Shown here one piece after another: positions 1 through 64,000 of a stretch of DNA of 64,000 nt. Within the stretch, counting starts at the first letter, position 1. Every line of letters begins with the position of its first letter. The notes beneath the pieces are model-generated. The model did no database searches. It worked only from the letters and a program-made list of their open reading frames with translations, and was not told the origin of the DNA. Origin of the DNA: Isosphaera pallida ATCC 43644 (GTDB lineage Bacteria > Planctomycetota > Planctomycetia > Isosphaerales > Isosphaeraceae); NCBI RefSeq assembly GCF_000186345.1, contig NC_014962.1:5360450-5424449 (forward strand). The letters run 5' to 3'. Both the position numbers and the translations under genes were made by a program.

Positions 1-114
1 ACCGGGAAGGGAGCGCATCGCGCGTGGTCCCACCAAACCAATGGAACCCGGTCGGGATTCGACTCGACCCCCAACCGATAACGATAAAATCAAACGACAA
101 GGAGGCTCCGCCCC

Positions 115-732
115 ATGATCGCCGCCGCCCTGACCGTCTGGACGACCATCTTGATGTCGAGTCCGTCGGCACTGCTCGGATTCGACGACGAGGGATTCGT
201 TCCCCTCTTCAACGGCAAAGACCTGGAGGGCTGGATCACGCCCAACTTGCCGGGGCTGTTCACGGTGGAGGACGGGGTGATCGTGGGCCGCACCGACGGC
301 ACGCTCAAGAAGAATGAGTTCCTGGTGACCCGCAAGCGTTACGGCGACTTCATCCTCAAGGCCGACGTCAAGCTCGTCGCGGGCAACTCGGGCATCCAGT
401 TCCGCAGCGAACGGGCCGACGACGGCGCGGTGACCGGTCCCCAGGCCGACGTGGCCGAAGGTTACTGGGGTTTGCTCTACGAGGAACGACGGCGAGGCAT
501 CCTCGATCGGTCGGCGGTCGAACGGGCCAAAACCTTGGTCAAGCCGGACGACTACAACCAGTATGTCATCACCGCCAAAGGCAACCATGTCGTCATCACC
601 CTCAACGGCGAGACGGTCATCGACCGAAGAGACCCCGAGTTCCAGGCCGATGGCGTGATCGCGCTTCAGGTCCACGTCGGCCCGCCGATGGAGGTTCGAT
701 TCAAAAACCTGCTCATCAAAGAACTTCCTTGA
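115..732 (+). CDS. DUF1080 (3-keto-disaccharide hydrolase) domain protein
   Basis: A 205-residue protein with a short hydrophobic N-terminus (about residues 1-22), suggesting export. The mature part begins with the family hallmark FNGKDLEGW (about 31-39) and continues as one beta-rich DUF1080 domain to the C-terminus, with the usual end pattern of hydrophobic strands (VIALQVH, VRFKNLLIKEL). Members fold as concanavalin-like lectin/glucanase domains, and several act on 3-keto-glycosides. The substrate here cannot be told from sequence. The start is set by AAGGAGG nine bases before the ATG at 115. It is monocistronic in appearance; a GT-C membrane protein follows 79 bases later on the same strand. 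A second family copy lies at 34550-35251. Confidence 0.88.
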   Translation: MIAAALTVWTTILMSSPSALLGFDDEGFVPLFNGKDLEGWITPNLPGLFTVEDGVIVGRTDGTLKKNEFLVTRKRYGDFILKADVKLVAGNSGIQFRSERADDGAVTGPQADVAEGYWGLLYEERRRGILDRSAVERAKTLVKPDDYNQYVITAKGNHVVITLNGETVIDRRDPEFQADGVIALQVHVGPPMEVRFKNLLIKELP

Positions 733-811
733 TCGCACTGCGAATCAGCGCTCCTCCGTCCGCTTCCATCCGATTCCGCCCGGTTGATCCATCCTGGTCT
801 GGTTTGGCATT

Positions 812-2251
812 ATGGCGCGTCTGTCTTGGGATTCCTCCGGCAACGCGGCGACTCCTTCGACCCCAGCCGCTTCCGTTTCCGTCGCCGAACCAACTGCCGG
901 CAACGGGACGGTGGAGACGGGTGCGTTCCACCCGGTCCCCTGGTGGCGTCTGATTCTGCCTGGATTGCTTTTCACCGCGACCCTCGCTGCTCTGACCGAT
1001 TGGCCCGGACCCCGTCATTGCGGCAACGTGCTGTCGCGATATATGACGATTGAATCGCTCGCCCATCGCGGCACCCTGGCCATCAGCGAGTCTCCGTTGC
1101 GTGCGTTGAGCGGCACGCCCGACGTGGCGCTATTCAACCGCCAATTCTATTCCGACAAGCCGCCGGTGCTGCCGGCGTTGGCCAGCGTGGTCTACCGCTT
1201 GAGCGGGGTGACCCTCTCGCCCCGCCTGGACGAGTTTCGCCGGGCCAACTGGCTGTTGACCGTCTCGATCGTCGGGGTCAGTTCGGGACTGGCTTTGGTG
1301 GGCTTGCGTTGGTGGCTGACCCGGGTGCCGGTTTCCCCCCTCGGGGCCGACCTGCTGACTTTGGGCTTCGGCTTCACCTCGCTGCTGTTGAGCTACGGCG
1401 TGACCTTCAACAACCACAGCGTCGCCGCCGGTCTGGTGACGCTGGGGACCGCCCTAGCGCTGATCGAGTCGCCCAGCTTGGGTCGGCGTCTCCGAGCGGT
1501 TCGCGGGTTCGGAGCCGGTCTTTGCGCTGGTTTGGCCGCCACGATCGACATTCCCGTGGGCGGTTTGCTGACGTTGGCCCTGGGTGGAGCCTTAATCGCG
1601 CGGACCCGCCGCGTCCCCTGGGCCTTTCTGGCGGGCCTGGTCGGTCCCGTGGCGCTCCATGTGATACTCCAGGTTCAGATCACCGGCACCCCCTGGCCGG
1701 TCGAGATGTATCCCGAGGCGCTGGCCTATCCCGGCTCATACTGGGCCACCGAGGAGGGACGTTGGAAAGAGGTCCAACCCCGCTGGTTGTGGGGGGTCGA
1801 GTTCCTCTTTTCCCACCAGGGTTGGTTGACGGTCACGCCGGCCCTCGTGGTCGGTTTGGTCGGCCTGGGCGTCGCCTTGATCTGTCCCGGCCACCCGCTG
1901 AGGCACGCCGCCGGGGTGGTCAGCTTCGTCACACTGGGCTTGGTGGTCTATTACGTCTTCGGGGTGCGGCGGTGCGACTTCGCCGGCGGCAGCTTCGGCA
2001 CCCGTCACATGCTGGCCATCTCACCTCTGGTGCTTTTGTTCGCGGCCGATGCGACCGCTCGTCTGAAACGCGGGTGGGCCTGGGGAATCCTCGCGCTTTT
2101 GATGACCTTCGGCGGTGGTTACGCCGTCGCCGGAATGCTCGACCCCTGGACCCGGATCGACCGCCCCTGCGACCACCTGCCTCTCCGCGACCGGATCATC
2201 AAACCACTCAAATGGTTCACCCCTTACCCGATGAGCACTTATCCACGCTGA
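812..2251 (+). CDS. multi-pass GT-C type glycosyltransferase-like membrane protein
   Basis: A 479-residue integral membrane protein with roughly ten hydrophobic segments from about residue 49 on. After the first segment an extracytoplasmic loop carries FYSDKPPVLP (about residues 111-120). The DKPP motif is typical of the PMT/ArnT-like GT-C superfamily, which moves sugars from polyprenyl-phosphate donors on the outer face of the membrane. The N-terminal 45 residues are polar and Ser/Thr/Pro-rich, so the true start could be slightly further in; ATG 812 is the first in frame. Acceptor and donor are unknown. It is convergent with the DUF11 protein gene, whose stop lies at 2384. Confidence 0.75.
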   Translation: MARLSWDSSGNAATPSTPAASVSVAEPTAGNGTVETGAFHPVPWWRLILPGLLFTATLAALTDWPGPRHCGNVLSRYMTIESLAHRGTLAISESPLRALSGTPDVALFNRQFYSDKPPVLPALASVVYRLSGVTLSPRLDEFRRANWLLTVSIVGVSSGLALVGLRWWLTRVPVSPLGADLLTLGFGFTSLLLSYGVTFNNHSVAAGLVTLGTALALIESPSLGRRLRAVRGFGAGLCAGLAATIDIPVGGLLTLALGGALIARTRRVPWAFLAGLVGPVALHVILQVQITGTPWPVEMYPEALAYPGSYWATEEGRWKEVQPRWLWGVEFLFSHQGWLTVTPALVVGLVGLGVALICPGHPLRHAAGVVSFVTLGLVVYYVFGVRRCDFAGGSFGTRHMLAISPLVLLFAADATARLKRGWAWGILALLMTFGGGYAVAGMLDPWTRIDRPCDHLPLRDRIIKPLKWFTPYPMSTYPR

Positions 2252-2383
2252 CACGCATCGCGCGGTCACAGCCCTCCGCCACGCCGCCCTCATTCAGGCG
2301 TAACGGAAGGCCGTGAGTTCGACGAATCGACCAAACAGAACGCGATCCTCTGGCCAACCCTTCGACACGACTCACGAGGCGGC

Positions 2384-4423
2384 TCAGCGGACGCGGGCCT
2401 CGAACGAGACGACCCCCTCCTCGCCAGGCTGGAGTTCGCCGGGAATTTCCCAACGCAGCTCGTTGGAGCCGCCCTTGTTGGGCACAGTGGTGAAGATGGT
2501 ACCCTCAGGGGCCTTGCTGGAGCCTTCAACATACTCGAAGCGGGGCAACAGGCTGTCCGCCACCGAGATCAGTTTGAGGGGGACGTTGCCGACGTTGCGA
2601 TAACGAATGGCGAAGGTCACGACATCGCCCGGCTCGGCCACCTTGGTGTTGACCATCTTCACCACCGCCAGCGCCGGGCGATCCACCCGTTCATCGCTGG
2701 AGACCTCGTCGGAGCGCTGGATGACGACGAGTTGCCCAGCGGCGGTGGAAACCGCCGCGACTACCGCCGCCTCCAACGACATGATTCCTTCGGCTCTCTG
2801 ATGATTGGAGAGGGTCGAGAACCTCTGGCGGGTCTCGGCGATCTGGAAGCTGGTCACATCGACGAATCCGGCGAGGTGACGGTCCAACACCTCTTCTTGG
2901 AGGATGACCAAGCCGTGATGCTGGCCCAGGCCGGTGAGACTGTTCAATCCCGAGGCCCGCGACCGATGCCGAGCGGCGATAGGGGCCAAACGCTCGATAA
3001 GGTCGTCAGGGGCCTGACGTATCGCCTTCTGTTCATGCGAGGCGAGGGTCTCGTTGGCGGTCGGAATGGCCACCAGCGTCGCGCCGTCGAGTCCCAGCGC
3101 CAGGCGGACCTGGGCGAATCGAGGGGCATAAACGCAAACCACGTTGGTCGGCAGCGAGCGCAACCGATTCGAATCGGCCGGGGCGAACCGCACGACCGCG
3201 TCCTTGGGGTCGATCATCAACCGGGGATCACCCTGGGGTCTCAACGCAGCGGTCTGGTCACCACCGTCGCACAGATATTCATCTTTGGGCAAGCGAGTGA
3301 TGTCGTTGGCGGCCACCGCCTGGTCGAACGGGTCGGGTCCCAGGTCGGGCGGACATTCCGGCAACAACGACGGCGCGCCGCCCCGGAAGGGGCTGACGCC
3401 TGCCCCCAAGTCTCCTGGCCCCATCAACGCCGCCAAATCCTCCGATGTGGGTACCCGACCGCCGAGTTGAACCACCGCCATTACCCGACCCAGACGCCGA
3501 ACCACCTGCAAAGGGTTTTCCGAGGGGTCGAGGTCGAGGGTGGGCAGGTCGTCCTTGTCCAGCGCGATTGGCAGAGCGGTCTCGGGCCGCTCCAGATAAA
3601 CGAGCTGAGTGATGAGCCGCCCACCGTCCAACACTTGGTTGATCTCTTCTTCGGTGACGACTAAACGAATCGGGAAGGTGGTTGGGTCGATCTCGGCAGG
3701 ACGATGCAACCGCCCCTTGACCTCGACGATTGGGTAAATCGCGGTGCCCAACGGACGATTGGGGATGTTGGCGATCCGCAAGCGATAAGGCTGACCAATC
3801 CTCAAGGCGAACATCGAAGCGGTCGCCCGCGCGCCGGTGAATGATTCGGGCGTAGGGGCCATCACCTCGACGGTGACTCCCTCGGGCAAACGGAACGAGA
3901 TCAATTCCACTCCCGGCTCCAACGCGGTCGTCACCGGGCCGGTTCCCGGTCCTAGAGGAACCCGCGCGGTGGTCTCGGTTGGGATCGCGGTCACCGACGA
4001 ACCGGCCATCGGCGAGCCGATCACCGGCGAACCCGCGTTGGGAATCGACGAGGGCGTTTCGCCCACGATTGAGCCGTCGATCACCACTGGGACCGATCCT
4101 TCAGGCGGTGACGCGGTCGATGCGAGCGCCGGGTTGATCGGCTGACGAGGCAAGGTTGGTTGGACCGAAGGCGCGACCGCAGGGTCGGGCCGAAGAGCGG
4201 GAACCGAGGTCTGTTCCAATTCAGATACGAGGGGGGAACGAGGGGTAGGACTGGTGACCGAAGCGGGCACGACCAGCGAAGCTGGCGCGGGCGGGGGCGG
4301 CGTGGTTTGGGCCGCCGCATCGTCGCGGACGGCAACGGCGGCAAGCAACACGCCGACCAAGGCGGTGGTCGGCCCAAACCGGGCGACAACCAACCAGGTC
4401 GGGTCCGTCGTGAAATCCTGCAT
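2384..4423 (-). CDS. secreted protein with C-terminal DUF11 repeat
   Basis: A 679-residue exported protein. A signal segment spans about residues 10-38, followed by a long Pro/Ser/Thr/Val-rich spacer (about 40-165). A middle domain contains RLRIANIPNRP and a strand-rich stretch ending in LITQLVYLERPE (about 210-280). The last about 100 residues are a DUF11 domain (VKMVNTKVAEPGDVVTFAI, then YRNVGNVPLKLISVADSL), the Ig-like repeat of bacterial surface proteins. GGAGGA eight bases before ATG 4423 fixes the start. The middle domain is related to the protein encoded just upstream at 4855-5808 (RLKIANIPGRP), so the two genes look like a duplicated pair, one of which gained a DUF11 tail. A cell-surface structural role is inferred. 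Confidence 0.8.
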   Translation of the reverse strand: MQDFTTDPTWLVVARFGPTTALVGVLLAAVAVRDDAAAQTTPPPPAPASLVVPASVTSPTPRSPLVSELEQTSVPALRPDPAVAPSVQPTLPRQPINPALASTASPPEGSVPVVIDGSIVGETPSSIPNAGSPVIGSPMAGSSVTAIPTETTARVPLGPGTGPVTTALEPGVELISFRLPEGVTVEVMAPTPESFTGARATASMFALRIGQPYRLRIANIPNRPLGTAIYPIVEVKGRLHRPAEIDPTTFPIRLVVTEEEINQVLDGGRLITQLVYLERPETALPIALDKDDLPTLDLDPSENPLQVVRRLGRVMAVVQLGGRVPTSEDLAALMGPGDLGAGVSPFRGGAPSLLPECPPDLGPDPFDQAVAANDITRLPKDEYLCDGGDQTAALRPQGDPRLMIDPKDAVVRFAPADSNRLRSLPTNVVCVYAPRFAQVRLALGLDGATLVAIPTANETLASHEQKAIRQAPDDLIERLAPIAARHRSRASGLNSLTGLGQHHGLVILQEEVLDRHLAGFVDVTSFQIAETRQRFSTLSNHQRAEGIMSLEAAVVAAVSTAAGQLVVIQRSDEVSSDERVDRPALAVVKMVNTKVAEPGDVVTFAIRYRNVGNVPLKLISVADSLLPRFEYVEGSSKAPEGTIFTTVPNKGGSNELRWEIPGELQPGEEGVVSFEARVR

Positions 4424-4854
4424 GACGGCTTCCTCCTCCTGAGGATTACGGCCCTTCGTCGAGCGACGGTCGCATCGCGCCGGATGACACCCATCGTCCC
4501 GAAAGCCAACAAGCGTGGAAGGATCGATGACACAAGACCATTATATCTTCATAGGTCCAGCTCAGCGCTGTGACGCTGTGTTGTAAACGCACGTGGCAGG
4601 CGGTTGGCGTTCCAAGCCGAGCATGACGACACCCCGGTTCGCTGCGGCGCTCGGGAGCCGCAACGGCCGGGGTGTCGGGTTCGGGATCGGACTCAACCCG
4701 TTTTATGAGACGGAACCGATCCCGAGTCGCGGGTCGTATCGGATGAGGATCGGGGAGCTCCCTCCTTGGACCCGACTCGTCCGACCACGACCCCCGGCTG
4801 AGAGGGATGAAACGGAGACCAGACGGAGACCAGACCGTTCACCCCCAACTCGAC
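4424..4854. other. intergenic region with two inverted repeats
   Basis: No gene seen between two minus-strand genes. It holds the leader of the DUF11 gene and two inverted repeats: 4629-4677 (separate entry), and TCGGGATCGG at 4681-4690 facing CCGATCCCGA around 4715-4724. The open frames here are shadows. Confidence 0.5.
4629..4677 (-). terminator. hairpin downstream of secreted-protein gene
   Basis: GACACCCCGG (4629-4638) pairs perfectly with CCGGGGTGTC (4668-4677), and inside it GCGGC (4645-4649) pairs with GCCGC (4658-4662). It lies about 180 bases past the stop at 4855 in the direction of transcription. No U-run follows, so termination is inferred from structure only. Confidence 0.4.
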
Positions 4855-5808
4855 TCATTGACCACTGCCGGAGGGGGGCGGGAAGAGGCCGGTGGGAGGG
4901 GACGCCGAGGCCGGACCAGTGGCCGCGGGCGTTGGATCAATGGTGGGAGCGGGCGAACCACCAATCACCGAGCCCGAGTCGATCAGCGTCGGAGCGGTTC
5001 CCTCCACCGGGTTGTCCACGACCGCTGCTCCCACCGCCGGGCTTGCCACGACGTTGGAGGCCCCTCCGTAAATCACGCCTGGATTCATTTCGAGGTTGAT
5101 GCCGCCCAGTCGGACAATCATCAGGATGGTGCCGCGACGATCCGCTTCGAGAATCGGATCAACGCCCGGCTCCAGACGGGTCGAAACCAGGGTCTCGACA
5201 CCGGCAATCGCCAGTTCCTGGTACTTGGGATCGGGCAGATAGATCACCTTAGTCACGAAGTTGCCGGCCTCGACCTGATCGAAATCCTCATCGGTGAACA
5301 GGCAAGGAACCGCGTTGTGGGCCAGGAAGGCTTCGGTCATCGGGGTGGTCGGGGCCACTTCGATGGTCGGGTAGAGGGTCAACGTGGGCCGGCCCGGAAT
5401 GTTAGCGATCTTGAGCCGGTAGATGAACCCTTGATTGAAGTTGTAGCGGGCCGGCGCGAACAACTGGGCTGGGCCATAAACCGCTTCGTTGCCCGTGCCG
5501 CCGGTCTGCCACGCGATGGTCATTCCCCGGGGCTCAGGGAAACTCACCTGGGTGGAGGTGACGGTGAACCGACGACCTTCGCCTACGCCGATCCCGCCGG
5601 GACCACCACCGCCCACAACAGCCGCGCCCGAATTGTAATTGAATGGGAAGGTCAAACTTCCATTGCCGTACTGAAGACCATGCAGGTGACCATGAGTAGA
5701 CACCACATGATTGGTGTAGGCCCTCATGCCACCCACGTGGGGCCGGCCGGAGGTGTATACGTCACCAACCGCGGCCGCCGACAGCAACACCGCGCACATC
5801 GTCATCAT
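4855..5808 (-). CDS. secreted protein related to the neighbouring DUF11 protein
   Basis: A 317-residue exported protein. The start is placed at the ATG at 5808 because GGAGGAG stands about eight bases upstream and a signal peptide begins there (MMTMCAVLLSAAAVG). The frame stays open further upstream, but with no start signal. The central part (about residues 85-215) shares with the product of 2384-4423 the pattern YRLKIANIPGRP, a strand-rich stretch and FVTKVIYLPDP. The C-terminal about 80 residues are Pro/Ala/Val/Gly-rich and probably unstructured. Function unknown. Pairing with the DUF11 homolog suggests an envelope or appendage component. It diverges from the LolA-like gene at 6122. Confidence 0.78.
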   Translation of the reverse strand: MMTMCAVLLSAAAVGDVYTSGRPHVGGMRAYTNHVVSTHGHLHGLQYGNGSLTFPFNYNSGAAVVGGGGPGGIGVGEGRRFTVTSTQVSFPEPRGMTIAWQTGGTGNEAVYGPAQLFAPARYNFNQGFIYRLKIANIPGRPTLTLYPTIEVAPTTPMTEAFLAHNAVPCLFTDEDFDQVEAGNFVTKVIYLPDPKYQELAIAGVETLVSTRLEPGVDPILEADRRGTILMIVRLGGINLEMNPGVIYGGASNVVASPAVGAAVVDNPVEGTAPTLIDSGSVIGGSPAPTIDPTPAATGPASASPPTGLFPPPSGSGQ

Positions 5809-6121
5809 CGTTTGGGATCTCCTCCTGATTTCCCACCGAGTCGTCCGACTCGAACAACAACTCCGTCTCACCTTGGGACTGGATTCGTCTCGCGTCGAAC
5901 TGCCGCTGAACCAAACCACCGCGCATCCCGACCCTCAGCCGTCTTTGCTTATTCCAACCAACTGCTCCATCGCGCCCTCTGACTTCAGGATGAGCGGCCA
6001 CCCTGAAAACCAACGCGATGCGGGCTGGAAGCCGCGGTGCCGGTCTTGCGTCCAAAGCCGTCTGGGGATAGGATCGGGAGTTCGCTCCCCGAAACTTAGG
6101 AAATCCCTCACGGTCCCCAAG
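5809..6121. other. divergent intergenic region
   Basis: This region carries the start signals of the divergent genes at 5808 (minus) and 6122 (plus). Apart from the GGAGGAG ribosome-binding site of the minus gene I see no clear promoter hexamers or repeats. Confidence 0.45.
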
Positions 6122-7180
6122 ATGCCCAATTTCCAGATGTTACCCGGACTCACGGCGATCCTCCTCGTCGGAACGACCGCCGCCATGCAACCCCCCGCGG
6201 TCGATTCCAGCCTTCCCGCCACCTCGCCCGCGTCCCGCTCCATCGTGTCGGCTCCCTCACGGGCCGAATTGCTGGTGGACGAGGCGATTCAAAAGCTACG
6301 CGCCCTGAAGAGCGTCTCGGCCGACCTACTGATGGAGGTCGAGATGTTAGAGCAATCATTCCGACTCCGAGGCAGCTACCTCCGCGCCGAAGGAAACCGC
6401 GTCCTGTTAGATTTGAGGTTAGAGGGTTTGCCCGAGGCGGTCGGATCGATGCGACAGGTCTGCGACGGCCAAACGCTCTGGGACATCCAACAGGTGCTCG
6501 ACGGGTTTTACTACGGGAAAACCGACGTGGCTCGGGTACTGGAGAAGCTCAACCAACCTGGTCTGGAACCCGAAATCCGGGATCGTTTCATGGTCGAACT
6601 GGGCTTCGCCGGTCCCGAGACCCTGCTGGTAAGCCTCCGCAAGTCAATCGGCTTCGACACCGTCCTCGAGGTCGAACTTAATGGTCGTCCAGCCTATCTG
6701 GTGCGCGGGGTCTGGCGCGATCGCGCTGCCTTGACCGGAGGCGATCCCAACCTTCTGCCGCCGGTGGGTCCGCTGCCGCCCTACGTCCCCAGCGTGGTCA
6801 ACCTCTGGTTGGACCGCGACTCCGGCTGGCCCCTTAAACTCGACATGGAGGGTAAACTCCCCTCGCTCCTGGAAGCCACCGAGAACCCCGCTACGCTCGA
6901 TGTGGCCACCGGTAAAAACCGACGGCTCCCCGCCAAACGCCCCAACTTCAAACCAAGTCGCCTCGTGCTCAACTATTTGAATATTCAGGTCAACCTAGAC
7001 ATTGATCCTAATCGGTTCGCTTACCAGGTGCCGGCCAACGAGCGCAACCGGGTGGAGGATCGCACCGAATTTTACCTTACCAGCATCGACCAGGTGATTC
7101 AGGCACAAGCGGGGTTGCGCAAGTTCCAGGAGCAGCAGCGTCAAGCTGACACCCGCGAAGGCTCCACTCCGCCCCCATGA
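6122..7180 (+). CDS. LolA-like / outer-membrane lipoprotein-sorting family protein
   Basis: A 352-residue protein with an N-terminal signal peptide (MPNFQMLPGLTAILLVGTT, cleavage probably after residue 20-22). The rest fits the LolA/LolB-like half-barrel fold: an amphipathic helix with LVDEAIQKLRALKSVSADL (about residues 48-66), strands with a WDIQQV element, a long insertion, and a late strand pair containing VNLWLDRDSGWPLKLDM (about 220-240). Planctomycetes encode many such LolA-like proteins of uncertain cargo. ATG 6122 is chosen because the signal peptide starts there; the open frame upstream to 5726 has no signal or start context. A hairpin at 7257-7277 separates it from the convergent kinase-like gene. 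Confidence 0.72.
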   Translation: MPNFQMLPGLTAILLVGTTAAMQPPAVDSSLPATSPASRSIVSAPSRAELLVDEAIQKLRALKSVSADLLMEVEMLEQSFRLRGSYLRAEGNRVLLDLRLEGLPEAVGSMRQVCDGQTLWDIQQVLDGFYYGKTDVARVLEKLNQPGLEPEIRDRFMVELGFAGPETLLVSLRKSIGFDTVLEVELNGRPAYLVRGVWRDRAALTGGDPNLLPPVGPLPPYVPSVVNLWLDRDSGWPLKLDMEGKLPSLLEATENPATLDVATGKNRRLPAKRPNFKPSRLVLNYLNIQVNLDIDPNRFAYQVPANERNRVEDRTEFYLTSIDQVIQAQAGLRKFQEQQRQADTREGSTPPP

Positions 7181-7256
7181 TCCGAATCGAGTTGAGTTTG
7201 TTCCATCTGCGTTTTCTTGATTTTGATTCCATCCCAGCTTAAGCGGCATGGATCGC

Positions 7257-7277
7257 CCACGCCGCCTTTCGGCGTGG
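7257..7277. terminator. hairpin between convergent genes
   Basis: CCACGCCG (7257-7264), a five-base loop, then CGGCGTGG (7270-7277): a perfect 8-bp stem between convergent genes ending at 7180 and 7388. It could serve either strand. No U-tract on either side. Confidence 0.5.
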
Positions 7278-7387
7278 CTTGGTGTGGTGTGGTGCGTGGT
7301 TTGCGGTTCGGATTGGCGTCTGACGGGGGTGGGTTGGTTTTTCCCGCCCCCGCCCGGCTTGCGTGGGGCGGTGAGGGCCAGGGCGTG

Positions 7388-8296
7388 TCATTCCGAAGCG
7401 CCGGTTTCGCGGAGGAGATCGGACGACGGATTGGAGCTTAGGGGCGTGGCACTAGGATGCGGTGGAGCTGGCTCGAAAACCGCCTCGATGTCGTCCGAGG
7501 GGATCGGAGTGGTTGTAGGGGGGACGGGAGGTTCGGCCGTTGGAGCGTTTAGGGCGAGCGGGCGTCCAGCGGGTGATGGTGAAGCGGATTTCAAACCAAG
7601 GCGGGACTCCTCGGACAAGTGCTGACGACCCGCTTCGACCAGACCAATCACCAACTCGGCGGCCAACTCCAGACCAAGACGGTCGGAATTGAGGATCAGG
7701 TCGTAGTGGTGGGCCTGGGTGGGGTCGACCCCCAGCTGAAGCCGCGCAAAGCGGTTGCGCCGGTCGTCCAGATCGCGGGCGGCTCGCTTGGCGGTGCGCA
7801 GCGATACCCCCAGACGACGGCTGAGACGCTCAGCCCTTTTATGCTCGGGCGCGACAATCCGCACCGACAGCGTCTCCTCCCGAGGCAGGACGTATCCCGC
7901 CCCTCGACCCACCACCACCGCGTCGCCCGCTTGACCAATCGCCTCGATTAGTTTGCCGAGATGATCCAAGTAGGTTTCGTGCGGAGCGTAATATTCCTCG
8001 AAAATCGGCAACGCCCAGGACTGTACTCGGGTGGGGGGCAACTCGTCGAAGACCTTGGCCTGGTCCAGCGACAGGCCCATCCGTTCAGCGATTGTCTCGA
8101 CAATCTCCTCGTCATACAACCGCCAACCCAACCTTTGCGCGATTCTCTTCGCGATGGTCGAGCCGCCCGCGCCCGCTTCCCGACTGATGCAAACCACACG
8201 ATACCGAGCTTGCCCCGGACGACGACGCGCGACGGACTCTCCCCCCTCACTGCTCCAACCCAACCAGCGACTCAACCAACTCAATGGTCCGTTCAT
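7388..8296 (-). CDS. cytidylate kinase-like family protein
   Basis: A 302-residue P-loop protein. After a basic N-terminus comes VVCISREAGAGGSTIAKRI (about residues 34-52), the phosphate-binding loop of the cytidylate kinase-like (Cytidylate_kin2) family, followed by LYDEEIVETIAERMGLS and an Arg-rich lid region (ERLSRRLGVSLRTAKRAAR, about 175-195). The kinase part ends near residue 245; the last about 60 residues are Pro/Ser-rich. It is longer than canonical CMP kinase and lacks strong CMP-site signals, so the real substrate is open. Start at ATG 8296 is preferred for its AGAGG ribosome-binding site; an upstream ATG at 8368 is in frame with weaker context. Confidence 0.75.
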   Translation of the reverse strand: MNGPLSWLSRWLGWSSEGGESVARRRPGQARYRVVCISREAGAGGSTIAKRIAQRLGWRLYDEEIVETIAERMGLSLDQAKVFDELPPTRVQSWALPIFEEYYAPHETYLDHLGKLIEAIGQAGDAVVVGRGAGYVLPREETLSVRIVAPEHKRAERLSRRLGVSLRTAKRAARDLDDRRNRFARLQLGVDPTQAHHYDLILNSDRLGLELAAELVIGLVEAGRQHLSEESRLGLKSASPSPAGRPLALNAPTAEPPVPPTTTPIPSDDIEAVFEPAPPHPSATPLSSNPSSDLLRETGASE

Positions 8297-8842
8297 CCCT
8301 TGCCTCTCTTTCAACCTGGATACCACCTGCTTCAACAACCCAACCCACCACAAACCGGCCCTTGTCATTCAAACTCAAGCCAAGCTCAATGCGCCTTGCT
8401 TCTCGAATCAATCCGCTTTGCTTCGCTTAGCGCAGGACCGAACCAGGTAAGGTAAAACCTCAACGATCGGGGCGGTAGCCGAATCCCATCGCGGCCAACG
8501 CCCGTCAAAGATCGCCTGACCTAGTCTCGTCCTCGAATGGTGGACTTTGGTGTGTTCCGGTTGATTCTCTTTCGGGGACCTTCTAGGATACCGTGTGGGA
8601 CGCTTCCGCGACCGACTACATTATTTTCCGCCCCGTGTCGCGGCGTGATCCAGCTGAAGACGGCTTCGACTGCGTTGGAGTGAAGTCAAACCAGCTTTGC
8701 CCCGCCTGAGTGGTCCCGCCGGGAACCAAGTTGGGCCAAGTTGTCTCCTCGTTGACGGGGGTTGCTCCAGAAGCGCTGAAGATTCCGTCTTCTTCCATTC
8801 CCGATCCGACCAGATCTGTCCGAGAGTGAGGGTTGCCGACCA
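8297..8842. other. divergent intergenic region
   Basis: No supported gene in 546 bases between the divergent kinase-like and Fe-S carrier genes. A candidate plus-strand promoter is listed separately at 8561-8589. Confidence 0.5.
8561..8589 (+). promoter_or_regulatory. candidate sigma70-type promoter of Fe-S carrier gene
   Basis: TTGATT (8561-8566), a 17-base spacer, then TAGGAT (8584-8589), each four of six to consensus. A start near 8596 would leave a leader of about 245 bases before the Fe-S carrier gene. Seen by eye only. Confidence 0.4.
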
Positions 8843-9175
8843 ATGGCTGTCACGCTCAGCGAAAAGGCCGCCGCCGAAGTCAAGAAGATCATCGCCGAAA
8901 ACGGCATGGAACTGGAGAAGACCATTCTGCGGGTCGAGGTCAAAGGCGGAGGCTGCTCCGGCTTCTCCTACGGCCTGGGTTGGGATGAATCTTATACCGA
9001 GAAGGATCGGGTCCAGAACTTCCACGGCGTGACCGTCGCCGTCGAAAAGAAGTTCGACCCCTATCTCGATGGCACTGTCATCGACTTCTACGAGGACATC
9101 AACCGCCGCGGCTTTGTGTTCAACAACCCCAACGTCACCAAGACTTGCGGCTGTGGCTCGTCGTTCCAAGTGTGA
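8843..9175 (+). CDS. A-type iron-sulfur carrier (IscA/ErpA/SufA family)
   Basis: A 110-residue protein covering the whole A-type carrier fold. The three cysteines that hold the cluster are present: one in GGGCSGFSYGL (about residue 36) and two in TCGCGSSF near the C-terminus (about 102 and 104). The family accepts Fe-S clusters from scaffold proteins and hands them to apo-enzymes in the cytoplasm. Which subtype (IscA, SufA or ErpA) cannot be settled from one gene with no isc or suf neighbours. ATG 8843 gives normal family length. A strong hairpin follows directly after the stop. Confidence 0.93.
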   Translation: MAVTLSEKAAAEVKKIIAENGMELEKTILRVEVKGGGCSGFSYGLGWDESYTEKDRVQNFHGVTVAVEKKFDPYLDGTVIDFYEDINRRGFVFNNPNVTKTCGCGSSFQV

Positions 9176-9180
9176 CCCAA

Positions 9181-9213
9181 TTCGGTCCGCCCCCATATGG
9201 GGGCGGTTCCGAA
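9181..9213 (+). terminator. strong palindromic hairpin after Fe-S carrier gene
   Basis: CCGCCCCCATATGGGGGCGG (9187-9206) is a perfect 20-bp palindrome, extended outside by TTCGG (9181-9185) and CCGAA (9209-9213). It starts five bases after the stop codon. No U-run follows. Confidence 0.6.
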
Positions 9214-9363
9214 CCAACGCCCTCTCTTGCCCACACCACAAGGTCCTCGTCGCGTTCCGTCGTATCACCATGATGGGACTACGTTACATAGCGCGGCGTT
9301 TGGAAACGTGGATCTTGTCGCGCCCGTGATTCCGATACAGCGAACCAACCCGACCAACCCCCA

Positions 9364-9389
9364 CCGATCCGCCCCCAAAGGCGAATCGG
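9364..9389 (-). terminator. hairpin after hydroxyacid dehydrogenase gene
   Basis: CCGATCCGCC (9364-9373) pairs with GGCGAATCGG (9380-9389) with one mismatch, 44 bases past the minus-strand stop at 9433. It faces the plus-strand hairpin at 9181-9213 across a convergent junction. Confidence 0.45.
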
Positions 9390-9432
9390 TTTGGGGAGGC
9401 CGGAAAGGTCTACCCCATTCGCGCTTGTTATC

Positions 9433-10437
9433 TCAATCCCGATGGTCGCGAAGCGCAGCAGGATTGAGTAAACATCCCGGAGGAATTGGTTGTCCTGTCA
9501 AGCGCGCGACGATACAGCGTGCGGCCAACTCCGCCATATCGTCCAGCGAGCGGCAATCGACTCCGGCGGTGTGGGGCGTCAACACCACGTTGTCCAACGC
9601 GAAGAAGGGATGATCGGCCGGAGGGGGCTCCTCTTCCAACACATCCAACCCCGCCCCAGCCAAACGCCCGCTGGTTAGGGCGTCAAGTAGCGCCGCCTCG
9701 TCCACCAGGCGGCCCCGCGACGTGTTGATCAAATAGGAGGTGGGTTTCATCAACGCGAGACGTTCGCGGTTGATGAGATGAACAGTTTCCGGTGTTATGG
9801 GCGCATGCAGCGACACTATGTCGGCGGTGGCGAGAAGTTCGTCGAGACTAACGAGGGGCACGTCAAGCCGCCGAGCCGCTTCGACGACCTCGGGCATGGG
9901 ATCGTGGGCGATCACCCTCATCGCTAGTCCCCGAGCGCGGGGAACCAAAGCCTGACCGATCCGTCCCAGACCCACCAGACCCAGCGTTGTCTCTCGAACG
10001 GGGGTGACGATGGACCGTACCCATTGACCTTGGCGAATCCGGCGATCATCCCGAACCACGAGGCGGGTCAGAGCCAACAGGAGGGCCAGGGCGTGTTCGG
10101 CGACTGCCTCGTGATTGGTCCCCGGTGTGATCGTCACGGGCAGCGACCGGGCGGTGGCGGCGGCGACATCCACGTTGTCGTATCCCACTCCCACCCTCGC
10201 CAGGATGCGGGCGCGGCCGGCGTGGGCCAGCACGTGATCGGGGTAGGCTTCGGCCCCAGCGAGGATGGCGTCCACCGCGCCCAACCAGGGAATCAATTCG
10301 GCTTCGGGCAGCACATCGCCGCCTGGAGGCTCGACCAGGGTATACCCCTGGGCGGTCAACAACTCGCGGAACGCTCCCGGACGCCCACGAAGGACGCCGG
10401 GAGCAATCAGCACGCGAAGGTCCGTGGAACGGCTCAT
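9433..10437 (-). CDS. D-isomer-specific 2-hydroxyacid dehydrogenase
   Basis: A 334-residue cytoplasmic NAD(P)-dependent dehydrogenase. The Rossmann dinucleotide motif is GLVGLGRIGQALVPRARGL (about residues 153-171). The family signature SRGRLVDEAALLDAL lies near 245, followed by the catalytic Glu region LDVLEEEP and the catalytic His in LTPHTAG (about 293-299). The N-terminal part resembles phosphoglycerate dehydrogenase-like enzymes but there is no ACT domain, so serine synthesis is not implied; glyoxylate, hydroxypyruvate or a sugar-derived acid are all possible. It starts 58 bases after the stop of the Gfo/Idh/MocA gene on the same strand, so the two probably form an operon in sugar or sugar-acid oxidation. 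Confidence 0.88.
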   Translation of the reverse strand: MSRSTDLRVLIAPGVLRGRPGAFRELLTAQGYTLVEPPGGDVLPEAELIPWLGAVDAILAGAEAYPDHVLAHAGRARILARVGVGYDNVDVAAATARSLPVTITPGTNHEAVAEHALALLLALTRLVVRDDRRIRQGQWVRSIVTPVRETTLGLVGLGRIGQALVPRARGLAMRVIAHDPMPEVVEAARRLDVPLVSLDELLATADIVSLHAPITPETVHLINRERLALMKPTSYLINTSRGRLVDEAALLDALTSGRLAGAGLDVLEEEPPPADHPFFALDNVVLTPHTAGVDCRSLDDMAELAARCIVARLTGQPIPPGCLLNPAALRDHRD

Positions 10438-10495
10438 GTTGTGTCAGGTCAGATCATGGGGCGTTGCGATTCGATTCAGGGAGGGGCGAATCAAC

Positions 10496-11818
10496 TCAGA
10501 CCGTTTCAGGAACCACGAACGGCGCGCGGTAGGAACGGGTCAGATAGGTGTTGGCCTCGGCGTCGCCCACAAATCGCTCCGTGGCCGGGTCGAACTTGAG
10601 GGTCCGTCCCAGACGATAGGCGATGTTGCCCAAGTGCGCCAGGGCGCTTGAGGTGTGGGCTGTTTCGACCGGCCCGTGCAACAGCTCCGGATTACGCGAC
10701 CGCACCGCCTCCAGGAAGTTGCGAACGTGCTTGTTCATCGGATCGGAGTCCTTGCCCTTGGGACCAGGCTGTTTTTCCTTGCCCAGGAAGGTCTGGTAGG
10801 AGTTGTAACCATTGATGACCAAATAGCCTTCCGACCCGTAGAAGATATTGCCGACCCCTACGCCGGCCTCGTCATTCGTGATCCAGGGGCGCACCTCGAA
10901 CTGGATCATCGTGTTGTTGGGGAACTTGAACAGGGTCGTCAGTTGTTCGGGCGTTTCTTTGTCGTCGTCGAACAAGAATTTGCCGCCCATCGCGGTGATT
11001 TCGGTGGGCAGTTCGACGCCCAGGCCCCAAAGGCACATGTCGGTCTGGTGGACCCCCTGATTGCCTAGGTCGCCGTTGCCGTAATCCCAGTGCCAATGCC
11101 AGTTATAATGCACCAGACGCTCGGAGAAGGCACGCTCCTGAGCCGGGCCTTGCCACAGCGACCAATCCAGATGCGCTGGCGGCTGGGGTAGGTCCGGCTT
11201 GTGACCAATCGAGGGACGCCAGCGGTACACCAAACCTCGCGCCATGTACACCTTGCCGATTGTCCCGTTGCGCAGATGGTCCACCGCCTCGCGGATCGCC
11301 TCGGAACTACGCAGCTGCACGCCGTGTTGCACAATCCGCCCGGTCTTGGCAGCCACCTTGACCATCTGACGGCCTTCGAAGATGTTGTGCGAACCTGGCT
11401 TCTCGACGTACACATCCTTGTCAGCCTGGCAGGCCCAGATGGTCGCCAACGCATGCCAGTGGTTGGGCGTAGCCACGGTCACCACGTCGATATCTTTGCG
11501 ATCGAACACCTTACGCAGATCGATCTCGGTCTCAACCTTGCGGCCGTACTTGGACTCGAACTCGGTGGCACGCTTCTCCAATACCTTCCGATCGGGGTCG
11601 CACAACATCGTGACGGTCGCCCCCAGATCTTTGGCCGCTTCGAAGGAGCTGATGTGGGCCGTACCCCGGCCATTCACCCCTAGCACGGCGACGCGGATTT
11701 GGTTGTTAGCGTCCAAACGTCCTGCCGCCGAGACGGCCCGGCTGGTCGTGGATGAGGCCAGACCCACCGCCGTCGCGCCAGTGGTCATCAGGAAGGTGCG
11801 CCGATTGACCCCGGACAT
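10496..11818 (-). CDS. Gfo/Idh/MocA family oxidoreductase with Tat signal
   Basis: A 440-residue protein. Start at ATG 11818 is supported by AAGGGGG nine bases upstream and by a twin-arginine signal starting there (NRRTFLMTTGATAVGLASS), so the enzyme is probably exported folded with its cofactor. The nucleotide-binding site is VAVLGVNGRGTAHISSF (about residues 43-59), and the family motif EKPGSHNIFEGRQMVKVA (about 131-148) carries the conserved Lys. The C-terminal half holds HWHWDYGNGDLGNQGVH, the pattern of the large planctomycete subgroup of these NAD(P)-dependent sugar oxidoreductases. The substrate is unknown. A tandem 11-base repeat sits just ahead of the start, and the 2-hydroxyacid dehydrogenase gene follows. 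Confidence 0.88.
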   Translation of the reverse strand: MSGVNRRTFLMTTGATAVGLASSTTSRAVSAAGRLDANNQIRVAVLGVNGRGTAHISSFEAAKDLGATVTMLCDPDRKVLEKRATEFESKYGRKVETEIDLRKVFDRKDIDVVTVATPNHWHALATIWACQADKDVYVEKPGSHNIFEGRQMVKVAAKTGRIVQHGVQLRSSEAIREAVDHLRNGTIGKVYMARGLVYRWRPSIGHKPDLPQPPAHLDWSLWQGPAQERAFSERLVHYNWHWHWDYGNGDLGNQGVHQTDMCLWGLGVELPTEITAMGGKFLFDDDKETPEQLTTLFKFPNNTMIQFEVRPWITNDEAGVGVGNIFYGSEGYLVINGYNSYQTFLGKEKQPGPKGKDSDPMNKHVRNFLEAVRSRNPELLHGPVETAHTSSALAHLGNIAYRLGRTLKFDPATERFVGDAEANTYLTRSYRAPFVVPETV

Positions 11819-11832
11819 CGCACGATCCCCCT

Positions 11833-11854
11833 TTGTAATTAAGTTGTAATTAAG
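11833..11854 (-). promoter_or_regulatory. tandem repeat TTGTAATTAAG upstream of oxidoreductase gene
   Basis: Two exact adjoining copies of TTGTAATTAAG (11833-11843 and 11844-11854) lie 15 bases before the start codon at 11818, AT-rich in a GC-rich background. They could be an operator or a promoter core; no regulator gene is adjacent. Confidence 0.4.
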
Positions 11855-12179
11855 TGAGGTGAGAAACCCAACGTCCTCTTCAAACCCGCAATCAACTGGC
11901 ACGCTCCCGCACCAATCCCCCGCGGTCAACCAATCCGCAGGAGAAGCGAGCGTCAAACTTGTGACGAGCCAGTCACCTTCACGGTATCATCCTCAAACCA
12001 ACCGCGAAAGGGGGGACTTCTCGGCGTTCGGCCCAATCTTTCAAACACCTGAGATCGGAACAATCCCATCCAACCAATTCGTAACGGCGGCGTGTCCCCT
12101 CGCCCACAAAACCAGACCGAGACCGCCGCCGTCTTTCCCGCACACCTTTAGGAAATTCGCCACGAATCATCGCCGACCA
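11855..12179. other. intergenic region
   Basis: No gene or clear signal seen between two minus-strand genes; it presumably holds the promoter of the Gfo/Idh/MocA operon. Confidence 0.45.
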
Positions 12180-12647
12180 TCATCCGTCGGTATCTTCAAC
12201 CGAAACATCCGACGACCCCTTGGGAACCGACGGTGTTGGCTCCTTCGGCACGTTGCCTGTACGTCGGACCTTGGCATCCCGCAAGTTCTTAATTAGACCC
12301 AGTTGGAAATCCACTAATACACCTTCACACTCCTGAAGGCTTTTCTCCTTAAGAGCCTCAATTTCCTTCTCACGCTTCAAAATTTCACGCAGGTACTTCA
12401 TCTGAATCGCTTGGATTTGAGCCCGTTGCTCGGGAGTCAATGCCACTTGTCCGAAGTAGGGTGGCACCCGCTTGGAAGCCGCCTCCAGCTTGACTAGTTC
12501 GGTCGCGGTGAACTCCACTTTGGGCACCACGACCCCCTGATCCTGCTGTTGTTGGTGGTGTGGAACCGCCGCCATCGCCACCATCAGAGTCAGACCGGAA
12601 ACCATTCCAGCCAGAAATCGAAGTCGGATTAACACGGTCAAGTCCAC
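12180..12647 (-). CDS. hypothetical exported helical protein (Spy/CpxP-like pattern)
   Basis: A 155-residue protein starting at a GTG (12647) preceded by AGGA. Residues about 8-28 form a hydrophobic signal segment. Residues about 68-115 are a long charged helix with LTPEQRAQIQAIQMKYLREI and EIEALKEKSLQECEG, a pattern shared with Spy/CpxP-like periplasmic proteins and other planctomycete helical proteins. The tail is Pro/Ser/Val-rich. I do not recognise the family; a periplasmic chaperone or stress role would be a guess. It lies downstream of the rRNA operon on the same strand, behind a strong hairpin, so co-transcription is unlikely. Confidence 0.65.
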   Translation of the reverse strand: MDLTVLIRLRFLAGMVSGLTLMVAMAAVPHHQQQQDQGVVVPKVEFTATELVKLEAASKRVPPYFGQVALTPEQRAQIQAIQMKYLREILKREKEIEALKEKSLQECEGVLVDFQLGLIKNLRDAKVRRTGNVPKEPTPSVPKGSSDVSVEDTDG

Positions 12648-12884
12648 CTTGTCCTAAGAACGCAAAGACGTGGGGAACACCATGAACCACCACGCCCCCG
12701 CAGCTTATAACCTCGCTGCTCGTCGTTGCAAAAGAAAAACGATAACAATCGCAACTTTTCCAATTTATCCGAAAGCCAAGACAATTTCGGATGAGACAAA
12801 GGTTTTTTTGACGAAAACAATCCCAATTTCGGTTTTCCGACTCGATTGGACTCGTTTGAATCGGCGCTCTGGTTTCGAAATGCT
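12648..12884. other. AT-rich intergenic spacer
   Basis: Unusually A/T-rich for this window (for example 12725-12840), with runs of A and a seven-base T run. It probably holds the promoter of the gene at 12647, but no well-spaced hexamer pair stands out. Confidence 0.4.
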
Positions 12885-12925
12885 CTACCCCCATGCGGCC
12901 CTGGGGGAGGGCGGCATGGGGGTAG
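12885..12925 (-). terminator. strong hairpin at the 3' end of the rRNA operon
   Basis: CTACCCCCATGC (12885-12896) is perfectly complementary to GCATGGGGGTAG (12914-12925). Inside, GCCCT (12898-12902) pairs with AGGGC (12908-12912) around a GGGGG loop, giving 17 pairs with one G-G mismatch. It lies about 15 bases past the 5S gene in the transcription direction. No U-tract follows. Confidence 0.6.
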
Positions 12926-12939
12926 GCGATTGAACAGAT

Positions 12940-13045
12940 CCGGCGATCACCGACTTTCGCGCTGACGCACTATCATAGGCCCGGCGGGCTTGACGGCCGT
13001 GTTCGGAATGGGAACGGGTAGGACCCCGACGGTATGGTCACCGGA
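12940..13045 (-). rRNA. rrf: 5S ribosomal RNA
   Basis: On the minus strand the segment starts near CCGGTGACCATACC and contains CCCGTTCCCATTCCGAACACGG (minus-strand reading), the conserved loop B/helix III region of 5S rRNA. It closes near GATCGCCGG, whose end pairs with the 5' end as helix I. It is about 106 bases; the ends are good to a few bases. It lies about 400 bases after the 23S gene, an unusually long 23S-5S gap. Confidence 0.9.
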
Positions 13046-13442
13046 AAGCCGCCGCGTGACCCTCAGACCACGCGACGACGACATCCAGGGCGTCACTCCA
13101 AGCCGTCTGAGGTTCAACGGGCCATCTGAGCTTCTCCCTTGCGGTTGATCTGGTCAACCGCGTCATGGCGCTCTGAGTAAGGTCAGTGGGAGTCACTTCC
13201 ACTCCACTGTTGACTCGTCGCGTCGTCGGGGGTGAACTCGTGGCTTGGCCGCTTTTTCATGCCCAGCCTCATGCCATTCAACTCCATTCAATCTCACCAC
13301 CTTCCCAAACTGCCGACCACGGTTGCCTCGCCGATGGAGGCGACGCGATAGGCAGGGGTGTCGCAGGTACAGGACCTGAAAAGGGAAGGTGAAGTAAGGA
13401 GAAAGGAAAGGAGATGAGTATGGGCGGGCGGGTCGAATCAGG
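13046..13442 (-). other. 23S-5S transcribed spacer
   Basis: About 397 bases with no tRNA. It holds hairpins such as GCGGTTGA (13141-13148) facing TCAACCGC (13154-13161), and an imperfect one around 13176-13201. The short open frames are not credible genes. Confidence 0.6.
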
Positions 13443-16223
<2,781 letters not shown>

Positions 16224-16973
16224 GCTGAGTCGAGCCACCCGACTGACGCTTGAAGCTGGAGCTGGCAATTGGCCCAGATTGGCTTAGCCTTGGCTTGGCC
16301 TCACCACATCGGGGTCAAAACCAGTCCAAGCCAGCAAGCCCAGCTGGCTGGGTCGCGTCGGCGTTCCCCGGGACGAAGCGATTCGCCCACGGTGGAGCAC
16401 GGTCAACCTCCCGACGTTGCGTCCGGCTGCCGTCACGGCAGGCAAACGCAACGACGAGTCAACGACAGGGTCCGTTATCGCAACGAACCATGCTCACTCA
16501 TACTTGGCGTTATCGAGAGAGTCTAAGATGTCCACATCAAACAAGATTGCTTGTGTGACGCCACCGGATTGTCAAGGAGCGGGAACGGGTTGAACCACCA
16601 ATCAGCACGGAGGGCATCCGTGAAGCAAGGTTACGTCAACCCCTTCCTCTGGCCGCTGGCCAGGGGGTGGGGCAGGCCGCATGGGTGAGGACTGCCACGC
16701 CCCGCGTCCAGCGAAGGCGAACATGGACATGATGAGCACAACCACGATTCCCCTGTCAAGGGGCGATGGTGGTCGAGCTGATCCGTGGCGACAATCCGTC
16801 GATCGCCAAGGGGCACGTTGGGCAGGCCAAGTGAAGCGTGGAGTAACGAACCTTTGTGGGAAGCCGGCGGCGAGCCTCAACGGGCGGCATGCAACGCGAA
16901 GCGGTCGATGTTCACCTCGGGGCGGGACAGTGAGAATAAGCCTCGTCGTCCGCTGAGGTGTTCAAGGATCCTT
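16224..16973 (-). other. 16S-23S internal transcribed spacer without tRNA
   Basis: About 750 bases between 16S and 23S. No tRNA-Ile or tRNA-Ala cloverleaf or T-arm sequence was seen. It contains a second boxA-like site (16568-16581) and, next to the 23S 5' end, the outer strand of the 23S processing stalk. Confidence 0.65.
16568..16581 (-). promoter_or_regulatory. boxA-like antitermination site in the rRNA spacer
   Basis: Minus-strand reading CGCTCCTTGACAAT, identical to the leader copy at 18788-18801. It differs at two positions from the core of the E. coli rrn boxA (GCTCTTTAACAAT). It lies about 345 bases before the 23S 5' end, matching the known occurrence of a spacer boxA ahead of 23S in E. 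coli. It binds NusB-NusE in known systems. It also contains TTGACA, so a -35 element is the alternative reading. Confidence 0.6.
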
Positions 16974-18492
<1,519 letters not shown>

Positions 18493-18787
18493 CGAGATGG
18501 GTCCCACCACGCTAGCACGGGGAAAGGCGTTGCTATTCCCGTTGGCCAACGCGTTAGGTCATCCTCGGGTTCGAGGATGGTTTGAACGATCAATCTGAGG
18601 TCGCTCACCGAGTTGGGACGACCTCGCGTCGGTCCAACTCAGAGGCGTGAATCAACTTCGCGGTGTCGTCCTTGTCGTCTTGCGACGAAAGGGCGAGCGC
18701 CGTGTTGAGTTCCCGCCGGCTTCCCTCAAGGGTTCACACCACGCTAACTTGCTTGGTCTGCTTGATGTGCTTTTGGCGATCGACCGA
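18493..18787 (-). other. 16S leader with possible processing stalk
   Basis: This is the transcribed leader of the rRNA operon. It has a hairpin CATCCTCG/CGAGGATG around 18558-18579. Blocks AGGAT, TTGAAC and GGACGAC in this leader are complementary, in the same order, to the segment just past the 16S 3' end (16940-16975), as expected of an RNase III stalk, though weaker than the 23S one. Confidence 0.4.
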
Positions 18788-18801
18788 ATTGTCAAGGAGC
18801 G
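18788..18801 (-). promoter_or_regulatory. boxA-like antitermination site in the rRNA leader
   Basis: Minus-strand CGCTCCTTGACAAT, about 296 bases before the 16S 5' end and about 70 bases after the predicted promoter. It is the exact twin of the spacer copy at 16568-16581, and the identity extends to a shared CGGT one base further on. Confidence 0.62.
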
Positions 18802-18867
18802 AGCCGGTGACGGCTGAGGAGCGAAGGTCACGCGTTTTGTGAGTTCGCGTCGCAGTCACTGGCGACG

Positions 18868-18905
18868 GAAGGCATGGTACCACCTCCCGCCGCCATGTCA
18901 AGAAC
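18868..18905 (-). promoter_or_regulatory. sigma70-type promoter of the rRNA operon
   Basis: Minus-strand -35 TTGACA (plus 18896-18901), a 16-base spacer, and -10 TACCAT (plus 18874-18879). A perfect -35 followed by a rRNA leader with boxA makes this the best promoter in the window. An AT-rich GAAAATTTTC tract (plus 18913-18922) lies just upstream, where an UP element would sit. Confidence 0.65.
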
Positions 18906-19092
18906 CCCGACGAAAATTTTCTCGGACAAGTGCGGACACCCGCTCGGAATGCAGGAGAAACCACGAACGATCCAACCGTTTCGACCGATACCAACCGACA
19001 TGCATGAAGGACCGTGAGGAACGGGAAGGGGGCGGTGATCCTGTTTTGCGACGGTATCGGAGTGTTGACGTGGTGATCGGAGGGATTTGGTC
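18906..19092. other. divergent intergenic region upstream of rRNA promoter
   Basis: It contains the AT tract upstream of the rRNA promoter and the leader of the plus-strand gene at 19093. No further gene seen. Confidence 0.4.
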
Positions 19093-19575
19093 ATGACCGC
19101 AATCGAGGCGGGGTCGGACGCCACCTCGTCGCCATTCCTCAGCCGGGTTGAATCGAACAAGGGGGTTGCCTCTTCTCAATCTCAAACAGGGGGTTTGGGT
19201 GGTGAAGAGCGCCCCGGGTGGTTTCGCACGATGATGCTGGAACCGGGTACCTGGCGCCGGATCGAGGGGGAGGCGATCAAGGTTTTTGGTTCTAATTGGT
19301 TGGTGCGGTGCCTGTCCGGGACGCCGCGTCCGGGTCAGTGGCGGTTGGTTGAGCTGCCGAACCGGGATCTTCGTGGCGACGGTGGGGTGGAGCCTGGCTT
19401 GTTTGGAATGCTCGGGGTTGGTCGAGGTGGTCGAGCGTCCCCCCCACAAGACGAAAACTTACCGTTTGTGAGACCCGATTGGGAGAGCGTGGCGCGGGGC
19501 ATGTTCTGCCGAGGGGTCGGACTGGAGCGAATGTCCCTAAGCGGGCGTGGCGGCGTTCAGAATCAAACCGATTGA
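19093..19575 (+). CDS. hypothetical protein
   Basis: A 160-residue open frame from ATG 19093, preceded by GGAGGG about nine bases upstream. The product is Gly/Arg-rich with a Trp-containing centre (MMLEPGTWRRIEGEAIKVFG, about residues 47-66, then WLVRCL). No signal peptide, membrane segment or known motif is visible. A gene is favoured by the ribosome-binding site and the ordinary-looking central third, but the opposite strand is also open, so it may be non-coding. It lies 62 bases before the winged-helix gene on the same strand and could be its operon partner. Confidence 0.42.
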   Translation: MTAIEAGSDATSSPFLSRVESNKGVASSQSQTGGLGGEERPGWFRTMMLEPGTWRRIEGEAIKVFGSNWLVRCLSGTPRPGQWRLVELPNRDLRGDGGVEPGLFGMLGVGRGGRASPPQDENLPFVRPDWESVARGMFCRGVGLERMSLSGRGGVQNQTD

Positions 19576-19637
19576 TTCGACCCAGTTGAAGATCAACAAG
19601 GCGACGGCCCCCGAGGACCCGAGGCGCACGGAACCCG

Positions 19638-20780
19638 ATGGACGAGCATTTTTTCCGAATCGAACACGGGTTGTTGAAGTCCGAGGTGTTCCGAAGTTTG
19701 AGTGGTTCGGCAGTGAAAGTCTACCTGGTGGTCGGAATGCACGCCGACTTCACCACGGGCTGGGCCTATCCCAGTGTGCGGACCATCGCGCGTCAGACCG
19801 GGATGTGCCGGCAAACCATCCTGGATGCGATCGACGAACTCCGCGCCGGAGGTCTGCTCGAGCTGCACAAAGTCGCGGGCCGCTCCACGGCCTACCGGGT
19901 CGTGCGGGGAGGATTCGCCGCCCCTTCCACGCCATCTAGACGTCGCCGCAGAAACGTCCGCGATCGGACGCCCGAAACGGACGTCAACCCAACGAAAGCG
20001 AATCAAGAGCGAGCAGACACGAAGCCTGAGCGTCCGATTTCAAACGCTGAACGTTCGGACGTCCCTAGCATTGGTCTCCATTTGAACGAGGTGGGTGGCC
20101 TAGATTCTTGGGAGGATGCGGCCCAATCTCTAGGCCACGCTGGCCTAGAAATTAGGCCGAAACGAGAACCAGGAACGAGAGACAAGACAACAACGGGACT
20201 GGAGGTACTTCCGGGACAGCCGATCCGGCTTTTGCCTGAAGGCGTCTTGTTTGTTGCAGTTGAGGATGCTGTTCGTTTACTCAAAGCGAATGGGTTTTCC
20301 AACAGCGTAGCAAAACGTATCGCTGAGCATCCCAAGAACGAAGTGGTTGCGAAAACCTTGTTGAATGTGCTTCACCTCAAGTCGTTGGGCAAACTCAAAA
20401 ACCCGGCGGGTTACATCGTGGCGGGTTTGAAGGAGGAGTACGAGCCACTTCCCGCGGTCGCGAAGCGTCTAGAGGAACGTCGCAGGGAGTTCGACGCGAT
20501 GCGTCTTCAAGCCGAGGCGGCCGAGGTGGCTCGGCGACGAAAGCGGCAACTGGAGGAGGAGGAGGAGGAGATCAACCGAGTTTTGGGGGCGTTGCCGGCC
20601 GATGTGAGGGAGGATTTGCAGCGGCGGGCGGAAGCGGAGCTACCGCCGCGTCTGCTGCGTCGGAAGCGAGCGTTGGACAATCCGGTGGTTCGGTTGCGGA
20701 TTTACGAACTAGCGGTGGGCGAGGGGTGGGGCGAGCTTGACGCTGGGGCCGATTCCAAACCGTCAGCGGGGTCGGCGTGA
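19638..20780 (+). CDS. winged-helix replication-initiator-like protein
   Basis: A 380-residue protein. Residues about 1-90 form a winged helix typical of plasmid and phage replication proteins: FFRIEHGLLKSEVFRSLSG, then a recognition-helix region SVRTIARQTGMCRQTILDAI and a wing LLELHKVAGRSTAYRVVRG. A polar linker rich in Arg/Glu follows (about 95-190). A second domain has LLKANGFSNSVAKRIAEHP and KNPAGYIVAGLKEEY (about 212-275), reminiscent of the C-terminal part of some Rep/DnaD-like initiators. A charged coiled coil closes the chain. Codon usage in about 20160-20400 is less GC-rich than in the neighbours, hinting at transfer. Its last 79 bases overlap the convergent ParB-methyltransferase gene. 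Initiator function is inferred, not proven. Confidence 0.72.
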   Translation: MDEHFFRIEHGLLKSEVFRSLSGSAVKVYLVVGMHADFTTGWAYPSVRTIARQTGMCRQTILDAIDELRAGGLLELHKVAGRSTAYRVVRGGFAAPSTPSRRRRRNVRDRTPETDVNPTKANQERADTKPERPISNAERSDVPSIGLHLNEVGGLDSWEDAAQSLGHAGLEIRPKREPGTRDKTTTGLEVLPGQPIRLLPEGVLFVAVEDAVRLLKANGFSNSVAKRIAEHPKNEVVAKTLLNVLHLKSLGKLKNPAGYIVAGLKEEYEPLPAVAKRLEERRREFDAMRLQAEAAEVARRRKRQLEEEEEEINRVLGALPADVREDLQRRAEAELPPRLLRRKRALDNPVVRLRIYELAVGEGWGELDAGADSKPSAGSA

Positions 20781-22258
20781 AACGGGCGGTCCGGAGTGAT
20801 TTGATCCGGACGAGGTTTGCGCATCACCAACAGGTCGCGGGCCTGGCCCAGCATCCGGCCTTCGTCGCGGGCGCGGCGCACCTGCTGAGGAAGGTAGTTG
20901 CCGGCCATGGGGCAACTGATGCGTCGCTGCGGCAGAAAGCCTGCGGCCGTCAGCGCTAGGTAGCTCAAAACTCCGTGGTCGAGGTAGCCGTAGCCGGGTG
21001 GAAGGTGTTTTTCGGTCTGGTTGGCGATGAGCAGCGCGACGTAACCGCCCGGCCTGAGCGCCTCGAAGGCCACCTGAGCCAAGCGTCGCAAAAACCGTTT
21101 CCAGCCTTCCAGATGGGTACGCGATGCCCCAGCGTCGGGATAGGCGTCGGCCAGCATGGTGAAGTAGGGGGGGTCGAGAAAGACCAGGTCGGCAGGTTGG
21201 GCTTCGAGTGGGATGCCGTCTCGGACATCGTTGCGACGCACATCGGAACGTACCGGCTCGATATCATACGCTAAGCAGCGGCGTCCCATCGCGTCTGCCA
21301 CGTCGAGCGTCACGCCGCCGCCGGCCAGTGGATCGACCACAAGGTCGCCCGGCGCGGTATAGTAGTGCAACGTCTGAGCGACGATGCCGGGCGGGATTGA
21401 GCCGGGGTGGTGTACCCCGTAGGCTCGGTCGTGGCGGAAATGCCACACGTCGTAGGGGGTGGGCTGAAAGTTCAGGGTCAAACGGTCGCGACGGCGGAGA
21501 TCCTTGTGGGCGGCGTGGATGGTCTTGGAACCTTGGTCGAGTTGAGCGACGGCGGCGACCGCTCGGGGATCACCGGTTTGGGCTGCCGACCAAATAGCGC
21601 GGGCCTGGCGGTAACGATCTTTGCCGCCCAGACCAATCAGACGCCCTACGATCTGATCGGTGCGACCGGTGCGATCGTCGGAATTCCGACGATCGGGCGA
21701 TTCCGCGGCTTTGGTCGAGGCAGTTTGGAGGTTATTCAGGCGTCGGCGGCGGGCTTGGGTGGTCAAAAGGCGTTCGAGCGCGTCGGCTTCGCGCATGAGT
21801 TGGGTGAATGTTTTGTGGCGGTGGCGGTTGGATTCCAGAATGAAGCGTTGTCGGGACTCCTCATCCGGCGGCCGGCGAATCAGACAGGGAACACGTTCCC
21901 AACCCAGTTGGCGGGCGGCTTGCCAGCGACGGTGGCCCGAGAGGATTTGCCAGGGACCAACCGAACCGGAGCCGTCCAGTTCGGAGTCGTCGCGTGACGA
22001 GCCAAAGGGCGCGACCACTAGGGGATGAAGGAGACCTTGGCTACGTATGCTGGCGAGAAGGGCCTCGGCGTCCGGCTCGGTTTCGGGGGGACCGTAGAGA
22101 TCTCGATTGAGTGGGTGGGGGTGCAAATCTTCCAAAGGCAGCCAGTGGACCGAGTCGTCCGATTCTGCGCCGTTCGGAATGGGGAGGGGTGAGTCAAGCA
22201 ATGAGTTGAGCTCGTTGGTGTCAACCCAGGAGCGAGGGGCGGGGTTGGAGGCAATCAT
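20702..22258 (-). CDS. ParB-type nuclease domain fused to DNA methyltransferase
   Basis: A 518-residue two-domain protein. The N-terminal ParB/sulfiredoxin-like domain shows LPLEDLHPHPLNRDLY (about residues 39-54), ALLASIRSQGLLHPLVV, and LSGHRRWQAARQLGW (GHRR box, about 105-120), followed by a helical DNA-binding region to about 235. The C-terminal part is an amino-methyltransferase with AdoMet motif DPLAGGGVTLDVADAMG and catalytic DPPY at residues 362-365, so it should methylate adenine N6 or cytosine N4. Such fusions are common in phages and plasmids and act as orphan methylases. ATG 22258 is chosen; ATG 22288 is also possible. No restriction enzyme is adjacent. Confidence 0.85.
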   Translation of the reverse strand: MIASNPAPRSWVDTNELNSLLDSPLPIPNGAESDDSVHWLPLEDLHPHPLNRDLYGPPETEPDAEALLASIRSQGLLHPLVVAPFGSSRDDSELDGSGSVGPWQILSGHRRWQAARQLGWERVPCLIRRPPDEESRQRFILESNRHRHKTFTQLMREADALERLLTTQARRRRLNNLQTASTKAAESPDRRNSDDRTGRTDQIVGRLIGLGGKDRYRQARAIWSAAQTGDPRAVAAVAQLDQGSKTIHAAHKDLRRRDRLTLNFQPTPYDVWHFRHDRAYGVHHPGSIPPGIVAQTLHYYTAPGDLVVDPLAGGGVTLDVADAMGRRCLAYDIEPVRSDVRRNDVRDGIPLEAQPADLVFLDPPYFTMLADAYPDAGASRTHLEGWKRFLRRLAQVAFEALRPGGYVALLIANQTEKHLPPGYGYLDHGVLSYLALTAAGFLPQRRISCPMAGNYLPQQVRRARDEGRMLGQARDLLVMRKPRPDQITPDRPFHADPADGLESAPASSSPHPSPTASS

Positions 22259-30603: not shown

Positions 30604-33600
30604 TCAGGTCTGTCGGGGAGGTGCGATGGGCCGCGACGGGGTGGTTCGAGGCCGGGGTGGGGTGGGTTCGACGTCCAACATGCTCCAGTCGAACGACGCC
30701 AGGGGACGAACCACATCAGTCGGTTTGAGTTTAGCCTTGGTCGGATCGCCCGCTGGCGTGGCGGACGCGGGAGGGGATTCGGGTTCGATCAACTCGACGG
30801 GACGCAGTACCCGACCGGGACGGGGCGGGGCGGCTCGGGGAAGTTCGGGAGGGGGTGAAACCGGCGCGGACGCTGGACCAACCGGAGGTGCGGAGACCGC
30901 CGGCGCGCTTGGGGCGGGTGACGCCAACGCGCCTCGCATCGAGGCGGCCACCAGTTGCGAGATGCTGTCTAGGTCCAACATCTGGGTGTTGGGGCGATCG
31001 GCGCGGCTCGACACCGGCGGGGCGGAGGCCGCTGGTGGAGCTGGGGGCGAAGAGGGGGGCGCGGTGGAAGTGGAAGCCGGAGAGGTCGTGGGAACCGCGG
31101 CAGCGGAAAGCCGATTGGCGGGCGCGGCCGACGGGGCCGCCGGCGAAACCACGAACCTGGACGAGTCGGAACGCGCATGAAGGCTCGGGACCGGCTCGGG
31201 CACGATCTCAACAAAACGCCAATCCGAGGCGGGGTTTTCGAGAAGGTCGGCTAGGGCCTCGTGAGCTTCGGCTAGGTCCGGTCGCCGCGTCAACGCCTGG
31301 CGTAGGCAGTCCCGCGCCCGATCCAGACGGCTGAGGCGAGCGTGGAGCAAACCGAGGTTCACCAGCAGTTCTGCGGAGGCATCGGGTTGGAGGGACAAGG
31401 CGGTCTCGTAGGAAGCGATCGCCTCTTCAAAGCGTCCCCGCGCGGTTTGTGCCAGGGCCAGGGTGATCACGGGTTGGGCTTCGTTGGGACGTTGGCGAGC
31501 CGCCTCGGTTGCGTCGGCGATGATCTGATCGAGACGGCGACGGACTCGGAGCAGATCGGCGAGGTTGCGGTGGGCCTTGGCGATTAACCAGGCTGGGGCC
31601 GAGTGGGGGCGCTCGATGGCGTGTCCCAGGGCGTCGATCGCTTCGTCAAGCCGTCGCAGACCGACCAAAACGCTGCTCCACTCCAGCCAGACGCCCGCCT
31701 CATCGGGGGTGAGTCGCGCGGCGCGGTCGAGGTAGATTGAGGCTTCACGGAACGCGCCTCGTCGCGCTAGCTGCTCGGCCAATCGCCTCAACAGGGTCGG
31801 GTCGTTGGGGTTGCGTTCAAGTTCGGCGCGGAGGGTTCGTTCATCCTCGGGAGGGTGGGGTTCCGTACTCACGGCGTCCCCGACCGTCGGTAGAGAGGGG
31901 GAAGCGCTGGGAATGGTCTGAGCGGTGCGAGGAGGCATGGGGATGATCGACGCGACGGCCTCAAAGGGAGGGTCGGGGTCGGGGCGTCCGATCGGCGGCA
32001 TGGTTGCTGGCGGCGGAGTGACGATGGATTCGGGTTTGATTGGCGGAAACAAGGCGGCTGCCGGCGGGGGCGACGATTTGGTCTCCACGTCGAACTGATC
32101 GCGCAGCACGGCGAACGCCTGGGTCACGCCGGGACGACCTCGGAGTGTCGGGGTTGTCTCGTCGGGAGCGTCGGCGGGTGTTGAACGGGAGGGAGAAGGC
32201 GAGGGTTGGGGTTCGGGGAGGGGTTGGGGTTCGGGTTCGAGCTGTTGGCGGATGGCGACGAACGCCTGGGTTAAGCCGGGACGCGGGAAGGTGGCGTCGG
32301 GCGGAGGAATCGCGCCCATCACGGTGGCGCGGGTGGCGCGTCGGGCGTCCTCTTGGTCCACGGCTTCCTGAAACACGGTCAGGCTTGGGTCAGGGATGTC
32401 GAGGGCGAAGTTGCCGGGGGATGGGGAGGTTGGGGGGGAGGACGTGGTCGATCCCGCGGGCTTAATTTCCTGGTCGATGAGGTTGCGGACGGCGGCGAAC
32501 GCCTGAGTTACCCGAGGACGGATCGGCGTGGGGCGAGGCGAGTCGAAGTCGAGCAGCTCGTCGGGGGACAACGCTCCGGCGTTGAGTAGGTTGCGGAACT
32601 CTGCAACGTTGAGTTCCGCCGCCGTGTCGCCGCGTCGGGCGTCGGGAGCGCGTTCCATCGTGGCGGGGACCTCGACGACCGCCGATTCTTCCTCGGCGTT
32701 GAAGGTGTCGGCTAGGAAGGAGATCCCCGAGTTAGCCTCGGTGCGGCGGATTGGCACCGGGGCGTCGTCAGATGGGGGAGGCGAAGACGGGGAGGCGGGG
32801 ATGGCCCGGGTTTCCTGGTCAATCAGGTCGCGGACGGCGGCGAACGCCTGAGTCACCTGGGGAGGTTCGGGCGTGAGAAGAGGTTTGACCAAGTCGGCGG
32901 GAGGGGATTCCAAAGGCTCGGCAGGTGGCGCAGCGGCGTCTTCGAAGGCGTCTTTGGCGAGTTCGGTGAACCCGGCCAGTGAGAACGATTGGGGTGACAG
33001 GGGAGCGAACTGATGGCCGGTGGCCACTGGCGCGAATTCCTCGAAGAACGGAACCTCCGGCGAATCTTCCATGTCCGAAGGAATGGTTTGAGGGAACAGA
33101 TCGGCGGTCGGTTCGGTTTGCTCCGCCTCACCGACCGGGGTGGTCTCAGGAGGGGTGATCTGGGCGATTTCGGTTGGGGGGGATTCGGAAGCAGCTTGGG
33201 GGGATTCCGAGTTTGTTTCTGTTTCCGTTTCCGTCTCGGTCTCGGGGGGAGGGGTGCTCGCCAACGCCTCGGCCAGGTTGGCGCGGGCGGTCGGCCATTG
33301 GGGACGGTCGCGCAGCGCTGCGCGGAACGCGGCGACCGCTTGGATCCGGTCTCCTTCTAGGGCCAGGGCGACCCCAAGGTTGTTGTGGGCTTCGGGGCAG
33401 TCGTTTTTCAGTTCCAGGGCGCGGCGATAGCTCTCGACGGCGGCGGAGTAATCGCCGGCTGCGAACCGTTCGTTTCCTTGAGTCACGTAGGCGTCGGCGT
33501 AGCTAAGCCCGGTGGTTCTGGCCAGGCGATAGCCGGCGCGCTCGGCGACCCAGGATTTGTCCCGAGGGTCGCGCACCCATGTTAAAGTCGCCGTTTCGGT

Positions 33601-33606
33601 GGCCAT
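30604..33606 (-). CDS. large TPR protein with four VTQAFA-type linear repeats
   Basis: A 1000-residue cytoplasmic protein. The N-terminus has a Trp-rich lead and a TPR pair (AYVTQGNERFAAGDYSAAVE, about residues 40-115). A long acidic, Pro-rich region (about 120-590) holds four copies of one motif: VTQAFAAVRDLIDQE (about 249), VTQAFAAVRNLIDQE (about 364), LTQAFVAIRQQLEPE (about 442) and VTQAFAVLRDQFDVE (about 492). A second TPR array spans about 600-800, and the last 170 residues are Pro/Ala/Ser-rich. The layout suggests a scaffold whose short motifs dock a partner. A PilG-like response regulator gene lies 158 bases upstream on the same strand, and the design parallels the TPR-CheW protein at 47370. 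Function unknown. Confidence 0.78.
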   Translation of the reverse strand: MATETATLTWVRDPRDKSWVAERAGYRLARTTGLSYADAYVTQGNERFAAGDYSAAVESYRRALELKNDCPEAHNNLGVALALEGDRIQAVAAFRAALRDRPQWPTARANLAEALASTPPPETETETETETNSESPQAASESPPTEIAQITPPETTPVGEAEQTEPTADLFPQTIPSDMEDSPEVPFFEEFAPVATGHQFAPLSPQSFSLAGFTELAKDAFEDAAAPPAEPLESPPADLVKPLLTPEPPQVTQAFAAVRDLIDQETRAIPASPSSPPPSDDAPVPIRRTEANSGISFLADTFNAEEESAVVEVPATMERAPDARRGDTAAELNVAEFRNLLNAGALSPDELLDFDSPRPTPIRPRVTQAFAAVRNLIDQEIKPAGSTTSSPPTSPSPGNFALDIPDPSLTVFQEAVDQEDARRATRATVMGAIPPPDATFPRPGLTQAFVAIRQQLEPEPQPLPEPQPSPSPSRSTPADAPDETTPTLRGRPGVTQAFAVLRDQFDVETKSSPPPAAALFPPIKPESIVTPPPATMPPIGRPDPDPPFEAVASIIPMPPRTAQTIPSASPSLPTVGDAVSTEPHPPEDERTLRAELERNPNDPTLLRRLAEQLARRGAFREASIYLDRAARLTPDEAGVWLEWSSVLVGLRRLDEAIDALGHAIERPHSAPAWLIAKAHRNLADLLRVRRRLDQIIADATEAARQRPNEAQPVITLALAQTARGRFEEAIASYETALSLQPDASAELLVNLGLLHARLSRLDRARDCLRQALTRRPDLAEAHEALADLLENPASDWRFVEIVPEPVPSLHARSDSSRFVVSPAAPSAAPANRLSAAAVPTTSPASTSTAPPSSPPAPPAASAPPVSSRADRPNTQMLDLDSISQLVAASMRGALASPAPSAPAVSAPPVGPASAPVSPPPELPRAAPPRPGRVLRPVELIEPESPPASATPAGDPTKAKLKPTDVVRPLASFDWSMLDVEPTPPRPRTTPSRPIAPPRQT

Positions 33607-33764
33607 GCCCGCGCGCTCCCTGAAGAATCTATCAAGTGGCCCTCCCCGTCATTCCCGGTCGTCATCATGGTGGCCGCAGAGGCTTCAAGCGAGCCCAAGG
33701 TCGCGTGGGCGCGGCCCAGATGGGGAGAAAAGAGGGCGGGGCGGAGTTGCCGTCTAGAGGTGGT

Positions 33765-34202
33765 TTAGGACCGTTTTGGGGGAGAGGCGACCGGAACTCC
33801 CGGCACACGGGCCGGGTCTGAGGCCGCTCCGGCTGGTCGGTTGAGCAACCGCGTTACCGTGCTGACCAGTCCCTCGGGTTCGAAGGGTTTGGTGAGGTAG
33901 TCGTCGGCTCCCTGCCGCAGACCCCAGTAGCGGTCGCTTTCGCCGCTTTTGCTGGAAAGCAGCAAAATCTTGATGTGACGGCTGGCGGGGTCGTTCTTGA
34001 GGTGGCGGCAAACCTGAAAACCGTTGATCTTGGGCAAAATGATGTCCAAGACAATCAGGTCCGGCTTTTCGCGCTTCACCAGCTGCAGGGCGGCCTCGCC
34101 ATCAGTGGCGGTCAACACCCGAAACCCGCCGTCTTCCAACGCCGCCGAGGCCATCCGCAGCACGGTGGGACTGTCTTCAACAATGAGGATCGTGGCGGAC
34201 AA
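33765..34202 (-). CDS. single-domain response regulator (PilG/CheY type)
   Basis: A 145-residue receiver domain with a short Pro-rich tail. The acidic pair is in ILIVEDSPTVLR, the phospho-acceptor is Asp53 in LIVLDIILP, and the conserved Lys is in LTKPFEPEGLVS. It has no output domain, so it acts by protein contact as CheY or PilG does. The start is a TTG at 34202 with AAGGAG seven bases upstream; extending to ATG 34265 adds non-conserved residues. It is encoded upstream of the VTQAFA/TPR protein and probably co-transcribed with it. Its KPFEP motif matches the receiver of the TPR-response regulator at 45072, linking the two loci. Confidence 0.88.
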   Translation of the reverse strand: MSATILIVEDSPTVLRMASAALEDGGFRVLTATDGEAALQLVKREKPDLIVLDIILPKINGFQVCRHLKNDPASRHIKILLLSSKSGESDRYWGLRQGADDYLTKPFEPEGLVSTVTRLLNRPAGAASDPARVPGVPVASPPKRS

Positions 34203-34549
34203 CGGATCGCTCCTTCCGAAACCAACCGGTCGGGCTTCGCGCCAGCCTGATCCATCCCATCCCAAGGAGAGGGCCGCCGCGCGCGTTTGAGGAGACGTGT
34301 TTGGACCAGGCGTCCGCGAGGCGAAGTCGAGTCCTTCGCATCTGAAGACGACCCGGCTGAACGATTCATTCGCTGGGACAACCCAATCGTTTTAGCGAAC
34401 GGGCAGGCGTAATTTGAAACAGCCCGAGTTCGATTGGGGCCCCTGGAGAGATTAGGACACATTCGGCGCGTTCGGTCGGTTCGATCGAAGATCGGGGACT
34501 CGAAGATTGGCGATCGAATGGTCGAAGGCGTCGAGACGTGGCGGAAAGG
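34203..34549. other. intergenic region
   Basis: No gene or clear hairpin seen between the DUF1080 gene end and the response-regulator start, both minus strand. Confidence 0.45.
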
Positions 34550-35251
34550 TCACGGCTTGAGCAGGCGGATGCGGATGTTGCGGTGGAGTACCAGGCTATT
34601 GGGGTCGTGAGCCTGAAGGGCGATGGTTCCCGAGGAGAGAACCCGGTTTTTTCGGTCGGGGGGGCGAGGCGGGTTAGGGGGTTCCACGTAATCGACTACG
34701 GTTTCCCCGTTGATCTTGATGGTGATCCGCTTGCCCTCGACTCGAATGGCATACTCAAACCATTCGTCATCTTGAGCGGGGGTCTCGGCCAGGTCAACCA
34801 CGGCGACCAGGCTGCCCGTGCGGCGGGGGTCGGCGTGGGTGTTGGCGATTTGGGCCTCGTAGCCTTTGCGGAGCGTTCCCTTTTGGGGGGCCGTGTGGAA
34901 AAAGACCCCGCCGTTCGAGCCCGGTTTGCACTTGACCTCCATGCGGAGCTCGAAGTCGGTGAAGTCGTGGTTGCCCACCGGCCCGTTGTAGCACAAATGG
35001 GCCATCGGCCCGCCACCGGCGGCGATTGCGCCTTCGACCACTTGGAAAACTTCGGGGTGGTCGGTCGGTTCCCAACCGTCGAGCGTCTCGCCGTCGAACA
35101 GCGCAATCCAGCCCGCGCCTTCCTCGTCCTTTTCCTGAGCCTTGGCAGCGGGAAAGCAAGCGGGGGCAGCCATGAACAGGGCGAGGACCGTGGCCGTCAG
35201 GGTGGCGAATCGCATGAACCCGGCGGCGCAGGGGGCGGAGTGGATCGGCAT
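34550..35251 (-). CDS. DUF1080 (3-keto-disaccharide hydrolase) domain protein
   Basis: A 233-residue exported protein. ATG 35251 is chosen for AGGA eight bases upstream; a signal peptide follows (FMRFATLTATVLALFMAAP, cleavage near residue 38). The DUF1080 domain starts with WIALFDGETLDGW and includes FELRMEVKCKPGSNGGVFFH and YEAQIANTHADP. Unlike the copy at 115-732, it keeps the typical NGGVFFHT segment. It lies 56 bases after the sulfatase gene on the same strand, so the pair is probably one operon for breakdown of a sulfated glycan: the sulfatase removes sulfate and this protein acts on the sugar. That joint role is inference. Confidence 0.88.
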   Translation of the reverse strand: MPIHSAPCAAGFMRFATLTATVLALFMAAPACFPAAKAQEKDEEGAGWIALFDGETLDGWEPTDHPEVFQVVEGAIAAGGGPMAHLCYNGPVGNHDFTDFELRMEVKCKPGSNGGVFFHTAPQKGTLRKGYEAQIANTHADPRRTGSLVAVVDLAETPAQDDEWFEYAIRVEGKRITIKINGETVVDYVEPPNPPRPPDRKNRVLSSGTIALQAHDPNSLVLHRNIRIRLLKP

Positions 35252-35307
35252 ACCGTCATCCTTTCCGTTCCAGTGGGACGAGAGTGTGGGGGGCGCGGGG
35301 TTGAAGG

Positions 35308-36753
35308 TCATTTGACGATGAAACGAGGTTGGGCCCGGTTCATCTCGGCTTCCCATCGGGCCAGGCGGTTTTGCAGGTCGCGGGCAACCTCGGGGAAGCG
35401 ATAAGCCAGGTCGCGGCGTTCGCCGGGATCGGCCTCCAGGTCGAAGAGTTGGGTGATGCTGCCATCCACCACGTATTTCCAGCGGCCTCGCAGCGCGGCC
35501 TTTTGCTTACGGTTGGGCCGGTCGATCCTCCAGAACAGCGCGCGGTCGGGGCAGGGAACCTCGCCTCTGAGGATCGGAACGAGGTTCACACCGTCGAGGG
35601 GTCGCTCGGGGTTGGGTGGGATCTTGGCGGCGGCCAGGATGGTGGCGGTGAGGTCCATCCCGATGGTCGGTTGGCCGAACTCGGTGCCCGCGGCGATCCG
35701 CCCCGGCCAGCGGATCAGGCAGGGGACGCGGTGCCCCCCCTCCCAGACGGTCCCTTTGTGGTGGAAGAACGGGCCGTTATCGCTAAGACGTTCGCCGCCG
35801 TTGTCGTTGGTGAAGATGACCAGGGTGTGGTCTGCCATGCCTCCCGCTTCCAATGCGTCGAGAATCCGGCCCACTCCAGCGTCGATCGACTCGACCATCT
35901 TCACATAGTCGGCCCGCGTGCCGTTGAACCAGGTCGAGCGGTCGCGGATGTCCTGAGGGCGTCCAGGCGGTTGGAACGGCCAGTGGACCGCGTTGTAGGC
36001 TACATAAAGCCAGAGCGGTTGGCGTTGGTCGGGCGGCTGGGCCGCGGTCTTTTGGATCGCCGCCACCGCGCGGTCGGAAAGCAAGTCGGTGGAGTAGCCT
36101 TCGACCCGAACCGGCTTGGTGTTCTCGTACCAGTCCTCCTTGCCGTTGATCTCGCGGTGCGAATAGTGATCGACGTTACCGGAGAGCAGGCCGAAGAACT
36201 CGTCGAAGCCGTGGGCGTTGGGGCCGAACTCGGGACGATACCCCAGATGCCACTTGCCGACCATCACGGTGCGATAGCCCACCTCCTTAAGCGGACGGCT
36301 TAGAATCGGCTCCTCGACCGGCAGACCTGGCTCGGTGTCGCTCGCGCTCAAGGCCCATTCCAGGCCGACCCGCTGTGGCCAGCGTCCGGTCAAGAGCGCC
36401 GCGCGGGTTGGGGTGCAGACTGGCCCCGGACTGTGGAAATGACTCAACCGCGCGCCATCGCGGGCCAACGAGTCGATCCGAGGAGTGGCGATATCGGGCG
36501 CACCGTAGCAACCAAGATCGGCGTAACCCAGGTCGTCGGTCATGATGAGGACGATGTGGGGGAGGGCGTCGTTGGTTCCGCTTCCCAACGCGGGGGGGGG
36601 AGGATTGCTCCCGGCCGCCGGGCATGGGAACGCCGCCGCAACGAAGGTGACGATTCCCACGGCGGCCCGGAACCACCACGGGGTTCCCGCGCGTCCTGGG
36701 CCGTGTTCGGTGGGGGGGGCCGTCGCTCCCGATATCCAACCACATCGACGCAT
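35308..36753 (-). CDS. arylsulfatase-type sulfatase (formylglycine class)
   Basis: A 481-residue exported enzyme. ATG 36753 is preferred over the GTG at 36813 because GGGAG stands nine bases before it and a signal segment follows (FRAAVGIVTFVAAAFPCPA). The alkaline-phosphatase-like fold starts with HIVLIMTDDLGYADLGCYG, containing the two Ca-binding Asp. The sulfatase signature CTPTRAALLTGRW (Cys113) is complete; this Cys is converted to formylglycine by a sulfatase-modifying enzyme not encoded here. GKWHLG, FFHHKGTVWEGGHRVPCLI and DLEADPGERRDLA follow as in the S1 family. The substrate is unknown; planctomycete sulfatases commonly attack algal glycans. Confidence 0.93.
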   Translation of the reverse strand: MRRCGWISGATAPPTEHGPGRAGTPWWFRAAVGIVTFVAAAFPCPAAGSNPPPPALGSGTNDALPHIVLIMTDDLGYADLGCYGAPDIATPRIDSLARDGARLSHFHSPGPVCTPTRAALLTGRWPQRVGLEWALSASDTEPGLPVEEPILSRPLKEVGYRTVMVGKWHLGYRPEFGPNAHGFDEFFGLLSGNVDHYSHREINGKEDWYENTKPVRVEGYSTDLLSDRAVAAIQKTAAQPPDQRQPLWLYVAYNAVHWPFQPPGRPQDIRDRSTWFNGTRADYVKMVESIDAGVGRILDALEAGGMADHTLVIFTNDNGGERLSDNGPFFHHKGTVWEGGHRVPCLIRWPGRIAAGTEFGQPTIGMDLTATILAAAKIPPNPERPLDGVNLVPILRGEVPCPDRALFWRIDRPNRKQKAALRGRWKYVVDGSITQLFDLEADPGERRDLAYRFPEVARDLQNRLARWEAEMNRAQPRFIVK

Positions 36754-37095
36754 TGCAGCCGACTCCCGCGAAGGTGGACAAGGGGCAGGTGGAAGGAGAA
36801 CGACGAACGGCACGACCCCGTCGGCGCAATCACCTTGCCCCGCGTGGGCATTGTGACCCTCAGACGAGCGCGCCGCCAGAGGGCGGTCTTCCGCGCCCGG
36901 CCCGTTTGCCGTTTAAAACCAAATCTTGACCTTGACGCTTGGAGCGATCGACTTCACCCTCCAAACTTTCGCAGCAAAGAACGCCGATTCACAGATACAA
37001 GTCAGGTTGGCCGGGTTCGACCACGCTCGGGCAACCCCGCGTGGCGTTGCGATTGACCACGCGCCTGGTGGTCCCGGAGAGGTGGAGCTGAGGTC
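36754..37095. other. divergent intergenic region between two sulfatase-family genes
   Basis: It holds the start signals of both divergent genes. No well-spaced promoter or repeat was identified. Confidence 0.45.
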
Positions 37096-39228
37096 ATGGC
37101 GCGGTCGCTTCCCCAAACTCTGACATCCCCGAGAATCCGAATCCCCCTTGGCACGAAGTCCGGTTCACGTCCCTCGAAACGGTTCGTCGGGCGTTTGATC
37201 GTGGGGCCGCGCCCTGACGATGACGCCACGCCGATCCTCCTGATGCGTGAGGCGCTGACCGCCGCGTTGGTCCTTGGGTCGGCGGCCGCCGCGTTGGACC
37301 TAGGGGTGGTCACACTCAAGCTCAACGGCCTTCTTCCGCTAACCTATCTTGATCTTCATATCCATCAATCCTGGTGGGTGGTCACGCCGATTGGCAATGG
37401 TTTGGTGATGGGTCTGACGGCGTTGGTGGTTGGTTCGCTCGCCTGGGCGTTGGCGACGGCGACGGGATGGTCGAAACGTCTGGGGCCCTGGGTGGCGGCT
37501 CGTCGTGATTGGGGACGGAGCGCGATCTGGAGCCTTGGGGGCGTTGTGGCGGCGTGGGGGCCGCTCAGCCGCCTCGATCTGCTCGACCCGTGGGCAGTTC
37601 GGATTCTGGCCGCCGGGGTGGGGTTGCAGGCGGCCCGCGTTTTGGTCGGGTCAGACATTCACCGCCAACGCCGCCGACGGTGGTTGGTGGTGGCGATCTC
37701 GCTGCTTGTGGGCGGCGCAACCAGTGGTTGGGGCGCGATCGAGTCGGTGCGTCGGGGCGCGACGATCGACCAAAACCGGGGCGCCGCGAGCCTGACGGAC
37801 GACCCGGCGCGACGTCCCAACGTGGTTCTGGTGGTGTGGGACACGGTTCGGGCCGATCGGACGACGGTCCACGGCTACCCGCGCGACACCACGCCGCGAT
37901 TGGCCGAACTCGCCCAACGGGGGATCGTCTTTGAGGAGGCGCGGGCGGCGGCCCCCTGGACCCTGGCCTCGCATTGGACGATGTTCACCGGACGCTGGCC
38001 GCACGAGTTAGGGATTCGGTTCGACCGACCAACCCAAAACGACGCTGCCACTCTCGCCGAGCTTCTAGCGAGTCGGGGCTACCGCACCGCCGGATTTGTC
38101 GCCAACCCCACCTATTGCAACCGGATCTACGGTCTGGACCGGGGTTTTCAAACCTATGTCGATCTGCCCAGCAATCAGGCTTGGACCCCCCGCGTTCTAC
38201 TTCGCGGAACGCGGAGTGGCTGGGTGTTGCTCGACCTGCTGGTTCGGCTCCAACCCTCATGGTTTCAGGGAATCAACGCCCACGCGCCCCGACGCTCCGC
38301 CCAACACATCAACGCCGACGCGCTGGCCTGGGCCCGCAACTTGCGCAAGCGCCAAGGCGACAGGTCGCCCTTCTTCCTGTTCCTCAACCACTACGACGCC
38401 CACGGACCCTATCGGCCCGATCCGAGTCGCCCGTTGCGGTTCGCCGCCGAGTCGCCAGCCGATCCTCTCAACGCCTCCCCCCGGATCATCGCCACACTGA
38501 AGCGTCAGGGCCAGGCCACCCCTGAGCGAATCGCCCAGGCCACCCGGTTGCTCTCCGACCTCTACGACGAATGTCTATACGACCTCGATCTCGCCCTTGG
38601 GCAACTGGTGGCTGACCTCGAGCGTCTCGGCGAGGCGGAGCGGACCTGGATTGTCGTCACCGCCGACCACGGCGAGCATTTCGGCGAACACGGCGGACTC
38701 TACTCGCACGGGTCGAGCCTGTATCGGGAACAGATTCACGTTCCCCTCGTGGTGATTCCGCCTGCCGGTTTGGTTGATCTTCCGCGCGGCCTGCGGATTG
38801 CCGCTCCGGTGTCGTTGCGCGACCTGCCCGCGACCCTGCTCGATTGGTCCGGCGCGCCTCTGAACGACCAAGCCGCCACGCCCGGCGTGCCCGGACGTTC
38901 CCTCGCCCGCTTCTGGAACGACGCGCCGGACGTCCTGCCGGACGATCACATTTACGCCTGGCACGACCACCATATCCTATCGGGCGGTCGCAGTCCCTTG
39001 CCGCCCGAGCACGGGGTTTGGGAGGCGGTGGTGGGACCGACCCGCACCTATTTGAAACTGAATCAGGGCCGCGAGGCGCTTTACGATCTTCAGGCCGACC
39101 CCTGCGAGGCGGTCGATCTTTCCGAGCGTCCCGACGAGGTCCACTGGCTGGACGCCTTCCGCCGTCTAGCGCGGGTGATCCGGGGGCGGTCACCATCGAC
39201 CGATCCCAACGCGCCGTCTGGGCAGTGA
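37096..39228 (+). CDS. membrane-anchored sulfatase-family protein lacking the active-site Cys
   Basis: A 710-residue protein. Residues about 50-215 hold around four to five transmembrane segments (LTAALVLGSAAAALDLGVV, NGLVMGLTALVVGSLAWAL, WLVVAISLLVGGATSGWG). The rest is an alkaline-phosphatase-fold sulfatase domain: NVVLVVWDTVRADRTTVHGY with metal-binding Asp, FLFLNHYDAHGPY, and IVVTADHGEHFGEHGGLYSHG. At the nucleophile site stands PWTLASHWTMFTG (Thr289 region) instead of CxPxR, as in Ser/Thr-type relatives (phosphotransferases, LtaS-like). It may therefore be a phospho- or phosphonoester enzyme acting on envelope polymers. ATG 37096 has GGAG/GAGG upstream. A hairpin overlaps the stop. Confidence 0.85.
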   Translation: MARSLPQTLTSPRIRIPLGTKSGSRPSKRFVGRLIVGPRPDDDATPILLMREALTAALVLGSAAAALDLGVVTLKLNGLLPLTYLDLHIHQSWWVVTPIGNGLVMGLTALVVGSLAWALATATGWSKRLGPWVAARRDWGRSAIWSLGGVVAAWGPLSRLDLLDPWAVRILAAGVGLQAARVLVGSDIHRQRRRRWLVVAISLLVGGATSGWGAIESVRRGATIDQNRGAASLTDDPARRPNVVLVVWDTVRADRTTVHGYPRDTTPRLAELAQRGIVFEEARAAAPWTLASHWTMFTGRWPHELGIRFDRPTQNDAATLAELLASRGYRTAGFVANPTYCNRIYGLDRGFQTYVDLPSNQAWTPRVLLRGTRSGWVLLDLLVRLQPSWFQGINAHAPRRSAQHINADALAWARNLRKRQGDRSPFFLFLNHYDAHGPYRPDPSRPLRFAAESPADPLNASPRIIATLKRQGQATPERIAQATRLLSDLYDECLYDLDLALGQLVADLERLGEAERTWIVVTADHGEHFGEHGGLYSHGSSLYREQIHVPLVVIPPAGLVDLPRGLRIAAPVSLRDLPATLLDWSGAPLNDQAATPGVPGRSLARFWNDAPDVLPDDHIYAWHDHHILSGGRSPLPPEHGVWEAVVGPTRTYLKLNQGREALYDLQADPCEAVDLSERPDEVHWLDAFRRLARVIRGRSPSTDPNAPSGQ

Positions 39229-39256
39229 GGGCGGGCGTTAGCCCGCGGCCGCTCAC
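39225..39256 (+). terminator. hairpin at the end of the membrane sulfatase gene
   Basis: GCGGGC (39231-39236), tetraloop GTTA, GCCCGC (39241-39246), with an outer GTGAG/CTCAC pair (39225-39229 and 39252-39256). The stop codon lies in the outer stem. No U-tract. Confidence 0.45.
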
Positions 39257-39257
39257 C

Positions 39258-39436
39258 TCACGGTTTGACCAGGTGGAGGCGATCCACCGGCAAAACCACA
39301 CCGGTGAACCCCCCAGACGGGCCAAGGTGGGTTGGGCGAACTCACGCCAGTAAGGCCAAACGTTGAAGACCCCGTCGATCCGCGCGAACGTCTCGAAATG
39401 ATCCTTCGTCAGTTCTGCGGTCGGTTTCAGCCCAAC
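39258..39436 (-). pseudogene. remnant of a SecB-like chaperone gene
   Basis: Minus-strand translation from 39436 reads VGLKPTAELTKDHFETFARI, then DGVFNVWPYWREFAQPTL and ARLGG. The block WPYWREFAQPTLARLGG matches in pattern the conserved C-terminal helix of SecB and SecB-like chaperones (compare FPYARE of SecB). The frame then breaks in a run of six G (plus 39309-39314). One more G would continue with VVLPVDRLHLVKP and a stop at 39258. Upstream, an in-frame stop (39437-39439) interrupts the reading, and further fragments are in other frames. Family assignment rests on the short block only. A live gene with a sequencing error in the G run is possible, but the second lesion argues for decay. Confidence 0.42.
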
Positions 39437-39690
39437 TCATGATCCGCAAGAACGGTTGACAACCAACTTCAATGACCCGTTGGCAAGCTCGGCGAACGTC
39501 GCCTGTCACGATTGTCCGGCGTGACAATTTTGCGAACCGTTCATCTTCATCCACCCTGATTTGAGTCAGGCTTTCAGTCTCGGGGATGTTGAGCAGGTGA
39601 TTTTGGTTTCAACGACAAAGCCGGTCAAGGTTTGATTCGTTCCGGTTTTCTCCTTGGTCTCTCGCTGAAGTCCAAGCCGCGGGGTTCGGC
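39437..39690. other. intergenic region, possible decayed upstream part of SecB-like gene
   Basis: No intact gene. Minus-strand fragments (for example DEDERFAKLSRRTIVTGD at about 39500-39550) may be further pieces of the broken SecB-like gene, but this is not certain. Confidence 0.3.
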
Positions 39691-39719
39691 TTGGCCGGGA
39701 TGCAGGGGGGTGCTAGAAT
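39691..39719 (+). promoter_or_regulatory. candidate sigma70-type promoter of ispF
   Basis: TTGGCC (39691-39696), exactly 17 bases, TAGAAT (39714-39719; five of six to consensus). A start near 39726 gives a leader of about 75 bases to the ispF start. Confidence 0.55.
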
Positions 39720-39799
39720 CGTGTCCGGCCGAGGAATCGGTCGAATGGTAAAACAAGAATCGTCCGACGAGGGATTGAGCCGGGAAGGAGAGCGAACCG

Positions 39800-40291
39800 G
39801 TGGCGAGTCTTGCGGTCAAGGTGGGACTGGGGCACGACACCCACCGGTTGGTCGAAGGGCGTCCGTTGATTCTGGGCGGGGTACGGATCGACTATGAGCG
39901 CGGTCTTCTGGGGCATTCCGACGCCGACGCCGTGCTGCACGCGCTGGCCGACGCGCTGCTCGGGGCCGCCGGGCTGGGCGACATTGGCGAGCTGTTTCCC
40001 GACGACGACCCCCGCCACGCCGGCTTACCCGGCGAGCGTCTGCTCCGCGAAGTCATGGAGCGGATTGGCGAGCAGGGGTGGACGCCGATCAACTGCGACG
40101 TGATCATCCACGCCCAGGAACCCCGCTTGACCCCCTACAAGGCGACCATCCGCCGCAACATCGCCCTGTTCCTTGGGCTGGACGAGTCGGCGGTCAACAT
40201 TAAAGCCAAGACCGGCGAAAAGGTCGGCCACATCGGCCGCGGCGAGGCGATCGCCTGTCACGCCGTGGTTTTGATCGCCCAGTCCTCCTAA
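39800..40291 (+). CDS. ispF: 2-C-methyl-D-erythritol 2,4-cyclodiphosphate synthase
   Basis: A 163-residue enzyme of the MEP isoprenoid pathway, forming the cyclodiphosphate with loss of CMP. GHDTHRLVEGRPLILGGV (about residues 11-28) carries the Asp and His zinc ligands, and LLGHSDADAVLHALADALLG (about 36-55) the third ligand and the family signature. The C-terminal NIKAKTGEKVGHIGRGEAI includes the conserved Thr-Glu and hydrophobic-core residues. Start is the GTG at 39800, nine bases after GGAAGGAG. It acts as a trimer in the cytoplasm. No ispD is fused or adjacent. The next gene, cysS, is 299 bases away; that pairing is common in bacteria. Confidence 0.95.
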   Translation: MASLAVKVGLGHDTHRLVEGRPLILGGVRIDYERGLLGHSDADAVLHALADALLGAAGLGDIGELFPDDDPRHAGLPGERLLREVMERIGEQGWTPINCDVIIHAQEPRLTPYKATIRRNIALFLGLDESAVNIKAKTGEKVGHIGRGEAIACHAVVLIAQSS

Positions 40292-40590
40292 ACTGCTTAG
40301 GACTCGGTTACCCATCCCCTCCGATCGGGTTGAACCGGGCGGAAGGAACGGAACCGAATCGGGCCTCGGCCAGGCCGAACCAGCCGAACCCTGGGGGAGA
40401 GCGGCGTGCCCAGTCCCATCGGAACCGTCTTGCGAGCGTGGTCGCAAGACGCTCGATCCTTGCTCCAACGGTGTTGAGGTTACTTTCTAGGAAGGGGCGT
40501 TCGATGGGGTCTTGACTTGGGTTGGTTCCGTTGGGACACGACCTCCCACTCTCTCCTTCTCCTTCTTTTTCCCTGCACCGAAGCCCCGCC

Positions 40591-42084
40591 ATGACCATCC
40601 ACCTTCACAACACCCTCAGCCAGACCAAGGAACCGTTGCGCACCCTGGAGCCGGGCAAGGTCCGGATGTACGTTTGCGGGCCGACGGTCTATTCGGCCAG
40701 CCACGTTGGACACATGGTCGGGCCGGTCATCTTCGACACCCTCAAGCGATTTTTGACCTACCGGGGGTATCAAGTCACTTGGGTCGTCAATATCACCGAC
40801 ATCGACGACAAGCTCATTGTGCAGGCGAACAAGGACGGCGTGACGGTCAAGAGTTTAGCCGAACAGGTCACCGCCGATTATGTGAAGTGCCTGGAGGCGC
40901 TGGGGGTGGATGGGATCGACCACATGCCCAAAGCGACCGAACATATCGATCACATTCTGGAGATGACCCAGGGGCTGATCGACAAGGGGTACGCCTACGC
41001 CTCCGGGGGCGACGTTTATTTCGACGTGACCAAGGCCGAGGAGTACGGCAAGCTGTCGCACCGCGACCCCGAGGCGCTGTTGGCGGGCAACCGGGTCGAG
41101 CCATCGTCGCACAAGCGTCATCCCGGCGACTTCGCGCTTTGGAAGGCGGCCAAGCCGGGCGAGCCGTTCTGGGAGAGTCCCTGGGGGCCGGGGCGTCCCG
41201 GCTGGCATATTGAATGCTCGGCGATGAGCCGGAGCCTGTTGGGCGACCAGATCGACATCCACGGCGGCGGGCTGGACCTGGTGTTCCCCCACCATGAGAA
41301 CGAGGTGGTCCAATCGGAATGCTTCACCGGGCGCAAGCCCTTCGCCACCTTCTGGTTGCACAACGGGTTGCTAACCAAGGACGGTCGAAAGATCTCCAAA
41401 TCCGACCCCGACACGATCGTCCTCATGCGCGACCTGCTGGGCAAATACCAGCCCGATACCCTGCGCGCCCTCTTCCTAATGGGCCACTACCGCCGGCCTA
41501 CCGATTACGGCAACCAGCGTCTCGACGAGATCGAGCGCGGTCTTCAGGCCTTCTTCATCTTCTCCGAGCGGTTCGAGCGAATCACCGGACGTTCCTTTTA
41601 CACCCTACCGGCTCCCCAGACCGATTCCGAAGGGGAATTCGACCCTGGTGATTCCGACTTCCTCAAGACGATCCGGGACCATCGGCTCAAGTTTTTGGAG
41701 GCGTTGGACGACGATTTCAACACCGGTGGCGGGTTTGGGGAACTCTTCGAATTGCTCCGCACGCTTAACCGCTTCGCCGATCGGGTAGGGTTGGAGCGAG
41801 CCGACGCCCCCCATCGAGCCGATGCGCTAGCTCAGTTCGAGCGCGGCGTGACGGTGCTCCGCGAGTTGACCCGTCTCTTCGGCCTGTTTCGCGCTGCCCC
41901 ACGCTCCAAGACCACAGGCGACGACCAACTGACCGCCGGTCTCATGCGGCTGGTGATCGACCTGCGGGCCTCGCTGCGCAAGGAGAAGAACTTCGCGCTA
42001 GCCGATGAGATCCGTCGGCGTCTGGCCGAACTCAACGTGACCCTGGAGGATGGACCCGGCGGCACTCGCTGGCGGATTGGCTGA
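40591..42084 (+). CDS. cysS: cysteinyl-tRNA synthetase
   Basis: A 497-residue class I synthetase. CGPTVYSASHVGH carries zinc ligand Cys29 and the HIGH-type motif HVGH (38-41). WHIECSAMS and FPHHENEVVQSE supply the other zinc ligands, and KISKS (267-271) is the KMSKS-type loop. The C-terminal helical anticodon region has LRKEKNFALADEIRRRL, a family hallmark. ATG 40591 is chosen because family homology starts at MTIHLHNTLS; the frame extends upstream to 40522 without family features. The length is slightly above E. coli CysS (461), mostly through insertions in the helical part. It charges tRNA-Cys in the cytoplasm. Confidence 0.95.
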   Translation: MTIHLHNTLSQTKEPLRTLEPGKVRMYVCGPTVYSASHVGHMVGPVIFDTLKRFLTYRGYQVTWVVNITDIDDKLIVQANKDGVTVKSLAEQVTADYVKCLEALGVDGIDHMPKATEHIDHILEMTQGLIDKGYAYASGGDVYFDVTKAEEYGKLSHRDPEALLAGNRVEPSSHKRHPGDFALWKAAKPGEPFWESPWGPGRPGWHIECSAMSRSLLGDQIDIHGGGLDLVFPHHENEVVQSECFTGRKPFATFWLHNGLLTKDGRKISKSDPDTIVLMRDLLGKYQPDTLRALFLMGHYRRPTDYGNQRLDEIERGLQAFFIFSERFERITGRSFYTLPAPQTDSEGEFDPGDSDFLKTIRDHRLKFLEALDDDFNTGGGFGELFELLRTLNRFADRVGLERADAPHRADALAQFERGVTVLRELTRLFGLFRAAPRSKTTGDDQLTAGLMRLVIDLRASLRKEKNFALADEIRRRLAELNVTLEDGPGGTRWRIG

Positions 42085-42208
42085 GTCGATGTGAGGAGGG
42101 TTGAATGTCGTGTTCATCCCCCCATGCGAGGCCCATCAATCCAATTCAATTCCATGAATTCGACCTGATTCGACTCTCTTGTCTTGTGACGTGAGGAGTG
42201 GTTCCGCG

Positions 42209-42874
42209 ATGTCCCGTCGCCCCGTCGCGTCCTCCGTCGTTGTCGGCACCGACCCACCCGCCGAGGTTCCAGGACCGCCGCGGTTGGTGACGACCGCCGC
42301 GGATTCGTCGGTCGCCTTGCCAATGGCAGGTCGAGTGGTGGGGATCGACCCCGGTTTAGGCGTCACCGGCTACGCGGTTTTGGAGCCGGGTCAGGTGGTG
42401 GATCGCTCCCGGGTCGGACTCAACGGCCAGCCCTATTGCCGTCCAGGACCGGTGGTGGTGGAGGCCGGGGTGATTCGCTCGAGCCGGGGAGGGGTGGGCA
42501 AGAGCCTGGCGGCCCGGCTGGCCGCGCTTCACGCCGGGATTCTCGACGTGCTGGACAGCTACCCGCCCCAAGCCCTAGCGCTGGAGCAGGTGCACAGCCA
42601 TCCCCGCCACCCCCGCACCGCGATCCTCATGGCGCACGCCCGCGGAGTCATCGTGCTGGCGGCCCAGCTGCGTGGGGTCCCCGTGGTAGGCTACTCCGCG
42701 TCGCGGATCAAAAAGACCCTCACCGGCAGCGGTCGGGCTCCCAAGGAACAGATGCAGCACGCCGTTCGGATCGAACTTGGTCTGGTGCGTCCACCCGAGC
42801 CTCACGACGTGGCCGACGCCTGCGCCGTGGCGTTATGTCACTACCAAACGCTCAAGCTCAAGATGTTGGGCTGA
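42209..42874 (+). CDS. ruvC: crossover junction endodeoxyribonuclease RuvC
   Basis: A 221-residue Holliday-junction resolvase. The acidic active site is visible: Asp47 in GIDPGLGVTGYAV, Glu in ALEQVHSHPRHP, and Asp pair in HDVADACAVALCHY. The DNA-contact segment YSASRIKKTLTGSGRAPKEQM is typical. ATG 42209 has GAGGAG upstream but gives about 38 extra N-terminal residues compared with other RuvC; ATG 42323 would give the standard start. An insertion of about 20 residues follows the first strand (QVVDRSRVGLNGQPYCRPGP). RuvA and RuvB, its partners, are not in the window. Confidence 0.92.
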   Translation: MSRRPVASSVVVGTDPPAEVPGPPRLVTTAADSSVALPMAGRVVGIDPGLGVTGYAVLEPGQVVDRSRVGLNGQPYCRPGPVVVEAGVIRSSRGGVGKSLAARLAALHAGILDVLDSYPPQALALEQVHSHPRHPRTAILMAHARGVIVLAAQLRGVPVVGYSASRIKKTLTGSGRAPKEQMQHAVRIELGLVRPPEPHDVADACAVALCHYQTLKLKMLG

Positions 42875-42998
42875 GAGGACCCGGTCAGAGACGATTGATG
42901 CTTGTTGATGGGGGTCGGTCCCTTGTCCGTGAGCGATCTGGGGGATAGGATGCGCAGGGTAGCCCTTCAGGGAATCGAATCAGTCCGGTGGACCCGAC

Positions 42999-44138
42999 GT
43001 GACGACGACGAACGCGGCGAGTGCGAATTCGAATCCTTTGGAGAAGCCGGACCAGACCGGTTCGCTGACGATCCAACTCAACGGCGAATCCCGAAGCCTC
43101 CCGGCGGGGATCACCCTGGCTCAACTGCTGCGAACTTTGGAACTCGACCCGCGGCGGGTGGCGGTGGAACGCAACTGCGAAGTCGCCCCACGGGGGCGTC
43201 ACGAGGAGATCGTGCTGGGTGAGGGCGACGTGCTGGAGATCGTCACCCTCGTGGGCGGCGGCGCGCCCGAGGCGGCTCATCCGGTCGAGCAGGCCATCCT
43301 CGCCCCCTGGCCGCGTCCCGAACCGCTCCAGGTCGGCTCCTTCGCCCTGCGGTCCCGGCTCTGGGTCGGCACCGGCAAATACGCCGACCTGGAAACGATG
43401 CGCGACTGCCTGGAGGCGTCCGGCGCGGAGGTCGTCACGGTGGCGGTACGCCGGGAACGGCTGATCGACCGTCAGGGACGCAACCTGCTGGACGCCTTGG
43501 ACCCCTCCCGTTACATCATTTTGCCCAACACCGCAGGCTGCTTCACCGTCGAGGAAGCGCTACGCACCGCGCGTTTGGGTCGGGAATTGCTCGAAGGTCT
43601 AGGCAACCCCGGAGCCCGCTGGGTCAAGCTGGAGGTGCTGGCCGATCCCCGAACTCTATTGCCCGACCCGGTAGCAACCCTTCAAGCGACCGAGGCGCTG
43701 GTGGCCGAAGGGTTCGAGGTGCTGTGTTACACCAGCGACGACCCGGTGATGGCCCGCCGTCTCAAAGCAGCGGGGGCCTCCTGCGTGATGCCCGCTGGCA
43801 GCCCGATCGGCAGCGGTCAGGGTGTGTTGAATCCCAACAACATCCAAATCCTCCTGGAAGATCTCAAAGGGGACAACCCCAACTACCCCGTGGTCATCGA
43901 CGCCGGAGTCGGCACTGCCAGCGACGTGACCGTGGCCATGGAACTCGGGTGCGACGGCGTCTTGCTCAACACCGCCATCGCCCGCGCTCAAGACCCCCGC
44001 GCTATGGCGCACGCCATGCGCCTGGCAATCGAGTCGGGGTATCTCGCCGCACGGGCCGGTCGAATCGCCCGCAAACTTTACGCCACCGCCTCAAGTCCCC
44101 TCGAAGGGACCATTCATGTGGGACAAACCCGACGCTAA
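42999..44138 (+). CDS. thiG: fused ThiS-ThiG, thiazole biosynthesis
   Basis: A 379-residue fusion. Residues about 20-88 are a ThiS sulfur-carrier domain ([20 protein letters not shown], then EIVTLVGGG with Gly86-88). Residues about 115-375 are thiazole synthase Thi[68 protein letters not shown] with the Schiff-base Lys, and the phosphate-binding [12 protein letters not shown]. ThiG makes the thiazole phosphate of thiamin from DXP, dehydroglycine and ThiS thiocarboxylate. Normal ThiS needs a free C-terminal Gly-Gly, yet here the chain runs on, so cleavage or an altered sulfur transfer must be assumed. Start GTG 42999. No TPP riboswitch seen upstream. Confidence 0.92.
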
Positions 44139-44140
44139 TC

Positions 44141-44160
44141 GGGAGAGAATCCCTATTTTT
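44141..44160 (+). terminator. short hairpin with U-tract after thiSG
   Basis: GGGA (44141-44144), loop GAGAA, TCCC (44150-44153), then TATTTTT. The stem is only four pairs, but the U-tract is classical. It follows three bases after the thiSG stop. Confidence 0.38.
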
Positions 44161-44411
44161 GTGAGATGATCTCCCCAGGATCATTGCCCTTTCGTCGGTC
44201 CATGTCCTACATTCCCCATCGGGATTCCTGTGTCGCCGGCGTGTTTGGAGCGCCGCGGTGGATGGATTCGGTGATGGGTCGAAGTGCGGCGGGGCGGGAT
44301 GAACGAATGGGAACGAGATGAGGTTTGCCGCGACCAACATGGGGTGGTCGGGGTGGTGTGCAAGGCGGAAGATGATGAGAGAAGAGAAGAAAAGAGGAAG
44401 GAGGGGATTCG

Positions 44412-44567
44412 ATGTCGGTCAACGACGTGGTGAAACGGAACTGGATCGAAATTCAGAAGCGCTACCCCTATCCGGTCAACGCGATTGGGGTGCGAATCCA
44501 GGCCAAAGATGAAAAGACGTTGCGCATCTGGCGCGACGAGGGGATCGACAAGTTCGTCAAGAAATGA
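44412..44567 (+). CDS. small protein of 51 residues, unknown function
   Basis: The frame runs from ATG 44412 to TGA 44565-44567, with a strong AAGGAGGGG ribosome-binding site 6-8 bases upstream. The product begins MSVNDVVKRNWIEIQKRYPY, continues with VNAIGVRIQAKDEKTLRIW and ends RDEGIDKFVKK. It is soluble, basic, and looks like a compact alpha/beta domain; there is no signal, membrane or Cys motif. Codon choice (C/G-ending) and ribosome-binding site make it a convincing gene despite its size. I do not recognise the family. It stands alone between thiSG and the chemosensory cluster. Confidence 0.72.
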   Translation: MSVNDVVKRNWIEIQKRYPYPVNAIGVRIQAKDEKTLRIWRDEGIDKFVKK

Positions 44568-45071
44568 ACGATCCCTCGGCGTTTGGTTCAACGCCCGGAC
44601 GCAAGCGGACAAACCGACGCTGGCCAGCCAGTCTGGGTATGGGTGGGCCATTGATGGCAGGTCGGTTGGTTCGGGTGTGAGAGTCCCGAGCAGGCTCCGG
44701 CAATCGTAATCGTGCGGAGTGGACCAAAGGAGTGGACCACAAGAGGTTGAAGCGAGTGAACCCGATTCGATCTTGGAGCCAACGTTTCGTTTTCGGGTCG
44801 TTGGGAATCGGGGTTCTATACTAGCTGCAGTGGGTCGTCCGTCGTAGCGCATTGGGAAAGTCAAGGTGATCAGACCACATCGCAGCGCCGTCTCCAACGG
44901 TGGAGCGGCGAGGAAAGCGACCTTGACGAAAACCGGAGTGACGTGGCGGAGTTGGCCTTCAGCGATTCGGGCGAACCTTTCCTCGGAGATCCGCCAGGAG
45001 CGGGAGGGCGGGGAAGTGGCTCGTTGACCAGACCGACATTGTAGCGTCGATCGAAGAGGACACGAAGCATC
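44568..45071. other. intergenic region upstream of the chemosensory cluster
   Basis: No credible gene. TATACT at 44817-44822 could be a -10 element for the cluster, but no -35 stands at the right distance. The 320-residue open frame on the minus strand here looks like a shadow. Confidence 0.4.
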
Positions 45072-46118
45072 ATGGCCCGAAACTCCCTCGAGAAAGGGAT
45101 TGCCGCCGCCAAGGCGGGGAACAAGCTTCTGGCCAGGCTCCACTTACTGGAGGCGGCCGAGCGGCACCCGCAGGAAATCACCTGTTGGTTGTGGCTGGCC
45201 TGGGCCTCGGATTCGCCCGAGGACGCGGTCTCGGCGCTGCGCAAGGCGTTGGGGATCGACCCGGACCACGAACTGGCCAACGCGGGGATGGCCTGGGCGC
45301 GGGGAATGGGTCAATTGGCCACGTCCTCGGAGATGGGTTCGCCCACCACGCCTTCGGAGTTGGTCAAGGTCAGCCCGGCTGGTTCGGCTCGAATGGGTGC
45401 GTCCCCAGCGGCGTTGACGCCGACCGGCTCGCCCCAGGTGGTGGTGCCGCCGGTGGCTCCTAAGCCCTGGGAATTCGGCAGCGGCGAATCAGGGGGATCG
45501 GCAGCTCGGGGCATCCCGGCCGCGGCCGCGGCCGCAGCTCCCGTCCCCGTTCCGTCAGGGTCGTCGTCGGGATTGCGCCCCGTCACGCCGCCCGCGTCGG
45601 GGGCCGGCCTGGCAGTGGGTTCCGGCTCGTTTCCTCCCGTGGCCGCCCATGCGGCCAACGGCCAAGGTTTGGGTGGTTCCTCCAGCGCCTCGGTCGTGTC
45701 GGTGGCCCCGCCAGAGTCGGGCGAGGCCGACGCTGCCCGCAAGCCTACCATCCTGGTGGTGGATGACAGCCAGACGGTACGCAAACTGGTCTCGATCACC
45801 CTCAAGGGCCGGGGATACGATGTGCTGGAAGCCAACGACGGCATCGCCGCCCTCGACGTGATCTCCAACCGCAAACCGGACCTGATCCTGCTGGATATCA
45901 CCATGCCCCGGCTGGACGGCTACAAGCTCTGTAAAATCATCAAAGGACATGACGAGACCCGCCATATCCCAGTGATCATGCTCTCGGGCAAGGACGGCTT
46001 TTTCGACAAGGCCCGCGGCAAGTTTGTGGGCTGCACCAGCTACATCACCAAACCCTTCGAGCCGGGAGCGCTGATCCAAGAGGTCGAACGTCACACCCCG
46101 GTCCCTGTCGCCGGCTGA
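45072..46118 (+). CDS. TPR-response regulator fusion (first gene of chemosensory cluster)
   Basis: A 348-residue protein. Residues about 1-80 are a helical TPR-like region (LEKGIAAAKAGNKLLARLHL, ALRKALGIDPDHELANAGMA). A low-complexity Pro/Ala/Ser/Gly linker covers about 85-225. The C-terminal receiver domain has ILVVDDSQTVRKLVS, the phospho-acceptor Asp275 in LILLDITMPRLDGYKL, and the Lys in TYITKPFEPGAL-like context. Receiver type and KPFEP motif resemble PilG/PilH and cyanobacterial PatA/TaxP-like regulators. The TPR part probably directs it to a partner, perhaps the TPR-CheW protein two genes on. It is the likely output of the CheA at 53083. Confidence 0.88.
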   Translation: MARNSLEKGIAAAKAGNKLLARLHLLEAAERHPQEITCWLWLAWASDSPEDAVSALRKALGIDPDHELANAGMAWARGMGQLATSSEMGSPTTPSELVKVSPAGSARMGASPAALTPTGSPQVVVPPVAPKPWEFGSGESGGSAARGIPAAAAAAAPVPVPSGSSSGLRPVTPPASGAGLAVGSGSFPPVAAHAANGQGLGGSSSASVVSVAPPESGEADAARKPTILVVDDSQTVRKLVSITLKGRGYDVLEANDGIAALDVISNRKPDLILLDITMPRLDGYKLCKIIKGHDETRHIPVIMLSGKDGFFDKARGKFVGCTSYITKPFEPGALIQEVERHTPVPVAG

Positions 46119-46358
46119 GCAGCAAATCGCCCCGCCCCCGGCGGTTTCGACCTTGGGAAATCCCCAAACCCTCCCATTTCGCCCGAGTATGCACTACGCT
46201 CAAGGTGAGACCGATTCACCAAGGTCGTCCGCGACGGCCGATCGCCGCGTCGATGCCGCCGCCTGGTCGCGTGGATGCCGCGATGGGTCGAACCCCCCGG
46301 CGCGAATGGGGATCAGGGCGGGGACGACGCATTAGCACTGGACTGGGAGGCGTTTGCG

Positions 46359-46913
46359 ATGACTGGGCTGGAGACCGGAGGACAAGGCGGCCTCACGCCA
46401 TCGACCACCCCTGCCAAACCCTTGAACCCCCAAGCCGACAGCAAACTCGAGTACGATCTGTTGATCCTGGTCAGTCAATTGGAACGCATGTTGGAAAGCC
46501 TCCGAAGCGAACGCAAGGCGGCGCGGCCTTTAGCCGCGGTCCAAACCGCGTGCGACCTGATCGAGCATGTCTTCCGATTTGCCGATGGCCGGGTGGAGTT
46601 GCAGGCCAAGGTGATCGAACGATCTGAGCGGGTCCTCAATGAATCGCAGTCGTTGCGGGAGAAGTTTGAGGGCCTCTCCAAGCGTGAGGCCGAAGCATTT
46701 TTCAACGCCGATCCCAACGCGGGGGGATTGCGCGAAGATCATCGCCGGTTCGGTTTGATGCTCCGCTCTGCTTTGGAGGGCTATTTCGTCCTCTTCGCCG
46801 CTTCCTTCACCGACCCCGCACGTGTTCAAACCTGGCGTCAAACGTTTAAGGTTTTTCTGGACGACCTGATCCGTCGCTGGGTCAACCCCGAAAACCAGAC
46901 CGCCTCCTCGTGA
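46359..46913 (+). CDS. unknown helical protein in chemosensory cluster
   Basis: A 184-residue soluble protein. ATG 46359 has GGGAGG ten bases upstream. The first about 28 residues are Gly/Thr/Pro-rich. The rest is predicted helical: YDLLILVSQLERMLESLRSE (about 32-51), a middle helix with ELQAKVIERSERVLNESQSL, and a C-terminal helix with FKVFLDDLIRRWV. There is no signal peptide, membrane segment, Hpt His-box or phosphatase motif that I recognise. Its position between the TPR-response regulator and the TPR-CheW protein makes a role in signalling or in the motor-facing output plausible, but this rests on context only. Confidence 0.72.
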   Translation: MTGLETGGQGGLTPSTTPAKPLNPQADSKLEYDLLILVSQLERMLESLRSERKAARPLAAVQTACDLIEHVFRFADGRVELQAKVIERSERVLNESQSLREKFEGLSKREAEAFFNADPNAGGLREDHRRFGLMLRSALEGYFVLFAASFTDPARVQTWRQTFKVFLDDLIRRWVNPENQTASS

Positions 46914-47369
46914 CCTTCCCCCTGTTGGGGATGGGATGCCGAATGGATGTCGTTTCGTTTCACCTCCTTGGAATTGCAACCCAATCGCGCGACGTGTTCC
47001 CGATCCCCGCGCCGGCAGGACTAAAGACGGGAACTGGTCCAGTCTGCCTGCCCCGCCGTTCGACTCGAACGGTTCTTTGCGACGTGATGGATCGGGTGAC
47101 TCGACGCGCTGCGGAGCCGTCGATCCCCTGCTGGGCTTGGTTGGATCCCGCTCCGCCTCAAGGCGGCCAAGTCTCCAACCCTACGACGGCAGCGTTCGCA
47201 ACCGCGGCCGTCTTGCCCCCTTCGGGCCCTGCGCCCTTGCCGATGGATTCCTCTCTTGAAGGGATTCATCGACTTGATCCGTCTCCCCCCGGTTGATCCC
47301 TGGGTTTCGTTCCACGCCGCGTTGTCACCCCCCCCCCTTCCAACCGCCCGGTGAGAGGATGTCATCGCC
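46914..47369 (+). other. non-coding gap within the chemosensory cluster
   Basis: About 456 bases. A 128-residue frame from GTG 46910 overlaps the previous stop but is Pro-rich with no start signal, and is not accepted. An internal promoter could lie here; none is clear. Confidence 0.4.
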
Positions 47370-50312
47370 GTGTCCGTCCCCGACCTCGACCCCCTGACCG
47401 ACCAACGCTCCGCTTGGGACGCCGACTCGTCCCACGGCCCGGCGTCCGGTGTCCGACGGGACGGTTGGCGCGCGTCGCCCGACGAATCCCGTGACACGCT
47501 CGATCCCCGAGGCGCTCTCCTTGTGTGTCATTGGTTGGAGCCCCAACGCAAACGGGGATACGCCGAGGCTTATTTGACCCTAGGTCAGGATCATCTTGTC
47601 AAGGGACGGCTCGACGAGGCCTACAAGGCGCTGCGACGCGCTTTGGAAATCAAGTCGAGCCTAGTGGAGGCCCAACCGGCTTTAGGGTTCACGCTGTTGG
47701 CTCAGGATCGAGCCGAAGAGGCTTCCGTCGTACTGGCGGCGCTTTGGGAAAGCGGTTTCGATCCAGCCTCGGCCCTGAATGGTCTGGGTTTGCTCGACTT
47801 GATGGCTGAACGCCTTCAAGACGCCCGCGACCGCTTTCACGAAGCCGCCGAGCGGAACCCACAACGTCCCGAACCCCGCTCCAATCTGGCAGTTTGCCTG
47901 GCGTTCCAAGGACGCGACGAAGAGGCCCGCGACCTTTGGAACCAACTGCGGACCGAATACCCCCACTTTGCGCCCGCGGTGGTCAACCTCGATCGCCTCG
48001 ACGGTGGACACGCCGAATTGGTCTCCGCCGAACCCCTCCAACGACAAATCGCCGCCATTCTGGCCGACGGCCTCGTGGAAGTCGAAGCCGACTCCGGCCT
48101 CATCCGGCTGGTGCGCGTGGTGGGAACCACCCAAAACCCCTCCGAGCCGGAGGGCCACGACGACTCCTCCGCCAGCCAACTCATCGCAGCGCTGGGCTAC
48201 CCGTCCGAGACGCGGCCGGATGGCTCGCCCGCCGAGAATGCGAATGCCTCCGCCACCGAAACAGCGGAGAGCGAAGCGGAAACCACCGACCCCGACGCCT
48301 GGATGGAGGCCGACCTCCAAGTGGAACTCGGTCGCGCCCTGATGCTCCAAGAACGCGACGAGGACGCCCGCGACGCCTTTCGACGGGCGCTTCGACTCAT
48401 CCCGCATCACCCAGACGCGCTCCAAGCCCTTCACGAGTTGGAGACGAGAAGCCACGCGGAACCACCCTCCATCGCCTCGCCTCCGTCGCCACCATCGCCC
48501 GCGCTTCGGATCACGCCGTTCCCACCGTTGGAGCCATCGGGACTGACGGCCGACGCTCCATACGATCCGGAGCAGGAGGAGACAGGCGCAGGGGATACGA
48601 GTTTCGAGCCGCGGCTGGACTTGGCTTGGCTCAACGCACCCCGCGCCGAGCCCAACGGGCAGGTCCAACCCAAGCCCCAAGGCTTCGACGGACCCGCGTC
48701 GGGCTTCGGCGGCCCCGCGTCGGGCTTCGGCGGCCCCGCGTCGGGCTTCGGCAGCCCCGCGTCGGGCTTCGGCTCCACCGTCGGGGTGGCCGCCGAGGTT
48801 GATCCTGCCACCTTCCTCCCCCTGGAGCTTCCCAACGACACGCATGCTACCCCGGCCTCGGAACCATCTCACCCAGCTTCAGCTTTGGCGACCCGCGACG
48901 CCCCGCCCCCAGTTGACAACCCGGTCGCCCCGGCGGTGGACGCTCCCGTCGCACGGTCTTCCTTCTCGGAGGCGGCGACGCTAATCGCTCGGGCCGCTGG
49001 GCACGATTCCGACTCCGATCCCAAGGAGAAGGAGCTTCAGCGTCCCCTCGAAGCGCGATACGCGGTCGAAGCGGTTCCCACCTCTCCCCCGTCCAACACG
49101 GCCACTGCACCTCGGAAGGCTGCGACCGAGACCGCTCGGAACGAGACTTGCAGCGACGAACTCCAACCTCGTACCCCTCTGGTCGGCGATTCACGCTGGG
49201 CGGCTCCCGCCCCCTCTCCGCTTCGGGAACTGGAATCGGAGTCGGAATTGAAGTCGTCGGAACCGATCCCGCCCCCAACCGCTGCCTCAGTCACGGACAC
49301 TGCAGCGGAGGGGGAACGTCGAGCTGACGCGGTTTCGATTGACTTCGAGTCGCCGTCGAACTGGGAAGAACGCCTGATTGAAACCCTCCAACCCTCCGTC
49401 TCTCCGTCGCCGCCCGTGGTGGAGAGCGAGAGCGACTCGGGACCACAGGATTCAGAGCAGGCCGCCTCCCCCCTTCAGGACGAAGACGATCCGTCCGTCA
49501 AAGCCGTCGCCGCGCCATCACCTGTCCCACCTGCGGGCCACGAGGATGAGGAAGTGCGCGCGGCGGTGATACGGGCCTTCGGTGCCCAGGCTGCGGCTCT
49601 TTTGACCGAGGAGGAGCCGTTTCAGACCGCGGCCGAGCGCTCACCTGTCTCCACGGTTCCTCTGGAAGATCTGGTCGCCGGCATTGATGCGGCGATGGCC
49701 GCCAGCGACCTCCAGTTGGCGAGTTCCGCGTCCGTCGCCGAGTCACACCCATCGCCTCAGTCGGGTTGGAGCGTGGCGATGGTGCCGACCCCGCGACGGG
49801 ACGAGGCCGCCGCAACACGGGTCCGGCACGTGGTGTTCACCCTGGGCCAAACCCAATTCGCCGTGCCGATGTCCAGCGTCCTCGAGATTCAACGTCCCCC
49901 CAAGGTCACCCCCATCCCCAACGTGCCAGATTGGGTGCTGGGCGTGACCAACCTCCGAGGCGACGTGCTGTCCCTCGTTGATCTCCGGTGCTTCCTGGGA
50001 ATGGATCCCGTCGATTACGACCGCGCCGGGCGCATGATGGTGGTCCGCTCCGCCGACCAGGATCTGACCACCGGCCTGATCGTCGATCGAGTCAACGGCT
50101 TGATCGCCTTCAGCGATCAGGAAGTGCAACGCCTTCGCATGGGCGGCGAGTCGGGCACTTTAAGTCTTGACCACGACTTGTTTCCCTTCGCCCGAGGTAT
50201 TGTCGGTCGCCCCAGCTCGGAATCCAGTTCCGGCCCGGACCAATTGATTGTCGTGCTGGATTTGGAGAGCTTGCTCCAATCCGAGGAAATGAGGCAATTC
50301 CAGCCAAGTTGA
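47370..50312 (+). CDS. TPR-CheW fusion protein
   Basis: A 980-residue cytoplasmic protein. Residues about 60-215 form TPR repeats (AYLTLGQDHLVKGRLDEAYKA, then LNGLGLLDLMAERLQDARDR); one more TPR lies near 315-355 (ELGRALMLQERDEDARDAF). Residues about 370-800 are low-complexity Pro/Ser/Glu sequence including a GFGGPAS repeat. The last about 160 residues are a CheW domain: VVFTLGQTQFAVPMSSVLEI, VLGVTNLRGDVLSLVDLRCF, GLIVDRVNGLIAFSD. CheW couples receptors to CheA, so this is an unusually large adaptor, with TPRs likely docking other partners. Start is the GTG at 47370 (GAGAGG about 13 bases upstream); other starts are possible. Confidence 0.87.
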   Translation: MSVPDLDPLTDQRSAWDADSSHGPASGVRRDGWRASPDESRDTLDPRGALLVCHWLEPQRKRGYAEAYLTLGQDHLVKGRLDEAYKALRRALEIKSSLVEAQPALGFTLLAQDRAEEASVVLAALWESGFDPASALNGLGLLDLMAERLQDARDRFHEAAERNPQRPEPRSNLAVCLAFQGRDEEARDLWNQLRTEYPHFAPAVVNLDRLDGGHAELVSAEPLQRQIAAILADGLVEVEADSGLIRLVRVVGTTQNPSEPEGHDDSSASQLIAALGYPSETRPDGSPAENANASATETAESEAETTDPDAWMEADLQVELGRALMLQERDEDARDAFRRALRLIPHHPDALQALHELETRSHAEPPSIASPPSPPSPALRITPFPPLEPSGLTADAPYDPEQEETGAGDTSFEPRLDLAWLNAPRAEPNGQVQPKPQGFDGPASGFGGPASGFGGPASGFGSPASGFGSTVGVAAEVDPATFLPLELPNDTHATPASEPSHPASALATRDAPPPVDNPVAPAVDAPVARSSFSEAATLIARAAGHDSDSDPKEKELQRPLEARYAVEAVPTSPPSNTATAPRKAATETARNETCSDELQPRTPLVGDSRWAAPAPSPLRELESESELKSSEPIPPPTAASVTDTAAEGERRADAVSIDFESPSNWEERLIETLQPSVSPSPPVVESESDSGPQDSEQAASPLQDEDDPSVKAVAAPSPVPPAGHEDEEVRAAVIRAFGAQAAALLTEEEPFQTAAERSPVSTVPLEDLVAGIDAAMAASDLQLASSASVAESHPSPQSGWSVAMVPTPRRDEAAATRVRHVVFTLGQTQFAVPMSSVLEIQRPPKVTPIPNVPDWVLGVTNLRGDVLSLVDLRCFLGMDPVDYDRAGRMMVVRSADQDLTTGLIVDRVNGLIAFSDQEVQRLRMGGESGTLSLDHDLFPFARGIVGRPSSESSSGPDQLIVVLDLESLLQSEEMRQFQPS
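48690..48773 (+). repeat. four tandem 21-bp repeats
   Basis: Four adjoining 21-bp units of the type GGCCCCGCGTCGGGCTTCGG encode GPASGFG repeats in the linker of the TPR-CheW protein. Units are nearly identical at DNA level. Confidence 0.85.
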
Positions 50313-50439
50313 CCAGATCCCGGCCCCGGCCTAACCGGTCGCTTGATCGCCGCGTTTCGTCCCGAACCACCCCACCGCCACCGCACTGCGTCCCCACCGC
50401 CACGCACCCCGGCCCGCCGGATTCAGGAGAGCGAACGTG

Positions 50440-52749
50440 ATGTCGATATCCACGCTTCGGCAGAAATTGGCGCTGATTTTGGCGCTGCTGTTAGTACCGG
50501 CGGCGCTGCTGCTGTTGTTGACCCTGATTCTCAAGAAAGACCCGATCGACCGGGCCTCGACCCAATTAGCCACACTGGACTACCAAGAGAACCTCAAGTC
50601 GGTCGTGGCGCTTTGGCAAGGGGCGCGTCGGGAAGCGGCCACCACTGGAGAGATCGCCTCCGGGTCGTGGAAGGAGTTGCAAACGGCCGTCGAAGCGGCG
50701 TTTGGAACGGTAGATCGTCAGAACGCCTCGTGGGGCTCCACCCTGGGCGTCTCCAACGCCTGGGCAGAACTCAAGGAAAAATGGCGGGGCTTCCGTCCCG
50801 GCCTGCCGCCCGAACAAATCTACGAAAGTCTCAACGAACTGATCGACGACGCGCTGGCGATCGACCGACGACTGACCGCCGTAGGGGGCTGGACCCTGGA
50901 CACCAGCGTGCCCAACGCACTAGGGCAAACCACCCTCTCGGACCTCAGCGGAGCCGTCGAAGCCGTGGCCCGCGCCCGCGACCGCGCCGCCATCGCTACC
51001 CGGATCAACCCCCAGGCTGACCTTGCGGTGTTGGTCGATCTAGGCAGTCTGCGTGGTTCGCTGGCCCGAGTGACCGATGATTTTTCAAGCCTGGTGCAAG
51101 GTAACCCGAGCCTCGCGGCCGATCTGGGTCCATCGTTCGCGGTCTTCACCGGGGGCGGTCGCCGGGGCGGAACCCTAGGCAAGGCCGATCAGTTCGTCGC
51201 CTCGCTGACCACCGGCGGAGCCGACCCCGCCCGCGACACTAAGGCCGCCGAAGCGGTCGCCGCCGGTCTAGAAGCCCAAAAGGGTCTGCGTCAAGCGCTT
51301 CGGGAAAGTGTCACCCTGTTTCAAGAAAAGCAACGCTATCAACTCTTCATTCTAACCGGAGCGGTCTTGATCGGTCTGACGTTGACCCTAGCCCCGCCGA
51401 TCTATCTGATCGGACGGCCCATGCTGGCTCAGGTCCAAGAGATCGTCAACACCCTGGACGAGATCGGTCGCGGCTCGTTCGAGTCCCGCGCCCGCATTTA
51501 TACCCAGGACGAACTGGCACGGGTGGCCGAATCGATCAATTCGATGCTGAACAACTTCAACAACCTAATCCAGTCGCAGTCGGAACGGGACGACATTCAA
51601 GGGGCTATTCAGAAGCTGATGTCCGAAGTGGCCGACGTGGCCTCCGGCGACCTGACGGTCGAAGCGGAGGTGACCAACGACTTCACCGGCAGCTTGGCCG
51701 ACGCGATCAACTTCATGATTTCGCAGCTTCGAGCAATTGTCTCCAACGTGCAACAGGCCACCTTGCAGGTGTCGCAGTCGGCCAACGACATCATGGTGAC
51801 CACCGAACACCTCTCGCGGGGCGGTGACGCCCAGGCGACCCAGATCATGGAGACCTCCGAGGCGATCGACGAAATTGCCGCCTCGATTCAGCAGGTGGCT
51901 GATAACGCCACCCAGTCGCTCTCGGTGGCTGAACAAGCCCGGATCAACGCCCGCAAGGGAACCGAGGCGGTGCGCGACACGATCAACGGTATGGATCGGA
52001 TCCGCGACCAAGTGCAGGAAACCGCCAAACGGATCAAGCGGCTCGGCGAAAGCTCGCAGGAAATCGGCGACATCGTCAAGCTGATCGGCGACATCGCCGA
52101 CCGTACCAGCATCCTCGCGCTCAACGCCTCGATCCAGGCAGCGATGGCCGGCGAGGCGGGCCGCGGCTTCGCCGTGGTCGCCGAAGAAGTCGAACGGCTG
52201 GCTGAACGGTCCAACGAGGCAACCCGCAAGATCGCCACCCTGATCAAAACCATTCAAACCGTCACCGCTGAAGCCGTCGCGGCGATGGAGGAATCGACCC
52301 GCGAAGTGGTCGAAGGGTCCAACCTCGCCTTGACCGCCGGCCAGGCGCTGAGTGAAATCGACCAGGTGTCCAACAAGCTGGCCGAGATCATCCAGGCGAT
52401 CGCCTTCTCGGTCAAACAACAGGCGCGGGGCTCCGAAGCCCTCTCCAAGGCGATGGGCCAGATCTCGGTCGTTACCCAACAAACCGCCGCGGGCACCCGC
52501 GAGGCGGCCAAGTCGGTCAGCCACCTGGCCCGTTTGGCCGACGATCTGCGCAACTCGGTGAGTACCTTCAAACTACCGCCCCGCGACGGCTCCTCTCCCG
52601 CCGGCTTCGGCTCGACCATGGCCCCAGCGCTGCCCACTTCCACCCGGGTCCGTTCGGTCAACGGCGTCTCCGGCTCCTCGATCTCGGTTCCCTCGGGCTC
52701 CGAGACCGGCTATTCCCAGTTCAACCAACGGGTCAGCGTCACCCGCTGA
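50440..52749 (+). CDS. methyl-accepting chemotaxis protein, PilJ-like
   Basis: A 769-residue transmembrane receptor. TM1 is about residues 10-29 (LALILALLLVPAALLLLLTL). A helical extracytoplasmic domain of about 265 residues has no recognised ligand fold. TM2 is about 298-320, followed by HAMP (RPMLAQVQEIVNTLDEIGRG) and a second HAMP-like stretch. The signalling hairpin holds ADRTSILALNASIQAAMAGE and AGRGFAVVAEEVERLAERS (about 555-592), close to the PilJ pattern. There is no C-terminal CheR/CheB tether. ATG 50440 is chosen; the GTG one codon earlier sits closer to AGGAG. It should sense a stimulus in the envelope and control the CheA encoded next. Confidence 0.92.
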   Translation: MSISTLRQKLALILALLLVPAALLLLLTLILKKDPIDRASTQLATLDYQENLKSVVALWQGARREAATTGEIASGSWKELQTAVEAAFGTVDRQNASWGSTLGVSNAWAELKEKWRGFRPGLPPEQIYESLNELIDDALAIDRRLTAVGGWTLDTSVPNALGQTTLSDLSGAVEAVARARDRAAIATRINPQADLAVLVDLGSLRGSLARVTDDFSSLVQGNPSLAADLGPSFAVFTGGGRRGGTLGKADQFVASLTTGGADPARDTKAAEAVAAGLEAQKGLRQALRESVTLFQEKQRYQLFILTGAVLIGLTLTLAPPIYLIGRPMLAQVQEIVNTLDEIGRGSFESRARIYTQDELARVAESINSMLNNFNNLIQSQSERDDIQGAIQKLMSEVADVASGDLTVEAEVTNDFTGSLADAINFMISQLRAIVSNVQQATLQVSQSANDIMVTTEHLSRGGDAQATQIMETSEAIDEIAASIQQVADNATQSLSVAEQARINARKGTEAVRDTINGMDRIRDQVQETAKRIKRLGESSQEIGDIVKLIGDIADRTSILALNASIQAAMAGEAGRGFAVVAEEVERLAERSNEATRKIATLIKTIQTVTAEAVAAMEESTREVVEGSNLALTAGQALSEIDQVSNKLAEIIQAIAFSVKQQARGSEALSKAMGQISVVTQQTAAGTREAAKSVSHLARLADDLRNSVSTFKLPPRDGSSPAGFGSTMAPALPTSTRVRSVNGVSGSSISVPSGSETGYSQFNQRVSVTR

Positions 52750-53082
52750 TCCCCTCCCGCTCCGCTCCGTCGTTCGGCTCGGCGAAGCCATTTCGCTTGG
52801 TTTGGCTTGCCCCGGCTCCAGCGCTAACCCTGCCCCGCGTCCTCATCCGTCCCCAGAACCCGTCGCCACCTGCTGGCATCAGCGCCGAGGCGGCCGATCG
52901 TTTCGACCCAAACGAAGTCGAGTCAATCCGAAGCGATCGGATTACCCCGGAGCCAGGCGACCTGGACCAGATCGAGGTCAGCGCGAGGCGCGCGAGCCTA
53001 GCGCCCCTAAGGTTTTCAAACCCAGCTATCGACGGAGCTCCCCGTTCGGATCGGTTGATCGGAGCCAGCGAGGTCTCCCTCC
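52750..53082 (+). other. gap between receptor and CheA genes
   Basis: About 333 bases with no accepted gene; the open frames are shadows. It may hold a promoter for cheA, but none is clear. Confidence 0.4.
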
Positions 53083-56000
53083 ATGTCCAACTTTGTCCGC
53101 CGAGACGATCTGACCGGATTCCTCCACGAAGCCGACGAGGCGCTCCCTGCCATTCGCCAAGCGGTCGAGGACGCCCTGATCGATCCCGACCAAAGCCATC
53201 GCCTTACCGAAGCCCATCGTCTGGCCCATTCGATCCGAGGAGCCGCGGCGATGGTCCGATTGGAGCCGATGGCCCGGCTCCTGAGTATCCAGGAGGAACT
53301 CCTGGAGGACTTGATTTACCAGGCTGACTCGCCCTCCGAACAAACCGCTGAACTGCTTTTGACCTGCTTCGAGACCATTGACTCGGCCCTGAGTTTGCTC
53401 CGCGACCTGCTGGGTGGACCCGCGGTTGAGGACGACGCGGCTCGCCTTGCCGCCGTGGCCGTTGAAAGCCTCGAACCGCTCACCCGCTCGATCGACGCCC
53501 GCTACCTGCCTTATCGGGCCGACCATCCCAAAGTCTTCTCCTCGCCCACCTTGCTCGACGAGGAATCCGACCGGGACGAGGAGATGGACACTCCAGCCCA
53601 AGACTTCGACTCGTTCTCGTTTGAGCCATCCGACAAATCTGAATCCGACCAACTCAACCAGTCCGATCCCGATTCAATCGACCTGGCGGATCGGGTCGCC
53701 CACCTGGGACTCGACCCCGCCGAAGGGTTGCTCAACGACCCCCTGGCGCTGGTTCAAGCCCTCGATCGTCTCGATCCCGTCGTGCTGGACCGCTTCGACG
53801 CCATCGAGCCGGAACTCCGCGAGGTCTTCGCTGAAGAGGCCGAGGATCATCTCCAACAACTTCGCATCAACCTTCAACGGCTTCACCAATCCCGCGACGA
53901 TCACGAGGCCCAGAAGGCGATTCGCCGTAGCGCCCACACCCTCAAGGGAGCCGCCGGCCTGGTGGGTCTGCACGGCTTCTCGCGGATCGCCAAGCGATTG
54001 GAAAACCTAATCGACTACCTGCACGACCATCACTTGGAGCTGCGTCCAGCCACCTTTGCCCTGGTGGAAACCGCTATCAACCTGCTCGAACAACAATGGT
54101 CCGGTCAGTTCGAGCCTGAGGCAATGCGTGAGCGTGTCGCCGACCTGTTGGCCCGAATCGACCTGCTTCTCGATCCCCCCGCGCTCTCGCAGGTGTCCGG
54201 GACCGCGGCCACGACGCCCGCGCTGAGTCCAATCTCGCCGCCGGTTGCCGAAACGATCGCGGCTTCCTCCCGCTCGCTGTCTGACGAAGTGGCCGCCGCC
54301 CTCTGGGACAAGCAATCGAACCTGAACCTGGTGAGGACGACGGACACCCCCACCACCCCGGGCTCCGACTTCGAGGCGATCGACCCCGAATTGCTGCAGG
54401 TCTTCGCTCAGGAGGCCGAAGACCACCTCCGTTCCATCGACGACTCGCTCCGCCTGCTGGGCCGTAACCCCGAGGACTTCGAGGCACTGGATGAACTCCG
54501 GCGGGCGATTCACACCCTCAAGGGAGCCGCCGGTAGCGTCAAGTTCGGCATCCTGACCCGCCTGACCCACCGGATGGAAGATGTGCTGGATTGGGTGGCG
54601 ATCCGCGCTCAGCCGATCCGTCCTGAGTTGCATGAGCTTCTGCAACGCACGATGGACGTGATCACTGAGTTGATCGAACATCCCCAACCGACCACCACAG
54701 CCTCCGTACCCGCGCTGCTCTCGCGCTATGACGACCTGCTGGCGCGGGCGCGGGCGGAAGTGGTTTCCGAACCCGGCTTTCCCATCGACCCGCCCATCCA
54801 CACCACGCCATTGTCGGTGCCCACGGTCGATCCCCAATCGCTGTCTGGTCTGTTGCAACACGGCGCGACGTCCGGCCCGTTGTCCGAAGCGCTCGGGGCA
54901 CCCTCGGGTTCGTTTGGTTCGAGGTCGGGGGCCACTCCTTCATTCTCCTCCCCCCCTCTCCCTGTCGGCGGACCTTCGGGAGCATCTCTCCCACCGTCTC
55001 CGATGGAATCGCTCGGTGCCGAGACCAGCTCGGGCGAGTTCGCCAGTCATGCTGGCTCGGGCGAGTTCGCCGGTTACCCGGGTTCGGGCGAGTTCCCAGT
55101 CTCCCCACTGCCTCATCTCCCCGCGTCCACTCCCGAGGACGCAGTCCCGGCGGCGTCCTCCCCGGCGACCTCAGAAATCCCGGAATCGATTCGGTTGCTC
55201 TTCCCGCCGGTTCCGCTCGACGACATCGACAAGATTCCGCCCGAATTGCTGGAAGTCTTCGCCCAGGAAGCCGAAGACCACCTCCGCGCGATCTACTCGG
55301 CGCTGGCGATCCTGGAACGCAACCCCAGTCAAATCGAGGCGTTCCGGGAAATTCGCCGCAGCGTCCACACCCTCAAAGGGTCCGCCGGCCTAGTCAAGCT
55401 CAATGGCTTGACCCAAATGGCCCACCAGATGGAACATCTGCTCGATCGCCTGGGGGACCATCCCGGCGAAATCGGACCCGACCTCCACGCAGTTCTCATC
55501 GACGCAACCGATGTTCTGCTGGACATGTCAATTGGCCAGTACGACCACGAGGTGATGCGGGCGGCGATCGAGAAGGTTCAAAGGGAACTGGCTCAGCAAC
55601 TTATTCAAGTCCAAGCGCGTCATTTGAGTCAATCCTCAACCGGCTCCTCGGTGGTCTCAAGAGCGTCTTCGGGTTTGGAGGCCGACTCGATCGATTGGTC
55701 GGCCGAGTTTGGTGCCCTCGCCGACCCGGCCATCTCCGCGCCGACGCCAACCGACCCGGTGGGGGCAGTCCCAGTCGCAACGGCAACGTCTCCCGCGGCG
55801 GGAGTGGGACCACGGGTCTCCGGGGAACCCAGCCGCAAGCCCAGCGAAATGCTCCGCGTCCCCCTGGAACGGATCGACGACCTGGTGCGCCTGGTCAGCG
55901 AATTGGTGATCAACCGAACCGCTTATGAGCAACGCATGGCCGACCTGAGCCGCATGGCCGAGGAAATCCAGGCCAGCGTCGATCGCCTGCGGGTCATCTC

Positions 56001-57960
56001 CAACGACCTGGAGACCCAGTACGAGGTCTCCGCGCTGGCACGGGGACGGCTAACCTGGTTGGCCGACCCGACCGGATCGCCGTCTGCCAACCCCACGCCG
56101 GCAGTCAACGGCCAAGCGTCGGGTTCTCCCAACGGCACCCCATCCACTCACAGCGCGGCGCGGTCGGAGACCGCCGAGGTCTTCGACTTCCTGGCGTCGC
56201 GGCGTCGGGGCGAGTTCGACGAACTGGAGATGGACCGCTACACCCAATTCCACCTGCTGACCCGCTCGCTCTCGGAAGTCTCCAGCGACTTGAACACCCT
56301 GGCTGGCGACCTCTTCGGCCTCATCAGCGACTTCGGCGGTTTGGCGACTCGCCAAGGTCGTCTTACCCGTGAGATCCAAGATAAGCTCATGCGGGTGCGA
56401 ATGGTTCCCCTAGGCACGCTCAACAACCAGTTGCAGCGAACCGTTCGCAGCGTCGCCGAACAAATGGGCAAGAAGGTGGATTTGATCCTGGAGGGGGAGC
56501 AGATCGAACTAGAGAAAACGGTGCTGGAGGAGATGGTCGAACCGTTCCTGCACCTGCTGCGCAACGCCGTCGATCATGGGGTGGAAACGCCAGCAGTCCG
56601 CCGCGAACGGGGCAAGCCCGAACGCGCTCGCATCGAAGTCCGCGCCTCGTATCAAGGAACCCAAGTGGTCCTTCAAGTCCGCGACGACGGCAACGGGATC
56701 GATCCCCAGGCCCTTCGCGCCGCGGCGGTGAGAAACGGGCTGCTTTCCACCGCGGAAGCCGAGGCGCTGAGCCGCGACGAGGCGCTGCAACTCATCTTCG
56801 TGCCGGGCATCTCCACCGCCCGCGAAGTCAGCGAGATTTCGGGACGGGGAGTGGGCATGGATGTGGTCAAGACCAAGATCCTCCGGCTCAAGGGAACGTT
56901 GACCCTGGAATCCACCCTGGGCCAGGGCACGACCTTCACCATTCGCCTGCCCATGTCGCTGGCGATCACTCGCGCTCTGCTGGTGGAGGCCGGGGATCGT
57001 CTCTACGCCATCCCGGTGCAGTCGATCACCCAGCTGTCACGGATCGACCGGGACCGCATTCAACAGGTGGGGCGGGAGCGTTTTATCCGTCTGGGCGAGC
57101 GTCTGTTGCCCCTGGTTCGGTTGGCCGACGTCCTGGACCTGCCCGCCACCCCGGCCGAGTCCACCGAACCCAACGTGCCGATCGTGGTCGTGGGGCTAGG
57201 CGGACGGTTCGTAGCCGTGGCGGTCGATCAATTGGTGGCCAACCGGGAAATCGTGGTCAAGACCCTGGGCAACCATCTCCGACGGGTGCACGGCCTCATC
57301 GGGGCGACCCTGATGGGGGATGGCACCGTGGTGCCGATCCTCAACCTCGTCGAACTCATCCAGGAACCCGGCCGGGTTGATCTAGCGCGAAAGGTCGGGC
57401 CGGTCGCCTCCTCCTCCACCTCGCCAGCGACGGCTCCATCGTCCGCAGCCGAGGCGGTCGCCACCGCCCTTCCCAGCGCTGCCCCCCTGGTGCCGCCCAC
57501 CAAGAGCGCGGAGGGGTCACTCTCGACTCGGGGCTCCAAGAAGCTCGGTTCCCGCAACCGGGACGGAGGTCCGCTAACGATCCTGGTGGTGGACGACTCG
57601 CCTACCGTGCGCCGCACCGTCTCCAACCTGATCAAAGACCAGGGCTGGACCCCCATCCTCGCCAAGGATGGTCTGGACGCCATCGAGACGCTGCAACGCT
57701 CCCCCGTCATCCCCGACCTCGTGCTGTTGGATATCGAAATGCCCCGGATGGACGGCTACGAAGTGCTCGGCAACCTCCGTGCCCAACCGTCGTTCCGGAA
57801 CCTGCCGATTGTGATGGTGACCTCGCGGGCCGGCCAAAAACACCGCCGCAAAGCGATGGACCTAGGAGCGACCGACTACGTGATCAAACCCTACGACGAC
57901 GAGGAGATGCTGGCCCGAATTCGCCGACTCGTCGGCAATCGTCGCGCGACCCTCATTTGA
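53083..57960 (+). CDS. cheA: hybrid chemotaxis kinase CheA with four Hpt domains and a receiver
   Basis: A 1625-residue kinase. There are four Hpt domains, each with its phosphorylatable His: His49 (RLAHSIRGAA), His285 (SAHTLKGAAG), His477 (AIHTLKGAAG) and His762 (SVHTLKGSAG). Hpt2-4 share the lead sequence FAQEAEDHL or FAEEAEDHL. After an SGEF-repeat linker and Hpt4 come the P3 dimerisation helices (about 925-1120), the HATPase with N-box HLLRNAVDHG (from 1157), DDGNGID (from 1201) and GRGVGMDVV, a CheW-like P5 domain (about 1295-1425) and a C-terminal receiver (Asp1550 in LVLLDIEMP). The order matches ChpA/PilL of pilus-control systems. It should phosphorylate its own receiver and the TPR-response regulator. 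Confidence 0.94.
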   Translation: MSNFVRRDDLTGFLHEADEALPAIRQAVEDALIDPDQSHRLTEAHRLAHSIRGAAAMVRLEPMARLLSIQEELLEDLIYQADSPSEQTAELLLTCFETIDSALSLLRDLLGGPAVEDDAARLAAVAVESLEPLTRSIDARYLPYRADHPKVFSSPTLLDEESDRDEEMDTPAQDFDSFSFEPSDKSESDQLNQSDPDSIDLADRVAHLGLDPAEGLLNDPLALVQALDRLDPVVLDRFDAIEPELREVFAEEAEDHLQQLRINLQRLHQSRDDHEAQKAIRRSAHTLKGAAGLVGLHGFSRIAKRLENLIDYLHDHHLELRPATFALVETAINLLEQQWSGQFEPEAMRERVADLLARIDLLLDPPALSQVSGTAATTPALSPISPPVAETIAASSRSLSDEVAAALWDKQSNLNLVRTTDTPTTPGSDFEAIDPELLQVFAQEAEDHLRSIDDSLRLLGRNPEDFEALDELRRAIHTLKGAAGSVKFGILTRLTHRMEDVLDWVAIRAQPIRPELHELLQRTMDVITELIEHPQPTTTASVPALLSRYDDLLARARAEVVSEPGFPIDPPIHTTPLSVPTVDPQSLSGLLQHGATSGPLSEALGAPSGSFGSRSGATPSFSSPPLPVGGPSGASLPPSPMESLGAETSSGEFASHAGSGEFAGYPGSGEFPVSPLPHLPASTPEDAVPAASSPATSEIPESIRLLFPPVPLDDIDKIPPELLEVFAQEAEDHLRAIYSALAILERNPSQIEAFREIRRSVHTLKGSAGLVKLNGLTQMAHQMEHLLDRLGDHPGEIGPDLHAVLIDATDVLLDMSIGQYDHEVMRAAIEKVQRELAQQLIQVQARHLSQSSTGSSVVSRASSGLEADSIDWSAEFGALADPAISAPTPTDPVGAVPVATATSPAAGVGPRVSGEPSRKPSEMLRVPLERIDDLVRLVSELVINRTAYEQRMADLSRMAEEIQASVDRLRVISNDLETQYEVSALARGRLTWLADPTGSPSANPTPAVNGQASGSPNGTPSTHSAARSETAEVFDFLASRRRGEFDELEMDRYTQFHLLTRSLSEVSSDLNTLAGDLFGLISDFGGLATRQGRLTREIQDKLMRVRMVPLGTLNNQLQRTVRSVAEQMGKKVDLILEGEQIELEKTVLEEMVEPFLHLLRNAVDHGVETPAVRRERGKPERARIEVRASYQGTQVVLQVRDDGNGIDPQALRAAAVRNGLLSTAEAEALSRDEALQLIFVPGISTAREVSEISGRGVGMDVVKTKILRLKGTLTLESTLGQGTTFTIRLPMSLAITRALLVEAGDRLYAIPVQSITQLSRIDRDRIQQVGRERFIRLGERLLPLVRLADVLDLPATPAESTEPNVPIVVVGLGGRFVAVAVDQLVANREIVVKTLGNHLRRVHGLIGATLMGDGTVVPILNLVELIQEPGRVDLARKVGPVASSSTSPATAPSSAAEAVATALPSAAPLVPPTKSAEGSLSTRGSKKLGSRNRDGGPLTILVVDDSPTVRRTVSNLIKDQGWTPILAKDGLDAIETLQRSPVIPDLVLLDIEMPRMDGYEVLGNLRAQPSFRNLPIVMVTSRAGQKHRRKAMDLGATDYVIKPYDDEEMLARIRRLVGNRRATLI

Positions 57961-58099
57961 CACCGGTTGGTTTTGGACACACACCTTTTAAAGATCAAAC
58001 ACCGCGCGACATGACACTCGCCTAGTCGCTCGCGCGTCGATCGCCAATTGTGTCCCGCTTTCCGTTCCAGTGGATTCAGGCAAGGGAAAGAGCCAGCCC

Positions 58100-59419
58100 A
58101 TGAGCGACCCACCATCGGCGTTGGGATCGATTCGCCAGCGGGAACGTCAGAGCGACCAAACCGGGTGGGACCACCCCCACGAGTCCCGAGTTCCGCTGAC
58201 CACCACCAGTCCAAGCCGACCGGCCACGGTCGCGCTGGCGCGGTGCGTCGCGGGTGGGCGTTCGTTGGCCCTGGAGATGACCGCCGTTGCCAGCGTCCAG
58301 CGCTCCAGTCGGATGAAGCGCGCTAAGGTGCCACCCGGCAGTGGCGCATTGGGCGTATTGGAGGAATCGGGCGGCCCAACCGTGCCAGTGTTCTCGCTGG
58401 CCGATTTGCTATGTTTCGATCACAGCGACAACGCGCGGCTCTCCAGCGGTTCCCGCGCCCGTGGCCGTCACATTCTGGTGCTTCGTGGAGCCGAAGGGCT
58501 CTGGGCCGTGCTGACCGACACCGTCTCGCGGGTGGTGGCAGTCCCCGATCAGGCGTTGATGACCCTGCCAAGCCCCGTGTTCGGCTCGGGCACGCCGCCA
58601 ATCAAGGCGCTGGTGCCCACCTCGGTGTTGAGGGAATCGCCCCACGCCCTGGCTTCAGTGTGGCGCGACGCCGAAAACCGTCCTGAGCGCGAGGAGTCCG
58701 ATCCCACGCCCGCAGGTGAGGCCGACGGTGAGATCGACGCCTTCGTGCCCCTCTTGGCTCCCGGCCGCCTGCGTCCAATCAACGGGGTGATTCGCTCGCT
58801 GGTCAAAACAGGCCAGGGGTGGAACGACGCCTTCGACGAGGAAGGACTCCTGCCAGCCCGAATCGGTCCCGCGCGTGCCACAGTCGCCGATGCCCCCATC
58901 CTGGGCGGCGGACACTCCAAGCGCGTCCTGTTCTTTCCCATCGAGGAATTCCAGGCCGATGGTCGTTCGGACGCCTCCTCGGGGGTGATCGTCAGCGTCT
59001 CCCAGGTCATCGCGGTGCTGGACGACGCCCCGATGCTGGTGATCCCCCTGGCACCCGGCGACGCCCCCGGCGTGATCGCCTGGCGTCAACGACCCATCCC
59101 CCTCATCGACCTGGCCGCCCGGCTGGGTCTGGCCCCCTCGTTGATCAACCCCGCCCGACGCAACCAACTGGCCGGCCGCGCTCTGCCGTTCCGCCGCCTC
59201 GCCGAAACCCGTGACGAGCGCCGGAGCCTGGCGGTGGTCCGCAACACCCTAGGCCAACTCTTCGCCTTCCCCACCCGTCCCGGCATCCGCACCATCACCC
59301 TGCCAGTCCCCTGTCGCCCTGTTGGACTCGACCCCCACATTCGATCCGACCTGCTGCGTGGCGCATTTCAGTGGAACGACCAACTTTGGCTGGTCCCTGA
59401 CCTCGACCGCATCCGCTAA
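58100..59419 (+). CDS. adaptor with two degenerate CheW domains
   Basis: A 439-residue soluble protein from ATG 58100. Domain 1 (about residues 35-185) has VALARCVAGGRSLALEM, VFSLADLLCF and LWAVLTDTVSRVVAVPD. Domain 2 (about 275-435) has RVLFFPIEEFQ, VIVSVSQVIAVLDDAPMLVI, GVIAWRQRPIPLIDLAARLGL and QLFAFPTRPGIRTITLP. Both follow the strand order of CheW, but domain 1 lacks the usual NLRG-type centre. CheW links receptor tips to CheA in arrays. A two-domain form could bridge neighbouring units or, as with PilI/ChpC-type pairs, serve two inputs. It ends the cluster, 139 bases after cheA. Confidence 0.72.
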   Translation: MSDPPSALGSIRQRERQSDQTGWDHPHESRVPLTTTSPSRPATVALARCVAGGRSLALEMTAVASVQRSSRMKRAKVPPGSGALGVLEESGGPTVPVFSLADLLCFDHSDNARLSSGSRARGRHILVLRGAEGLWAVLTDTVSRVVAVPDQALMTLPSPVFGSGTPPIKALVPTSVLRESPHALASVWRDAENRPEREESDPTPAGEADGEIDAFVPLLAPGRLRPINGVIRSLVKTGQGWNDAFDEEGLLPARIGPARATVADAPILGGGHSKRVLFFPIEEFQADGRSDASSGVIVSVSQVIAVLDDAPMLVIPLAPGDAPGVIAWRQRPIPLIDLAARLGLAPSLINPARRNQLAGRALPFRRLAETRDERRSLAVVRNTLGQLFAFPTRPGIRTITLPVPCRPVGLDPHIRSDLLRGAFQWNDQLWLVPDLDRIR

Positions 59420-59611
59420 ACCAAGCCAAGGCCAATCATCCGCAAAGTCCAGCCGCGCCGCCAAGACGCCCGGGAGATGGGCGATCATCGGGTAAACTCC
59501 CTTCGAGTGAATGTCGCGCCGCCAGGGAATGGTCCCGTCCCTGGCGTCGCGCTCCGACCACTCCACTCCGATCGCCTTGGATTCACCCGTGACCGTTCCG
59601 CGAGACCGCCG

Positions 59612-60820
59612 ATGCACATCCTTTTCGTTCATCAGAACTACCCGGCCCAGTTCGGCCACATCGCCCGATATCTGGTCAAACGGCACGGGTTTCGGTGTTC
59701 GTTCCTCTCCAACAAACCGGCGGGCTTGGTGGACGGCATCCAACGCTACCAGTACACCCCAATCGGCGGAGCCACCAAAACAACCCATTATTGTGTGCGA
59801 ACCTTTGAAAACGCGGTGGCCCACGCCCACGGGGTCCACGCCGCCTGCCGCCAGTTCCCCGGCCTCAAACCCGACCTCATCGTGGGCCATTCCGGCTTCG
59901 GCTCGACCCTCTTCCTGCGAGAGTTGTTCGATTGCCCCATTCTCAACTATTTTGAATATTTTTACCACCCCCACGGTTCCGACCTCGATTTCCGTCCCGA
60001 GTTCCTGCCCCGCGAGATCGACTTTTTGCGGTCCTACTGCCGCAACGCCATGATCCTGCTCGACCTCAACAACTGCGACCGCGGCTACAGCCCAACCGTA
60101 TGGCAGCGAAGTCTGTTCCCCCCCGAATATCTCGACAAGATCGAAGTCATCTTCGACGGAGTCGATCGCGCCATCTGGTCGCGGGTCGAGAACCCTCAAC
60201 GAGTCGTCGCGGGCGAGGCGATCCCCAACGGCGTCAAGATCGTCACCTACGTCTCCCGCGGCTTCGAGGCGATGCGCGGCTTTGACATCTTTATGAAGGC
60301 CGCCAAGCGGATCGCCCAACGCGACCCCGACGTGTTGTTCATCGTGGTCGGTTCCGATCGGGTCTCCTACGGCGGTGACCTCAAGTACATCCAAGAGAAG
60401 TCATTCCGTGAACACGTTCTCAAGCAAGATGATTATGACCTCTCACGATTTCGGTTCGTCGGTACCGTGCCGCCCCAGGAGCTGGCCCGCATCTTCTCGC
60501 TGAGCGACGCGCACATTTATTTGACTGTTCCATTCGTGCTGTCATGGTCGCTGTTCGACGCGCTGGCCTGCGGCGCGACGGTGATCGCCTCCGACACCCC
60601 GCCGGTGCGGGAATTGATCGAACACAACCGCACCGGGTTGCTGGCACCCTTCCACGATGACGAGGCGATCGCCGAGGCGACCTTGGCGGTGTTGCGCGAT
60701 CCCCGGGGTCATCGTCACTTGGCGCGGGCGGGCATGGAACTCATCGAGGAAAAGTACACCCTGGATCGCTGCCTGCCGCGGCTGCTCGACCTTTATCAAC
60801 GGGTGGCTCAGTCGAGATGA
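59612..60820 (+). CDS. glycosyltransferase (GT4/GT-B type)
   Basis: A 402-residue GT-B enzyme starting at MHILFVHQNYPAQFGHIARY, the standard family start, so ATG 59612 is chosen over the longer open frame. The N-terminal acceptor half has LIVGHSGFGSTLFLRELFDC. The C-terminal nucleotide-sugar half has VTYVSRGFEAMRGFDIFMKA, VGSDRVSYGG, and LVP-like YLTVPFVLSWSLFDALACG, followed by the E-x7-E-type region VIASDTPPVRELIEHNRTG. Such enzymes build surface polysaccharides or lipid-linked sugars. Donor and acceptor are unknown. It follows the chemosensory cluster by 192 bases in the same direction; slime or exopolysaccharide for gliding is a possible but unproven link. Confidence 0.87.
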   Translation: MHILFVHQNYPAQFGHIARYLVKRHGFRCSFLSNKPAGLVDGIQRYQYTPIGGATKTTHYCVRTFENAVAHAHGVHAACRQFPGLKPDLIVGHSGFGSTLFLRELFDCPILNYFEYFYHPHGSDLDFRPEFLPREIDFLRSYCRNAMILLDLNNCDRGYSPTVWQRSLFPPEYLDKIEVIFDGVDRAIWSRVENPQRVVAGEAIPNGVKIVTYVSRGFEAMRGFDIFMKAAKRIAQRDPDVLFIVVGSDRVSYGGDLKYIQEKSFREHVLKQDDYDLSRFRFVGTVPPQELARIFSLSDAHIYLTVPFVLSWSLFDALACGATVIASDTPPVRELIEHNRTGLLAPFHDDEAIAEATLAVLRDPRGHRHLARAGMELIEEKYTLDRCLPRLLDLYQRVAQSR

Positions 60821-60875
60821 AGGTCAAGTTCGATTCAAATCAATCAAATTGAGGAGGCGACGCGGGATGGGGTCA

Positions 60876-62564
60876 TCAACGGGCCGAGGCCCGGGGTGGG
60901 GGCGTGTCGGCCACCGGAATCTCGATTAAGTCCTTGGAATAGTGCCAGGTGAGACGATCCCGCCCGTACTGCTCGATCCGTTGGGTCCAAGACTGAGCCG
61001 CTTCGGCGAGAGCCTGGGCTGCGGGTTGGCCTTCAAGAGCGGCCAGCCGCGCGGCTTCGAGATCGGCCAGGAAGTCGGGGGCGGCGGGGAATCGGGGACC
61101 GAGGGCGATTTGGGAAGCGGTGAGGGTTTCGGTGACGGAACGGCCCCAACGGGCCAAGTCTAGCCCGGTGGCCAGTGGCGCGACGATTCCTTGAGGACGG
61201 GTCGGCAACGCCGGGGCCTGACGGTCCCGGCTGATCTGCTGACCGGCTTGGCGACCGGCCAGGAACCGCGCTAGGTCAATCGCTGCCTGGCGTTGGGGGC
61301 CTTCGCTGGTCCGGGACGCGATCCCGATCAGCCAGCCCCCGCCGCGGGGCAGATAGGTGGGGCAATTCAGGTCGGACGAGCGCTCCCACTCTTGGGACGA
61401 GGGATTGAACACACGTTGGGATCCTGGCAGGGGAGCCACACCGATCTGGATCGAAGCCGCGCCAGTGGGGGCAGGGGCGGTAGAGGAACCCGAGCCGACT
61501 CCATTGGTGGGATCGGACCAACTTGGAGCCATTTCGGCCCGGTCGATTAGGAGAGCAACCCGACCTTCGCGGAAGGCGGCGCGGGCGGCGTTGGCGTCGA
61601 ACCGCTCGATCCCTTCAGGACCCAGCGCCCGTGAGGAGACAATCGCCTCCAGGGTGTCCACAAACGGAGGGCTGGTCAAACGGGGTTGCAGCGTTCGGTA
61701 GTCCAAGAGAAACGAGAGCGAATCTCGGTGACGGCCCACCGCCCCCGCGCGGGCCAGGAACAGATCGACAGCGATTCGCTCGTTGGGGTCTGGTCCCAGG
61801 GCCACAGCCAGCGCGGCGTCGGGCTGACCGTCGCCCGACCAGTCGCGGTGGTGCAGGAAGGCGGCCAGGCGGTCGAATTCCTCCCAGGTTCGAGGTGGGT
61901 CTAGGCTCACGCCGGCCTCTTGAGCGGCGGCTCGAAGCGTGGGATCGGCGAAGCGGTCGATTCGATAAACCAACACCAAGACCGAGGTGGAATATGGAAG
62001 CGCCATGCGGTCCCTGCCGTAGCGGGTGGCTCGATCCCGCAGGCCTGGCGCGATCGCCTCGAAGTCGAGAGGGTCGTCGGCCCGAGGGGTCGTCTTCGGG
62101 GTTCGATCGCCACCCCGTCCCCGCGAGGCGGGTGAATCGTCGTCAAGTTCGAAGTCGTCGTCGCGTGGGTCGCGTGGGGTTCGGACCACCCGTTCGGGCA
62201 GGGGAATCAGGGCGTCGAGATCGACGAGTTCGCCCATGCGGTCGCCGGGAAAGAGCAACACGTCGGCGTCGGGCGGTTGGGTGAGGAGTTGGATCGGTTG
62301 GGCGGCGACGATGGCTTCGGCTTGACGGGCAGCGGCCCATTCTCCGGTCAACAGCCGAAGAGTTGGCAATCGGGTTTCGTCTTCGACGACCGCCACAGTC
62401 AACCGCACCCCGGGAAACGTGGCGACCTCCCGTTCGGTCGGTTGGGAGGAGCCACAGCCGCCGCCCAGTGTGAGGGCCAGGCTGCCCAACGCGGCGCTGA
62501 TCGCCATGAAGGCGGAGATGTTGAGGGGGCGAGGGGATGGTTTGCGCGTCCAACAAGGAATCAC
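60876..62564 (-). CDS. extracellular solute-binding lipoprotein
   Basis: A 562-residue protein counted from the GTG at 62564, which has GGGAG eight bases upstream; ATG 62507 is the alternative. The N-terminal lipoprotein signal ends in LALTLGGGC (lipobox Cys near residue 38), so the mature protein is membrane-tethered outside the cytoplasm. The rest follows ABC sugar-type solute-binding proteins: RLTVAVVEDETRLPTLRLL, DVLLFPGDRMGELVDL, ALPYSTSVLVLVYRIDRF, an RTWEEFDRLAAFL helix, GRVALLIDRAEMA, and LARFLAGRQAGQQI. No permease genes are adjacent. An Asp/Arg-rich insert (about residues 125-160) is unusual. It is convergent with the glycosyltransferase. Confidence 0.78.
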   Translation of the reverse strand: MIPCWTRKPSPRPLNISAFMAISAALGSLALTLGGGCGSSQPTEREVATFPGVRLTVAVVEDETRLPTLRLLTGEWAAARQAEAIVAAQPIQLLTQPPDADVLLFPGDRMGELVDLDALIPLPERVVRTPRDPRDDDFELDDDSPASRGRGGDRTPKTTPRADDPLDFEAIAPGLRDRATRYGRDRMALPYSTSVLVLVYRIDRFADPTLRAAAQEAGVSLDPPRTWEEFDRLAAFLHHRDWSGDGQPDAALAVALGPDPNERIAVDLFLARAGAVGRHRDSLSFLLDYRTLQPRLTSPPFVDTLEAIVSSRALGPEGIERFDANAARAAFREGRVALLIDRAEMAPSWSDPTNGVGSGSSTAPAPTGAASIQIGVAPLPGSQRVFNPSSQEWERSSDLNCPTYLPRGGGWLIGIASRTSEGPQRQAAIDLARFLAGRQAGQQISRDRQAPALPTRPQGIVAPLATGLDLARWGRSVTETLTASQIALGPRFPAAPDFLADLEAARLAALEGQPAAQALAEAAQSWTQRIEQYGRDRLTWHYSKDLIEIPVADTPPPRASAR

Positions 62565-62781
62565 GTCGCCGACTCCCGCGGAGGCCGTGCGGTCGATCGC
62601 AACCACCCCGGAACGAGCCGGGGTGGGGATCGGGAAGGGAAGCAAAAGGGGGGGATCGGGTCGCCCGAGATCGGACCAAACATGATCCCCGCGCTGGATG
62701 GTTGGTTCTACGCAGCGGATCGCTCAAAGGTTGGATCGATCACGCCATTGTCCCAGGATCGGATTCATTTTCGTTTTCTGG

Positions 62782-64000
62782 TCATTGGCCTGGAGCGTTT
62801 GGGGCCGGCACGTCGTCCAAGCCGAAGTCGGAGTTGGACGACGAACCAGGAACCGACGAGCCGCTCTGGGAATCGGATCCGGATTCGCTGGGCGCTTTGA
62901 GCAGATCGGTCGGAGCGACGGCGATTTGCTTGAAGGAATCGCCACGGGTTACGTAGTACCAGTTGGCGAAGCGTTTCCCCAGTTGCTCAACCCGTTTGCG
63001 GCCTGCCTCGATTTGTTGGCGGCGTTGTTCCTGGAGGTCCTTTTCACGCTGTTTGGCTGCGTCCTCGGCGGCGCGGCGCTGGTCGCGGATTGGGTGACGG
63101 GGGAGTTCGTCGGTCTGGAACGGGTCTTCGAAGACAACCTGCTCCAAGTCCGGCTCGATCGCTGGCGGCGGAGGCGGTGGCGGCAGCAGGCTTTCGTCGA
63201 ACTCGACCGAGACAAATAGGAACCGCCCGGCATCGGCGTCGGATTTGGAACCGGCCGAGTTGGCTTCGGCGTTCTCGCCTTGGTTTTCGGTTGACACAGG
63301 GGCGACGCGGTCGTCGGCTCCACCGGCCTCCAGTTCGGTTCCTTGGGCAAACAGTGGTTCACCAAAGAACAGGTTGTAAACGACGCCTTCAGAGGTGCCG
63401 ATCCGAACCGACGATTGGGTGGGCAACACGCCGAACGGGATCGCCTGGTTGCGGTTGGGTCCCTCGGCCTTGTAGCAGATCATAAAGCCGGTCGGTTCAC
63501 GGCCTTGGGATTCGTCCGCCGGTTCCTCGCCGGGGGCAGGGCGACCTTGGGACATCCGCCCGATGGCTGCCAGTTGACTCAGAAACGCTTCGTCGATCGA
63601 GGCAATCGGCACGAACAACGAGCCGGTCTTGTCGGAGGCGTCCAGCGCCTGTTTGAGGTTGGCTGGTTTGGTGCGGACGCCGACGATCTTGACGTCGCTC
63701 AGGGCGCTGAGGATGGTGTTGGTCTTAGCCGTGTCGAGTTCGCGGCCCTGGGGAATTTCCAGACCGCTGAGTTGCCAGGGGTCGCCGGGGTTGAGCCGGG
63801 TGAGTTGGAAGACTTCGCCCGGGATCATTCCCCGGCGCAGGTCGATCACCGGTTGGCCGTTCTCGATGAACCGGGTGCGGGTTTCGTCGAAGTGGTTGCG
63901 GTTGAATTCCAGCTTGACGACCCGCGAGGTGTCGAGTTGGAGCAGGTTGGTTTCGATCCAGTCGGAGAACTTGGTGGAGATGTCGGCCTCAACCCGCACG
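62782..64000 (-). CDS. DUF4340 domain protein, 5' part outside the window
   Basis: The C-terminal 405 or more residues of a protein whose start lies beyond the right edge. The visible part has VKLEFNRNHFDETRTRFI, a family-type PWQLSGLEIPQGRELDTAKT, then TNTILSALSDVKIVGVR, matching the DUF4340 pattern. Near the C-terminus comes a charged helix (EDAAKQREKDLQEQRRQQIE) and a FANWYYVTRGDSFKQI segment, then a Ser/Gly/Pro-rich tail. DUF4340 proteins often accompany ABC-type transporters of the gliding (GldG-like) kind in other bacteria. The adjacent upstream genes would be needed to test this. Confidence 0.75.
   Translation of the reverse strand, partial: VRVEADISTKFSDWIETNLLQLDTSRVVKLEFNRNHFDETRTRFIENGQPVIDLRRGMIPGEVFQLTRLNPGDPWQLSGLEIPQGRELDTAKTNTILSALSDVKIVGVRTKPANLKQALDASDKTGSLFVPIASIDEAFLSQLAAIGRMSQGRPAPGEEPADESQGREPTGFMICYKAEGPNRNQAIPFGVLPTQSSVRIGTSEGVVYNLFFGEPLFAQGTELEAGGADDRVAPVSTENQGENAEANSAGSKSDADAGRFLFVSVEFDESLLPPPPPPPAIEPDLEQVVFEDPFQTDELPRHPIRDQRRAAEDAAKQREKDLQEQRRQQIEAGRKRVEQLGKRFANWYYVTRGDSFKQIAVAPTDLLKAPSESGSDSQSGSSVPGSSSNSDFGLDDVPAPNAPGQ

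Follow-up and report, generated by a model that had tools for sequence, protein, structure and literature searches.

What does the six-gene chemosensory cluster of Isosphaera pallida ATCC 43644 control, and does it steer the movement of its host? I. pallida, a hot-spring bacterium, bears numerous pili, lacks flagella, glides and forms phototactic comets, and it was the first heterotroph for which phototaxis was reported (PMC3072084). An earlier note, made from the sequence alone, described six plus-strand genes in the 64,000-nucleotide stretch of DNA analysed here (the window) as one signalling unit, compared them with the Pil-Chp and cyanobacterial Tax systems, and suggested that they steer gliding toward light. 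Its premise that Isosphaera-type planctomycetes glide and seek light agrees with the published description of this host as a gliding, piliated and phototactic planctomycete (PMC3072084), and none of the papers listed by our literature search tied a planctomycete to Pil-Chp. We compared the host genome (5,472,964 + 56,340 bases) with two named references, the annotated Acinetobacter baumannii locus and the tax locus of the cyanobacterium Allocoleopsis, and with the loci of 12 receptor relatives (L089-L100) obtained by scanning named genomes.

All six ORFs were present at 45072-59419 with the expected third-position GC bias, and their Pfam domains and order were as first described:

45072..46118, + strand: P0001, TPR-receiver response regulator of the PilG/PixG type (Pfam Response_reg, 92.5 bits; receiver tree)
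46275..46913, + strand: P0002, all-helical protein matching the C-terminal half of a DUF4388 protein (iterated HMM)
47370..50312, + strand: P0004, TPR-CheW adaptor in the position of PilI (Pfam: CheW at 101.8 bits; several TPR families)
50437..52749, + strand: P0005, PilJ-type receptor (helical sensor domain at about residues 32-303, HAMP, MCP signalling domain)
53083..57960, + strand: P0006, ChpA-type CheA (Pfam: four Hpt, H-kinase_dim, HATPase, CheW and a C-terminal receiver)
58070..59419, + strand: P0007, double-CheW adaptor at the ChpC position (Pfam: two CheW stretches)

Since the gaps between the genes measure 109-456 nt, a single transcript for all six is not to be assumed, and a scan for promoters and terminators gave nothing beyond chance. 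Pilus genes are absent from the cluster and its immediate surroundings; a GT4 glycosyltransferase gene starts 57 nt downstream.

The response regulators were assigned with a receiver tree that included Acinetobacter and cyanobacterial references, in which PilG-type receivers, PilH-type receivers (0.991) and kinase (ChpA) receivers (0.985) were separated. The P0001 receiver grouped with the Acinetobacter protein at the PilG position, cyanobacterial PATAN-REC proteins and the TPR-REC proteins of the relatives (low support), and P0001 is 46% identical to a protein annotated as PilG. Its TPR, taken alone, lies under the Pfam cut-off (17.5 versus 23.5 bits); TPRs are clear in the syntenic relatives. 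The receiver of P0006 fell in the kinase (ChpA) group. A tblastn search against the window recovered a stand-alone receiver that shares 48-60% identity with the receivers encoded at the PilH position in eight relatives; it lies 11 kb upstream of the cluster, outside the interval described in the earlier note, next to a gene for a long TPR protein:

33765..34202, - strand: stand-alone receiver of the PilH/PixH type, the displaced second regulator (tblastn; tree 0.991; Response_reg, 100 bits)
30604..33606, - strand: 1000-aa TPR protein adjoining PilH (Pfam TPR)

Judged from position alone, the 1000-aa TPR protein is a possible partner of the PilH-type receiver. A PilH pseudogene in the 456 nt that separate P0002 from the TPR-CheW gene was considered and rejected; that gap holds no receiver match, and the upstream gene is intact.

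No Pfam family matched P0002, and its AF2 model, a helical bundle (pLDDT 77), had no convincing match among PDB folds. However, an iterated HMM tied it to the DUF4388 proteins that L091, L095, L096 and L097 encode at this locus, and to versions lacking DUF4388 in the planctomycetes L090 and L092-L094. What was first described as an unknown helical protein thus corresponds to the C-terminal half of the DUF4388 proteins of non-planctomycete relatives. Those relatives retain DUF4388, and, judged against them, I. pallida has lost the DUF4388 half. DUF4388, which we take to be the core of the PATAN domain, is part of a wider module shared with the Tax/Pix systems. In cyanobacteria, the PixG receiver and PATAN form one fused protein (PMC5812497), whereas the element is separate or lost in I. 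pallida and its relatives; in Synechocystis, binding of the PATAN regulator PixE to PilB1 has been reported (PMC7690835).

The kinase P0006 retains the phosphorylatable His in all four Hpt domains (H49, H285, H477 and H762) and intact kinase boxes, including the N and G boxes. It is 30% identical to the Acinetobacter kinase over 964 aligned positions, and a CheA tree grouped it with ChpA, although with low support (0.53-0.59). In the relatives, the kinase-proximal Hpt is the counterpart that Hpt2-4 resemble, and the distal one resembles Hpt1; duplication of the proximal Hpt is therefore the probable origin of the four-Hpt layout. Among the references, P0004 matched best the CheW that occupies the PilI position in Acinetobacter; in Gemmata-type adaptors, DUF11 repeats take the place of the TPRs of P0004. 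An architecture like that of P0007 follows CheA (or CheA-CheB) in L093 and L096, and a homologous gene is found in L094. Both adaptors had been called unusual fusions, a description that does not fit the double CheW, since relatives have one in the corresponding place. The signalling region of the receptor P0005 is 52.4% identical over 334 aa to an Acinetobacter PilJ-type receptor encoded beside PilG, PilH and ChpA genes, and the protein is 40% identical to a cyanobacterial receptor. Proteobacterial receptors L104-L110 were discarded as a Pil-Chp reference, with no chemosensory neighbours detected around them. Taken together, the 52% identity of the receptor to the Acinetobacter PilJ-type protein, the placement of the regulators in the PilG and PilH groups, and the gene order uphold the assignment to the Pil-Chp/Tax class.

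The 12 close receptor relatives, 51-65% identical to P0005, come from MAGs or genomes of planctomycetes, Acidobacteria, Anaerolineales and other groups. In L089-L097, the genes run pilG-(DUF4388 protein)-pilH-pilI-pilJ-(cheR)-chpA-(cheB)-double cheW, the bracketed genes and the double cheW being variable, and by sequence this arrangement is the Pil-Chp order, pilG-pilH-pilI-pilJ-pilK-chpA-chpB-chpC. I. pallida keeps the order regulator, regulator, CheW, receptor, kinase, CheW except for PilH; in L089-L100, unlike in I. pallida, PilH is in place and several clusters hold CheR or CheB beside the receptor or kinase. The receptor itself was absent from all 44 other Isosphaeraceae genomes sampled, whose high-scoring receptor matches are only 30-37% identical and, in the loci retrieved around them, lie in other chemotaxis clusters, mostly ordinary single-Hpt ones. 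Likewise, no close relative of the CheA was found among 392 sampled planctomycete genomes, in which the best-scoring core is 42% identical. An origin from ordinary planctomycete chemotaxis clusters was thus rejected, given the different single-Hpt cluster of other Isosphaeraceae and the distance of the CheA relatives.

Compared with known systems, the I. pallida cluster shares with the Pil-Chp systems of Pseudomonas and Acinetobacter the receptor tip, PilG and PilH, a multi-Hpt CheA-receiver and the gene order. In Acinetobacter, the ChpA-type kinase has four Hpt domains, as in I. pallida, and is required for surface motility, and pilK is likewise missing from the site (PMC5635159). I. pallida differs from these systems in the TPRs fused to PilG and to an adaptor, the displaced PilH, the extra helical protein derived from a DUF4388 protein, a double CheW in place of ChpC, another sensor domain, and the genome-wide lack of CheR and CheB. 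In Allocoleopsis, the cyanobacterial Tax/Pix system (pixGHIJL) likewise runs from two regulators through CheW, receptor and CheA-receiver to a further CheW; its overall identity is lower (40% for the receptor), and the PixJ-type receptor has a bilin-binding GAF domain, whereas none was found in the I. pallida receptor. What is new here is a Pil-Chp system in which TPRs are fused to two of the proteins, PilH is displaced and the genome encodes no adaptation enzymes, in a host known for directional movement.

Homology makes control of pilus motility by this cluster well supported. I. pallida encodes PilT above the curated cut-off at two places (445 bits versus 319), two PilB-like ATPases, of which one carries a c-di-GMP-binding domain of the MshE type (PilB scored 632 bits, just under the equivalog cut-off of 676), a PilC/GspF-like protein and PilM; a pilT gene lies at G000:C2:4108793. 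The earlier note had looked to shared gene order and co-occurrence with pilus genes as a check on its reading. The order is indeed shared in L089-L097, but co-occurrence is incomplete: of the 12 genomes that hold the relatives, 10 had a PilT above the cut-off (11 of 13 once I. pallida is counted), the exceptions being L091 and L098, both MAGs without a full PilT match, and such co-occurrence is weak evidence because PilT-type ATPases are common. We consider it probable that the cluster is a chemosensory system of the type IV pilus class (Pil-Chp/cyanobacterial Tax) and that it biases how pili extend and retract while the cells glide. The PilJ-like receptor would sense an extracytoplasmic signal, either a ligand or surface contact, through its helical sensor domain, and the TPR-CheW would link it to the four-Hpt CheA. 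CheA would then pass phosphate to three receivers: the one it carries itself, the PilG-type TPR-receiver, which would form the output to PilB/PilT, and the displaced PilH-type receiver, which would act as a brake or sink; the double CheW would be an accessory, ChpC-like adaptor. In Pseudomonas, a FimV hub places PilG, and PilH opposes PilG (PMC12632253); the TPR on the I. pallida PilG may stand in for such a FimV-like docking hub. We infer the pilus output, the phosphate flow, the lack of adaptation and the role of the TPRs in this scheme.

Pil-Chp systems elsewhere also govern other surface behaviours and pilus production (PMC12632253, PMC5635159), and the I. pallida cluster may instead mainly set a non-directional output, for example the number of pili, adhesion, exopolysaccharide or signalling at surfaces. 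The GT4 gene close behind the cluster speaks for this possibility, as does the loss of adaptation, which a slow output fits better than gradient tracking. However, the PilG/PilH pair and the PilT retraction motor indicate motility, and the relatives' clusters, inspected at the sequence level only, show no glycosyltransferase at that place. We regard a mainly non-directional role as possible but somewhat doubtful.

The claim that the cluster lacks CheR and CheB proved stronger than first stated. Profile searches of the complete I. pallida genome and 14 control genomes found neither family anywhere in I. pallida, and hence neither the PilK (CheR) nor the ChpB (CheB) of Pseudomonas-type Pil-Chp, while the same models matched 7/14 (CheR) and 6/14 (CheB) of the controls. 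CheR is present in the genomes of all 12 relatives, at the pilK position in L089 and L091, and CheB occupies the chpB position in L091 and L096; both enzymes, kept in syntenic relatives, have been lost from I. pallida. Model searches could miss diverged enzymes, and the receptor might be methylated by one too divergent for the CheR and CheB models; but both models match diverse control genomes and CheR was found in every relative, which leaves this explanation very improbable. P0005 has no strict methylation-site motif. This was rejected as a sign of lost adaptation, because CheR-bearing relatives also lack the motif, so that its absence is uninformative. The lack of CheR and CheB is not new in itself, as adaptation-free systems are known in cyanobacteria; the cyanobacterial control genome, that of Synechococcus elongatus, has CheW and, like I. 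pallida, neither CheR nor CheB.

With CheR and CheB lost genome-wide, the I. pallida receptor would be unable to adapt by methylation, an arrangement that would suit the reading of an instantaneous spatial asymmetry rather than comparison over time. Synechocystis, which has a system of the same class, is described as not responding to a spatiotemporal light gradient and as perceiving light direction through micro-optics (PMC4758948), and on that account a memory-free system could still steer. I. pallida, which no longer has the adaptation enzymes kept by its relatives and whose PilH has been displaced, is thus a natural case that is useful for the role of methylation memory in surface taxis.

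The suggestion that the cluster steers movement toward light is not favoured by the anatomy of the receptor. Pfam searches detected neither a photosensory domain nor a GAF domain in P0005, homologues occur in acidobacterial MAGs and in other planctomycetes and MAGs, and, as noted, the other sampled Isosphaeraceae do not have the receptor. Nor does the modelled sensor point to light. In the AF2 model of P0005 (mean pLDDT 67; about 50 to 92 in the sensor part), residues 23-298 align to the nitrate sensor NasR (4akk) with a Z of 20.6 and an rmsd of 4.2 over 252 residues at 8% identity, well above all other structure matches covering the sensor part; the top Foldseek matches of the whole model covered the signalling domain only. 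Within the first helix of the sensor, a single Arg is invariant. The sensor gave no match to the Pfam family NIT (nitrate/nitrite sensing) and no PDB sequence match, and since sequence support is absent, we propose a NIT-like sensor only as a hypothesis suggested by the model. The HBM-type sensor domain of PilJ is likewise helical; its structure 8WDF was missing from the match lists, which neither supports nor excludes a likeness (PMC12632253).

Elsewhere in the genome, a photoreceptor search covering the phytochrome family only found two bacteriophytochromes, at G000:C2:1657681 and 4284624, in which PAS-GAF-PHY is combined with kinase domains and a Cys lies close to the N-terminus. By their sequences, these are better photoreceptor candidates than the cluster receptor. 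That the cluster is nevertheless the phototaxis controller of I. pallida, with light biasing the pili through the receptor or a soluble photoreceptor, draws on the phototactic gliding of the host, on cyanobacterial Tax1, a phototaxis system of the same class and the closest functional paradigm (PMC5812497), on the presence of only two MCPs, each with its own CheA, and on the two bacteriophytochromes with their N-terminal Cys. Against it count the receptor without a recognised photosensory domain, a modelled sensor that seems to resemble a small-ligand binder, phytochromes encoded far off with kinases of their own, and the homologues in Acidobacteria and other planctomycetes; we judge such a role unlikely. 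More specifically, and less likely still, the two bacteriophytochrome kinases might feed phosphate or a second messenger to PilG/PilH or to the motors, so that an adaptation-free Pil-Chp system steers the filaments of a non-photosynthetic host lightward, reading space without methylation memory, as has been proposed for Synechocystis.

The movement of I. pallida, so far without explanation, becomes genetically testable, as the genome narrows the question to a short list of components: receptors, CheAs and phytochromes, two of each, and a few PilB/PilT motors. A search with P0005 found only these two receptors with the signalling domain, and CheW domains are confined to this cluster and one other locus. 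The second chemosensory system lies at about G000:C2:2678-2689 kb and still has a DUF4388 protein.

Outside the main chemosensory cluster, the I. pallida genome carries the following loci.

L142:5099-9280 (-), bacteriophytochrome, PAS-GAF-PHY plus kinase
L143:7560-10490 (+), bacteriophytochrome, PAS-GAF-PHY plus kinase
L015:14142-15860, second of two PilB-like ATPases, carrying an MshE-type c-di-GMP-binding domain
L007:8118-19194 (G000:C2:2678117-2689193), second chemosensory cluster

The two bacteriophytochromes, one with a C-terminal receiver and the other adjoined by a receiver-kinase gene, are candidate photoreceptors for phototaxis. The second PilB-like ATPase neighbours PilT and the first PilB, and its domain suggests that the pilus motor receives c-di-GMP input. 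The second cluster, which has a homologue in another Isosphaeraceae genome (L056), encodes an FHA protein, a small protein, CheW, a receptor with an unusual tip (NAKLAATRAREHGQEF), a CheA-receiver with two almost identical Hpt repeats, and a receiver-DUF4388-receiver protein.

Two further genes lie in the window.

59477-60820 (+), GT4 glycosyltransferase
30604-33606 (-), 1000-aa TPR protein

The former starts 57 nt past the double-CheW gene and is possibly co-transcribed with it; the latter, immediately downstream of the PilH-type gene, resembles the TPR-CheW protein's TPR over a short stretch (39% across 64 aa).

Homologous clusters in relatives include the following genes.

L091:846-2159, M16 peptidase
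L093:3428-4753, M16 peptidase
L090:7007-8911, DUF11-CheW adaptor
L093:7038-8741, DUF11-CheW adaptor

The M16 peptidase gene directly precedes the PilG-type gene in several relatives (e.g., L091 and L093), and none was seen at this site in I. pallida. In L090 and L093, a CheW adaptor fused to DUF11 (Ig-like) repeats, which are unexpected on a cytoplasmic protein, occupies the position held by TPR-CheW in I. pallida.
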